A stretch of 64,000 nucleotides of DNA from Antedon bifida (lineage: Eukaryota; Echinodermata; Crinoidea; Comatulida; Antedonidae), in the NCBI GenBank assembly GCA_963402885.1, contig OY727094.1:10914501-10978500 (forward strand), written 5' to 3'. A program made the position numbers and the translations under genes. A model generated the notes under the pieces. The model saw only the letters and a list, made by a program, of their open reading frames with translations. It did no database searches and was not told the DNA's origin. How positions within the stretch are numbered: the stretch's first letter is position 1; the number at the start of each line of letters is the position of its first letter. Below, piece by piece: positions 1-64,000 of the stretch.

Positions 1-479
1 AAGTCATTTTATGTGAAAATGTTTCATTACTACAAATATAAATGTCTCTATTCTGAACAAAATGACACCAAAATCGATTGAAAATGATCAGTAGTTACTG
101 AGATATACAGATAAGAGGTCAAAGGTCAAACTGGAAGAAACGTCATTTCCGGTCACTTTTTGACGAAACTTTTCATTAGAGCAAATAGAAATATGTGGTT
201 TGTGAACAATTTAACACCAGAATCAAGTCTCTACTGTTTATAGTTGCCAAGATATGAGTACTTTTTATTTTTATGGTGGCCATTTTGAAATCAAGATGGC
301 CGCCATACCGGACGTTGGACACTTGGCACTCCCCGATATTTTGAATCTATATACATCAAAGAAACTTTGTGGCAAGTTTCATGCTTTGGTAATAAAGTGC
401 ACAACTTGGCTATTTTTATGGCGTTAACTGCTCTACTAAAAGTATTATATGATGTATAGACGGGGTTCTTTTAAAAGTG
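1..479. other. Intergenic sequence with internally repeated, probably interspersed repeat
   Basis: Two diverged units (about 18-130 and 168-262) share the order TTTCATTA, A(C/T)AAATA, A-C-A-C-C-A-(A/G)-A-A-T-C and a GAGATAT-like end. They are followed by CATTTTGAAATCAAGATGGC. No coding region is seen. It resembles a dispersed repeat, but no second copy is in the window. Confidence 0.35.
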
Positions 480-870
480 TATCTTTGTTTGAGACTTTGG
501 GAACATTTAAAGTAACTAAAATGCAGTTTTTCAGTTTGCGAGTCTATTATAAATAAGGGTTAATTTCTGCTGCATTCTGCCGAATAAATGTTTATTTCAA
601 AAATATAAGTTATAGACCGACTGCATTTCTGCTAAATTTGTAATCCCAAATAACCATTTCAATTAGTGGTTGGTTATTTACAAAAATGTTAATACTACCA
701 AAAATGCAATTTTCAGGTTATTTTGGTTTGGTTAAATGCCATTCAAATCCTCAATTGTTTGGGTGTTTTAACCATTATTACGCTGCCATAATGTTTATTG
801 ACAATTTGTCCCGTTTCTGCTGCCAAAAAATTAGGGGTAATTTATTAACATGGTTATTAATCGGTTATTT
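480..870. repeat. Left end of duplicated block (3' flank of gene A)
   Basis: This segment matches 46030-46470 downstream of gene D, including AAAGTAACTAAAATGCAGTT and TTAGTGGTTGGTTATT. Together with the promoter match it bounds a segmental duplication that carried gene A/D with both flanks (about 13.4 kb here, about 18 kb in the D copy because of transposons). Confidence 0.7.
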
Positions 871-1071
871 TTTTACAGCATAAACAGGACTATAAATAGA
901 AACATTTAAGTATATATATTTATCTCGCCAGAGACATTTTTTTCATACAAGTTGCGTAATAAAGTTTTTTGGGAAAGGAATTTATTTTGACTAGTTAAGC
1001 CTCCACTGATTGTGAGGACGTTTTTTGTTTGGGAGAATGTATCTGGTGGGTGAAAATCTGTGATAATACTA

Positions 1072-1230
1072 TATATAGCTCTGTGGTCTAGTGGCATGAT
1101 ACTCGCGAGGTCACAGGTTCGAATCCCGCCAGAGACATTGTTCATACAACTAAAAATACAAATGAGCTATGCTCGACGCGATAATGAGATCATGTTCCGA
1201 ATATGAGCACTGTTTTAATACTTTAACAGT
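1072..1230 (+). mobile_element. tRNA-derived SINE, family 3
   Basis: The head TGTGGTCTAGTGGCATGATA resembles a tRNA D-arm/A box, and GGTTCGAATCCCGCC at about 1119-1133 is a strong B box. The anticodon arm is collapsed, so it is not a working tRNA. The downstream body (GAGCTATGCTCGACGCGAT) recurs at 19277-19400. The equivalent position beside gene D lacks it, so it inserted after the A/D duplication. Confidence 0.7.
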
Positions 1231-1388
1231 ATGATTTATATATTTATAAATTATATAAATAATAATAACTAAATTATAATTAATCAAACATGAATATTGC
1301 TGTATTAAGTAAAAATGTCTGAAAAATAAACATATCTGAAACAATTAAAGTGTGTACTTATGAATTAAGTCTTACTAACTACCAAAAG

Positions 1389-1932
1389 CTAATATTCTAA
1401 AAATTGCAATTTTGCATACAACTTTATACCTTTCTTGACAAGCTTTCCTTGGGACATTTCCATATATGGTGTTTGCTCTTCATTATCTATTACTCTTCCT
1501 GAGGTACTGACTTGTAAATCAAGATCAGCGTATTGAATCTCTTTCTATAATTTATCATAAATTAATTAAGACAAACTACAAAACATATACAAATATACAC
1601 AAAAGTTGCACTAGAAATAAATGTTATAAACAAAGAAAGTAGTTAAAGATGTACTGTAATCAAAAAACTTTCGAAATGGCTTTATTCTTCCCAATTCCAA
1701 AATCTAGAGAATATTTAATAGAAGTTTTAAAATTAGTAAGATTCAAAGAGATCAAATAAACAAAATCGCTTTAAAAAGTGCTGAAATTATGTACAGTATG
1801 CTTTGTTAATAGAGTGTTTTTAATTCTCATATCTACAGTAGTAAGACTAATTTCTAACAGCTTAAACAGACCATTTAAAAAAAACTAGAAATACCTTGCA
1901 CTTTTCTTCTTCAAGTTTAATGTGTGTTGTTC
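1389..1932 (-). CDS. Gene A: second, terminal ITIM/YMEM cassette and C-terminus
   Basis: Linker exon 1932-1895 (38 nt, GTTHIKLEEEKCK) and terminal exon 1544-1389. The exon repeats IQYADL and TPYMEM and then reads through the former donor site into a short unique C-terminus with KLYAKL before a TAG stop. The gene D terminal exon also reads through its donor but stops after only two extra codons (KLVRKGI), so the receptors differ at their extreme C-termini. Confidence 0.78.
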
Positions 1933-4900
1933 CTATAGTCGCATGAAAAATCAATTAAAACCCGTAACAGGATTAAATCAGTTTAGAGCATGGTCAGCAT
2001 TTGTAAAAATTGAAAATGAGATTTGAAAGTTTACTTTTTTAATGCATTTAAAATAGTTGTGAGTATCATATACTGACAATTATTGTAACTTCAACTAAAC
2101 TTTATAAATAAACAAACAAGGTTTAAGTATGCTCTTTCTAAAAACTAAAACAAATTGCTTGTCAACATATTTAGAAAATTAAGTTAGAAATTATATATGC
2201 CACAAAACAGAACATTAAAAATATTATATTAATCAATCCAATCTATTTTTACAAAAAAATAATATAAATATGTTAGGTTGATTAAACTGTGCAATACCTA
2301 TATTAACAAAAAAAAAGTGGTTACTCACAAAATTGAGCTGACCTTTTAAAAATATACAATACTATAATACTACAATAAAGGGTTATTGATGCATTCGCAT
2401 TGGTCAGGCTTCTTCAAAATGTAGTCTTTATATTATATAAAACTTTAAACCTGTTAAAGTTGTCACTACTTGCTACATTGAGGATATGGACATTTTAAAA
2501 ACATACATTTGGACAAAATACAATCTTACAAAACATACGAAGCAATTCAACAGTGATAAGAAGAGTAGGAAGAGAAATGATATCTATGCATTTAAAACAA
2601 CTCTATCAACTCAAATGGCTAGCCAAAATGTCCTGAATAATATTATGTATGTTCTTTTTTTGTACTTAAATTTACTTTTACTTGTAAACGTTGTATATAT
2701 CTCTATATATATTTTCTTTTATGTTTAAATATACTTTAACTTTATATATAATTATATTTTTCATTTTAATTTTACTAGTTAATAAATGGGCCATTTTGAA
2801 AAGCTATGTTACTAAAAATCCAATTCAGCCAAAAGAATATAAATATTCCTGAGAGGAAATAAAAATATTAAACAACAGTTTATCAAAGAATGATTGTGAT
2901 TTTTAAATAAAAAGATCAGTTTCTTTAAATTTTCATTACAACCACAATACCTTTCTTGACAAGCTTTCCGTGTGACATTTCCATATATGGTGTTTGCTCT
3001 TCATTATCTATTACTCTTCCTGATGCACTGACTTGTAAATCAAGATCAGCGTATTGAATCTCTTTCTATAATTTATCATAAACTAATTAATGTATATTCC
3101 AAATAAACTACAAAAACATATACTATTTATCATATAAACAAGGAAAGTATACAAAATAGACTCGAATAACTTTATCGACTTTCAGTTTCAAAATTAGTGT
3201 ATACAATAAGTAAATAAACGCAATTGCTTTGTTAGATTTTGCCATTTACAGCCAGCCTCCTATCTTCCTTAAATGTAGCATTTTCTAAAAATGAATAATA
3301 TTAATACCTTGCATTTTTCTTATAAATTTATTATCTGATGTTCCTATAGTTGCATAAAAATCAAATAAATGAAAACACACATCATAGGAATTTAGGATTG
3401 AAATAACAATCATGTGCAAGGTAGGTCTGACAAAATCTAAAATATCCTTCCTAAAGTTTTTAGAATTGAAGAAAAATATCAATTTGAACTAATCTATGCA
3501 ACAAATTACACAAAAGATTTATACTAAAATAATTACAGTATAAAGGAATATACAAAAGTGTGTTAAAATAGATACAATGTCTATTTCTATTTTCAAAAGT
3601 ATTGCAATATAAAGAAAATTTTTGACAGAAAATGTTTTGTACACAATAATTTTCTTTTTACAAAATTTGTAAACAAAGTTGTTTACTATTTGAAATCCAT
3701 ATGGAAAGGGAAACCCAAATTTATATCTAGACAACGCATTAACAACGTTTAGAAAATATCCACAATGATGGAAAATATATATAAATTAAAATGCACAGGA
3801 GAAATTCTAAAATGCCCAATGATATACTAATTATTATACAAACGATAAAGGTAAGGAAATCTGTGACTATGAGCAAAAGCCGCCTCGACCGCCTTCTGCT
3901 TGATATGCAGATATCTTAACCATAAAATCACTGGGGCTTTCATGGTATTGTTCAAATTTGATTGGATAGGAACACCAATATCAAAATAATATTCAAAAAT
4001 ACAATGGGTAAACAGCCCCAAAAAAATAAAACAGGGCAAATAGTTCTATAATTAAAATAATAAGTAATTTGCAAAATAAAGCAATAACATTATTTGAAAA
4101 ATATTTTATAAATAGATAACTAAATATCACCGGTAGACTTTCTGCCTCGTTCCGCTTTAGCATAAATGACAGGTTTTTGAAATGACATAGAAATACCAGA
4201 TTCATCATTTGGATAAACTACTTCATTCTGTGAAAACAATTTTCCATATGAATCTTATCAATTGTTACAGTACTGTACTTTAATTTAGACGGTATTTGTT
4301 GTGGCTTCTTGTAATGTATCTCCAATAAAGATAAACTAATTGATTATAATGTACAGTACAATATAAATGAAATTATAATAAATACAAATCGCTACTGAAA
4401 TCTACAGTATAGCAAATATAAACACAAATGTCATTTGTTTGTTTTTATTAATAGTTGAGAAAATATTAAACTGCTAAAGAAATTTCTATGCTGTTTTTAC
4501 AATGTGAATAAAAACTTCATAATTGAAAAATAAAAAAAGGAAAAAATTTTATTAGTATGTACACATTAGTGAAATTGCAGATTTTAAAGTAAACGAAAGC
4601 TTACTGTATGACTGTTTTCGATATCTCTTCCTTTATTTAAAAAAAAAACACATATGAGTTTATATTGATTTTTCCCGGCTAATGGCCAGTTTTCAATTCA
4701 ATAGACATTTATTTACAAAATCTGAATACATACAGTAGGAAAACAAGAAACAGGATTGTACAGAATTATAAAAGTATAATAAAACAAGGTATAATAACGT
4801 AATACACACAATACTACATGGTATTTCTCAAATAGAAATGAACTTGGTCTCTGGAACAAGTTAAGTAGATATTTAGAAATTACAAAAGGATTGTATATAA

Positions 4901-7900
4901 TAATTATAAAAGATATCCTTCTCAATAGATAGAGGTATTTATTATTATTATTTTGACTCTCGTATACTTTATGGTCATGTGTAAAATGGTTGTGACAATA
5001 TGTTATCCATTGTCCAAAATAAACCATAAAATAATTTGTTATAACTGATTCAGTGTTTGATGGATGCCCTTTCAAATGTTACTGCTTTAAAGTAAATTGT
5101 CCCTTGAAACACAAAAAAATGAAGGTCAAAATATTCTAAATTTAAATTGGCCATATCAAAGTAATATTAAAATTATTCACTTTAAATCGAAAATTCGAGC
5201 TAAAAGCAACAAGTTTACGTAATTAACAAGTAAATTAGTTTGATTACATTTCGTCTGGAGAATCGTCGCGAGCGAAAGTAAACAAAGATTTCAAACCACG
5301 AGTACGCATTATGCATATGCTAGGATTAGGATTGTTTACAACTCGTCACGGTTGAGAAGGTATTTTCACACAGATCGTGAGGAAGTTTTATGATTATGCA
5401 TACAGAGTAGCCAAACAAGCGCGTTTCATTATGGGGCATGTTTTGATGGAAAACTTTGACTGGAAGTCAGAGTTTTTTTTTTTTTTAAAAACGTCTGTAT
5501 TTCAGTTAAATGATTTTTTTTCGACAAATTTTTGGTGATAGTTAATAACTATTATGATACTTCAAAATGACCCACCTTTTTTCGAAATCTGTTATTTTTT
5601 ATTTTTTTGGAATTAGTCAAAGGGACAATACATCTATAATATGTTTGATTTCTTTAAAATAATAGTATTGAAAAAACAATAGTAAATTTTACCTTCTGTA
5701 TTTTCACCAGATGTTTCTTGATGTTCTGCTAGAAGTTTACTTTCTTCGTTATCATCAGGAATTGCCTTTGAAAAGAAGTGTCAAATAAAAAAAATGCCAA
5801 TGTAATCTTAAACACTAAAATCCATACACTAGCTATCCCAACATCAATGTAATTTTAGCCTATTATTACAATTTATTGGCTTCTTTTACTAAAATTGATC
5901 TTGTTAAGAAATCAAAATGGCCACGTATACAAAACGCTACATAAATTATGCAGTAGCTAGTTTCGTTTTGAAAAGTGTTTGTCATGTACCACATAAACCC
6001 AGCGAACAAATTATTGTTAAGCCTGTTTTCCACTAGAAAAACATGTATTCACCGGAATAGAAAGTTCCAGCTTATGCAAATTCCATTCTGCAACATATTC
6101 AGTTTAAGTATTTTTTTACTTATCGCAGAGTAAAAAATATTCCGCAAATCACAGAACAGGATTTTTGTTTAAAAAATTATAAAAGCGTTGCACAAGGAAT
6201 TAGTGAAATTACATTTGTAATTTCACTCTTTCCTGGTTGCACAATATATTTCTCTGTGAGTGATGAATTCTCACAACTACATTTTCTTAATAGAAAACAA
6301 ACAATTTTAGGTTGTGGTCAATTCAGCAAGAAGTTTGATAAACAATATTTTGCAAACAAAAATACTGCTCACTCCATCTATTGTTAAAGTTCAAATAATG
6401 TCCAAGAGTGGAGTGAATTGATTTGATAAATGGGTAGAAATTGAAAAACAAAATTGATGATGTCATTTTATGATCTGTATATTATTGAAACAAACATTTC
6501 AGCATATATTTATTTAGAAATCTTTTCTATATCTTTGTATTCCTAAAACACAAAAAAGTAGTTTAACTTAAGAAAACCAAGGTTTCCATAAGAAACGAGA
6601 TACCTTGTTTTGTCCAGATTTAACAGATGATTCTTGTGCAGTAGCAGTTTCAGTTTCTGCAGGCTGACTAGGTGGTGAACTTGATTTTATTACAACAGCA
6701 GCACTGTTCTCTGCACCTTCAGGTCCTTCTCTTTCTTTAACCATCATCTGATACTCTTCACCACCTCTGCTGCATGGTTATTTTACAATACAAGACATTA
6801 AAATACATAATCAGGGCATAGGCTTTGAAAGAATATTTTGCTTTTGTTTGTGTCATACATACATTTTAATTTTTTTTTACTAAGGCAGGTATTGTGTTTT
6901 GGACACAAATATATATCAAATTAGTTTAAATATCCTTAACAATTAAACCGCAGTAGAAAGATGAGGTTACATCAACTACAGTTTACACAATAAACCTCCA
7001 AAAAATATTTTGAATTAGATAATCATACCCGTACATCAAATAATGATCATGAGTAATATAAATAAACCATATAAATTATTGTAATGTTAAAACTAAACTT
7101 ACTTCTTTCCATTTTTCATTTTATCTTGTTTGTTGATTTTAACTATGAAAAAAAATAAGAATTTTATTTAAGAAAAAATATATTTAGAAGTGAATAATTG
7201 TAAATGAATCTATACAGCACTAATACTAAAGTGTAAAAGAGTTTTTTTTCAATCACTTTTATTCAATAAATAAAAGAGCAAACATACTAGAATAATAAAA
7301 TAAGAAAATACAGATGTAGAGCAAATGCTACCATTAAGCACAGCTAAAAAAACGTAAAAAAATATTTATAAAAAACTGTTTTCCATCATAACAAAATCTC
7401 CATGATAAGCACAATAGACGAATGAAAATGTTTATCAGTTAAAATAGACACACAATACTGATATTTGTTTTTAGTTTTACAGTATCTTTAGGGAAAGAGA
7501 GAGAGAGTTTGTATGGTTTGTACGTCACTATGCAATTTTATTAATTTAATCTGGGGTCTTTACATACATACATTATTATACTTGATGGAAGTACCAAAAA
7601 TGATTTCTTTCTAGATAAAACATATAACTTACATGATTTGTTTGAGTATTCAATACAAAAAAATCCGCAAAAGTACACACAGCAGTAACAGACAAACTGA
7701 CAGACCGTTTTACAACTACTGAATTGCTTTTGATCTGTACCAAGCGCCGTTTCGTTCTTTTTTATTTTAAAAGTCTTAAACCTTGCAATGCTTGGACGGT
7801 ATTTCCAACTCATCGTAACAGGTTTGCCTCCTTCAACTGTGGTTATATTGATATCCTTATTGCTCCACTCAATATTCTTGAAATGCATATAATCTGAAAA

Positions 7901-10900
7901 TTTTAATTAAAAATATTATTTTTTTTTAATTTACTACCTTTTAATCAATAATAAGGACAAAGTCTTTTGTAATTATCAGTTCATATAAATATAATTTAAA
8001 TAACAAATTGATATTATCAAGTGCTCACGCATCAATATGAATATCTTAATGTGCATGTTAAATCAAATCTTGCAATTAAGAAGAAAAGTAATAATATTAA
8101 GGGATAAGACACTTTACTTACAAACTAGAAGCAGTAACCATAGCAACAAACCAGCACAAATCACAATCAAGACAATGTACAATATTACTGAACCTCCTGT
8201 AATACCTACAAAAACAATTCACAATCTGTATAATAGGCCATATTAAAATCAAAGTGTAAAATATGTTAAAACAAAACCTAGCAATTCATTTAATGCTTAT
8301 TTTACGAGTTTGGAATATATTACTTAAACTTACACTCTTCGGAATGACCTACTGACTGACAATGTAAAAGTTAAATGTGTATAATATATATTTGTATAAT
8401 GTAAAAAGCAGTAACATTTGTCCTCATCAGTTATTGATTAGAAATTTAACATGCACGATCAGAGGCGTAGGCTGGTTGCTGTCTGGGGGTGCAAACATTA
8501 TAAATGCGTGACTGTTAGGTGCGCTGCCCGGAAATTGCAGTTAATTAGACATTGATATATAAAACGAAATTATAAGTCTACAAGACCAGACCACCATGGT
8601 TGGGGTGGAGCTAAGACAATTTTGAAAAATAGAGTTGCTAGGTCCCAGGAAATTGGACTTATACTTTGTAAATGTCAGGCCTAGAGGCCTAAAAAAGCAA
8701 TGGCAAAAAAGTGCGTCCGCGACGATGATAGCTAAAATATATTTGAATTGAATGTGAATACCTTTAATAAATTACCATTTCCTAACATATAGAGTAACAT
8801 AGTATCTACATGAACATTCTAGAATAAGAGTATGTTTAGATTTAAGAAACCATGTATAAATAATATAAGAACAATCAGGAACATTCCAGAAGTATACTAT
8901 TAATAGAGACTGAAATCCAATAGAGTAACAAGTTTAAGGAATGATCTAGAAGGATAGGAACATCTTGTATATAAGGGGAAGTATGACAATTGTAAGGAGG
9001 AAGAAGGATTTTTGATGGAAGCATTTATTTTGAAGAAGGTTGGATATTAGATTGTAAAAGTTATTGTGAAGCTGTTGTTTAATAAAGTGTTTACTGGATA
9101 ATTGAAGTTGATTGAAATTAAAGCTTTGCTTTTAAGTTATTTTACAACTTTGTGGATTTTGTGTGTATACTTTTATGTCACAAGGGAGCAGCAGTCTTTC
9201 ATGGTACTTGAAATAGGTTGTGATCGTTTCATAATTTAAACATAATTGTGAAATTATTAATCAAAACTATTATTTTAATTTAATTGGCAACATATGTGTG
9301 GTAGTTTAAGAACAACTTTTATTACACATTTGACAGTGCTGATTATTATTAGAATTAAAAAAAACTTAAAGAATTTGTGCTTCTACTTCTTTTAAATCCC
9401 ATACTAAACTTAATATTTACGATTTAAATAAGTTTCAAATTTGCCTTTTTATGTTCCGTTTACATCGGTCTCTGTTACTCTCTCAAATTCACTATTTTTT
9501 AAACCTGTTCACAGCCACAACACGTGGTCTGCCCAAACATACATTCCTACTTTGCCTACCACCTCAAATCTTAGACATCGCTCCATCTTATTTTGTAGTC
9601 CCAAATCATCCATCATTCCTGACAAACAAACTATAAATTTCTAGTTTTAGATACAAACTTAAAAATGCCCTGATCTCGGTATAGGCCCTATGGCGACTAC
9701 AATTTTCAACAATTTCTTTCTGTTTTTTTTTTTTTTTTTTGCTTTTGCTTGGATAACCTTTTATATTTTTTACTCCATCTTTGGTATAGCATTCTTTGAA
9801 AATTACCTTTTTTTTCAATAAGCTTGCCTGAATCTTCGACTGCCCGGTGTTTTCACTTCTCCTTCTCCTTCCTTTTTATTTGGATATATCGTATTTTTCC
9901 CAACTATTTTATAATTTTTTTTGGGAGCCTAGGCGTAAAGTTTTTAAATTTATATAGGTTTCCTTCTACACATACTATGTTTTTTTATTGGTTATTATCA
10001 CAAGTATTTGTATAATTATTATTTTATGTATTTTCAATATAATATATTATGTGTGGAGAGCATTTATTGAATATTTATTTATTTATTGAATATTGAATAA
10101 ACAAATCAATTGGAAAATGTTACAACAAATTCATCAACATTATCTGTTTATTCGACATTTAGGGTAACGGTTAAAAAACGTATTGACCTCAATAGAAATT
10201 ACCAATAAGTGCTTAACATTTAGATTGTCTTCAAAACAATACTTTGGAGTTTTGTATAGTTAGTTTTGATGCACAATATAATTATATTCACTTTTTTATA
10301 CTTCAGGTTTAGTGCTGCGATTTGCATGAGGATCTAATTAAAATTACCTTCAAGGTAAACAAAAAACCATGGAATTATGGAAATGTGTCTGAAAAGGCAT
10401 ACAAAATTCAAGCAAGCATGAAGAACAACGCATAGGGAATGAGCCTAGCAAGAAAGATGTTTGAACTTTTTAAGCAGCTAGATAAATGGCATTAAAAAAG
10501 GCGAACATTTATAATTATTTCATTTATCTCATGCTCACACGCACTACCACTCCATCCCATCCAACTACGGTACTGTATCACGTTTAATATTGTTGTATAT
10601 TACCTGCACTACAGTTCTCTAATGTTGTTTTATTACGCATTGCATTCTCCGCATAACATGTAAGATTAGATTGGCATATTTCATCATTAATTTCTATAGT
10701 CGCTGTATTTTCTCCTTTCTTCAATTCTTCTCCATCTTGTAATATAAATACCGATGATGACTTGGGATAGCCTTCTGCAGTACAGGTTGCAAAACCATCT
10801 TCAAGTGTAAAAGTAATAGCAATATCTAAAAAAGAGACAAAATCATTGCAGATAAATTGTTAAATAACATAATTAATAAAAAGGTATTTGGTGTTAATTA

Positions 10901-13472
10901 TTGGTATCCTAGTTAACGTTTACATACAATATACTATTAACTGTTTTCCCACACTTGTGTTAGCATCATCTCCATTAAACTGATCACTTTCTGCTTTACA
11001 TGTATATCTTCCATCATCTTCTTCAGTAGCTGATTTAATCATAAAAACAGAGTATGTACTGTTATTTGCAATCTCATATCTAGGGTTTTTTATGTCGACT
11101 GTCAGTCCATCTTGATACCAAGTAATGCGAGGAACACGATTACTTTCCGGTTTAATACATGTAAAGGTCACTGATTGACCTTTGTAGACAGAACTTTCTG
11201 AGGCTTCAATAACTGGTTTATCTAAGTCTGAAACAATAATTGTAAAATTATTAAATAGCTGTTTTAAACATAATCTACTGATGTACACGGTTAAATAGAA
11301 AACAAAGCCAACCCAGACACTCTGTTTTGTTAGGCCTTCAATAATGTGTGCAATTGAGGAATTCTGCATGCAAAATTGCAGTTATACACCAGACAACAAA
11401 ATGCATTTGCAAACTTCAACTCCTGTGATTGAATTAAAATGTTATACAGTACATAGATAGGTCTACTGTCCTCCATTAGAACTTTTATTGGGTTTTTATA
11501 AGAGTATTTTTATGGAGATGGTGAACAATATTTCTCATGTATTTTGTTGCAAACATACTAAACATACCATTTCAATTCACAACCATAACTTTAAATTTAT
11601 TATTTAATTGATGGATTATGTATGTGCTATGGATTTAAATCCTAAATAAAATGAAACAAATAAATAAAATAGTGCTATGACGTAACAAAAGAAAAGTAAA
11701 TTATATCTTTTTTATATAATTATATTATTTGTACATTTGTTTATATGTATTATCAGAGTGTAGATTGAATTTAATAATAATTAAATTGATATTTGTGTAT
11801 TTGTTTGAGGAAAGTTACTTATAAAAAAATTGTTTTAAATATATATATTTTAAAGAAAACAATCACTCTAACTCTGCAGTTTTTATGATATTGAAAAATT
11901 CTGTGCTCACAATATACAGTTAGTATAGATGGATTTGATCTTTGGGTGGTTCCACTCGATGTTTGTATCTGGCACTGAAATATTCGTTGAGAGTCAGATC
12001 TGGTTGGTTGTGACATCACCAAGTCTGCTTTCCCAAGTGCTTCACTTAATTCAAATCGGCCATTTGTTATCTTCTTATCATTAACAAAGCCAAGTTGAAT
12101 TATTTTCTCATCTTCATTTACTTCATCCCATTGTATTGCAGCAGGTGTATAAGTAAGTTGTGAATAGTTACAAGGTATCCTCATTTCAGCTTCACCTTCC
12201 TTGACTTCCTGGTCAGATGTTGTCACCAATTGACCATGAGCTTCTGCTAAAAGAACACCAAATGATCAGTTTAGAGAAAACAGCCATCATATGTCAATTT
12301 TAAAGTGAACATATTACCTGTAAATCTTAGTCAATAGGCTTGAGTTTAGACTGTGTATTTTATACATGACTGCTAAAGTGATTGTACTGTTCTATCAATT
12401 AACTGTAGATGATACACAATTGGGTTTTGACAATTGACCACATACAGTAAAAATAGTACAAGTGACATCTGTATGGTTTGAATTTGAACAATGTATAAAA
12501 TGCGGGTAATTCTATTGTAATAAAATTAAAATTCAGACAAAGTTTATGAACCCACAAAAGAAGAGTACTTTGCTTTACTATGGATTCTGGAATAGGACTG
12601 CTAAATTCAGGGACCATGCAATTTAAGTAGGCATAAGTCAAAGAAACACTGAATGAACTGTGAATCATTATGTGCTAGCACAATTTAGATGAAATGTAAA
12701 GATGTAACTCGATTAAATGTGAATAATTGTTATAAAAATGTATATGTTTGACTAACCTTTTATGGTAATATCCAGTAATAGGCATACTGCTAAACAATAC
12801 AGAATTACAAAAGACTGAAACAAAAATGCAATATTTCTACTTTATATTATAAATACTGTACAAAACAACTAGACCCTGGGCTGACAACATTAATCTATGC
12901 GTAAACCAATTCAGGACTGGGTAACACTGAATAATCGATAAGATCATAAGTAACAATTGCGTTGCCTACTTACAGTAGGTCTCCTGTAATATATAAGAAT
13001 GGAACAAACATCTGGGCCTTATAAGCAGAAAAGAAAATTTGCATACAGCAGCAACTTTCATACAGAGTGCCGCCGCCATTGGTAGAAACCAACCACACAA
13101 AATATAATTTGACAATGGCAAACAAATCGCCTTAGTGGCACACGTTAGAACAGTAAAAAAAAACAACTTACGTATTATTATTATCTTACGTAATGTAAAT
13201 TTAATATATTTTTACATTAATAGGCCTAACTAAGGATACACTGCATAGTGTAGATACTAGATTCTATAGAACATAAATTACTGTAATAATTGTAACAAAT
13301 TGAAAATCCGTTGCCATTATTTGTAGTTACTAGGCCTACTTGAAATCATTCGCCTTTTTTTATTACTTATGCAAGTGAGTTGTTAAATATACTATGCAAC
13401 AAATTCTTAAAATACACAAAATCGTAAAGCCATAGTACTTACTTTATGCCTACTAGGAGTTATTCTAATCAT
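1389..13472 (-). CDS. Gene A: three-Ig-domain membrane receptor with ITIM/YxxM cytoplasmic tail
   Basis: Type I receptor of the Ig superfamily; no vertebrate orthologue can be named. Exons in transcript order: 13472-13443 (start, MIRITPSRHK), 12814-12757 (hydrophobic signal core SFVILYCLAVCLLLD), 12243-11911 (V-type Ig), 11227-10928 (Ig2), 10825-10604 (Ig3), 8205-8122 (transmembrane), 7893-7633 (Cys-rich), 7142-7103, 6769-6604, 5765-5693, 4630-4605, 4227-4131, 3343-3308, 3065-2951, 1932-1895, 1544-1389 (stop). Reading phase is continuous through GT-AG boundaries except at the 3343-3308 exon, which is 2 nt shorter than its gene D copy. The Ig and transmembrane exons are all phase 1-1. Tail motifs are YQMM, VIYAKA, IQYADL twice and TPYMEM twice. 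The tail suggests inhibitory (SHP-type phosphatase) and PI3K signalling in an immune-type cell; this is inference from motifs. Gene D is the close paralogue and supports every exon. Confidence 0.82.
2951..3343 (-). CDS. Gene A: first copy of ITIM/YMEM two-exon cassette (linker exon shortened)
   Basis: Linker exon 3343-3308 plus ITIM exon 3065-2951 (115 nt). The ITIM exon encodes IQYADL, which fits the (I/V/L/S)xYxx(L/I/V) consensus, and TPYMEM, a YxxM PI3K-p85-type site. The linker is 36 nt here against 38 nt in the second copy and in both gene D copies. It therefore exits in phase 1 and the usual acceptor (ATTATAG) would lead to a stop. An AG four bases downstream (TATAGAAAG) would restore the frame at EIQYADL. 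Either that acceptor is used, the cassette is skipped (it is phase 1-1 overall), or this copy is broken. Confidence 0.7.
3800..3975 (-). mobile_element. SINE family 1, reverse copy in gene A intron
   Basis: The reverse complement carries CAATACCATGAAAGCCCCAG, a head with ATATCAAGCAGAAGGCGGTC, GAGGCGGC and CACAGATTTCCTTACCTTTA, matching the element at 62461-62700. It lies between tail exons 4227-4131 and 3343-3308. Confidence 0.6.
7633..8205 (-). CDS. Gene A exons: transmembrane helix and Cys-rich juxtamembrane segment
   Basis: Exon 8205-8122 encodes a small extracellular stalk and a strongly hydrophobic helix (VILYIVLIVICAGLLLWLLL). Exon 7893-7633 (87 codons) follows in phase and encodes a hydrophilic stretch (from MHFKNIEWSNKD to about KYRPSIARFK) and then a cysteine- and aromatic-rich hydrophobic run, CKTVCQFVCYCCVYFCGFFC. 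Gene D keeps both exons at identical lengths (84 and 261 nt). The Cys run could be palmitoylated, be a re-entrant loop or be a second membrane segment. If it spans the membrane, the ITIM tail would be on the wrong side unless this exon is alternatively spliced. Confidence 0.75.
8755..9175 (+). mobile_element. Possible solo LTR in gene A intron
   Basis: Insertion-like sequence absent from the corresponding gene D intron. It contains TATATAAGGGG (TATA at 8968-8974) followed about 110 bp later by AATAAA (9081-9086) and a GT-rich stretch, in the order promoter then polyadenylation signal that is typical of an LTR. Boundaries, target duplication and internal genes were not found. Confidence 0.3.
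10604..10825 (-). CDS. Gene A exon: third, short Ig domain
   Basis: A 222-nt phase 1-1 exon encoding a compact C-type Ig domain: cysteines occur in FATCTAEGYPK and LTCYAENA, with a further pair in EICQ and LENCS that could form a second disulfide. The expected core tryptophan is absent. The gene B (20201-20425) and gene D (58641-58420) counterparts share this pattern, so it is a real family feature rather than decay. Confidence 0.8.
10928..11227 (-). CDS. Gene A exon: second Ig domain
   Basis: A 300-nt phase 1-1 exon encoding a C2/I-type Ig domain with cysteines in VTFTCIKP and GRYTCKAE, tryptophan in RITWYQDG, and the D-x-G-x-Y-x-C signature in the F strand. The acceptor is TTGTTTCAG and the donor GTATGT. 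It is about 85% identical to the gene D exon and about 70% to the gene B exon, the reverse of the V-domain relationship. Confidence 0.85.
11911..12243 (-). CDS. Gene A exon: N-terminal V-type Ig domain
   Basis: A 333-nt exon entered at phase 1 from an acceptor ending TTTTAGCAG and left at a GTGAGC donor. It encodes an Ig fold with first cysteine in MRIPCNYS, core tryptophan in IQWDE and second cysteine in RIFQCQI. Being membrane-distal and V-like, it is the likely ligand-binding domain. It is about 90% identical to the gene B exon at 18249-18581 (11 differences in 105 residues) but only about 69% identical to the gene D exon, although D is otherwise the nearest paralogue. Confidence 0.85.
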
Positions 13473-13800
13473 ACTTTCTTAATATTATAACCTATTTTTT
13501 AACAATTCACTGGAAGCGATAGGCCTTCAGCAGACATGTTAATCGGAATACCAACAACAGCGTATCAAAGATCGTATAAGTATCAGGCCTATGTAAATAT
13601 GAATTATTTGATGTAAACAATTATAACCACCGAACTGGAATGATTTTTATTGGTCGTTAATTGCATAATCGCCTTCTTTATGGTTTGACCTTTCACATTC
13701 GACAATACAACAACAAAGGCGCGCAAATTGAATAAATTAAAAACCTACATAATCGCTATTATAGGCATATTTCCTTTTCAAAATTAAGTGGTTCAGGCAC
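13473..13800 (-). promoter_or_regulatory. Gene A 5' flank, conserved with gene D 5' flank
   Basis: The sequence upstream of the gene A start is clearly similar to 63706-63990 upstream of gene D, interrupted by small indels. Both contain ACCAAT on the coding strand (13649-13654 here, 63862-63867 in D) and a shared downstream block ending near AATCGCTATTATA. This indicates that the duplicated unit included its promoter. No clear TATA box is seen. Confidence 0.5.
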
Positions 13801-14695
13801 GTAGTCACTGATGTAGTCATTTTCGTTTTAATTTATCATTGGTCTTGCTTACGACTATTTGCACATTCTATAATACACTGTAGGCATATGCATATAAATG
13901 AATAAATAAATGACTCAAGACGCCACATTCAACATTTTGCACACTAGGCATACATACAGAGAGTTTCATAAATGTGATAAAATTCACTTTCAATCATCAG
14001 GTAGAATGCTTTGAGTCTAAAATGTTGAAATTTAGTCTTTAATTGATCTATTTCCCTCTAGATTTTCATTGAGCACTTTTCTTCATTCATACAGTAGCTT
14101 GCATGAATCATTTCAATACGGACAGTGTGTATTGTTTTATCAACCAATTAAATTAGAAAGTATACCTATTTATTTGAGTTAAAAAACGGCATGAAATTGT
14201 AGCGGAATTATGTCTCAAATCACAATTTAGCGGTTAAGAAATACATTTGTACGTTTTACCAAAAACAAAATCATTGTTCATGGTTCTTCTAAGAAATAAT
14301 AAAAATTACCGTTTAGTGTTGTCCATCCCCAAACCTTTTTCAATTAATTCTTTGTGAACTTTTTTATGTCTTAATAATGCATAAATACATGACAGTTCAG
14401 TACTTTATAGGTTATAGGTGATAGGTATATTCATAATGTTGCGTATCACATATTGTTACTTCAAAGCTTATTTACAGACATGAACCTGGTTCACAGGCAT
14501 GAATCTTATAATATTACAATTTGAATATAAACATATTTTGTATAGGAATGCATGATCAATGTGTTGTTATACAGGCACATAGCCTTTAGTCCGCCCTCTA
14601 TAGTAAATGATAATAATGTATTAATAATTCAGGCCTGTATTGAAATGTCATACAAAAGCGTTTCATTGTAAATTGCGTGACCCCTACGTTATAAA

Positions 14696-14757
14696 AAACG
14701 CTGGATGGACCACCCTCATAAAATATTGTTGAAATAAAATAAATAAATAATAAAAAT
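14696..14757 (+). mobile_element. 3' tail fragment of SINE family 2
   Basis: GCTGGATGGACCACCCTCAT followed by an A-rich AAATAAATAAATAATAAA tail matches the 3' end of the 39996-40250 SINE. The tRNA head is missing. Confidence 0.5.
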
Positions 14758-16044
14758 AGTTATAGATCTGGAGAAGTGCGTTGCGGATCTTTGACTATTA
14801 CTATGATTTAAGTTCTGTTCTACTGAATGTGAGTCAACGAGAATAATGTTGTTCGTGATATTAGAGGTAATAAATAAACCGCTTAAGCCTATGATATATT
14901 ACTTAAAACCCCAATCCAATAGAAAAGGATAGGAGAGGGATGCATGAATGTTGGCGTGGGGGAGGAGGGGTGGATGCAGAGATTATAAGTACGTGCTAAA
15001 TTAATATTCATCTTACCTAGACGTGATAGCAGCAAAACTTTGAATAAAGAATTATACACATCACACACTTTGCAACCGAGTTGAACAACCCAATGCTTGA
15101 AATATGCTATAATTAGTTTTTCATTTGAATATGTTGTACTCCTATTTACCACTGTACTGAGACTATTTAATATACTAATATCGTATTTCTGAATGTTGCT
15201 GTGTACATTTTTGTTCAAGAACTAAGCCTACATTGCGGTAATGTAAATAATTAAGTTGTTTCAGTATCATGATATTGACAAAATAATACAAAAGTATAAA
15301 CATTAAGAAACTCTCGCATATTAAATAAGTTTTGTTTAGTTTTGTTGTAATTATAATCTTAGTATCACAAAATACTGAACACCATACCATAATAATGAGA
15401 ACATACCTATTAATCAGAAAATTTAACAATCAGAATTGAATAAACTTTTAATCGAAATTCGTTATTATGGTAAAATAACAAAACTCTGATTATAGAGGAG
15501 GAGATGACCCCTCAGAATGTAAATCCCCTTTTGAGAAAAGGCTGAAGTAACAGACATTCGTTTAATACTATTATTAATTATATTAGCTTAATACTAATGG
15601 CCATGTTAAATAACAATTATTGTAGTCGTATTTAGCATTAATGTATTAGGCTTAAACTTGTTCTAGGTTCCGCATTAACATGTTGGATACAAATCAAATC
15701 AGTTAAAATTATACTATCGCAATTGAAACTAGACATAACGAGAGATTTTCTTTTCACGTGATCGGAAACGACAACATACTGTAATACTGTACAGTGTAAA
15801 GTGTACTACTGTTATTTTAAAGCAGACATGCATGCACACAGAAGAAATGGCGGTAAGTAGTATTTATACATTGATAGTTATACAAAACGATTACAGTGAT
15901 AATGATGGTTAAGATTACCATATAGAAGTTTATCATAGTATAATGAAAAACACACACAAAATGTTTTTTTTTATTTTTATTTTATTATATATTTAGGCAA
16001 ATTGCCAAGGATAACCATAAGCGAATTCATTCACTTTCCATCTC

Positions 16045-16238
16045 AAAGGTGGCAATCCTGTTCACAAGACATATACACAAGATGCTCTACATAAACAAAG
16101 TCTTATTACAAGTCTTTCTTGGGAGTGGAGTTGTAATTTGTCATTAAAAAAATGCTGACATATGACAGGACTTGAACCCAGGACCCTTGAATTGGTAGTT
16201 AAGCATCATAACCACCAAGCCACAACTCCACTCCAAAA
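16045..16238 (-). mobile_element. tRNA-derived SINE, family 2 (reverse copy)
   Basis: The reverse complement shows the same A box, B box (GGGTTCAAGTCCTG) and body as the 39996-40250 element but lacks the final tail. It lies between the divergent genes A and B. Confidence 0.7.
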
Positions 16239-16318
16239 ATGGAAACTAACAGCGAGTTTTTTATTAATTTAGTAATGGCAATGTTTGATCCTCATATCCT
16301 TCTTATTATTGATGATAA

Positions 16319-16546
16319 CAATTAGTATCCCAAAATTAAACAATTTTAAGGCCAATCTGTGAACAATTTTAAAAGAAGCTAATTTAACTTGATTCTGATG
16401 ATGAACTGATGACCGTTCTCCCCCTCACTGAGTTCACTATTTAGTGGTAAATGCTGACACCCACGCCTACCAGAATCAAGTGAAATTAGCTTCTTTTAAT
16501 TTTATTTTCACAGATTAAGTATTATATAGGGATACTAAATTAAATT
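16319..16546. repeat. MITE-like inverted repeat
   Basis: Arms at about 16319-16400 and 16468-16546 are imperfect reverse complements over about 75 bp, sharing AAAAGAAGCTAATTT, ACTTGATTCTG and TTAGTATCCC. The spacer is about 70 bp. It lies between the divergent genes A and B, and no coding potential is seen. Confidence 0.6.
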
Positions 16547-18248
16547 TAAATCTAAATCATATTATCAAATAATAACATAATATCTCAGAAAAATGAGAAA
16601 TCTACGCTGTTTAAAATTTGTAACGCTTTTAACTTTTACCACCTAATCGTGTACTTTTTATTATCGTTTTATTTTGTTAGTTTTACAGTTTCGTCTTTTG
16701 TTAAAGCATAAACGTATTATACAATGGAAGAGTTAAATTAAGTTAACTCTTCTCTGATTAATAGTATGAAACGCCATGTGTGCCAAAATATTTATCTTTT
16801 TACCAATGTGAAGTCAAATCGCCGTCTAGAACCTTGACTAGAATATCTGCCATGATTATAGGGATTGTGCTGTAAGTAACTGGTGTGACTGACGATGACA
16901 ATGGAGATGTGATAAATGGAAGAGCAACGGCAATAATGATGCTGATGTATTAATAATGTTGATGATAAAGGCAACGAGAGAACAAACTAGGTGTTAGACG
17001 GAGTTTTTACTTATACTGGTAAAAAGATAAACATGCTGGAACACATCGCGTTTTATACGTATTATACTTATTAAGATTTTACAGACAAAAATCAAAACGC
17101 CGACTGGTGTACTAACATAAAAAAAGACTATAAACTCTCTACGAGAGAACGTGAAATGTTGATGATGTTTGTTGACAATATACACGACGACAGTAATATA
17201 TGTACGGCCGATTCATGGTGATACTGAATAAGATTAAGACACGACGATATTTTAGTCATTCTGATGATTCTAATTTGTTTCCCTTAGATATGCTGTCTTG
17301 GTTGGTGATGATAATTGTTATACATTCTATTTTTGGTAATTTAATTCTATTTAATAATCATCTGGGGTTGAATTTTCTTTTATTTTAAAGCAAATTAAGT
17401 GTAAACACTTTTCATACAATATATTAGGTAGGCATATACAGAAAATAACAATATAAGTTTAGCCGTTGAGGGATGCCTATTAAAGACATTGTCTCATAAA
17501 CGTTAAAATGGTATATAGTATACACATTTCCATCATAAAAAAGGATAACATAACTTATTAATTATAATCCAACCATTGTTGAGAACGATCTTTATTTCAT
17601 ATGAAATGTATATAATGTATACTGATTTAAGAAACAAAACGATAAATTCATGTTTACCTTTTTATTAACAAGCAATGGCCATGTTTATTATATTCAAACA
17701 CAAACTTCGTTTATTTACGAAAATATTTCTTTGCTTTTAAAGGAAGAAATAATTACTGTATCCTAATTTATAATAAATTGTCGTATATATGTCATATACA
17801 GGTTTTACAGGTTTTGTAGTTTTGCCATCTAGTTATTTGATATTTTCGCGCCGCTCCTTTTTAGGCAGTTGTATTGAAGAGGACGGAAGAATTAGGAAAC
17901 TGTATCACGCGAAAGCTAATAGTACTATAGCTTGACAGGAATGGACATTTGTAAACTCGAACTGGTGATGCTCATAAGTGTACTGCTTTTGGTTGGCCAC
18001 TGATTTATTAAGCCTGAGGAAATTAACACTTTGAAGAGAGATTGGAATGTGCCATTCATATCTAAGCGTTTATTATATAGTAGGCCTACTGACTTACAAA
18101 AATAATTTATAATAAATCATTATTTCTTAAATTATTAAATATGATATCAATTTTTTTTAATAATTTAATGATAAAAGAACAATAATTAAAACTGTTATGT
18201 CAAAAAGTCGAGTGGCGTTTGTAAGAAATATTTCTTGTTTATTTATAG

Positions 18249-18581
18249 AAACACATTGTCAATTGGTGACAACATCTGACCAGGAAGCCAAGGAAGGTGA
18301 TGCTGAAATCAGGATACCTTGTGATTATTCGCAACTTACTTATACACCTGTTGCAATTCAATGGGATGAAATAAATGAAGATGAGAAAATAATTCAACTT
18401 GGCATTGTTAATGATAAGAAGATAACAAATGGCCGATTTGAATTAAGTGAAACACTTGGGAAAGCAGACTTGGTGATGTCACAACCAACCAGATCTGACT
18501 CTCAACGAATATTTCAGTGCCAGATACAAACATCGAGTGGAACCATTCGAAGATCAAATCCATCTATTGTAACTGTATATT
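18249..18581 (+). CDS. Gene B exon: V-type Ig domain nearly identical to that of gene A
   Basis: A 333-nt exon, the same length as in gene A, with cysteines in IRIPCDYS and RIFQCQI and tryptophan in AIQWDEI. Similarity to gene A continues past the GTGAGC donor into the intron for about 20 bases. The match is far closer than expected from the other exons of these two genes, as expected after gene conversion or recent exon exchange. Confidence 0.82.
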
Positions 18582-21500
18582 GTGAGCACAGAATTTGTCA
18601 ATATAATTCAAAATATTAAACAATTAATATTAAATTTACTTTATACTGATAATAGATATTAACAAATTATAGTACTATTTTGTGTATTTCACATCACTGT
18701 TTTTGAGATATTTATATTAGATTTTTTTTTCAATAGCATACTAAATTAAGAGTTAATCTTCAAAAATGTATATGATTAGTGGTTTATATTTTGTTGCATC
18801 CATTTTAAGGATACTGTTTTTGTAAAAAAATAATGTTCATCTTTCTCCGAAAAAAATCCTATAAAAATCAAAGTTTACTAATAAGCCATGCAGGTACAGT
18901 ATAATGAATTCACAAAAACATATTTGTCAAGTGCTTCACAAAAGTTTAAAAAGATAGTTGCTGTGTGGTGAAATTTTGTCATGCATAATTTTGAACATGA
19001 ACATCATTGAAGGCCTAAACAAAATAGATTGTCTTAATTGGCTGTGTATGCTAGTGCAAATAAAACAGAAAAGGAAAAAAAAGGAAAAACACTAAAAAGA
19101 AGAGTTAACGTAACGCATTGATAATGCTATACTCTACAAGCAACTAGTTATAGAGTTGTTTTTTTAAATTATTTATTGATATTATTTCAATTTATATCTA
19201 ATGTAAATGCATGAATGATCTCTTGCAGAGATTTTTAAGATATAAGGCGAAACTTAAATATTTATGAATACAACTATCAGGTTCGAATCCCGCCAGAGAC
19301 ATTTTTTCATACAACTAAAAAATACGGAACTTTCGCCAATGAGCTATGCTCGACGCGATTATGAGATCATGTTCCGAATATGAGCACTGTTTCTATAATT
19401 TACAGTATGATTTATATATATACATATAAATATATAATACACAAACATAATGAAAATGTTTATTTATCAAAATAATTATGTTTTGAATTGAAATAAATGT
19501 GAGTCAACCTAAAAAAACCCCCAAAAACGTGTATTCTAGTATAGGTCTGTAGATTGTTTATTTTATCATTTACTATTCTTGTTTCAGACTTGGATAAACC
19601 AGTTATTGCTGCCTCTGCAAGTTATATCTACAAAGGTCAAACAGTGACCTTTACCTGTATTAAACCTGATGGTGATCCTGTTCCTCACATTACTCAATGG
19701 TTTAAAAATGGACAGACAGTCAATACTAAAAACTATCCTAGATATGGGATTGCAAGTAACGGCACAGTTCTTATAATTAATTCAGCTACTGAAGAAGATA
19801 ATGGGAGATATACATGTAAAGCAGAAAGTGATCAGTTTAAAGGAGATGATGCTAAAACAAGTGTGGGAAAACAGTTAATAGTATATTGTACGTGAAAAAA
19901 AACGATTTTATTTAACTTAGTTAAAACAACATATTAAAAGAAAAATTAGATAACTTGTTTTAAATTTCCACAATGTTGTGTTAATAAAGTATGTATAGTA
20001 TATTTATATATAATTGTAACATTTAAACCTGAAACTCAAAATGTATCAACTGGTGACCCTGTCATTTTTCAATAGTTCGATAAAGTATGGCTTGATACAA
20101 ATAGATAACCTATTTACAATTTCCAGAAAGTAGTGTTATAAAGTTTGTTTTTCTTTACAATAACAATTACTGTATCTTCAGGAGTTTCTATCTTTTTTAG
20201 ACCTTATTGTAACATTTAAACCTGATATTGGATTTGCAACATGCATAGCAGAGGGCTATCCCAAACCACCATCCGTATTGATATTACAAAATAAAGAAGT
20301 CGTTAGAAAAGGCGAAAATACAGTAACTATAAAAACTAATGACACGATGTGCCAGTCAAGTCTTACATGTTATGCAGAGAACGAAAAGTGTAATATTACA
20401 ACGACACTAGAGAACTGCAACGCAGGTAAACATGTTAAATAAGATTGCCAAAATAAACAGTGTTTCCAATAGTTCTCCATAGGCCCTATTAGGCCTGATT
20501 ATCACCCACATAACGAATTATCAACCATGCAAAGTAACAAATCACCAGCGTATTAAAAATATCGCAGTATAAAACAAAACGCACAAAATCAGCCAACGGC
20601 AATGCGTTACTAACTAATATATAATTGTACAAGTTTAAACTATATGGGAATTGAAAAAAGTACCAATATAACAATTGAGCAATGAAATAGAGTGGAAAAA
20701 GATGATTGATTAATACGTTAGTGCATGGATGATAGCGTTGTGTTTTTGTAACTTTACATTGAATTTAAGATGCAGGAAATGTTGGTAACCATAATGCGTT
20801 ATTATGGTGTCATTTTTTCCGTCTTCCAGTCTATACTTATAAAACAATCAATGCATAATCAAATAATCCGTAGATTTATGTAATAAGCCTACTTTTACTA
20901 TTTAATATTATATTTAATTTAGTTCTTTTTGTAACTACGCATTCCATGATACATCCGAGAAAATGTTTTAATTAATAATGTATTTTAACGTCACTTTTAG
21001 GTAGTTCGTGTGCAATAGGTACAGTGATAACAGCAATAGTAGCACTTATACTGGGCTCTGTTCCGACGTTTTTAACAACTCGTTATATTTTTGTAAGTAT
21101 TTCAAAGTCATACAATTTTACAGTTTTATATAGAATTTTACGAATATTCTTAATTATGTATCATCTGATATTGAGAATTGTAGAATCATTAAATTAGGCT
21201 AACATAAATTACAAAAAAACTGTTTAACAAATGTTTTCTACCATTAATCATAGCATTGTTTCTTTTAAGTTAAGACGCATAAATGAAGTCGTTTCAAAAC
21301 TACAAAATCTTCAATATCAAGCTTTGCATTTTCCTTCACATTCTGGCGGTACCACAGACATAAACAACAAAGATCTTAAGATAGAAACTGGTCTTACGAG
21401 GACGCCAGTTAGATCTAGCAGGAGGCCTACACGAATGCAGGTAAGCAATATCAAGAAATTAAAAGTTACTGATATCTGGCCATGGATTAAAAGTACATTA

Positions 21501-22157
21501 GTCAATAGCACCGCATGCATAGTCAAAGTGAGCAATAATGTCAAATGAATTTCAATATCACTGCTCATTACAACATCTGACATCTGATTCAAACAGACAG
21601 TGGGACTGTCACAACAAATACTTAGTCGTCTGTCTAGTTTGTGCAATTGTGGGTCGGGTTGAAATCACGATGGAAGAATCTTGGCAAATGCATAGAATAA
21701 AATGTTCAAGATCTGAACTGGCTTTAAAGGTAAAATAAAAATATAGTTTAGTTATTTTTTTGTTTAATAATATAAGATTTGACAATTGATCAAACTAAAC
21801 ATGTATTTCTACCAAATAATTATTTATAATATAGCACAGAGAAGTAAAAGAAACCAAACTTCAACATCCTCAGTACCACAATCTTCAAGTTTTAGAAAGC
21901 TCTGGTGTCGATATAGATGAGGATGGATATGTTAGGCCTGTGATTAATGTACAAGTAAGTATTCAAACCTAGAGAAGTAAAGTAAACAATCAGATGTTGT
22001 CAATCTTACAGCCTTGTACAATAATAAAATAGCATAGAAAAACAAATTTCAACAACGCATCATTCAATAATGAGTTTCTTTATTCTAGAAAAGAGGGGAT
22101 GTCGAAAGCCACAATCATCAGTATCAAGGATTAATAACGATTAATGATGACACATAA
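18249..22157 (+). CDS. Gene B: three-Ig-domain receptor with unrelated tail carrying three QYxxL motifs
   Basis: Exons: 18249-18581 (V-type Ig), 19588-19887 (Ig2), 20201-20425 (Ig3), 21001-21092 (transmembrane), 21270-21440, 21835-21954, 22089-22157 (stop TAA). All boundaries are GT-AG with continuous phase. The ectodomain is homologous to genes A and D, but the transmembrane helix (GTVITAIVALILGSVPTFL) and the cytoplasmic tail are not. Tail tyrosines lie in LQYQALH, PQYHNLQ, DGYVRPV and HQYQGLI: the first fits an ITIM, YHNL could be a Grb2-type YxN site, and three share QYxxL. An AATAAA lies at 22228-22233. The first coding exon is not settled: an ATG at 17941 opens a plausible signal peptide (MDICKLELVMLISVLLL) but its donor phase does not match, and an in-frame ATG at 18197 gives a weak one. 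Confidence 0.8.
19277..19400 (+). mobile_element. SINE family 3, 5'-truncated copy in gene B intron
   Basis: It begins at the B box (GGTTCGAATCCCGCCAGAGA) and carries the same body as the copy at 1072-1230, including GAGCTATGCTCGACGCGATT and ATCATGTTCCGAATATGAGC. It lies in the intron between the V-type and second Ig exons. Confidence 0.7.
20013..20075 (+). pseudogene. Degenerate partial Ig exon in gene B intron
   Basis: Just downstream of Ig2 the intron reads IIVTFKPETQNVSTGDPVIF before a TAG. Its first 19 bases (TTGTAACATTTAAACCTGA) recur exactly at the start of the true Ig3 exon near 20208. It looks like the remnant of a duplicated Ig exon; no acceptor or second cysteine remains. Confidence 0.4.
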
Positions 22158-22474
22158 TACCATACGGTCGAAATAATGACAAAAAAGCGACCTGGAACTA
22201 TCAAATGTGTTGAGGTTGTAGTGCTACAATAAAATTTAGCAAATTATGAAAGAAAAGAAAACCTTGCTTGAGGTTCAAAAAGTCAGCCAATCAAATCATG
22301 TCTCTGTAGTCACGTGATTGTGCAGGTGGAAAAAATTCCTCAAGTACAGTAGAGGGAATAGTGTATAGTCACAATAGAAACATTGACAAAAGAAAGTATA
22401 AAACAAAAGGTGTTGTGTTTCGGATTACTAGAAAGTAACAATTCCATACACTATCAGTTGTTTTTTCAAGCGCT

Positions 22475-22845
22475 ATGGTTGATTTAGAGAAAGTGGTTTT
22501 AGCATACATTGAATATAAATTGACGGGGTTAATTGTTTTGGACTCACCTATCCTTCAGAGTACTATTCGTACTTGTAAAGAGTTAGAAAATAATTTTAAT
22601 TTGTTAGATTTGTGTAAAGATATTTCTTCAGAAGCGCTGTATTATGTATTAGAACAAATGATGACCTATAGAAAATAAACGTCGGCAGACTTGTGACAGG
22701 ACTTGTTGTATGTACATGTATTGCTGCACAATGTGACACTAAATTGCAGTTAGAAAATGTAAAAGATTTTTTAAGGAAGACTTTTCGTTATTTGAACTTC
22801 GAAATGATGATGAATTGGTTAGTATGTTTCTTTATTGTTCGTTAA
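22475..22845 (+). pseudogene. Bcl-2-like protein, frameshifted
   Basis: The reading frame from ATG 22475 begins with a BH4-like segment (EKVVLAYIEYKLTG), continues through an amphipathic BH3-like stretch (STIRTCKELENNFNLL) and ends at TAA 22676-22678. The other frame from 22675 continues with INVGRLVTGLVVCTC, resembling the BH1 N-x-G-R block, and reaches FEMMMNW. A possible GT donor follows this tryptophan, where Bcl-2 family genes often carry an intron in BH2; otherwise the frame stops at 22845. The order and spacing of BH4, BH3 and BH1 fit the family. The one-base shift in GAAAATAAAC may be a real lesion or an assembly error. No convincing C-terminal exon was found. Apoptosis regulation is inferred from the family only. 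Confidence 0.5.
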
Positions 22846-22849
22846 TATT

Positions 22850-25050
22850 AAGTCTTTTAAAAAATATTTTTATATTACTTATTTTATAAATTAAATAATG
22901 CGCGTGTTTCGTTTGCCAATTTTGTATTTGTTTTTTTTTTTCGTTCAGAATCTGTTTCTGTGTAAGAAGGGAAACTTTTTTTCAGAGCAGTAGCATTCTT
23001 ACTGACTGGTAGGGTGTTCAACCTTGTTTTTCGTTGAATGTCTTCAGATGTTTCTTCTGTTCTTCAAAACAAATATTAGACAATTATTGTGAACATCATT
23101 TTGTATTGATCTCTCTAATTGATTATAGATGTGTTATCATTTATATAAAATGTATATTTCTCAACATTAGACTTTAACTTTATAATTTTTTTATAAATAC
23201 ATTTATAATTATTATGTCTTCTTATTTAAAGCGTCGTTACATATCGTGCGTCTCAAATTTGTAAGCAGTAGTCCTACGTATTGTGCAGCTCCGCGTGTGA
23301 AAGTTGTGTTTCTCTCTCTTTCTTAAAAAATTTAAAATTAAAAATGTTTGAAATAAAGAAATTGTATTTAAATGTATTATGTTTCGCAATTAATAAATCT
23401 ATGCTTTATTTGTGTTTATTTTTGTATAATGAAATATAACTTTAGATTATAGACTTAGGCCTACTGTTTAAAATAAAAAGAAGTAAACACAATATTTCTA
23501 ATCAAAATCATTTATTATCGACTGGTGTTTGCATTTACGTTTAACGAAGTTTCAAAAATGTGTTTTTCTTTTTGTATAATTACATTCAGAATAGGCCGAC
23601 AGTATACAGTCGTTAAATAACACACAAAGATCAAATTTCATTTTCGTTATTGTTAAAAACAAAATTTATTTCAATACACAATCTATTGCAATACATTTTA
23701 CAAAACATAATAATAATTTAATAGAAAGGAAATAAAAAATAAATTCAAATAAATTAAAATTGGAAAACTACCGTACCTTTACAATTTACACTGCCATAAA
23801 ATTAATTCAAAACATAAATAATTTATTTCATTACATAAATCTATTGCAATATACTTTACAAAACATCATAATAATAATTTAACGGAAAAGAAAACAAATT
23901 AAATTGAGATTGATTACATGCATCGTCTCCGTTTACTGGGCACATTCAAAATCGAAAAAGAAATATTTTCAACAGATTTCTTATCTACATCGTTAGTTTG
24001 GTTAGCTTTCTTGTCGAATACTGTTATCATGTAGCAAAGATGACCTGATTAAACTTTTAGATTACATACTCTACATGTATATTCATTACATGTATGTTTC
24101 TCTTATAAACCAATTGCACTGGTTATACTTTGGTTTTTTTGTCGCAAACTGTTTTTTGTTGTTGCTATTATTTGAAAATGTATGATTATCGAAACATTTT
24201 TTATTTTATATGAACGACAACTGTCGTTACAAGAAATTGTTTAACTATAATTTAATAACGCATCCTGAAAACGCTTAAGCTGGGTTATCCCACAAAGACC
24301 TGTATCTACCCCAGACCTCAATAAAAGACTTTCAGCCGCTACTTTTTGTAAATAATAACACCATCTCTCGTTTTGTTAACTTCCAATATAGAAAGACAAT
24401 AGCTCTCGGGCAGCAAATGTGTTCATCGTTTTCATTTTGAATTCTAATAATTCACCTAGACCCTTTCTTGGTTTTATCTATACCTTTTTTTTTAATTGAC
24501 TACTACCTCCTCCAAACGGCATGGCTATATGTTGAATGTTAAACTACCCCACTAAGATATTCATGTGCGATTGAAGGACTTTGGTTAACTCAGCTAAAAA
24601 TGAATTCTGCCGTTAGATTTTCTCGGAATATCTAATCCGTTTGCCATAATTACTATCCTAACTCTATCATGTGTCATAATGTATTTAGTACATGTTCAAA
24701 CATTCTATTAAATAAAGGTAAAGTATATATAACGAGAAATTGCTCTAACCTTACTAAACTAACTAAATGGTCACTAGAAAATAAATTAGATTTTTAATAA
24801 ACTTATTTCTTAGCCTCCTTATACTACATGAATCTTTAACATTTACGTTATGTATGTTACGCTCATCCTCTTCCTACTCGTCTGATTCAATGCGACCAGG
24901 CTAAAACACAAGAAAAAATTAATAATAATTTACCCATTTATAATACATTTAGTTTTGAAAAAAAAACACATACTGTATAAGAAAAGAAGAAAAAAACGTA
25001 CCATTTGTTTACGGTAGTTTCCAGCTCCATGTTGTACTAACTTCGTACAA
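22850..25050. other. Intergenic region without recognised genes
   Basis: AT-rich sequence with the direct repeat at 23.66-23.89 kb. A missing 3' exon of the Bcl-2-like gene could lie here but none could be supported; TTTTTTCAG at about 22986 is a candidate acceptor but joins out of frame. Confidence 0.4.
23663..23890. repeat. Direct repeat, two copies about 157 bp apart
   Basis: About 65 bp beginning AATTTATTTCAATAC at 23663 recurs at 23820 (AATTTATTTCATTAC) with CTATTGCAATA and TTTACAAAACAT shared. It lies between the Bcl-2-like sequence and the PC4-like domain. Confidence 0.5.
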
Positions 25051-25055
25051 TGTAA

Positions 25056-25319
25056 TTACTGCAACTGTTTTACTCTCTTGTTTTTCGTGTAGCCTTTGTT
25101 TGTCGGTTGTGTTTCTAGCTTTCCATTGTCATTCATGTCTATACCAGATCCACAATTGTCAACTCCATTCAGTTCTTTAATCATTTCATCAACCATGTCC
25201 TTTTGTTCCGTTAGATCTCTCCACTTCATCAATGTTAAATTAATACCTTTCTTGCCTGGTTTAAATTTACCATCTGATTCTGATTGATAGTATTCTCGGA
25301 TATTATATTGTTTGAAGTT
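25056..25319 (-). CDS. PC4/SUB1-like transcriptional coactivator domain (partial)
   Basis: The minus strand encodes YNIREYYQSESDGKFKPG, then KKGINLTLMKWRDL, then an acidic helix (MVDEMIKEL) and a polar tail ending at TAA 25058-25056. The I-R-E-Y-Y block, the K-P-G-K-K-G-I turn and the spaced W-x-x-L match the single-stranded-DNA-binding PC4/p15 domain. There is no start codon or clear acceptor at the 5' side: an in-frame stop lies near 25343, and the 3' end of a Penelope-like element lies immediately upstream. It is therefore a detached exon, a truncated gene or transposon-carried cargo. Confidence 0.6.
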   Translation of the reverse strand, partial: NFKQYNIREYYQSESDGKFKPGKKGINLTLMKWRDLTEQKDMVDEMIKELNGVDNCGSGIDMNDNGKLETQPTNKGYTKNKRVKQLQ

Positions 25320-26102
25320 TTGTATGGCGAAATCAAATGTTTATATAAATTTTGCTCTACACCACGTATGTTAGTTCTGAAAAGAACTGTTGAGTTTCTC
25401 GACGTTTCGATCAATATGCTCTGATCGTCCTCAGGAGTGAGAATGCAGAAAGTCCAGGAAACTTCGAATATAAATGGAAAAGGGTGGGACTGGTGTAAAA
25501 GCAGAAACATAGCAAGTTTACACAGTGGGAGGGATTGAAACTAGCTATAAAAGAGCATTGTTTCTCATGAACAATAGTGAACGGAACCTAGCTGTAGAAG
25601 AGCATGGTTTCTGATAAGTAAGTGTGAAAAAGTGAGACAAGCTAAAAACAATAGAATTATATTGAAGCTAGGTGTAGACTGGCCAAACAAGACCATGTGT
25701 CTAGACAGGATTGTGAAATGTAAACTGGCCAGAAACTCATAGTATGGTTTACTGTCGATGAAGGTTCTTGTTGAATAAAGATAATAACCAAATGTCGCTA
25801 ATAACAAATCCAATATCTTGATGAACAGTGTTGTGTTTGTAGATTTCTGGTTCGTCTGGAATGCCAAGATGGAACGATAGCAATTAGTTCAGCATCTTTC
25901 CAATTAACTCGGTGTTGTTGTTTGTGGGAATGCATAACTATCTATGATTTCTTTCTCTCCTCTTCTGGCTAACGTTGATGTTCTTTGAGCCTGGTTTGCA
26001 GGTCACGTCCAGTTTCACCAATGTATACCTTTCCAAATTCACATTGGATAAAGTATGCAATTTCTACTTTGTATATAATTTCCGTCCCAGGTAGTACAAC
26101 CA
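25240..26102 (-). mobile_element. Penelope-like retroelement fragment (GIY-YIG endonuclease and 3' region)
   Basis: The minus strand at about 26100-25960 reads IQCEFGKVYIGETGRDLQTR followed by LKEHQR, the GIY-YIG signature typical of Penelope-like elements. After an in-frame stop the homology resumes as HRVNWKDAELIAIV and, in another frame, HQDIGFVISDIW. The reverse transcriptase is missing. A hammerhead-like core lies in the 3' region at 25404-25434. The upstream end abuts the tail of the LINE at 26103, so one element inserted into or beside the other. Confidence 0.72.
25404..25434 (-). ncRNA. Hammerhead-ribozyme-like core in Penelope-like 3' region
   Basis: The minus strand contains CTGAGGA, then a 5-bp stem (GATCA/TGATC) after one extra C, then GAAAC. 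This approximates the hammerhead core CUGANGA-stem II-GAAA known in Penelope-like elements. Helices I and III were not verified, and the extra base makes activity uncertain. Confidence 0.35.
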
Positions 26103-28850
26103 ATTTTATTTTATTTCTTTATTCGAATTCATAAAATCACAACATAAAAAAAAAAAAAATACAAAGAATGAATTCAGGGTAACACAAAAAAGTAACCAAA
26201 GGTCAAACTTATTTCCATTGTGGCCCTTAAGGATAACAAACACCAAGAATAAACATTTACAATATAAACAGAACACATGTAGTAACAATAAAAATATAAA
26301 TTATAATCTTTCTAGCATAACCTCTTTGAGATGTTTCCTGATATTTCTTTTGAATTGATTTATGTTTTCTGAACACTGTATCAATTTTGGCAGGTGATTC
26401 CATGACGTTATTGCCGTGTTAACAAAGGTTGATTGGGAGTGGTTACCTATTATATGGTCTATAAATTGATTGAGTTGCAAATCTAGTATTGTACTGGTGA
26501 ATTACATTTGCTCTACTAATACCATCATTCATAAACGTAGGGCTTAATCCATTAATAATACGATACATGTGACAAAGTTTTATCTGTTTAACTCTTAAAT
26601 CCACTGGGAGCCAATTCAGTTTGTTTAATTCATTAGCCCCAATGTGATCCCTTGGTTCTAGACCAAGAATACATCTGACTGTCTTATTTTGTGCAGTTTG
26701 CAATTTAACTTTTAAAGTTTTTTTTTAATCCAGAGTACCACACGCTACAAGCATAATCATAAAGGCATAACACCAAACTATTTGCTAGTAACTTAAGATC
26801 TCTGAAAGTTAAGTACTTTCTATTTCTATATAAAAATTTTACCCTTGAGTTTACTTTCTTTATAACCGATTTACCTATATAATCTCCGGTTAGATTGTTA
26901 TCTAGTTCAAGTCCTAGATAACTTACTGTCGGTTTGTTTGTGATTATATGATCATTACAAGTAACTTTCAATTCTTGTTGATTTCTGAGTTTACGTTTAG
27001 ATCCAAATAGAATTGAATACGTTTTTCCTAGATGCAATGACAATCTATTATCTAATAACCAAGAATTAATAGATTTTAATTCTTTTGACAATACATTTTG
27101 AATATTTGCGACACTTTTATCAGATACAACTATTGCAGAATCATCGGCATAAAGAAGCAGTTTACTACTCAATGCAGATTCCATATCATTCACATACATT
27201 AAGAACAACAGTGGGCCCAATATTGACCCCTGAGGGACCCTACAAGTTATTTTTTTCCACGAAGAAAGAGTACCACAATTATCAACTACCTGCCATCTAT
27301 CTGTTAAATATGATTTAAACCAAACTATTGCTGTTTGGGACAATCCTAATGCTCTCATTTTGCCTAGTAAAATCTGATGGTCTACAGTATCGAAAGCCTT
27401 TTGTAGGTCTAAGACTATAATACCTGTTAAATTACCTTTATCCCAATTCTTTTTAATATGGTCAGTTAGGTGAATTAAACAAAGATCTGTAGAAAAATTT
27501 GCTCGGAACCCACATTGGAAATCATAGATGAGTGATTTAGAATTAAGGTATTCCATCAATTGGTCATGTACTAGTCTTTCAACAACTTTAGAAAAAGCCG
27601 AGAGTATAGACACCGGACGATAGTTACCAACCACCGTTTTGCTACCCTTTTTGTGAATTGGGATGACTCTCGCTAATTTCCATTCTTTGGGTACAATACC
27701 TGATGTGAAGGATAACTTAATAATATGTGTTAATGGTTTTGCGATTGCAGAAGCCCCATCTTTGAAGAATTTGGCTGGTAAATTATCTATTCCGGTAGCT
27801 TTACTCGTCGATAATTGTGTCAAAGCTTTAAGAACATTATCTTCAGATAATTCTATGAAAGAAAAATCATTAGGAAATACACCTTTGCTACTGTAAAAGA
27901 CATTTACATGTTCCAAGTTATAAGTATTACTAGGAGGGTCAAGTTTGTTTACTAGCTCTCCAGCAACGTTGGTGAAGTACGAATTAAACTCTTCAGCAAC
28001 TTCTTTCTTATCATGAATATATTCATTGTTGATCTCAAGACTAACCTGTTTCTTGTCATTATTTTTTTTATTTAGAGGTTCCTAAACCTTTAAGAACTTT
28101 CCATAGTTGTTTTGGTTTGTATTTATTTTCTTGAAGTTGTTCCGAATAAAAATTTACTTTAGCTTTTTTAATTTTGTAATTTACTCTATTTCGGAGTTTT
28201 CTAAAACTCTTGAGATGCATCACATCCTTTGTACTACGATATCTAATTAACATTTTGTCTCTTTGCCTAATAAGATCTCTTAATTCGGAGTCAAACCATG
28301 GTTGATCTTTTACTTTAACCCTAACTTTTTTTTTAGGAGCAATTGAATCAATTATACGCAGAAACTTATCTTTAAATGTATCCCATGAAGATTGAACACA
28401 AGTTAAACTAATACAATCTGACCAGTCTATACTATCAAGCATATGAGTCAGTGAATCAGAACTGTAATTTTTCATTGATCTAACATCAATTGTTCTGTGT
28501 ATGCCAGAAATGATATTAGTCCGTTTTCGTCTACAAAACGTTAAAAAGTGATCACTTAGTCCAATAGGAATTACTCCACTGGCCTTAATTTTTAAAGGAT
28601 CACTGGCAAAGATCAAATCTATTGCTGAGCTATTGTTATCATTGATCCTAGTTGGTTCAGTGATAAGTTGTTCAAGACCGAAAATATTACAGAAGTTAGT
28701 CACTGACTCATAGTTGTTACGATTACAATTTAAAACATTTACATTAAAGTCTCCAAGAATAATACTTTCTTTAGCATTGAAGTTTCCAACAGTCATAAGC
28801 AGGTTTTCTAAACAGTTAAAAAATGTATTTTTGTCATATAAATATAATTG
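26103..28850 (-). mobile_element. 5'-truncated non-LTR retrotransposon (LINE) with endonuclease and reverse transcriptase
   Basis: In transcript order, 28850-28068 carries the C-terminal half of an exonuclease-endonuclease-phosphatase domain (SIILGDFNVN, SDHFLTF). Next, 28075-26705 carries reverse transcriptase blocks: RVIPIHKKGSK, NYRPVSIL, FDTVDHQILL, VPQGSILGPLLF, and the catalytic LLYADDSA. Then 26703-26300 carries the C-terminal thumb and tail region (LNWLPVDLR). Single-base frameshifts in A-rich runs separate these blocks near 28068, 26704 and 26443. The 3' end is marked by AATAAAGAAATAAAAT at about 26105-26120. The architecture resembles the CR1/Jockey group. The copy is dead but fairly recent. 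Confidence 0.85.
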
Positions 28851-29861
28851 TCATGCATTACTACATAGCATGCAGCGAGGAATTGTTCTGTAGGCTACAG
28901 TAGGTATATAATAGTCAGAAAATTGTTTCAAAAACTGTGTTCTAAGATTATGGTATGTAAATTTATACCAGAGAGGAATTCTTGTTGAAAACGACTCTTT
29001 CACACTTAAATATTATAACGTTGTAAATGTAATCAATTTCCAAATGCTTCCCATCATTAATGGGCTGGCAATTTGCATCAGTAAAGCCAAAAAGGTAGTC
29101 AGAGCTGGTTTGGAAGGGCAGATAATTTGACTTCAGAATAATTTAGTTTAGGGTCCATGGATGATTTACGTAGCCAGGTAACGATGTGCGTGAATAATCG
29201 GTGGTTGCATTTTCAGTATTTGCATAATTTGTATGTATTACATATTTTACATAAGGCTTGGTTCCTGGATGCAACACAATAATGTACGCACCCGTATTGA
29301 CCTAACAATGGGTCATCCCTACTGTGATTTGTCAACTCACTTGCGTTACGCCTACGTCGTCGCATTACGTCCACGAGGGATCCGAGCTTTATATAAGAGA
29401 ATATGACAAAAAAGTATAAGACCATGAAAAACTCTAAAATGAAAATGGGGAAATAGTACAGTATACAAGCGTTAAGAATAAATGTAAAATAAAAAATATA
29501 ACCAAAATGAAAAAGTAGAATAAAAGATAAGATCATGATAGAAGAGTATACAAGCTAACTAAAAGCATGGAGATAAAAATCAAGAATAGAAGATATGTTG
29601 TACCACAGTAGTTAGAACCACATACTTTATATATTCGGATTGAAAAAGACATGATTAGCCAAACTAATAAAACAGTATAAATATACAATATATATAAATA
29701 AACAGACGAAGACGCAACGTGAACATTGTAATGCACTACAAGCTGTTTTATGAGGATTACTCCAATATCTGACATAATCAGTGCATATAGTGGCAAACTA
29801 ATCAATTTAGGTATCTTGTACGTCAAGTGAAATAATGTGAAATGTGAAAGACGCATTCAAA
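28851..29861. other. Sequence between LINE 5' end and gene C remnant
   Basis: No coding similarity is recognised. Transmembrane and tail exons of gene C would be expected on the minus strand here but are absent, so gene C lost its 3' half or was separated from it by rearrangement. Confidence 0.4.
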
Positions 29862-31873
29862 ATGATCTCCATTCTTAATTTCTTCTCCATTTTTCCCTAT
29901 CAATACCGGCGATGATGGCTTAGGATAGCCTTTTGCAGTACATGTTGCAAAATCATCTTCGGATGTAAACGTAACAGCAATATCTTTAAAAAAAATGCTA
30001 TTGATCGCATCGATAGCATAATATACCATTAGGTATGTTACAGCTAAATGTCACTGATTGACCTTTGTAGATAGTGCTTGATGAAGCATTAAGAACTGGT
30101 TTATCTAAGTCTGACAATTTTCATAAAATGCACGAATACACTCTCAGGAAAGCGAACAAAATCCGATTTCAATTTTCTACCTACTTAATAATTTGAGAAT
30201 CTAAAGATTCTCCCCAGTCGGAAAACATGTAGTCCTTCAGTATTTCTCCTGTATTTTGTGGCAAAATCATAAATACTATTAACAATGTTAAATTATTAAT
30301 ATTTAATAGCATGATGTAATTGCATGTATGTTACTACTATGTAAAGCTTAAATACATAATACAATTTTATGTGAAATAAAAATAATAAAGATAACTGTAA
30401 ATAAATGTGTGTTTCTTGGAGTTAGTCCTATTATATTGGTTTTTTAAAGAGGCTTTTAAAGGTAACTTGACGGACATTAAAACGTGCTTTAATTCACGTT
30501 TGTTTATGTAATTGAGTAAAATGGGCTTAAGACCGATTTTTTATTGATTTTTATAACTCACAATATACAGTTAGATTAGCAGTATTTAATCTTTTAGTGG
30601 TTCCATTTCTTTTTGTATCTGGCATTGAAATATTCGTTGAGAGTCAGATCTGTTTGACTGTGACATCAGCAAGTCAGATGTCTCGTTTATAAATTCAAAA
30701 AGACCACTTTTTGTGTTGTTATCATTTACAAAGCCAGGTGTATTTATGATAACTCCTTTTTCATTTAGTTCATCCCATTGTATGCACCAGGTGTAGTAGA
30801 AGTCAGTTGTGAAAAGTCACAAGGTATCCTTACTTCAGCATCCCCTTCCGTGGCTTCCTGGTTTGAAGTTGTCACCAAATGACCCTGTGCTTCTGTAATC
30901 AGATGATGGAGTTTACAAAAAACATCCATCACATAATCTCCATACATCCAGTAGACCTTGAGTTTAGATAATGTTTTCTGTATGCATAATGCTAGATAGA
31001 AAATACTCACATTTAACTGTAGACAACATTTGAATACAATAGTGTAACTGTATGATGATCTGTATGAATTTGAAATGTGACATGTATGCCTATATTATAA
31101 TCAATGGGTAATTGAATTGAAAATCACACAAATTGTATTAACGTACTGTCAGACAACGTTATACCATTATTATATATTTTACAAGACGACTGCTAAATCA
31201 GGGGTTAAATTAAGTGGAGAACGACAAAAAAATAAAATAGGTGTTGATGCATTTAGATAAGACTGATATTATTCTGATGAGAATGGTCTTTTATGAAGAA
31301 TGTTTCGCTCTAAAACTATGAGTAGGCCTAATTTTAGACGATAAGCCAATTGCTGCAACTCACCCAAGAACATACTAAACCAAACATGTTTTGACTGAAT
31401 TGAGTATTTGAGAATTTATATTGTATAATTTTAAAATATATTTTTTAATTGGAAATTAGTACACTAATATAAGAAAAAATAAACTGAAAAAAAATCTTTA
31501 AATTGCATAAAGACTAACCTGTTTTATCCAGTAATACTACTAGTAAATATACAGCTACAAAAGACTGAAAAAATGCCAATATACTAAAACAAAAAACCTC
31601 AGCTTTGCTAAGATAGGACTGGGGCGAACTACCACTGTATTGTATAATCAAAAACAAAATCGAAACCCTTTTTTAATTTTGTGATCTCCTAAAAGTAGTA
31701 GGCCCTATAGGCTATAACTTAATAGTTGTAGCGTATGCAAAGCCACCAAAATCACTCGGTTGTTGTTTTTTTCTCGATATTCTCTCTATGTTCCTCTCAA
31801 AATATACAAAAATCATAAAGCTGGAAATTCTTAGGTTATGCCTACTACTAGCCGTTCTGTTTATTCCAAACAT
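29862..31873 (-). pseudogene. Gene C: truncated pseudogene of the Ig receptor family
   Basis: Remnants in transcript order: 31873-31835 (MFGINRTASSRHN, equal to exon 1, but its GT donor has become CT), 31564-31519 (signal core SFVAVYLLVVLLD, 12 nt shorter than in A/D), 30892-30562 (V-type Ig), 30110-30043 (start of Ig2, ends after VTFSCN) and 29983-29862 (start of Ig3). The V-type exon has two frameshifts, one near 30787 before the tryptophan and one near 30608 after the second cysteine. No transmembrane or tail exon was found downstream. Four independent lesions make it a pseudogene. Confidence 0.85.
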
Positions 31874-31879
31874 AGGGCA

Positions 31880-34500
31880 GAATATTTTCTAAATAAACCT
31901 ATTTTATACTGTGTTAAAAAATGATTTCCGATAATGGTCCAAAACACTGCTGACATTCGATTACCAAAGAATACAAGTTTGGATTACAGAGTCGATCAGG
32001 GACCTGTGTTCATAGTGTATACCAAGGAATTATGCAAACATTATTTAATTTATACAAACAAGTAAAATGCACCAAAGTGTATCCTTGTATCATGGATATC
32101 GATTATTCTTTTCTATCACTCCAGTAGTGGCACCAGCATTTCCCCGACGGTGACCGCGTGCCCCGATTGCTGAGGGAGGGGTTCAGGCAGTCTAGAACAT
32201 TCGGGTTACTCATAAAGAGTTTTATATAGTCAAACATCCTTATAATACACATAGTCGACGCGAAAAGAAAATAGGCTTAAGATACAAATAGTATGAATTG
32301 ATAGTATCTGTAGGCCTACGTTACATATTTACAAACGCTTGTGATACTGAAATGCACTTTCATTTTTTACATCCGCCAATGAGGTATATGTAGTCGATCG
32401 TGTGTGTTTTTCTATTTGTTTGTTAGCAGGATTACTCAAAAAACAATTAGATCTTTACCAAAATGAGAATACAAATAGATATGTGGTCAAGGAACACTCC
32501 ATTAAATGTTAGAGGCAATCCGGACCACGGTCCCAATTCTGGACCAGTTTTTAGTATTATCTGCAGACCTGCTAAAGTTAAAAGATAGGACAGAATTTTC
32601 AAAAGCTGGCGAGCAGTCTTAAGGTAACAAGTAAACTGAAATTGCATTTTCTCGAGAACAACTTGTCCAAAAAACTTTTTTTTTTGTACAAGAGGCAAGA
32701 GTTATAATTTGTAATTAGTAATTTTAAAACATAATTTGATTTAATTTACAGGTTTTTTTATACGGGTAGTTTAAAAAAAACCCCTATTTCTTTTCAAATT
32801 CACCCGTTTTTGGCATTGCTTTTCTATTGTTAGTCAACTGAAACTATTGGTAGTTGAAAGGCTGGTCACATAACCATTACATCAAATTCGCATATACATG
32901 ATTGTAGTGAAATTAGCCTAAATCACATTATAGTTTGCCGGAGAAATCTTATGTAGGAGAATGTTAGAGTAGGCGGAGGTAGAGTGGCTTTCTAGTTTTA
33001 AATATTGTTTTTCTGCGATCTCGCCTCTTTGGATAGAGCATTATTTATTAATTTTTCCCATCTCATAAACATATTAATATTCAACCATGAGAGTTCAACA
33101 CTGTTGCGTAGCACGGTTCGTCATGAACCAATTTTATAATTGAATAAAAGAAAAACGTGTCTTTTTAGTTCGACATTTATTAGGTTATCATAATTAAAAT
33201 AAGATTTAGAAAATGTTTGGAAAATCCGATAAAGCAATTGCAGCTTGAAAACAACATGGAGTACTGTACATTTTACTATACTTGCATTATTCGGTATAAG
33301 GTGTGTGTTTAGGAAACGTTTTTCCTCTCGAAAAATAATGTATTAGAATACTTTTGTCATCAGTCAAAAGTATTCTAATAAATTATTTTCCGTAAAATAG
33401 CTGTATTTTGTAAAGGAATAAATAAATGTTACTTTGATTCATTGATTGAACTCAAAGGCAATTAGCTTCTTAAAATCTAATTTGTTATTTAGTCAATATA
33501 TTTTTGAATTTCTGAAAATGAACAATATAGATATCGCATATAGATTCTAATAATAGGATCTAAATACTTCCATATTATTTTAATCAAGGGCGCCGACTCA
33601 TTTGAATGATGATCGTCATCGCATCATCATCATCAAACTAAAACAAATTCCGTACTAGAAATAAAAATAAAAGTTGATATTCATGAATTTCTCCTAAACT
33701 GAAATTTAATCAAACATACCATTTTTACTCATTAAAGACATTTCTATAAACAAACATCATTAAATACTATTCTAATTATAGTAAATTAATAGCACAACAC
33801 TGCGCTTACTGTAGGCAAGATAAATGAAAAAATATATATTCATAAAATGCGTATACCTCATGTATCATACAAGATACGGTACATTTAAAGCAATTGTAGC
33901 AAGTACTTTACGGTATAAAGTGATAATCAATATACTAGACAACTTGCCATGACCATACCTCATATCAATTGACGAAAGCTCCATCCATCCATTAAGTAAG
34001 ATTTAAATTATTGTTATGACAAACACCGTATGCAAAATGAAATAAATTTGTTCAAGCATGCAACTTCTACTGTGCATTATACTTTACATAATCCGTCCCA
34101 GTGGTGAAAGTACAGACACTTATCATACACTCTTCGGACCACATAACATGCAGTGTGGCACAGTAGATATACTGTCAGCAAATTGAAAAAAAATACATCC
34201 TAGCTAAAAACAAATCAATTTCTCACAAATATTATATATTTTTAAATGTATATAAATTCATGCTTCCCATGATATTTAAAATAAAATACTACTTAAACTA
34301 CAGCATTATTAGAGATTTGTTATAAATGCATTTATGTATATTTAAAACAAGTAAACATTAATATTACTGTATTTAACCAAACTTAAATATTGTGCCACAG
34401 CACATACACAATCAGGATGGTGTGCAGATAGCAGATTATAGCTATGAGAACCAGGTGGGATCACTTCTCTGCTTTTAAAATATTCATTTTTTGTTGTTCA
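31880..34500. other. Intergenic region between gene C and gene E
   Basis: Contains the long hairpin at 33.33-33.39 kb. No gene was recognised. The 3' untranslated region of gene E should lie at the right-hand end, but no clear polyadenylation signal was identified. Confidence 0.4.
33329..33392. repeat. Long near-perfect hairpin
   Basis: The 28-base arm at 33329-33356 (ending TATTAGAATACTTTTG) is followed by the 8-base loop TCATCAGT and a nearly exact reverse complement at 33365-33392. It could be a small MITE, an extrusion-prone palindrome or a hairpin RNA; nothing in the sequence decides. Confidence 0.6.
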
Positions 34501-34504
34501 AATT

Positions 34505-37167
34505 CTAAGTAGAAATCATCTGTAGTCCAATGTTATAACCTTTTGTTTTTGAACCATATCTATAAACGCACACTATTCCCACAGGTTTTTCTATCCAATT
34601 TGTTGCATAAGCTAGGTCCGATTCTTCTGCATTAACTAGACCTAGTGGGCAAAACTGAGACCAGTGTTTACAACCATCTTCACTTAAGTAAAGAGAAAGA
34701 CACTTTTCAGTTGTTTCATTCCCATGACTTGTCATTGCTATTTGGTAGAAACCATCTGTTCTTGTTGTTCGTACAATGCCACCCTAGACATTAAAGAAAG
34801 ATATTATTGTTTATATTTAAATTACAAAAAAGTAGATAGGCCTAGATTTTGTTACTTAAGAAATAACATTGTAACAAGAAATACATACTGGAATATTGTT
34901 GGGTATGCCTAGCTGGCATTTTGGATGTGCTTCTGACGGATCTTCACTCCTCGCATCAAGTTGTCCACATCCTTCATTGCTGATACACTGCATACAGTCA
35001 TTCAATGAGCAGATAAAGTAGATGACTTCTTTGTTTTTTATTTCAAATTTAACAATCTAATGAAATAATGTGTTTGCATATCAAACAAGGTTTTACACCA
35101 AATCTTTGATGAAATAGAACACACTTTTTTGTATGATATGATTATTACCTGTGTGTGATTTCCTAAGGTACTATCTAGTGATTTAACAGCAGTTACAATA
35201 TTCCAGGTACGACCATCATCAGTACTTTTCATTACAAATACCTTTTCTGCAACAACAATTTGTCATAACAATTTCAATACAGTTTTATCATTCCCATTCT
35301 TTAACATTACTGACACTTTACTTTGGCAAGTTGTCTTACTTTCATTATTCTCTAGTTTCCAACATGCAACAACCAATTCGTTCGAATTTACGCACACACA
35401 TTTTTTAATCGCTAAAAAACAAAATAAAATAGTATAGTTAGGTACAAAATTTGCTAAAAATGTTACACCATACTGCTTTGCATGCATTACTATTTTCTAG
35501 TGCATATACATTTACTTCAGTAAAACAATATCATTTTACAATATCTTTCACAATAAACCATATATGAAGAAATTAGTAAAATATATTACACGTACCACTG
35601 TAGTTGGAAAGTTGTTCTGGTTGCATCATTAATTGTGACAAAGCATAATACTCGTAAATTACCTAGCAGAACTAACAACTGTTATACAAACCAAATTATA
35701 CTGACTATAAATGCCTGTCAAATCAACTTTTACATCATATGGTCCTTTCCAACTGTTTCCACTGTCATTAGTTGTCATCCTTATTATCTTCCTCTCCTTG
35801 GTGTTATTATCTTGACTAATACACATTAAAATCGCGATTCCATCTTCCTTACTTGTCACAATTGGTACTAGATTTGGAATGCTTTGCAGTAAATAGTAAA
35901 TATATATTATTTTTAAATGTATTAAGAACCATCACTGTAATTTTATAAAGGTTATTAATTTAGAATAATTTCTCAAAGGTAGTTTATATAATTAAAATGT
36001 TAATAATTGTAAATATCAGTTTGTTTGTATTGCTGTATAAATAATTATCAAAAATTGTCAATTAGCCCAGGTTGGTCAACATATTTCAGACTTTATTGAT
36101 TTACTATAATACTTTATAATACCTTGCATCTTCTTCTTTCACAATCACTTGTGGATGTTGCCATTGTATCCGACTCTCGTCGATAAGTGTTCCCCTGCGC
36201 ATTACTACTGAGTTGTTTTGTTCACAAAAGACAAGACAATTATTGTTAATATAAATAACAGCTGGTTTCCTGAAAAACAAGAACATTTTCTTACCAAAAA
36301 AAAAAACAGTTTTGAAAAACAAAATTATGAGATTAATAATTTGTATATGAATCTCCCACATTACATAGACAATTAAAACAAAACTATTGGGATTTTTAAA
36401 AGATAGCAGATTGTAAAATCTCAACAAAATTGAGAAATTGAGGGAGAATTAAATAATATAACGGTTATGCTAGCTATCTGGAATCTAGTTTAATTCCGAA
36501 TTGTCATAACATAAAATAAATGACTAATATAGTATCTAAACAAGTTTAACTATGAATAAAATACTTATTATTTATTGACAGGCAGCCCCTTGAACTAGTG
36601 TAATACAACATTTGACAAAACATGGACAATCAGATTTATTTACATATTCTACAGGCTCTTTGCCTACATGAAACAGTTCCAAAACGATTATAAAAATTTA
36701 TTCCGAGTTTTGTAGATACGTTTAGAGGCAATTTATAGGCATGGGAAATTATTTTTCAACCAATCAAATTGTTTTTGTGACTAAAACAATGGGACACGAC
36801 CAATATGTTGCGAAACATCGCTGTTATCTTAATCAGCTACAATTGTTGCTTTTACAGTACGTCGAATATATTCATGTTAATAATTATTCCTTTTTGTGAT
36901 CCTTAGAATATTTATTGCTAGTACTTTGCAATGTAATCATAACAGCACAACAAATGATTTATTTCAAATTCAACGTGTCCTTGACAAATGTATTATAAAC
37001 AATCTTTCTTTCTTCCCAAGGATAACCTCCATTTTAACATTTCCTTTTTTAAAACTATGATTAAAGTTTTATTCAAAGCTATTATTAAGATGATACCAGT
37101 TTAAACAGATATTTTATTTAAATTTACCTGTAAATGTTTCCTGGTTCAATATCAGTGAAGACATTCC
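34505..37167 (-). CDS. Gene E: sialidase (NEU/GH33-type) domain, probably catalytically inactive
   Basis: Eight exons encode about 345 residues with the hallmarks of a six-bladed sialidase. These are an N-terminal arginine motif (IYRKPAVIYIN), the QW strand after VMRRGT, a PNLVP strand, three Asp boxes (TNDSGNSW, STDDGRTW, SEDGCKHW) and the C-terminal SDLAY/VCVYRYG region. Overall order matches animal NEU enzymes. Compared with them, the first arginine is kept. The acid-base aspartate loop between LVFCEQ and NNSVVMRRG is deleted, glutamate stands where the nucleophilic tyrosine precedes SDL (NAEESDL), and the second and third arginines are not at their expected places (FICS; TTEKCLSLYL). A lectin-like pseudoenzyme is inferred. 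Introns of about 71 and 75 nt explain an apparent stop at 35263-35265. Confidence 0.78.
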
Positions 37168-40100
37168 CTGTAAAAAAAAGAAAACAATATTTATAATAGG
37201 TTCAATATTCTTATTTGTACCATAAATGATTTGTTTTGATAATGTACTGTAGAGCCTAATGTCAAAGGAAAATATCTTTTAATATTACAGGACACTTTTG
37301 TTTTCTTTAATTTTAATTCTAAAAAGCAAAACAAACAAACAAAGTATTGTCTTGAAACTATTTGGTATTTATAACAGTTTTTCCAGAAATATTTGGTTTC
37401 AAGAAGATTATGAACATCCGTATTTTAGGTACATTCAATCTATGTATAAGAAAACCTTTAATGTCTTTACACGTTAGCATTTAGTAAACATTTTCGTAAC
37501 TAGTATTTATATTTTTAATTGAAGTTTTTAAAAGGAATATATGCTTACTGTTTATAACTTTTTATAATTATACCGTATGTACCGTACAATACTACTGAAA
37601 AGCGAAGCTCCGTAAACCATGGGTCGCGGCCCGAAGTTGGGCTGTGTATGCACAACACAATTTGTATCTGTCAATTGCGGCTACTTGTATAAATTGTGTT
37701 TGGTTATATCTAACCTGGACTACTTAGTGCATATTGTGATATCATGAATACTCGTTATTTAATTTGTATAACACAATCAATCTATGCATAATTGGCATTT
37801 GCATAGTTGGTACACATAACTAATGATTACTCTTCAGTAATTCTATTGCATTATATTTTACTAACACTTCAACAACTTACAGGCTACAAAATAGGCTTGT
37901 GGGCCGCAGCTTGAGAAATTGAAAAGTACAAACAACGTTAAAGTTTTAGTGATGTCATAAGTACCTTTATTTTTAACGTAAAACGCAGCTTACAAGAAAC
38001 AGTGAAGTGTCGAGACGATGAATTTTTTTAGATTCAGATTATCTGGTCGAACACATGATGATATTGAAGGGCGAAAACGAAATTACATGCATTATATGTT
38101 AATAGTTATGGCAATTTAATTTAATATCTTACGGTTTCTAACACGACACAGTGACGATATCATGTGCGTTATAAAGGAGAAAAGCTAGATTGTGCTGATT
38201 TCCTATTTCACATTGGTCAGGAAATCAGCGCAATGTTTACCCTCCAAATAAAAACAATACAAATGCCATTTTTGGAGACGTATAGACGATATTCTTAAAC
38301 CATGGTTGTGGCTAAGGTATATTTACTTCATTATGTTGGTCAATGGTATAGCTGGATGACCGGGTCACGACTTGAACCCGAGAACCGTATTTTAGTCCGT
38401 AAAATAAAAAGCGTCAGAAAGTATTTGTGGATGTGTTAACTTGATTTAAATTATTATCATAATGAAAAAGCTATAACAATATACTTACATGGTGCATACA
38501 GATTTGCTGTTATTTCATGAGTTATGTTCTTCTTACGCAGATTACATATGTACACTCCAGCATCAGTTAAAACTACCTTCTTAAATTCTAACCGTGTTTC
38601 ATTAAGACCAATAGTTCCTTTGTTTGCTTCTTCTACCTGTTTTATCCTCTGCATTGATTCACTAGAAGACCTTATCAATTCCTTTCCATCAACAGTCTTC
38701 TTATACCAACGAACAACAATATCTTTATCACTTTCATATTTGCACGTTAAAACAGCATTTTCTCCAGGTGTTGTAAAACAATCATCCATGTCTTTGAAAA
38801 AATATGTAACAAATGAGAGAATAGCAAGGAAAGTAGTCACTGTTAGCTATGTAGTAGAATTATTAGAATAGATGCAAATAAACAATGTTGTATTACTCCA
38901 CTTCATTTAAAAAACAGCCTTACACTTGATTAAAGTGGGAAATACTATACAGTATATAAGATTCAACTAGACATACATTTTCACTAGATGGAGAATCTAA
39001 AAAACTATTTTTCCTCAAATAATTAGGTATTTTTAAACAAAAGAGCGGGACAATCCAAGAAACCCGTAGCTCGTCTGATGCCCTTAACCAACGGACAAAA
39101 AGACAAGAAATTAAATATGATTAGTACTTGCATTTGGAAGATGGATAGATAGCATACACAGACATGACCTACTCATTGTGATAGGAGATGAAAATGAAGG
39201 GTATGGAGATGTAATGAAGAAACATGGCATTGGAAGAAAGAAGCGAAAATAAAGAAAAACTTGTCGACGGTTGCGGACGAAACAGCTTAAAAGTGATAAC
39301 TGGTACAATCTTTTCACATCGAAATATACACAAATACATCTGGAAATACACAGGAGGAGTGAAAAACATCCACAATAGATCATAAAAAAATCAATCAGTA
39401 AGCAACAAAGTTCATCGATAAGAGAGTTGCTGACATCGCAAGTGACCATCTAAATCGTACGCAAATTCAATTGAAACTAAAAAGTAAGCATTAGCACAGA
39501 AGTAACAGGATTACGTTTGACACTAATGAGCTTGAACATTCTGAGAGGAGCAGACAGTCGGTGAGGAAGACGTTGGGGAAAGAAATGGAGTAACAGTATA
39601 ACTGCATACAAGGAAACTGGAAAAGAAGTACTTGGCTACAAGATGCAATAACAAAAGCAAAGCATAACTAAGTACTCGTGGAAGAGAAAATTGATTGTCT
39701 TGTCTGGAATAATGGAAAATTGAGACAACAGGAAATTGAATATCTTTCAATTCAAATGCTTTAAGAAGAATCTTGAAGATCAGATGTTGTGTTTAACATA
39801 GAAATAATTAGCAAAACTAAAGTTAAAATAATTAGTGATGAAGTGTAAATAAGAATGTATGTAGAAGTAGCTAGATAGGCAATGTTCTGACAATAAATTG
39901 TATAAAATAAATAAATTTAATTGTATGCCCGCATTATCATGGATACCGGAAGGGTCGACCCAAAACAACCTGGAAAGAGATCATGTAATGAAGCGGAGTT
40001 GTGGCTTGGTGGTTATGATGCTTGGCTACCACTCCAAGGGTCCTGGGTTCAAGTCCCGTCACATGTCAGGATTTTTTCTAAGGACCTAATTACTCCACTC

Positions 40101-43100
40101 CCAAAGACTTGTAATAAGACTTTGTTTATGTAGAGCATCTTGTGTATATGTTTGTCTTGTGAACCTCTGAGGGTCCCTAATGATCAGCAATAGCTGGATG
40201 GATCACCCTCATTAAATATGGTTTTAAAAAAAAATAAATAAAAAAAAAATAAAGAAATAAATAAACAGAAGCTAGAAAAAGATCTGATTGGAGATAACAC
40301 GTTGTAGCCTTATGGAACACTCGGCCCAAAGAGGATAGGTAGGTATAACACATTGTATGCAAATAGATAATCAGGTGTAATTAGAAAATAACAAATTGAT
40401 TTGTTTAAAAAAAGAGAGTTTAATTGCATCTTGTTTTAATGTTAAAAAGGCAAAAGCTCTTTAAATTATACTTACCTCGTACATACAAATTTGCTATGAT
40501 TCCATGCGTTACTTTCTCAATCTTGCCCTCTACAGATGTCATATTCTTACTCAGTTCACAGATGTACTCTCCTGCATCATCAAAAGTTACCTTTTCAAAC
40601 TCTAAAGTTGATTTTGTACTGTCAAAGGTTGCTTTGTATCTTCCCTGTATTCTTGTTGCCATATTTGATTCATCAGAAGACCACATAAATTTCTTTACAT
40701 CGAAAGTCTTTTTATACCAATTAACAGCAATCTCTTTATCCTCACTTTCATACTTGCAAGTTAAAACAGCCTTTCCTCCAGATTTTAGAAAACAATCATT
40801 CATGTCTTTAAAAAGTAATAAATTCAATTTTTTTTTAAACGAAATACCTGTTTTCTGCTGCATAACGCTGATTTGAAAATAGATTAAAAAATGTTTGCTA
40901 AATTTGTGCTCATAAAAAAGTGTTTCAATCATCAGTGAGTGGCAATAAACGAAAGAAACGTTAACAATACCCAATATGCAATGCGCTTAGTAGGCGGTCA
41001 AATATTTTTCTAGTTGTTATGCTACTAGAAAATGTAGGTGAATTTATGAAAACAGTAATTATAAATAGGTGTTTTTTGGCAGCAAAAATAACAGGATTAA
41101 GTGGATAAACTATTTATCATTACTTAAATGTTTGTCGTTGTACAGAAGGAGCAAAATTATAGAGTAATACACTTATCAACGTTAAGATAATATTCCATAC
41201 ATTCAATTTGTCTAAAAATAATTAACATCAATTAAGAATGCAGTAATATGGTATATTCAACAAACATGGAGATATAAAATAAGTACTTCCATAGTTGAAT
41301 TAAACCAAAACTTGTCACAAGATGTAACTGGATAGTGTTTCAATTTGTTGTTCAGGTGTTGCTAATGTTTGCTAATATTTCTTAATACTCTTTCATGGTA
41401 AATTTGCTCATGTAGGTTATTTAACTTGGCATTATATACTTACAGCCCAGATCTACAACTTTTAAATTGCAGTTTGCCAAGTAAACAATATCCTTTTTAT
41501 CTGTCACACATTTGAGGCGGTAGTCACCAGCATCAGAATGTTCAACTTTTGAAATTGTAAGATAGCCTTTCAGTGTTGCTGTATCAAAATGTACACACAA
41601 TCTGCCAGAACATTTTGAACTTCCAACTTTCTTCCATTTCCCGGATTCAAATTTTTCAAAAATAACTTCATCAATATGTGGAGGATTTGACAACATATAA
41701 AAAGGAATGATAGCGTCTTCTGCTAAACAAATTATACGTTTTTCCCTTGTAAATAATGCATCTAAAACAACAAACAAATGCCATGTACGTTAAATATGTA
41801 TAAGTATCTGTAAATATCAATGGTATTATTCTAAAAAGAATTAACAAATATAAATATCTTATTGTTTATTGTAAGTACTTCAACACTTTACTATTTTAAT
41901 AAAACCATGATTTGTTTCTACAATATATATTAAAACACGTACGAAAACTGAATTTGCAAAATAGACTAGACCAAGACGATTTTAAATTGAACATTTGATG
42001 TTAAGCCCAAAGAACCTATTGGGGAACACCACTGGCTGGCCTTGCGCAAGTTCTTGCCTTTTAAGAGATCCAAAATGCATACGTGTTAAATTAGAGATCC
42101 TGTATTGTATTGAAATGTATTACTTTCCATACTAAACAGATCGCATACCACAACACCACACAGTACATTATGCATAGTATTGTTTGATGTGTGGTGATGT
42201 AGGATGTGCATGGTGTTTGGCAGGACTGCAACCAAGTACTAGATTTGTTTAGCTAGGCATACAAATCAACTGATCAATTACTGTATCATACTGTTTAGGC
42301 CACTAAAGTATACTTTAAAAATTACGAAATAATACCAAAACAAATTTTAATTTAGTATCTAAAATAAATGTTTAAAATAGGAATACTACAGCAAATTTCA
42401 ATGCAAAAGATAAAACATTAGGTTGAGTTAAGCACATTGTTTTACAATGCATATGTATTACACACCATATCCACGTCCCTTGTTTCCCAAATCCGTAACT
42501 GTACAGTGTTAATTAATTATCTAAATAAATTACCTTTAGCTACTACTGCTAGCTTTGTAGAAGCTTTCAGATTTTTTTCTCCTTCAATTGGTTGAATTTC
42601 ACATTGATACGTTCCAGTATCACCAATTATAACATTGTTTTTTTTCTTTAACGAGAGAATGTTATTTTGGTAACATTTAACTTCAAAATTAGGATTTTTA
42701 GAACAATCCTCGATTTCATCTTCTTTAATTTTCTTCCACTTGTAACCTGTTAACGGCATATCTGCTGGTCCATATATGCACTTCATTTCAAAATTATTGA
42801 TACCAAGTGTTGCTGAGTACTCTGGGTTTACCATCTGTATCCCTTTAAAAATATCATGTAAATCATACATTTTGCTGTTATAAATTGTGGTTTAAACGAT
42901 ACATGAACTGAAACCGAGTATAACATAACCCGTTTTCACACAAAAAGATTAAATAAATATAGATGAGATAGTTTTTATATTAATAGTAGATTTATTTGGT
43001 ATATTTTATAGATATAAATGGAAAATCAAAAAGTTAAAACAGATCTTGTTGTTGACCCTTGACATTACTGCAAATAAACACGTCACCATATACAAAATAA

Positions 43101-45773
43101 ACCAAAACCAATCTATCATGGAAATTTAAAATCAATAAAAGGAGGAATGGGAACATGGGTATATACTGGTGTATTTAAAGAAATAAAAGCAGCATCACTC
43201 CTTTATTGCAAATGAGTTCGTTGAAATAGGGAATTTATTATAAGAATGTTAGTCAACTAGTGTAACATAGTAGTACACACTTTCAAGATTTATAGTATAT
43301 TAACATTGGTGTACAAATACCGCTTAAAAAACTAATAAAAAATCTAAAAACACAGCAAGTGGAGGTGGGTGGTGTTCAATTAACATATTATACTGCAACA
43401 TTGCATTGCAACTGATTCCCTCACTGATTTCTTTGTAACAAAAATAGGCATATTACAATTGAAGCAATACATTGGTACAAAAACATGCAAAAGGCAAATC
43501 TGAAAATTCAAATAATAAAACATTCAAAGACATGAATTAAAAAATCAATATTAGCAAATGCTACAATAGTATACAGACCTATCGTTTAAAACAAATTCCT
43601 GGCACTCGTGAGAGAAAACGAAAAAAGTCGGAATAATTTCCTATAATGCTCAGTATCTTTCTTATAAACTGATTTTGTTCCCAAACCTAACCATTTTGTT
43701 ATGCTTCTCTTCGTATGACTATGCATTCATTCAATAAACTAGTAACATCACATCAATATGAAAAATGGATATTTTTATAAATTGTAAGAAAGATTTACTT
43801 GTTAAGATAGATAAAATAAAAAATAAAAAGAAGAAACAATAACACAGACCTCGGAGTGAAAAATAATAAATTAAAATAAAATTTATAAAAACTCACAATA
43901 AACAGATAAACTGCTGTGAACTGGATGTTGCTGTCTACTGCCCTCTATGTTGCAGCTGTACGCCCCTGAATCAGATTTTACAGGATTTTGAACTCTTAGG
44001 CTGATTCTTCCTCTACCATTGGTAAACACTTTAAAAGACAATTTATACACAGGTATGTCACAATCATCTTTTTTATATGCTTTTAATTTAACTAATTATT
44101 TCAAAGTTAATTAAGCAAAAAATAAAATTGACTTGTATATACTATAATATAAATAAGCTTTGAAACTTGATCAATTCTCATCAATCATCTCATCATCAAT
44201 AATGTCATCATCAATTTATAACTGTAAAATTGAAAGAATGTATATTAATGTTACTTACTTGAATATGAAGTTTCAGATCTAAAGAAAAAGAAAAAGTGTA
44301 ATAATAATATTTTTCAGGGAAATATATAAGATTGACTAGGTACATCCATACCATCCACATATCAGAATGTCATACAAGTTTGTTAATTTCTGGATGGTTA
44401 TCGGATGATAAAAAGGTGCAGTTGCGAATGAACCTTTTAGGCATTATGGTTGAAGTACTTAATTTTGAATTACTTTGTATATAAAACCGTTTCAACAATT
44501 CCATGAACTGTTATTTTCACAATAAAATGAAATCATATATCCTGACAGATCCTGAACAGGTAAAAGCCATGTACAAAGAAGCAACCCATTTTAATGATTA
44601 CAAAATCCAGTACAAAAACATTACAAATTCAAGCAGGCAAACTTATACACTACAAAAATATAAGAAACAAGAATATTTAAAGAAAGAACTGCATTTGAAC
44701 GATTGAAATGAAATGTAAAATATACAGGGTATGCTTATACCCAGTGGTGTAATTTTATTAAAACAGTAGCCATGATTTTTATATTATGCTTGTGAAACCA
44801 TTAAGGTATTTATTAGACCTCTTATATTAAATGTACCCTGTTAAAACAAGTTTAATAATTTTATAATCTCTTCTAGCTACTGAAAAAATTATATAGATAA
44901 TAATTTGCAAAGCCGCAGTGCTTTGATAAAAGAAATAAAAAATCAAGTTTAGAGTTAAAAATGCCAATTTCAAAGCCGTCTTAAAATGAGCAATTGAAGG
45001 AACCTGACGGATGGATATACGGTAAACCGTATTTTGCGCTATACAACTAATTTAAAACCATTAACCATTAATCAAATATTTCATGTATGTTATGATGTTT
45101 TTCCAAAATAATATCAAATATGTCATTAACGGCCAGTTGCGACCATACATTATAATAATTATCGATCTATAATTTCTCCTGTTTCATATATTTTGTTGTT
45201 GTTATATAATATATATATATAATTGTTATTGTGCTACATGACTATGTTAAAAATTAATAAGCATTTTCTTATCAGTGGGTGGATAGATACAAACAAAAAT
45301 ATTATCAGATGACTAAATATAGGTAATAAAATTTGAATTTTAGCCTACGTTTCTGGTGTTTTTATTCAACTTCAGATTTTTATTTTCATGCTATAGCAAA
45401 CATTATCCATTGTATACCCTACCCATACTTTTTTTTATTGCACTATTTTCATTTTATAGGGTTCTCCGGACATGGGATTACATTGGTTAAACTACCTAAC
45501 TATAAATATAAATAAACGGAACCCTTTAAGAACAGAATTATCATATGTGATAATAAAGTAGAATAGTGAACATTATAGCAGCATAAAAATGAATGTACGT
45601 GTAGCTTAAAACATGAACAAAAACATAAATGTTTTTAAACATTGGTTCAATTGAAGTGATTGTAATGTTGATGAGTAAAGACACCATGTGATTAAGCAAT
45701 TTAAACAAAATAAAATTTGCTGGAAATTGATTTATAATCTACAAACCATTACCTTTGTTCGTCTTTCCCTACA
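34505..45773 (-). CDS. Gene E: multi-Ig protein with C-terminal sialidase-fold domain
   Basis: Exons in transcript order: 45773-45758 (16 nt, tentative), 44280-44261 (20 nt, tentative), 44028-43897 (C-terminal half of an Ig domain), 42842-42534 (Ig), 41761-41444 (Ig), 40805-40476 (Ig), 38791-38489 (Ig), 37167-37128, 36269-36123, 35881-35734, 35662-35596, 35411-35322, 35246-35149, 35056-34889, 34783-34505 (stop TAG). Phases are consistent throughout; all Ig exons end in phase 1, as in the neighbouring receptors, and the first ends LSVYC like the receptor exons (TVYC). No transmembrane segment follows the sialidase fold, so the product is probably secreted, or anchored only if the unseen N-terminus does so. 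The start and signal peptide were not found between 44.3 and 46.6 kb. Confidence 0.75.
38489..44028 (-). CDS. Gene E: tandem Ig domain region
   Basis: Five exons encode Ig units. 44028-43897 holds a half domain (KSDSGAYSCNIEG). 42842-42534 has cysteines in MKCIYG and YQCEIQ with tryptophan in YKWKKI. 41761-41444 has CLAE and RLKCVT and an extra CSGRLC pair. 40805-40476 has LTCKYESE, NWYKK and YICELS. 38791-38489 has LTCKYESD, RWYKK and YICNLR. The last two are recent duplicates of each other: both begin after a shared acceptor with M(N/D)DCF and end IANLYVR or TANLYAP. All are phase 1-1, which allows domain gain and loss by exon duplication. Confidence 0.8.
39110..39600 (+). mobile_element. 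Non-LTR retrotransposon endonuclease relic
   Basis: The plus strand in a gene E intron encodes, across frame changes, LLIVIGDENEGYGDVMKKHG, LVDGCGRNSLKVITGTIF, SHRNIHKYIWKY and RVADIASDHL. These match the C-terminal half of the LINE exonuclease-endonuclease-phosphatase domain (G-D-x-N, then the S-D-H block). Several stops show that it is dead. A SINE follows at 39996. Confidence 0.6.
39996..40250 (+). mobile_element. tRNA-derived SINE, family 2
   Basis: A 5' tRNA-like head carries an A box (TGGCTTGGTGGTTATGATGC) and a B box (GGGTTCAAGTCCCG at 40045-40058). It is followed by a unique body (AGACTTGTAATAAGACTTTG, AGCTGGATGGATCACCCTCA) and an A-rich TAAATAAA tail. The copy at 16238-16045 on the other strand shares head and body, which defines the family inside this window. 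Confidence 0.75.
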
Positions 45774-46029
45774 ACAAAAGAAAACAAGAAACAAAACATA
45801 AACAGTACATTATTGAAACATAGCTATGACATGATAAATAAATATTTTGATAGAATTACAAGTTTAAAGAAATTATGTGTCAAGATTCATTATTTTGCTG
45901 CATAAAATATGATCAATTTAATTTCTTTTTTAGACATTGTTAAAAAAAAAAATTGAAAAAAAATAATAAAAACTTGTAAAATTGACCTAAAAAAAGGAAA
46001 ACATGTATTATGTGGTGTATAGACAGTGT
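44300..46029. other. Region expected to hold the 5' exons of gene E
   Basis: Only a 16-nt candidate exon (45773-45758, acceptor TTTCTTTTGTTGTAG, donor GTAATG) is visible. No signal peptide or N-terminal half of the first Ig domain was recognised on the minus strand. The plus-strand open frames at 44503-44706 and 45333-45515 show no known features. Confidence 0.35.
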
Positions 46030-46470
46030 TCTCTAAAAAGAGTATCTTTGTGTGCATGTTTGGGCTGTGAGAACTTTGTGTACATTTAAAGTAACTAAAA
46101 TGCAGTTTTTCAGATTCCGAGTCAATTATAAATAAGTGTAAAATTCTGCTGCATTTTGCATTAAAAAATGTAAACTGACTGCATTTCTGCTAAATGTGTG
46201 CTCCCAAATAATCATTTAAATTAGTGGTTGGTTATTGACAAAAAGGTTAACATTACCCAAAATGCAATTTTCAAGTTATTTTGGTTTGTTTAAATGCCGT
46301 TCTATCCCTTTGGTGTTTTAACCATTATTGTTTACGCTGCCATTTAACCGGTAAATTAACAATTGTTCCTGTTTCTGCTGCCAAGAAATTAAGGGTAATT
46401 ATTCACACAATTATTAATCGGTTATTGTTTCGCAAGATTATAAGTGGAACATTTAAATATAATATTTTTA
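46030..46470. repeat. Left end of duplicated block (3' flank of gene D)
   Basis: Counterpart of 480-870, with scattered substitutions and small indels. It separates the gene D stop from the poorly defined 5' end of gene E. Confidence 0.7.
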
Positions 46471-46606
46471 TATTGCATACAAATTAAAAGAAAAGAAATA
46501 ATAACAATTATATAATAATTAACAATTTCTGGAAATAAACATATCTGAATCAAGTGAAACAACAATAAAATTAAACAAAAATAAATTATTATTGTGGATA
46601 CAACAA

Positions 46607-47136
46607 CTATATACCTTTCCTGACAAGCTTTCCGTGTGACATTTCCATATATGGTGTTTGCTCCTCATTATCTATTATTCTTCCTGAGGTACTGACTTGT
46701 AAATCAAGATCAGCGTATTGAATCTCTTTCTATGATTTATCATAAACTAATTAAGACATATTCTTAACAAAGTACAAACATATACATACAAATATACACA
46801 AACGTTGCACCAGAAATAAATTATATAAACAAGAAAAGTAGTTAAGGATGTACTGCATAAACTTTATCAGCTTTCAGTTTCTAAAGGACTCAATTGCAAT
46901 ATCATTTTCATTACCATTCTTGCGATTGTTGATATAAGACACAATAGGGATCATATAAACACAATCGCTTGAAAAGGTGTTGGCAATATGTTTGCTTTGT
47001 TTTAGCACATAGGGTGTGTTTAAGTCTTCATACCTAGTAGGGGAAGTGTATTTGTAAACCGTTCATCTAAACAGAGTATTTTTTAAAACTAGAAATACCT
47101 TGGACTTTTCTTCTTCAAGTTCAATCTGTGTTGTTC
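46607..47136 (-). CDS. Gene D: second, terminal ITIM/YMEM cassette
   Basis: Linker 47136-47099 (GTTQIELEEEKSK) and terminal exon 46729-46607. After IQYADL and TPYMEM the exon reads through the old donor into KLVRKGI and a TAG stop at 46609-46607. It shares diagnostic bases with the first D copy (GCTCCTCATTATCTATTATT) rather than with gene A (GCTCTTCATTATCTATTACT). Confidence 0.8.
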
Positions 47137-50100
47137 CTATAGCGGCATAAAAAAGCCAATCAATTAAAAGCCAAAGCAGGATTAAATATATTCAGTGCAT
47201 GGTCAACATTTATGTTAGAAATTAAATTTGCTTTAAAATGCATTTAAAATAGTTTAATAAGTATAAATTCTGACAATTAAAAAAAAATAAATATGTTTTA
47301 ATTATGCGTTCTAAAAACTAAAACAATATTATTTGAAAATAAAATTAGAAATTATGCCACAAAGTTAATACATACATCAGAGCATGAAATATTAAAACAA
47401 ACAAATCAATCCACTCCGTTTTTAAAAATAAAAAATAAAATATGTTAGGTTGATTAAACTGTGCCATATCTAATTGAACACAAAAGTGTGTAGAAGTAGT
47501 TATTCACAAGATTGAGCTGACCATTAAAAACAATGCAATAATTATATACAAAATACATTTGTTCAAAAGGCAGAAAGGTTATTCATGTATTCGAATTTGT
47601 CAGGCTTTTCCTTTGTATTCTGTTCATTTTACAAAATGTAAAACTAAAATTTAAACTTGTTTAAGTTGTCACTATCAGGCCTAATATTTGCAATTCATTT
47701 TAAGCTATTTGGGATGTTGGAAGACTTTTAAAAACATAATTTATATTCATTTTTTAACAAATTTATTTTTGTGTCATAAGAGAGTATGTTGTATTACTTC
47801 TACAATCAAACATTTTGAGAAAATAATAATCTTCCAAAAAAATACTGGTGCAATTCAACAATGATAAGGACTGAGTAAAAAGAAATGATAGAAAATATCT
47901 ATAAATTTTAAAAAGAATTTTATCAACTCAAGTGGTTAGCCAAAATGTACTGTACAAATACAATTTTTTGTATTTCAATTTACTTTTACTTGTAAACTTC
48001 GTATCTCTATTATAATATATATATTATATATATACGTTTAAATTTACTGTAGCTTTATATATAATTATATTTTTTAAAATATTTTTCACTTTAACTTGTA
48101 AATGGGCCATTCTGAAAAGCAGCACTATGTTAGGCCTACTAACAATTCAATTAGCCTAAGTCAAAAGAAGAAAAAAAAATGTTCCTGATAATATGAAATC
48201 CAAACAATAAAAATATCAGTTTATCAAAGCATTATATTCTTCTTTTCTTATGATTTTGAAATAAACACAAAATCAGTGTCTTTAAATTTTAAATACAACC
48301 ATAATACCTTTCCTGACAAGCTTTCCGTGTGACATTTCCATATATGGTGTTTGCTCCTCATTATCTATTATTCTTCCTGAGGTACTGACTTGTAAATCAA
48401 GATCAGCGTATTGAATCTCTTTCTATAATTTATCATAAACTAATTAAGACATATTCCAAATAAATTACGAAAACATATATTTTATCATATAAGCAAAGGA
48501 AGTATCTATGGACTGGAACAACTTTATCGACTTTCAGTTTCACAATTAGTATATACAATAAGTAAATGAACACAATTGCTTTGATAGATGTTGTCTTTCA
48601 CGTGTTTGATTACAAAATAGGATTTACTTTTCTCAATAAGAACAGCCTCCTATCTCCCTTCAAATAAGCATTTTCTAAAAAATGATTAATACCTTGCATT
48701 TTTCTTCTTTGATTATACTATCTGATGTTCCTAGTGGCATAAATATAATAATAATAAAAAAAATTAAAACCAATGAACGCATAGGAATTTAGGATTGATA
48801 TAACAAAAAAAACATTGTGTATGGTACATAAGGTATGTCTGACAAAAACTAAAATCCTTCCAAAACGTTAAAATATAGTTTGGTAAAATTTAAAAAATAT
48901 CAATTAGAACTAACCTATGCAACAAATTAAAGTATAGCTATTATTATACGCAAATAATTATAAGTGAATATACAAAAAAAACTGGGTAAAATAGATTCAC
49001 TGTCAAATTGTTTTCATTATTTTCAAAATGCAATACAAAGGTAATGTGGAAAAAACATGATGATGAGAAAGACTATTTGATGCATATTTGGTCAGTTGGT
49101 TTTGGTTTTGCACTCAATCATAATAAGTAGCCTAATTTAGAAGGATAGGCCTATAATCTACACAAAACGCATTAACGAAGTTTAGATAGACAATAGCAAC
49201 AATGATGGAAACAAATTATATAAATTAATAGACACAGAAGAAATTCTAAACTACCCGGTGATATACTGAAATCGAATTAATTAATTCGAAACGATACAGA
49301 TGAGGAAATCTGTGACTATGAGGAAAAGTCGCCTCGACCGACATTTGAAACCGAATTCTTCTGCTTGATATACAGATGTCTCAACCATTAGATCATGGAA
49401 TTGTTCAAATGTTCAAATATTTTATAAATAATTAATAAATATCACCAGAATATTTTCTGCCACGTTTCACTTGAGCATAAATGACAGGTTTTTCAAATGG
49501 CATCGAAAGACCAGATGGATTGACTACTTCATTCTGTGAAAATGTTTCCATATCGATATTATTACAGTACTGTACTTTAATTAGACGTTATTTTGTGTGG
49601 CCTCTTGTAATGTAGAGATAAAAATATAAAGATAAAATAATGAATTATAATGTCATAAGAATGTAATTATATAATACAAATTTCTACTGAAATTTATAGC
49701 AAGTTTAGACACATGTCATTTGATTTTTTTTTATTATTAATATATGAGAAAACATTAAACTATTAAAGCAATTTCTACGGTGTTTTTACAATGTGAATCA
49801 AAACTTCATAATAAAATATAAATAAATAAAATAAATAAATAAAAATATTATTAGTATGCACATATTGGTAAAATTGCAGATTTTAAAGAAAAAACGAAAG
49901 CTTACTGTATGACTGTTTTCGATATCTCTTCCTTTATTTAAAAAAAACACATAATTTTATATTGATATAATAATCCTGTATTTAAACTATTAAAATTACC
50001 TGGTAATTTAAAAGTATTCACTCATTGAATGAGAAACAATTAAGAAGAAGTCGGGTGGCAAGAAATAAATTGTTTTTATAGAGCATGCTTTCAAATATTG

Positions 50101-53100
50101 TAAAAATAAATGTATAAATTAATATACAACACAACAACGTATTTCTCAGACAGTCCTACAATTTACGAAGCATAATATTGTTACTGTATTTTATCACTAT
50201 ATTAATTGTGGGTGTTGTATTTTTTTTATATATCTGGGGGTATTGATTTGGTTATACATGTTACCATTACACCCACAAAAATAAACGCCTTCCCTGAATA
50301 AACCTTTAAAAAAACAGGCCTCCTGAAGTAAGAAAATACTAAATACATTCAACTCATCAAAACTGATGTATATACTACACTACATTTTACTTCTCCACTA
50401 AACTTTGGAACCTCAGGACAAGTTAAGTAGAAATTTAGAAATTACAAAATGAGTGTACATTATAATTATAAAAGATATCCCCCTCAATAGATAGAGGTTT
50501 TCATTAGTATTCTTTTTATTCTTTCTTTTAAGGTTTTGCATTTTACTATATACTGTACTGTCTGTTTGATTCCCAAACCTCAAAATCATTAAAAGATAAA
50601 CGATATTGGACGGGCAACGACTATGTTTGATTTGTTTAAATTATATATAGAAGTACTAAAGAAACAATATTAGCATTTACCTTTATCGTCTGTACTTTCA
50701 CCAGATGCTTCTTGATGTCTTGCTAGAAGTTTACTATCTTCATTATCATCAGGAATTGTCTTTGAAAAAACAGTGTCAAATCAATGAATAGCTATCACAT
50801 CAACTATGTAATTGTAGTCTAATATTACAACATTTTTTTGCTTCTTTTACTAAAATTAATCGTATAGGAAATCAACATTTACAAAGTCTCCAACCCTTCA
50901 TAAATAGTTTAGGTTGAAATTGATTATCCTGTTGATTACGATCAGGTTACCACATAAATCCAGTTTAGATCCTGTTTTCCACAAGAAAATAAATATTTAC
51001 GGGAATAGAAAATGCCAGCTTATGCCAATACCATCCTGCAAATAATTAAGTTCTTTGAATTTTTCAATTCAATGAAATTTCAAGTTTCACTAGTTTTTAT
51101 TGAATATTATATATGGCGACGTGAAAAAATGCGCAAATAAGAGTCGGGAATGTAGGTACCGTACGGTATGTTTTTTAGCCCAGGAGCGGACGCAGGGGTG
51201 TTGCCCCAGTTGCCAGGACAACACCCTTAATTTCATACTAAATGTTTTTTTGCCACTAAATTAAACTTTAGATCCCATTTCATCATATATATTAACCATT
51301 AACGTTATAGAAGTCCAGGGTTAGAAGAGTCTATATGTAAATTTACTGACTGCAGCGTAAAATTAACCGCGCACAATTTAACGGCGGTCAACGGATTTTT
51401 TATTTTTTTTTCATTTCCCTACGTCCGTAAAATTGGGCCGAATTTCCGTAGTAATTACGGACGTTCTGAACTTTGAAATAACAGTGTTTAATTGCTTCTT
51501 TCTGCAAATTTCGATCATATTTTCTTTTCTGGAGTGTGGTTTAAGCAACACAGTTGTACAGTATGTACAAATGTATTGTACAAATGAATTTGGAATTTAT
51601 GGTTTTGCTGACTTACTCAGCATTTATTTCAAAATAATACAATTCAAAGTTTTGCTCAATATATTTATAGCAGCATCTTCACATGTTTTGTTTAACTTTT
51701 TTAAATTATTAATTTATAGGCCTAGTAAGTATTTTGTATTAATTGATTATAATTGCTAGAATAATATTAATGTATAGAGGGCGTTGAATTGAACGGACGT
51801 TCTGTTTTTTTGGATTGAGTTTCTTGTCGTTAAAATGCTAAAAATTTTATTGGATTTTCAATTCTGTCATATTTTGATGGTAGAATAAGGTCATCAAATG
51901 CTATAACAGCCATTATATGAATTATACTTCATGCGATTGTGAGTATTCACGATTTCGAAGTTAGGCCTTTCGCGCTCAAACGATCTATCAACCGGACAAC
52001 GGTAACCAGGGACGCTATCCGGTTGGTAACGGGCGATCGCAATTCTGATCACAATATTCGATCTTGCCTGGCTATAAGCGATCAATGGCCAATCAGTCGG
52101 AAGTAAACCATGAACGGAGAATATCCGCTGATGCTGAAGATACGGTCCAATCCAACAACAAGTATGTATTGATCAAAATAATGCCAAAGAAAGTAATATG
52201 TATCATGATGACAGACGCACGCATGCTGTGGTGAATGAATTACTATGCTTTATAGTAAATAACATTGGAGTATTTTGACACCTTACATATGATATGTATG
52301 GGGTATTTCTCCCTTGCTGATGTCAAAAAGGCCAAAGAAATACTCTCTATATATGTGGAGGATGAAGAATGTAATGTACATAAAAGATCCAGAAAGATCG
52401 ACATCATGTTAAATGATAATATGTTGACATTCTTTGTTAACTGTAACCTAGCAACACTTCCAACCTTCGTAGCTGCTGACCTATCAAAAATGCCGATAGT
52501 TCCTGTAGACCGTATTGATGCTACTGCACTATACACTGAAATACGAAAGATTAAATATGACGTATTATCCATGCGTGGTGATATAATGCAGGCCGCAGAT
52601 CAACGAGGCGATTTGGCAAAGAAAATTAATGACATAGCAGTTGAACGATCCATTAGAATACCATCTTATAATTATAATCCTGTACCAGACGGCCCAATCG
52701 TTTACTCAAAATGATTATCACTCTTCCTGGAAACAGATTAAAAAATCTAAAACCAACTCAATTGATCAGGGTAAAGGTGAAGATGAAATCTGTGAACAAT
52801 GAGCTAATCATTTTGAATCATTATTTAATTGTATCTCTGATGTTTCCAATGAAAAGTTTGTTAATGATACGTTATATACACATGCATACGACTGTTTATG
52901 TACTAATTCTATGCAAGTTAATGATTTTATTAATAAACTCCCCATGGGTAAATACCCTGGATTTGATGATTTGACAGGCGAACACATTAGGTATGCGAGT
53001 AAGCGAATTTCTGTAGTCCTCAGTATATGCTTTAATGCCATGATATCTCATGGTCATTGACAAATGAGATATCTAAAGTTGTGCTCATACCAATTGTGAA

Positions 53101-56100
53101 ATCTAAAACAGGGGACATTACAAGTAAAGACAACTACCGTCCTATTGCGCTTGCATGCGTGATGTCTAAAGTGTTTGAGTCTGTTTTGATTTATGTGTGG
53201 TGATACACTCGAATCAAATGACCGACAGTATGCGTTTAAAAATTGTCATTCAACTGAAACATGTATTTTTATTCTCAAACAGACAATCGAATTTTATAAT
53301 AGAAATGGTATTTATGCCTGTTTTTTAGATGCCTCCAAAGCATTTGATCGTATTAATCATTGGACACTGTACAAGAAACTGATTAATAGAGGAACCCCCT
53401 TATGTTTAGTTAGAGTTCTTGTGTCTTGGTATACCAACCAAATAATAAAACAACCTTAGTTACGCGGATGATATGGTACTTATTGCAGGGGCATTCCACA
53501 GTATTTTTTTGTTACGGACAGGACATTGAGAATATAACTAGACATATCTTAGAAATAAAAAAGAATACAAGATTCAAAGTAGAATAAATGTATACATATA
53601 TGGCCAATGTTTATTATGAAAGTAAAAAAAAAGTCACCCAATACTCCCATTCATACTGGTCATGTTGCTTTAGATTTAGGTATTGTTCTTTTGTGGATTG
53701 TTATTTTAAATACAGACCACAATGTTATGTGATTAATAAACAACAGTTAACACCTTTGTAAAGTACTTCTCAGCCTACAGTACAAAAACACTTTTTAATT
53801 CTTACAATATTGTCATCACATCCATAAAAAAAATGTCCCATCCGTAACATTCAATAAATTTTGATAGTAATGTTTTTTTAATAAAAAAATACAAGTTTTA
53901 AAAAACTTGTTTAAATCTATTGCAATTTAATATCCTTAGGAGTTGAAAATTAAGATTTAAAATTAGGAATTAAAAAAACAATTTTAAAGCCATTACTTCA
54001 ATAAACACAAGTGAGGAAAAACCCCCAATCGAAATGTCTCAGAAGTAACAATTATGAATTTTGAAATGCAAGTATGAAATTAATAAACAATTTTAATAAA
54101 ATACTTTATTATGAATAATTGGAGCTTACTTTGAAAAAAAAGTAACTGCAGTATATTTATGGGCAAAAATGTTAACAAGATGCATGGTTTTATTATGAAA
54201 TAAAAAGGATTCAAATGATATGTCCCGTCCTTAACAAAAATGTCTGTCCCGTGCTTACGAAAAATGTCAATACATTTTTGAATATGATATTTTCACCAAA
54301 AGTTTCAAAATATTTGTTTATAATGTATTGCATATAGTTTTAAAAGGAGAAAACAAAATATTAAATTGTGGTATCAATACTTTTAACTGAAATGTAAAAA
54401 ACACCATAAAACTACTATTAAAATGTCGCGGATGGGACAATTAAGAATTTTGAAATGTATATGAAATTTAATAAACAAAATATGTGTTATAGAATGCTTG
54501 AATATGTACAATAGGGACATAGAGTAACTATATATGGCAAAAAATGTTCAAAAGATGCATGGTTTGTGAAATAATTAGAATTTAAATGATACGTCCCGTC
54601 CGTAACAAAAATGTCCCGTCCGTAACAATGTATTTTTTAAATATGATATTTTCATCAAAATCTAAAATTTTCAAAAAATTAGTTCATAATATAATGAGAT
54701 CCTCAGGAGGAGAAAATGAAATATCAAGATTTTTGCATCATTACTTTTAAATAAATGTAAAGAAACCGCCTAAAACGTCGCGGACGGGACATTTATGAAT
54801 TTGAAATGGATGTATGAAATTAATAAACAACAAAATTTTAATTAAATACTTGATTATGTATTATTGAGACATAAAGTAACTGTTGAAAAAACAGTAATAA
54901 GATGCATAGTTTATGAAATAAATAGGATTAAAAATGTCCCGTCCGTAACGCCAAATATGACTTTTTATTATTTAATATTCAATAACTTAAAAAATCAATA
55001 TCAAAAAAATAAAAAAAATGTTATTTAATAAACTTCAAGAGTTACATCAAAATCAGTAAATGAATTTTTTAAACCCACGGACCAAATACTGTGGAATGCC
55101 CCTGCACCATCTGCCTCCGCCTTACAACATCTAATTCATATGTGTGAAAAATACTCATTTAACGCATGATATATTGTATAGCAAGAACAAATCTGTATGT
55201 ATTTTATTCTGTCCTACAGTCAGGAAATTGTACTTATTTGAGTCGGAACTTGCCTTTGTTAGAGTTTTTTATAATTACTTGGGTCACACTTTGACACCCG
55301 ATTTGAAAGATGATACGGATATCAAACGACAGTACAGGTAATTGTGCATTAGAGCTAATACACTATGTAGAACTTTCTCAAAATGCTCTAAAAGCAGGAC
55401 AGGCCCATATTGTCACAAAATGTATTTATGAATTTGCTTTTCCTTCATCCAATCTACATGGTAGATGGATGAAGCTATTGTTTTAACCACGTGACTATGT
55501 GGCGTAGGTTTTTTTTTTATATATATCTATATATATATACATCCTCTCCAACCTGCACAACATGCCAAACACCACTTTACGATATAGTTCGTAGAACGAG
55601 CAGATGTGGTTTTCTACAAACATGGTGCTGGCACTGCATGACCTAGGTTTATTAAGGAGCAGGCGTAAGGCATTGTTGAAGCACAACTTTAGTGCTTCCA
55701 TAGATTTTACATTAAAATTTGCCCACAGAGAAGTTATTACAATATGTTTTAAACAAAAAACACTTTATGCTTTTAGAGCATTTTGAGAAAGTTCTACATA
55801 GTGTATTAGCTCTAATGCACAATTACCTGTACTGTTGTTTCCTTTATATTTATAATAATGTACACTAATTTGTTATTGAGCTATGGAGAATTTTTTTTCC
55901 GGAATAAAAGATAAATGAATGAATTACCCTACCGGAAATACCTTCGTCGGGGACTACAACCAACTATCAGTAAACATGTTTCTTTATTTCTTTGTAGTTC
56001 TAAACATTAAAGAAATAGTACCGTAGTTTAATCATAAATTACCTCAGTTTGTCCAGACTTTGTTGATTCTTGCGCAGCGGTATCCTTCGTCTGATTAGGT

Positions 56101-59100
56101 GAGCTTGGTTTGACAGCAGGAATCTCTGCACCTTCAGGACCTTCTCTTTCTTTAATCATCATCTCACACTCTTCACCACCTCTGCTTTATAGTTAAAAAA
56201 ATATATTAAAATAAAATACACCAGGATCAAGAATTTCAATAGGCAAAGTTATTTAAAAGAATATCTTGCTTTTGATGGTGTTATTTATTAATGCTGTGTG
56301 CGTGTGTTTTTGGATACAAAAATAAATAATATAAATTCGTTTATCCCAAACAATTTAGGTTTAAATATGATACTATTGGCTGCTGCATACCAAAATCACT
56401 ACACATTGACTGTTGTAATTGCAATTTCCATTAAAACAAGACAAAAACACCAAAATATAAAAAAATCTTGAATTTTATATAACCATAAATTAAAATAACT
56501 ATCATACATAACATAACTATATAAATTATTATAATATTTTAAAATAAACTTACTTGTTTCCATGCTTCGTTTTATCTTTATCTTTTACATTTTTTATATA
56601 GGGACAAAATAATAGTAAATGAGTTTAAATTAATGTATACAACACTCACTGATAACGGAGTTGCATTATATTTAACCATCTCCATGATAAGCACAATTTA
56701 TATAATGTCTGAGTATGGATGCAGTGTAGTTTATTTAGACTAAAAATATTACTACCATAATACATTTTAAATGAACATTATTTATACTTTTACTACTTTG
56801 TATACAGCAAAAATAAGAAACGTGGATTGAAAAAAAATGGGGGGAAAATCTGGAATTAATTACCTATGAGAAAAGATATATAACTTACATGATTTGTTAA
56901 AGTATTCAACACAAAAAAATCCACAAAAGTAAACACAGCAATAACAGACATACTGGCAGACCGTTTTACAATTACTGAATTGCTTCTGATTCGAACAAAG
57001 CACATTGTCTTCTTTTTTTATTTCAAAAGTCTTGAATCTTGCAATACTTGGACGGTATTTCCAACTCATCATAACTGGCTTTCCTCCTTCAACTGTGGCT
57101 ATATCAATATCTTTATCGCTCCACTCAATATTCTTGTAATGCATAAAATCTAAACATTTAAATTAAAAATATTATTTAAAAATAAATCATTTAAATTTAC
57201 TACCATTTAATCAATAAAAAGGACAAAGTCTTCTTTAATCATCAATTCATATACATAAAATTTAATTGTAACAAATTGATATATTATCAAGTGCTCACAA
57301 GCTCACAGCAATATGAATATCTTAATGTTCATGTTATATCAAATCTTGCAATTAAAAAAAAATGAATAATTAAAGGAAAAGACATCTTACTTACAAACAA
57401 GAAGCAGTAACCATAGCAACAAACCAAGACAAATCACAATCATAACAATGTACAATGTTACTGAACCTCCTGCAATACCTACAAAAACAATTCACCATCT
57501 TTATAATAGGCCATATTAAAATCAAAGTGTAAAATATGCTAAAACAAAACCTTTCTTTGCAATTAAATTATTGCTTATTTAACAAATTTTGAAAAAAATG
57601 TATTACTTTAATACTTTACACTCTTCAGAATGACCCATATTAGCTGATAGGCCCTAAAAGTTAATTTGTTTTTTTGTATTTGTCAAATGTAAAAATGTCT
57701 TACAATAACATAATTATAAATCTCATTATGGTTAAAATTAACATGCACGATGAAATCGTCTGGTAGTACGTAGCAGCTTTTCCGTGGTACTTTTGTGATA
57801 ATTATCATTAATCAATTTGCTGAACAAATTATTTTCCTTTATTCAATTGTACAGAGGAAACAAGAAGCACCACTAAATAATAATACTGCGTGGTTGTGAT
57901 TATTTTCTTTTTGTTTGCAAAATATTTAATCAAATCAAAAAGTGAAACCAGTAGAAAGCAACACTACTACATAAATTGAAAGTGTCATTAAGGAAACATT
58001 TCACCTTGTGATGTTTATCTATTGTTCAATGTATGCTTAATATTTAGATTCTTTGGAGTTGTGTTTAATTAGTTTTGTATGCACAATATAAATATTTCCA
58101 CTTTTGTTTATACTTCATGATCAGGTATGGTGCTGCAATCTGCAAAGGAGTCTAATTAATGTAAACTTAAAAACATGGAAACAGGGACAGACACATCTTT
58201 TTTGTGAAAGGGCGTAACAAATCCCACCAAGCATGCAACACAGGGTAGGAGTAGCAATGTGTTGAACGTGTTAAGCAGCTAGATAAATGGCATAAAAAAG
58301 GCGAACATTTGTAATTATTTTATTTATATAAGTTACGATTATCATACATCTCATGCTTACACACGCACTATCACCCCACCCCATCCAACTACCGTATAAC
58401 GTTTATTATTGTATATTACCTGCACTACATTTCTCTAACGTTGTTTCATTTAGCATTGCATTCTCCGCATAACATGTAAGATTAGATTGGCATATCTCAT
58501 CATTAATTTCTATAGTTGCTGTATTTTTTCCTTTCTTCACTTCTTTTCCATCTTGTAATATAGATACCGATGATGGCTTAGGATAGCCTTTTACAGTACA
58601 GGTTGCAAAACCATCTTCAAGTGTAAAAGTAATAGCAATATCTAAAAAGGGGCAAAATCAATGCAGATCAATTTTTAATTTACATAATATACGATCACAT
58701 CATTTTTATTTTTGTGTTAATTAATAATTTTGGAATGTTAGCTGACGGACTTAAACTATTGTCAAAATGTATTATACATAAACAGATATTGTATTCATGA
58801 ATTCAGTATTTGTGATGATCCTCTCTCTCTCTCTCCCCCTCTATTATAACTCCAAAGGCAAATTACTGAAAAAATAACAATTCTGTGGGTATAAGTGGCT
58901 GGATCTCAATAGAGATAAAAAAAAGGGAAAAGCTAAATCAAAACGATAAAGTAAAACAGCCAGAAAAATTAGCAGAGCTTTCGGGCAACACTAGCCCTTC
59001 ATCAGTGCAAGTGGAGGCATTTGGATAACGTCATAGCATAAGAACTGGCAAGTGCTGCCTGGGTGGACAGGAATAAAAGAAATACAACAAAAGGAGACAG

Positions 59101-62100
59101 GGTGGTCTTTCTCTATTATATATACACACTTTCAACATCAGTCGATAGGCCTTCATGTGTACTAACAATCAATATTACCTAACTAGTAAAAACAACAAAT
59201 TCAAGTACAGTATTAAAATTAACAAAATTATAAATGTGAAAAAATTGAAAAAATCCACAATATTTTGGAGATAAAAATGTCACAATTCTTTATGTTAATT
59301 AAAATTGTTACATACAAATACTGGTATTCTAATGAATGTTTACATACAATATACTATTAACTGTTTTCCCACACTTGTTTTGGCATCATCCCCTTTAAAA
59401 TGATCACTTTCTGCTTTACATGTATATTTCCCATCATCTTCTTCAGTAGCTGATTTAATCATAAGAACAGAGTATGTACTGTTATTTGCAATCTCATATC
59501 TAGGGTTTTTTATGTCGACTGTCTGCCCATCTTGACACCAAGTAATGCGAGGAACAGGATTGCCTTCGGGTTTAATACATGTAAAAGTCACTGATTGACC
59601 TTTGTATATAGACATTGCTAATTCATCAATAACTGGTTTATCTAAGTCTGAAACAAGAATAGTAAAATGATAAAATAACCGTTGTAAACACACGGAAACA
59701 GTAAACGGTATGTACTCTACTTGTTCTGCAACTGTGTACTGAAGTATATTCAAATTCTGCATGAACAATTGGATCTATACACCAGACAGCATATACTTCG
59801 CAAATTCGTGTGAAGCGCTTGTCAAATATATTTTGGGTATATATTTTGCATTTTCATCGCATTCATTATACTATAGCTCCATGGCTCATTAGTGAGCTTG
59901 TATGTTTTTTTTTTTATTTTTCTACAAAATGCTGCTTACTTTGAAGAAAGATGAATATTATATCTGTCCTGTATTTTGTTGCAAAAATATCATTTTTAAC
60001 ATTATTGCAACAAAAATATAAACCACTAAGCATTTAACTTTTTGAAGATTAACTATTATACTTGAGAATATTTTTGTGCTATTCATTAACATTTTAGATA
60101 TCTAAAATAAAACAAGAAAATGGCACTATGACAATACATAAAATTAACTCTCATACCTTTTTTAATACAGTATAAAGTTTAATTAAATTGATATTGAGGA
60201 ATTTGTACCTATAACAAACAATGTAGGCCTAGTCTTGAAATAATTGATACATTTAAAGAATTAGTAAAAAAAAAACACATTTTTATTATCTCAAACTCTA
60301 CAGTTGTATGATATTAAAATGCTATGTTACTCACGATATACAGTTAGAATAGAAGGATTTGATCTTTCAATGGTTCCACTTGATGTCTGTATCTGACACT
60401 CAAATATTCGGTGAGAATCAGATCTGTTTGGCATTAAGATCACCAAGTCAGCTTTTCCAAGTGTTGCTATTAATTCAAAACGACCATGTTTTATCCTCTT
60501 ATCATTAACAAAGCCTGCAGGTTTAATGATTGCTCCATCTTCATCTAGTTCATCCCATTGTATACCAGCAGGTGTAGTAGAAATAAGTTGCGTATAATCA
60601 CAAGGTATCACCACTTCAGCATCACCTTCTTTGGCAACCTGGTTTGATGTTGTCACCAATTGACCATGCGCTTCTTCTGCAAAAAGAACAACAAATCATA
60701 ATGATCAAATTCAAATGATTGTTATTTCGATTACAGATTATTATTATATATTATAATTATGTAAATATACATTTAAAGATGTAACTAGATTAAATGTAAA
60801 TTAATAAAATTAACATTCTAGAACAAATTCAGATTCTATTCAGGTTCTTTTGATGGTCTTTTATTAAAATTGCCCACACCTTTAAAGTTGAAATACGATT
60901 AGTAATTTCAGATGTTAGGCCTACGTACATGTACACTACCCAAGACAAAATACAAAACCAAAGTGTATTAACTATAAATGGGTGGTACTGTTTGATGAGA
61001 GAGTTGATTACCTCTATTTATTCTTTTTAATTAATCAATCAATCAAATTAAAAAAAGAATTAGTTCTCTTAAATTTTCTAATCAAGGGCGGATTTAGAGG
61101 TAAGCATCAGGCGCGTACCACAACTCAAATTGCTCGACGTGAAAGAATTATAAATACACAATTCTGGTCCCCAAATCCTATATTTTGTTTGAAATGCAGT
61201 TTTTAAACTGTGAATATTTTAGGATAATAGGTTAAACTTTCTTTATAGTTTCAAATTAATTAATTAAAGTTCAGTATATCACCGGGCGGTTTAGAATTAA
61301 TGTTTTTTGCCTGATTTGTTTATATATACTAGAGGGTGAGCTCGCTTCGCTCGCTCCCCCTCTAGGAAGCGTAGACGATGGTTCTCGGAATGATAATGTT
61401 CTTCTTTTACGTTTTCTGTCGGTTACCATTATTGAAAATGCTTGACATTCGTAAAACTAATCTAATAGATATGAAAAGTGGTAAAAAAGAATAACAAATG
61501 CTTGGTAAATTGTAGATAACAGTGCGATGAATTCTACTACAAATAGTATAATTGTGTTATTATAAATGTGGGGGGTACAAGAAAGAAGACATTAAGGCTT
61601 GCAACATGGGCAGACATCTCGGTCCTAACAGGACACAGATAGCCTACAGTTATTCCTGCCAGCTATCGGGATTTCACTCGATTAATGTCTTATCATCAAA
61701 TCTCCCTATGTAATTTTATAATACTATTCCCCACAATATATTCCGATTCTATATGGCGTATATTTAATTTGATCTTTATTAATTTGCAGTATAATTTTTA
61801 TTTTTTAACTACTGTACCTTTCACACGCGCGGTCCGTTCCTAAAATAAACAAAAAACTAAAATGGCTATGACTAATGGCCAACTTAAGCTCCAGTCCTAT
61901 ATGATTTTTTTTTTAGTCTTCCAAATAGACACTGTATTGATTGATGGAAAGTGCCTGTTTCCAGTCACCTTTAGGGTCAAATCTATTATTTTAACTGCTC
62001 CCTTGTGTATAAAAGAGAGAAAATAGTTGAAACCAAGTTGCTGCAAGGTACTTGAACTTATCATAAACCCGGAAATAACTTGACCGCCAAGAATTGAAAT

Positions 62101-63703
62101 TGAGTAGAAAATCTACTGTTGAAATCATAAACGTTGTTAAAAAACTCTTTATAATATCTTGCTAAGTTAGAAATATGGAAAAATAGCGTCGAACTGCACA
62201 TTAATGTTATCAAATCTACGTTTCGCGGTACATCTGAGATAGATAAGGTAGGTATCCAAGGCGGAGATTTGTACCGAAGTTTTTGCATTGTGCTCGCCTA
62301 TGTCAGAATTAACCATAATTTATATATAGATAAAAGTATCTCTTCGGAGATCCTGCCTCGTGAATACAAATACTGAAAGATGAGGGCGTATCAATTTGAT
62401 CTCTGTTGCGCGTGCGTAAAATTGAGGACTAGTGCTGTTCCGCTGTACCACGCCGAGAATGTTAGAGTCGCTATCCAATCGAGATTGAACAATACCATGA
62501 AAGCCCCAGTGGTCTAATGTTAGGGCAGTGGCATATCAAGCAGACGGTCCGAGTTCGAGTCTCGGTTGAGGCGACTTTTTCTCATTCTCACAGATGTCCT
62601 CATCTTTATCGTTTCAAATTAATTAATTAAATTTCAGTATATCACCGAGCGGTTTAGAATTAATGTTCTTTGCTTGATTTGTTTATATATATAAAATTAT
62701 CTCTTCGGAGATCCCGCCTCGTGAATAAAAATAATAACCTTATTATTCATAGGATGATACGTGAGGACTAGAGAGGTATGCGGTCACAAGCATTTGATTA
62801 TGTGTATGTTGCAATATATATATATAAAACTAACCTTTTTTAATAATATCCAGTAAGACGCCTACTAATAAAAAATACACAGCTACAAAAGTCTGAAGCA
62901 AAAAAGAAAATATTTCTATTTTATATTATAAATACTGTAGAACAAACAAATTATAACCGTAAAACAATTATTCAGGACTGGGTAAAACTGAAAATGTGTA
63001 TAAAGCAGAAACAACAGTGTGACCTATTGTGGCCGCCGCCATTGGTAGAAAGCACTACCCCAAAACATTTAGAGGATCCAGGGCAAAGACAGGAAAATTA
63101 AATGTTTTAATGTATTTCAATCGGTGAAATAATAATATTGAGTGACAATTTTGTAACAGGTCACACATTATTACCGGTGCATCCAAATAAAATTAAATAA
63201 ATAACAAATACATAAAACGTAATAACAGTAAAAACAATTGAGCTTAAGATAATAATGATTCTTATGCAATGAACATTTAATATAATTTTACATAAATAGC
63301 TTACAAAACTATAACGATTGACGGTTTTGTTTTTCAGGTGATTGTAATGGGCGACAAGGTATAGCGGTGGGTCAGGCATTCGTTCCCAGCCAAGCGTACC
63401 GGTAACAGTTTCAGGGGATTTCCAGAAACCGTACTTACTTTGAACAGTATAACTGTGTATTATAGATCTACTAGATTAGAACATAAAATACTGTACTGGA
63501 CAAATTGAAAATTCATCGCCATTATTTGTATTCATTTTAAATGAGCCGGCCTACTATCTAATAATAAGAGTACTGGGTATATTATTGGCCTTTATAGGTA
63601 CTTATACCAGGGGTTGTTAAATATACCATGCATGTTCTCTCAAATACAAAAATCGTAAAGCTATACTTACTTTATGCCTACTACTAGACGTTATTCCAAC
63701 CAT
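46607..63703 (-). CDS. Gene D: three-Ig-domain receptor with three ITIMs, paralogue of gene A
   Basis: Exons in transcript order: 63703-63671 (start, MVGITSSSRHK), 62892-62835 (signal core TFVAVYFLLVGVLLD), 60676-60335 (V-type Ig), 59647-59348 (Ig2), 58641-58420 (Ig3), 57478-57395 (transmembrane), 57149-56889 (Cys-rich), 56581-56554, 56184-56043, 50759-50681, 49931-49906, 49533-49446, 48730-48693, 48422-48308, 47136-47099, 46729-46607 (stop). Most lengths equal those of gene A. No frame-disrupting lesion was found. Tail motifs are VIYAQV (a fit to the ITIM consensus), IQYADL twice and TPYMEM twice; the YQMM of gene A is CEMM here. The 56043-50759 intron has expanded to over 5 kb by nested transposons. 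An inhibitory receptor role is inferred from the motifs. Confidence 0.83.
48308..48730 (-). CDS. Gene D: first ITIM/YMEM two-exon cassette
   Basis: Linker exon 48730-48693 (38 nt, GTSDSIIKEEKCK) and ITIM exon 48422-48308 (115 nt, IQYADL and TPYMEM). The cassette enters and leaves in phase 1, so it can be repeated or skipped without a frame change. The ITIM exon is almost identical to the second gene D copy. Confidence 0.82.
49230..49420 (-). mobile_element. SINE family 1, reverse copy in gene D intron
   Basis: It occupies the same intron of gene D (between 49446 and 48730) as the 3800-3975 copy does in gene A, with matching sequence (CACAGATTTCCTCATC, TATATCACCGGGTAGTTTAG). The insertion therefore predates the A/D duplication. 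Confidence 0.6.
53488..55102. mobile_element. Non-autonomous DNA transposon with TIRs and TGCA target duplication
   Basis: The left end GGGGCATTCCACAGTATTT (53488) is matched by its reverse complement ending AATGCCCC at 55102. Both sides are flanked by TGCA (53484-53487 and 55103-55106). The insertion splits the LINE reading frame exactly after VLIA; removing it and one TGCA rejoins VLIA to PSASALQHL. The 1615-bp interior has no transposase frame and contains diverged tandem units of about 350-390 bp, each with GTCCCGTCCGTAAC-like words in both orientations. The superfamily is not assigned. Confidence 0.82.
55332..55838. repeat. Inverted repeat at inversion of LINE 3' part
   Basis: The roughly 68-bp sequence at 55332-55398 (from ACAGTACAGGTAATTGTGC to CTCTAAAAGC) recurs as its reverse complement at 55771-55838. 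Between the arms, the minus strand continues the reverse transcriptase C-terminus (KSIKCFLFKTYCNNF, LCFNNALRLLLNKPRSCSAS), so the 3' half of the element is inverted relative to its 5' half. Confidence 0.75.
58860..59105 (-). mobile_element. Penelope-like 3' remnant with hammerhead-like core
   Basis: This lies in the gene D intron between Ig2 and Ig3, which is about 700 bp here but only about 100 bp in gene A. The minus strand at 59005-58979 reads CTGATGA, one A, GGGC-loop-GCCC and GAAA, a good match to the hammerhead core. No protein-coding part is visible. The assignment rests on the ribozyme-like core and on comparison with the element near 25.4 kb. Confidence 0.4.
61245..61325 (+). mobile_element. 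SINE family 1, 3' fragment
   Basis: TTAATTAATTAAAGTTCAGT and TATATCACCGGGCGGTTTAG match the 3' body of the element at 62461-62700; the tRNA-like head is absent. Confidence 0.5.
61329..61365. repeat. GC-rich inverted repeat (CTAGAGGG...CCCTCTAG)
   Basis: CTAGAGGGTGAGC and GCTCCCCCTCTAG flank CGAGCGAAGCG-like sequence, giving a 13-base imperfect stem in otherwise AT-rich sequence, directly after a SINE fragment. It may be a transposon terminus. Confidence 0.35.
62461..62700 (+). mobile_element. tRNA-derived SINE, family 1
   Basis: An A-box-like TGGTCTAATGTTAGGGCAGT and a B box (GAGTTCGAGTCTC, about 62551-62563) are followed by a body containing CACAGATGTCCTCATCTTTA, a TTAATTAATTAA stretch and TATATCACCGAGCGGTTTAG. 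It lies in the first large intron of gene D. Reverse copies occur at 3975-3800 and 49420-49230. Confidence 0.7.
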
Positions 63704-63705
63704 AC

Positions 63706-63990
63706 TTTCTCAATGTTATTTTTTAACGATTCACTGGAAGCGGTAGGATACAGCAGACTGTTCATCGTAATACCAAAGAGCAGTGTATCAAAGTTCAGTT
63801 GAGTGTAGACCTATGTAAATATAAATTCTTTGATGTAAACAATCATACATGGTTGATTTTTATTGGTTTACTATAAGTCGGTCAGTCAGTCATACCCGCC
63901 TTTTATGGTTTAAATTTTCACATTTGAGAATACGGTGAAAGCGAGCAATTTGAATAAACTTAAAACCTATAATCGCTATTATAATATGCC
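63706..63990 (-). promoter_or_regulatory. Gene D 5' flank, conserved with gene A 5' flank
   Basis: Similar to 13473-13800, with a shared ACCAATAAAAA on the coding strand (near 63857-63867) and the block ending in AATCGCTATTATA. Conservation outside exons shows that promoter and gene were duplicated together. Confidence 0.5.
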
Positions 63991-64000
63991 TATTGATGTA

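Follow-up and report, generated by a model that had tools for sequence, protein, structure and literature searches.

A predicted secreted immunoglobulin protein with a sialidase-type domain that has lost most catalytic residues, from a locus of the crinoid Antedon bifida

Introduction

Animal sialidases are known as enzymes. In the sialidase of Micromonospora viridifaciens (1EUT), an immunoglobulin (Ig)-like domain adjoins the sialidase domain; compared with the gene described here, that protein is bacterial, is an active enzyme and has the opposite domain order. Six essential residues (Arg21, Asp46, Glu218, Arg237, Arg304 and Tyr334) are reported as completely conserved in animal sialidases, in a paper whose full collection is given as 83 sequences (PMC3431349; this and the papers below are cited in excerpt).

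Parasites and viruses already provide examples of sialidase folds that have given up catalysis and serve as binding heads (PMC5349852, PMC6815108, PMC5504189). CyRPA of Plasmodium has a six-bladed sialidase fold with neither sialidase activity nor catalytic residues, and a purely non-enzymatic role is described for it (PMC5349852). The receptor-binding protein of Sosuga virus serves sialic-acid-independent entry, yet keeps all seven catalytic-site residues (PMC6815108). The inactive trans-sialidase of Trypanosoma cruzi, set apart from the active form by one replacement of Tyr with His, still binds sialic acid and galactose (PMC5504189). In another setting, the fester co-receptors (FcoR) of Botryllus are Ig receptors bearing ITIMs, and their locus also encodes the secreted fuhc-sec (PMC12065747).

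The window analysed here, a stretch of 64,000 nucleotides, contains a gene model, gene E, in which Ig domains precede a sialidase-type domain. Gene E resembles the animal sialidases NEU2-NEU5 (GH33) in being homologous over most of the domain and in its YR-x-P motif, Asp boxes and SDL block, as judged against NEU2 and NEU1 only. Unlike them, it has lost five of the six catalytic residues, carries Ig domains in front and is probably secreted, and its sialidase domain is split over seven or eight coding exons. The likenesses to the other systems do not imply kinship. CyRPA has the six-bladed sialidase fold that is predicted for gene E, without sialidase activity, but has a single Asp box, and the excerpted account mentions no Ig domains (PMC5349852). 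In paramyxoviruses, receptor-binding proteins use a sialidase-type propeller as a binder, as gene E may do, but the Sosuga virus example is viral and retains its seven catalytic-site residues (PMC6815108). The inactive trans-sialidase is also a sialidase relative without activity whose nucleophilic Tyr is replaced, but it carries one change only and keeps sialic-acid and galactose binding (PMC5504189). The Botryllus locus offers the same pairing of invertebrate ITIM Ig receptors with a secreted protein, and the excerpted text mentions no sialidase fold (PMC12065747). Titles and abstract openings among the matches listed for Ig plus sialidase describe no animal protein of this architecture, and those on inactive sialidases and pseudoenzymes describe no Ig-sialidase animal protein. 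As read from this one locus, the architecture appears to be a new combination of known modules.

Gene model

The window is AT-rich (GC 0.255-0.342) and consists of animal-type DNA with long introns. Gene E was modelled on the minus strand at 34505-45799 with 15 exons, 850 codons and a stop codon, GT/AG introns and matching phases; one of the exons (8 nt) was added to keep phase and is doubtful. A short hydrophobic start is followed by a 20-nt exon, half an Ig domain, four whole Ig exons and seven sialidase-type exons (S1-S7).

45753..45799, minus strand: candidate first coding exon, MFCFLFSFVVGKDEQ, ending in phase 2, donor 7.0
45753-45768, minus strand: alternative to the candidate first exon, an internal 16-nt exon after a T-rich stretch, acceptor score 8.0
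44259..44278, minus strand: 20-nt exon, phase 2 to 1, acceptor 6.3, donor 8.9
43897..44091, minus strand: Ig1, half domain (C-terminal), phase 1-1, acceptor only -5.5
42534..42842, minus strand: Ig2 exon, phase 1-1, Ig profile match
41444..41761, minus strand: Ig3 exon, phase 1-1, Ig profile match
40476..40805, minus strand: Ig4 exon, V-set-like, phase 1-1, Ig profile match
38489..38791, minus strand: Ig5 exon, V-set-like, phase 1-1, Ig profile match
37128..37167, minus strand: S1, first sialidase exon, NVFTDIEPGNIY plus part of the YR Arg codon, phase 1 to 2, acceptor 10.2, donor 9.1
36123..36269, minus strand: S2, remainder of YRKP, blade 1, FCEQ, MRRG; acid-base loop absent
35663..35881, minus strand: S3, blade 2, Asp box TNDSGNSW, phase 2 at its end
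35590..35597, minus strand: possible 8-nt microexon between S3 and S4, restoring phase, acceptor 0.3, donor 1.5, uncertain
35340..35411, minus strand: S4, blade 3, phase 1-1
35149..35246, minus strand: S5, Asp box STDDGRTW, phase 1 to 0
34889..35056, minus strand: S6, blade 4, lacking an Arg where Arg237 would be
34505..34783, minus strand: S7, blades 5-6, Asp box SEDGCKHW, NAEESDL (Glu at the Tyr334 position), VYR, stop codon

At about 0.08 stops per codon, 850 stop-free codons would arise with a probability of about 2e-31, a figure that is only rough because the exons were picked for openness; a chance origin of the open frame is excluded. The exon positions that the first-pass annotation had placed on the minus strand agree with this model. 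Its start at 45773 is possibly wrong, the ATG at 45799 being the candidate instead. The peptide beginning at this ATG is hydrophobic and signal-like, and short. The 5' end is ambiguous because the T-rich stretch at the start exon also scores as an acceptor (8.0).

The model departs from that annotation at two further points. Between S3, which closes in phase 2, and S4, which opens in phase 1, there is a mismatch that the annotation did not mention and that breaks the frame unless repaired. Other small exons and, by eye, a donor inside S3 were weighed as repairs, and the 8-nt microexon is the least bad of them; the assembly may just as well contain a base error, S3 may have a weak internal donor, or the frameshift may be real. 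In addition, the first Ig domain lacks its first half. A search for this half upstream in gene E did not find it, returning two candidates with the required phase 2-2 and two Cys-bearing candidates in other phases, the latter pair being left out of the model. The better of the phase 2-2 candidates, an 84-nt hydrophobic exon (44837-44920, minus strand; combined score 9.1) that would precede the 20-nt exon and follow the start exon, outscores several accepted exons; it was left out because it lacks Cys and does not resemble an Ig domain, although it may still belong to the gene. The same scoring placed nine accepted exons at ranks 4th to 182nd of 794 candidates; exon scoring alone thus proves no exon, and the model is carried by homology and phase. 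Downstream, no AATAAA or ATTAAA occurs between the stop codon and 33710, where the nearest stands, about 800 nt away.

The sialidase-type domain

The sialidase piece (338 residues) matches Pfam BNR_2 (PF13088) with an E-value of 4.1e-14 and 53 bits against a cut-off of 31.4, residues 29-292 lying on positions 13-253 of the 277-position profile, which amounts to a near-full domain; BNR_3 stays below its cut-off (17.9 vs 27). Aligned with human NEU2, the piece is identical at 76 of 289 aligned residues, with a score of 163 (Z 11.5); 300 shuffles averaged 53 and reached 113 at best. With the 8-nt exon included, the NEU2 score is 161 (Z 11.3), compared with 143 (Z 7.4) for NEU1. The NEU2 sequence was checked against the solved chain 1snt, and the NEU1 sequence used is near to, not the same as, chain 8du5_A. 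From these Z values (11.3 vs 7.4) the domain looks nearer the NEU2 type than NEU1, the two types compared.

A phmmer search of the domain against the PDB gave no clear relative, only two sequences with E-values of 1.8 and 1.9 that match over the Asp box, which leaves the Pfam match and the alignment with NEU2 as the grounds for homology; that a single-sequence search missed NEU2 also indicates large divergence. An NCBIfam search returned no match. Searching prokaryote and viral contigs with S7 alone gave 29 and 12 pattern matches, respectively, none of them confirmed, as expected for an animal gene. On this sequence evidence the domain is homologous to GH33/NEU sialidases. The YR-x-P motif (YRKP), the Asp boxes TNDSGNSW, STDDGRTW and SEDGCKHW and the SDL block reported by the first-pass annotation are all present. 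Its complete NEU/GH33-like six-bladed domain corresponds to the near-full BNR_2 domain, for which we infer the six blades. AlphaFold models were made of two single exons only, with mean pLDDT of 37.7 and 47.4, too poor for a fold search.

Only one of the six catalytic residues, Arg21 in NEU2 numbering, is kept. The FCEQ-MRRG stretch is too short for the Asp46 loop and has no Asp, and alignment with NEU2 places the deletion of the acid-base loop in S2. Arg237 is absent, the first Arg of S6 coming no earlier than its 36th residue. Arg304 is replaced by Lys or Glu depending on the alignment, and S7 has no Arg within 15 residues of that place. Tyr334 is replaced by Glu, a position anchored by the SDL block (NAEESDL). 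Glu218 is the least certain replacement, aligned with Asp in one alignment and His in the other. For Asp46, Arg237 and Arg304, the needed letter is missing from the local stretch (S2, S6 and S7) whatever the exact alignment. In blade 6, the Glu next to LY on its C-terminal side (NEU2 Glu355 by our own count) is Arg in the second alignment, while Glu39 is kept and Glu111 is aligned with Glu. The earlier claims of lost catalytic residues, namely a missing acid-base loop, Glu at the nucleophilic Tyr position and two of the three sialate-binding arginines out of place, are therefore borne out, with five of the six residues gone and the arginine triad for the sialate carboxylate broken. At a background identity of 26%, at most one of six residues would be kept with a probability of 0.51, so the pocket gives no sign of constraint. 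The domain is almost surely not an enzyme, as far as its residues tell.

Ig domains, gene fusion and secretion

The Ig piece (486 residues) matches Pfam V-set (114.8 bits) and I-set (84.2 bits), both above the curated cut-off and in five stretches each, with the Pfam position known only for the best stretch and the lesser ones known by count. Several phase 1-1 Ig exons had been proposed, and four whole ones and one half-Ig exon are found. Ig4 and Ig5 (38489-40805, minus strand) form an internal duplication with 48% protein identity and 74% DNA identity over 277 bases; beyond this pair and weak general Ig matches, no copies of other gene E parts were found within the window.

The Ig5 exon ends in phase 1 with a good donor (8.7), and S1, which bears the VF...YR beginning of the sialidase domain, starts in phase 1 with the best acceptor scored (10.2). 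Read back from S1 to the nearest stop, its frame has no ATG, and at the thresholds used no hydrophobic start with a donor lies between Ig5 and S1. Given the phase fit and the missing ATG, fusion is the simplest reading, and the Ig and sialidase parts probably belong to one gene, as first annotated; a single transcript would then run across all the exons. The model has no transmembrane-like segment, its best 19-residue hydropathy being 1.32 vs 3.27 for such a segment in neighbouring gene D, which supports the earlier suggestion of a secreted protein as probable. The predicted protein contains eight N-glycosylation sequons and 34 Cys. It has no tail with tyrosine motifs, the model ending after the propeller, and within the window this tail module occurs only at genes A and D.

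Neighbouring genes

Ig genes lie on both sides of gene E. The motifs IQYADL (genes A and D) and VIYAQV (gene D) are ITIM-like.

13928 (candidate start) to 1428 (tail exon), minus strand: gene A, Ig exons and IQYADL tail exons
60662 (Ig exon) to 46613 (tail exon), minus strand: gene D, Ig exons, IQYADL tail exons and a TM-like segment
46613-46729 and 48306-48422 (gene D), 1428-1544 and 2949-3065 (gene A), minus strand: nearly identical tail exons KEIQYADLDLQ...TPYMEM, ITIM-like and cytoplasmic, a tandem pair per gene
about 49415-49560, minus strand: VIYAQV exon of gene D, second ITIM-like motif
18164-20429, plus strand: gene B, Ig exons in common with gene C
30934-29866, minus strand: gene C, broken-looking, Ig exons in common with gene B

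Genes A and D are carried by a large, old segmental duplication (442-13763 / 46005-63983) with about 69-92% identity by blocks, and gene D probably starts beyond the window end. In gene C, one Ig exon (30613-30881, minus strand) is split over two frames and a second matches over 30 residues only; the gene is probably a broken copy or affected by assembly errors, to judge from these exons.

Function of the gene E product

The reading that we consider probable, with considerable room for doubt, is that gene E encodes a secreted Ig protein whose pseudoenzyme sialidase propeller serves as a head for a non-canonical ligand, with a role in immune or self recognition suggested. The product would be a soluble, cysteine-rich and probably glycosylated protein with a C-terminal propeller of the NEU2 type. 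This propeller would no longer cut sialic acid, would probably no longer hold it in the canonical pocket, and may instead bind something else as the head of the molecule, a protein or a glycan held in another way being the likeliest ligand; the Ig domains would act as a stalk or a second binding surface. CyRPA (PMC5349852) and the Sosuga virus protein (PMC6815108) are precedents for such a binder built on a sialidase fold. We infer both the binding function and the immune context; the immune role is suggested solely by the adjoining Ig receptor genes with ITIM-like tails.

The first-pass annotation had proposed a secreted sialic-acid-binding lectin built from an enzyme. Arg21 and Glu39 are kept, Glu111 is aligned with Glu, Lys may replace Arg304, and the inactive trans-sialidase is a lectin (PMC5504189, in excerpt). 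However, two of the three carboxylate-binding arginines are gone, so that the triad is broken, and Asp46, Glu218, Tyr334 and the blade-6 Glu are lost as well; the trypanosome protein, only one Tyr-to-His change from its active form, is a poor precedent (PMC5504189, in excerpt). We regard the lectin as unlikely and find it unsupported, so a propeller for another ligand fits better. On balance, a non-canonical ligand is likelier than sialic acid, and weak anion or sialate binding may persist, since Arg21 is kept and a Lys may stand at 304. That the protein remains an active sialidase or transferase whose active residues have been rearranged is scarcely credible: the overall domain and Asp boxes are kept, but the acid, the nucleophile with its Glu partner and two arginines are missing.

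Other alternatives concern the gene model itself. The S3-S4 phase mismatch, with weak repairs and a frame broken without them, the half Ig1 with its weak acceptor (-5.5), the short start peptide and the nearby broken-looking gene C would suit a decaying gene, or two neighbouring genes, rather than one working protein. We consider this rather unlikely, as 850 codons are otherwise stop-free, S1 lacks an ATG and the Ig5-S1 interval offers no hydrophobic start with a donor at the thresholds used. A further reading, which we hold to be very unlikely, assigns the two small exons at the 5' end to the tail of gene D, the ITIM-type gene upstream, with gene E starting elsewhere or forming an alternative 3' part of gene D. 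Their 1-2-1 phases fit after an ITIM-like exon as well as before Ig1, an acceptor-like site at ~44221 would let gene D end at a stop within a few codons (both unscored), and the acceptor at 45768 scores 8.0; but translation from the ATG at 45799 yields a hydrophobic start in that frame, and Ig domains behind a cytoplasmic tail would be topological nonsense.

A more specific form of the pseudoenzyme reading, quite improbable and offered as speculation, is that the gene E product is a soluble partner of the ITIM-type receptors encoded next to it, acting in immunity or allorecognition as a ligand or an opsonin with the retired sialidase propeller as its recognition head; the literature listed describes no animal recognition molecule of this kind. 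More generally, an animal Ig protein with such a head beside inhibitory-type receptors would mean that hosts made the same conversion as parasites and viruses, and in gene E the change from enzyme to receptor in recognition could be put to the test.

Repeats in the window

A tRNA-like match at 62503-62573 (plus strand) reaches 33.8 bits with the Rfam tRNA model, and ARAGORN found no tRNA; it lies in a repeated element (61240, 62603, 49217, 3775) that is probably a tRNA-derived SINE. Another repeat forms an inverted pair (16060-16235 / 39989-40164) that is 87% identical, with its second copy within the Ig4-Ig5 intron of gene E.
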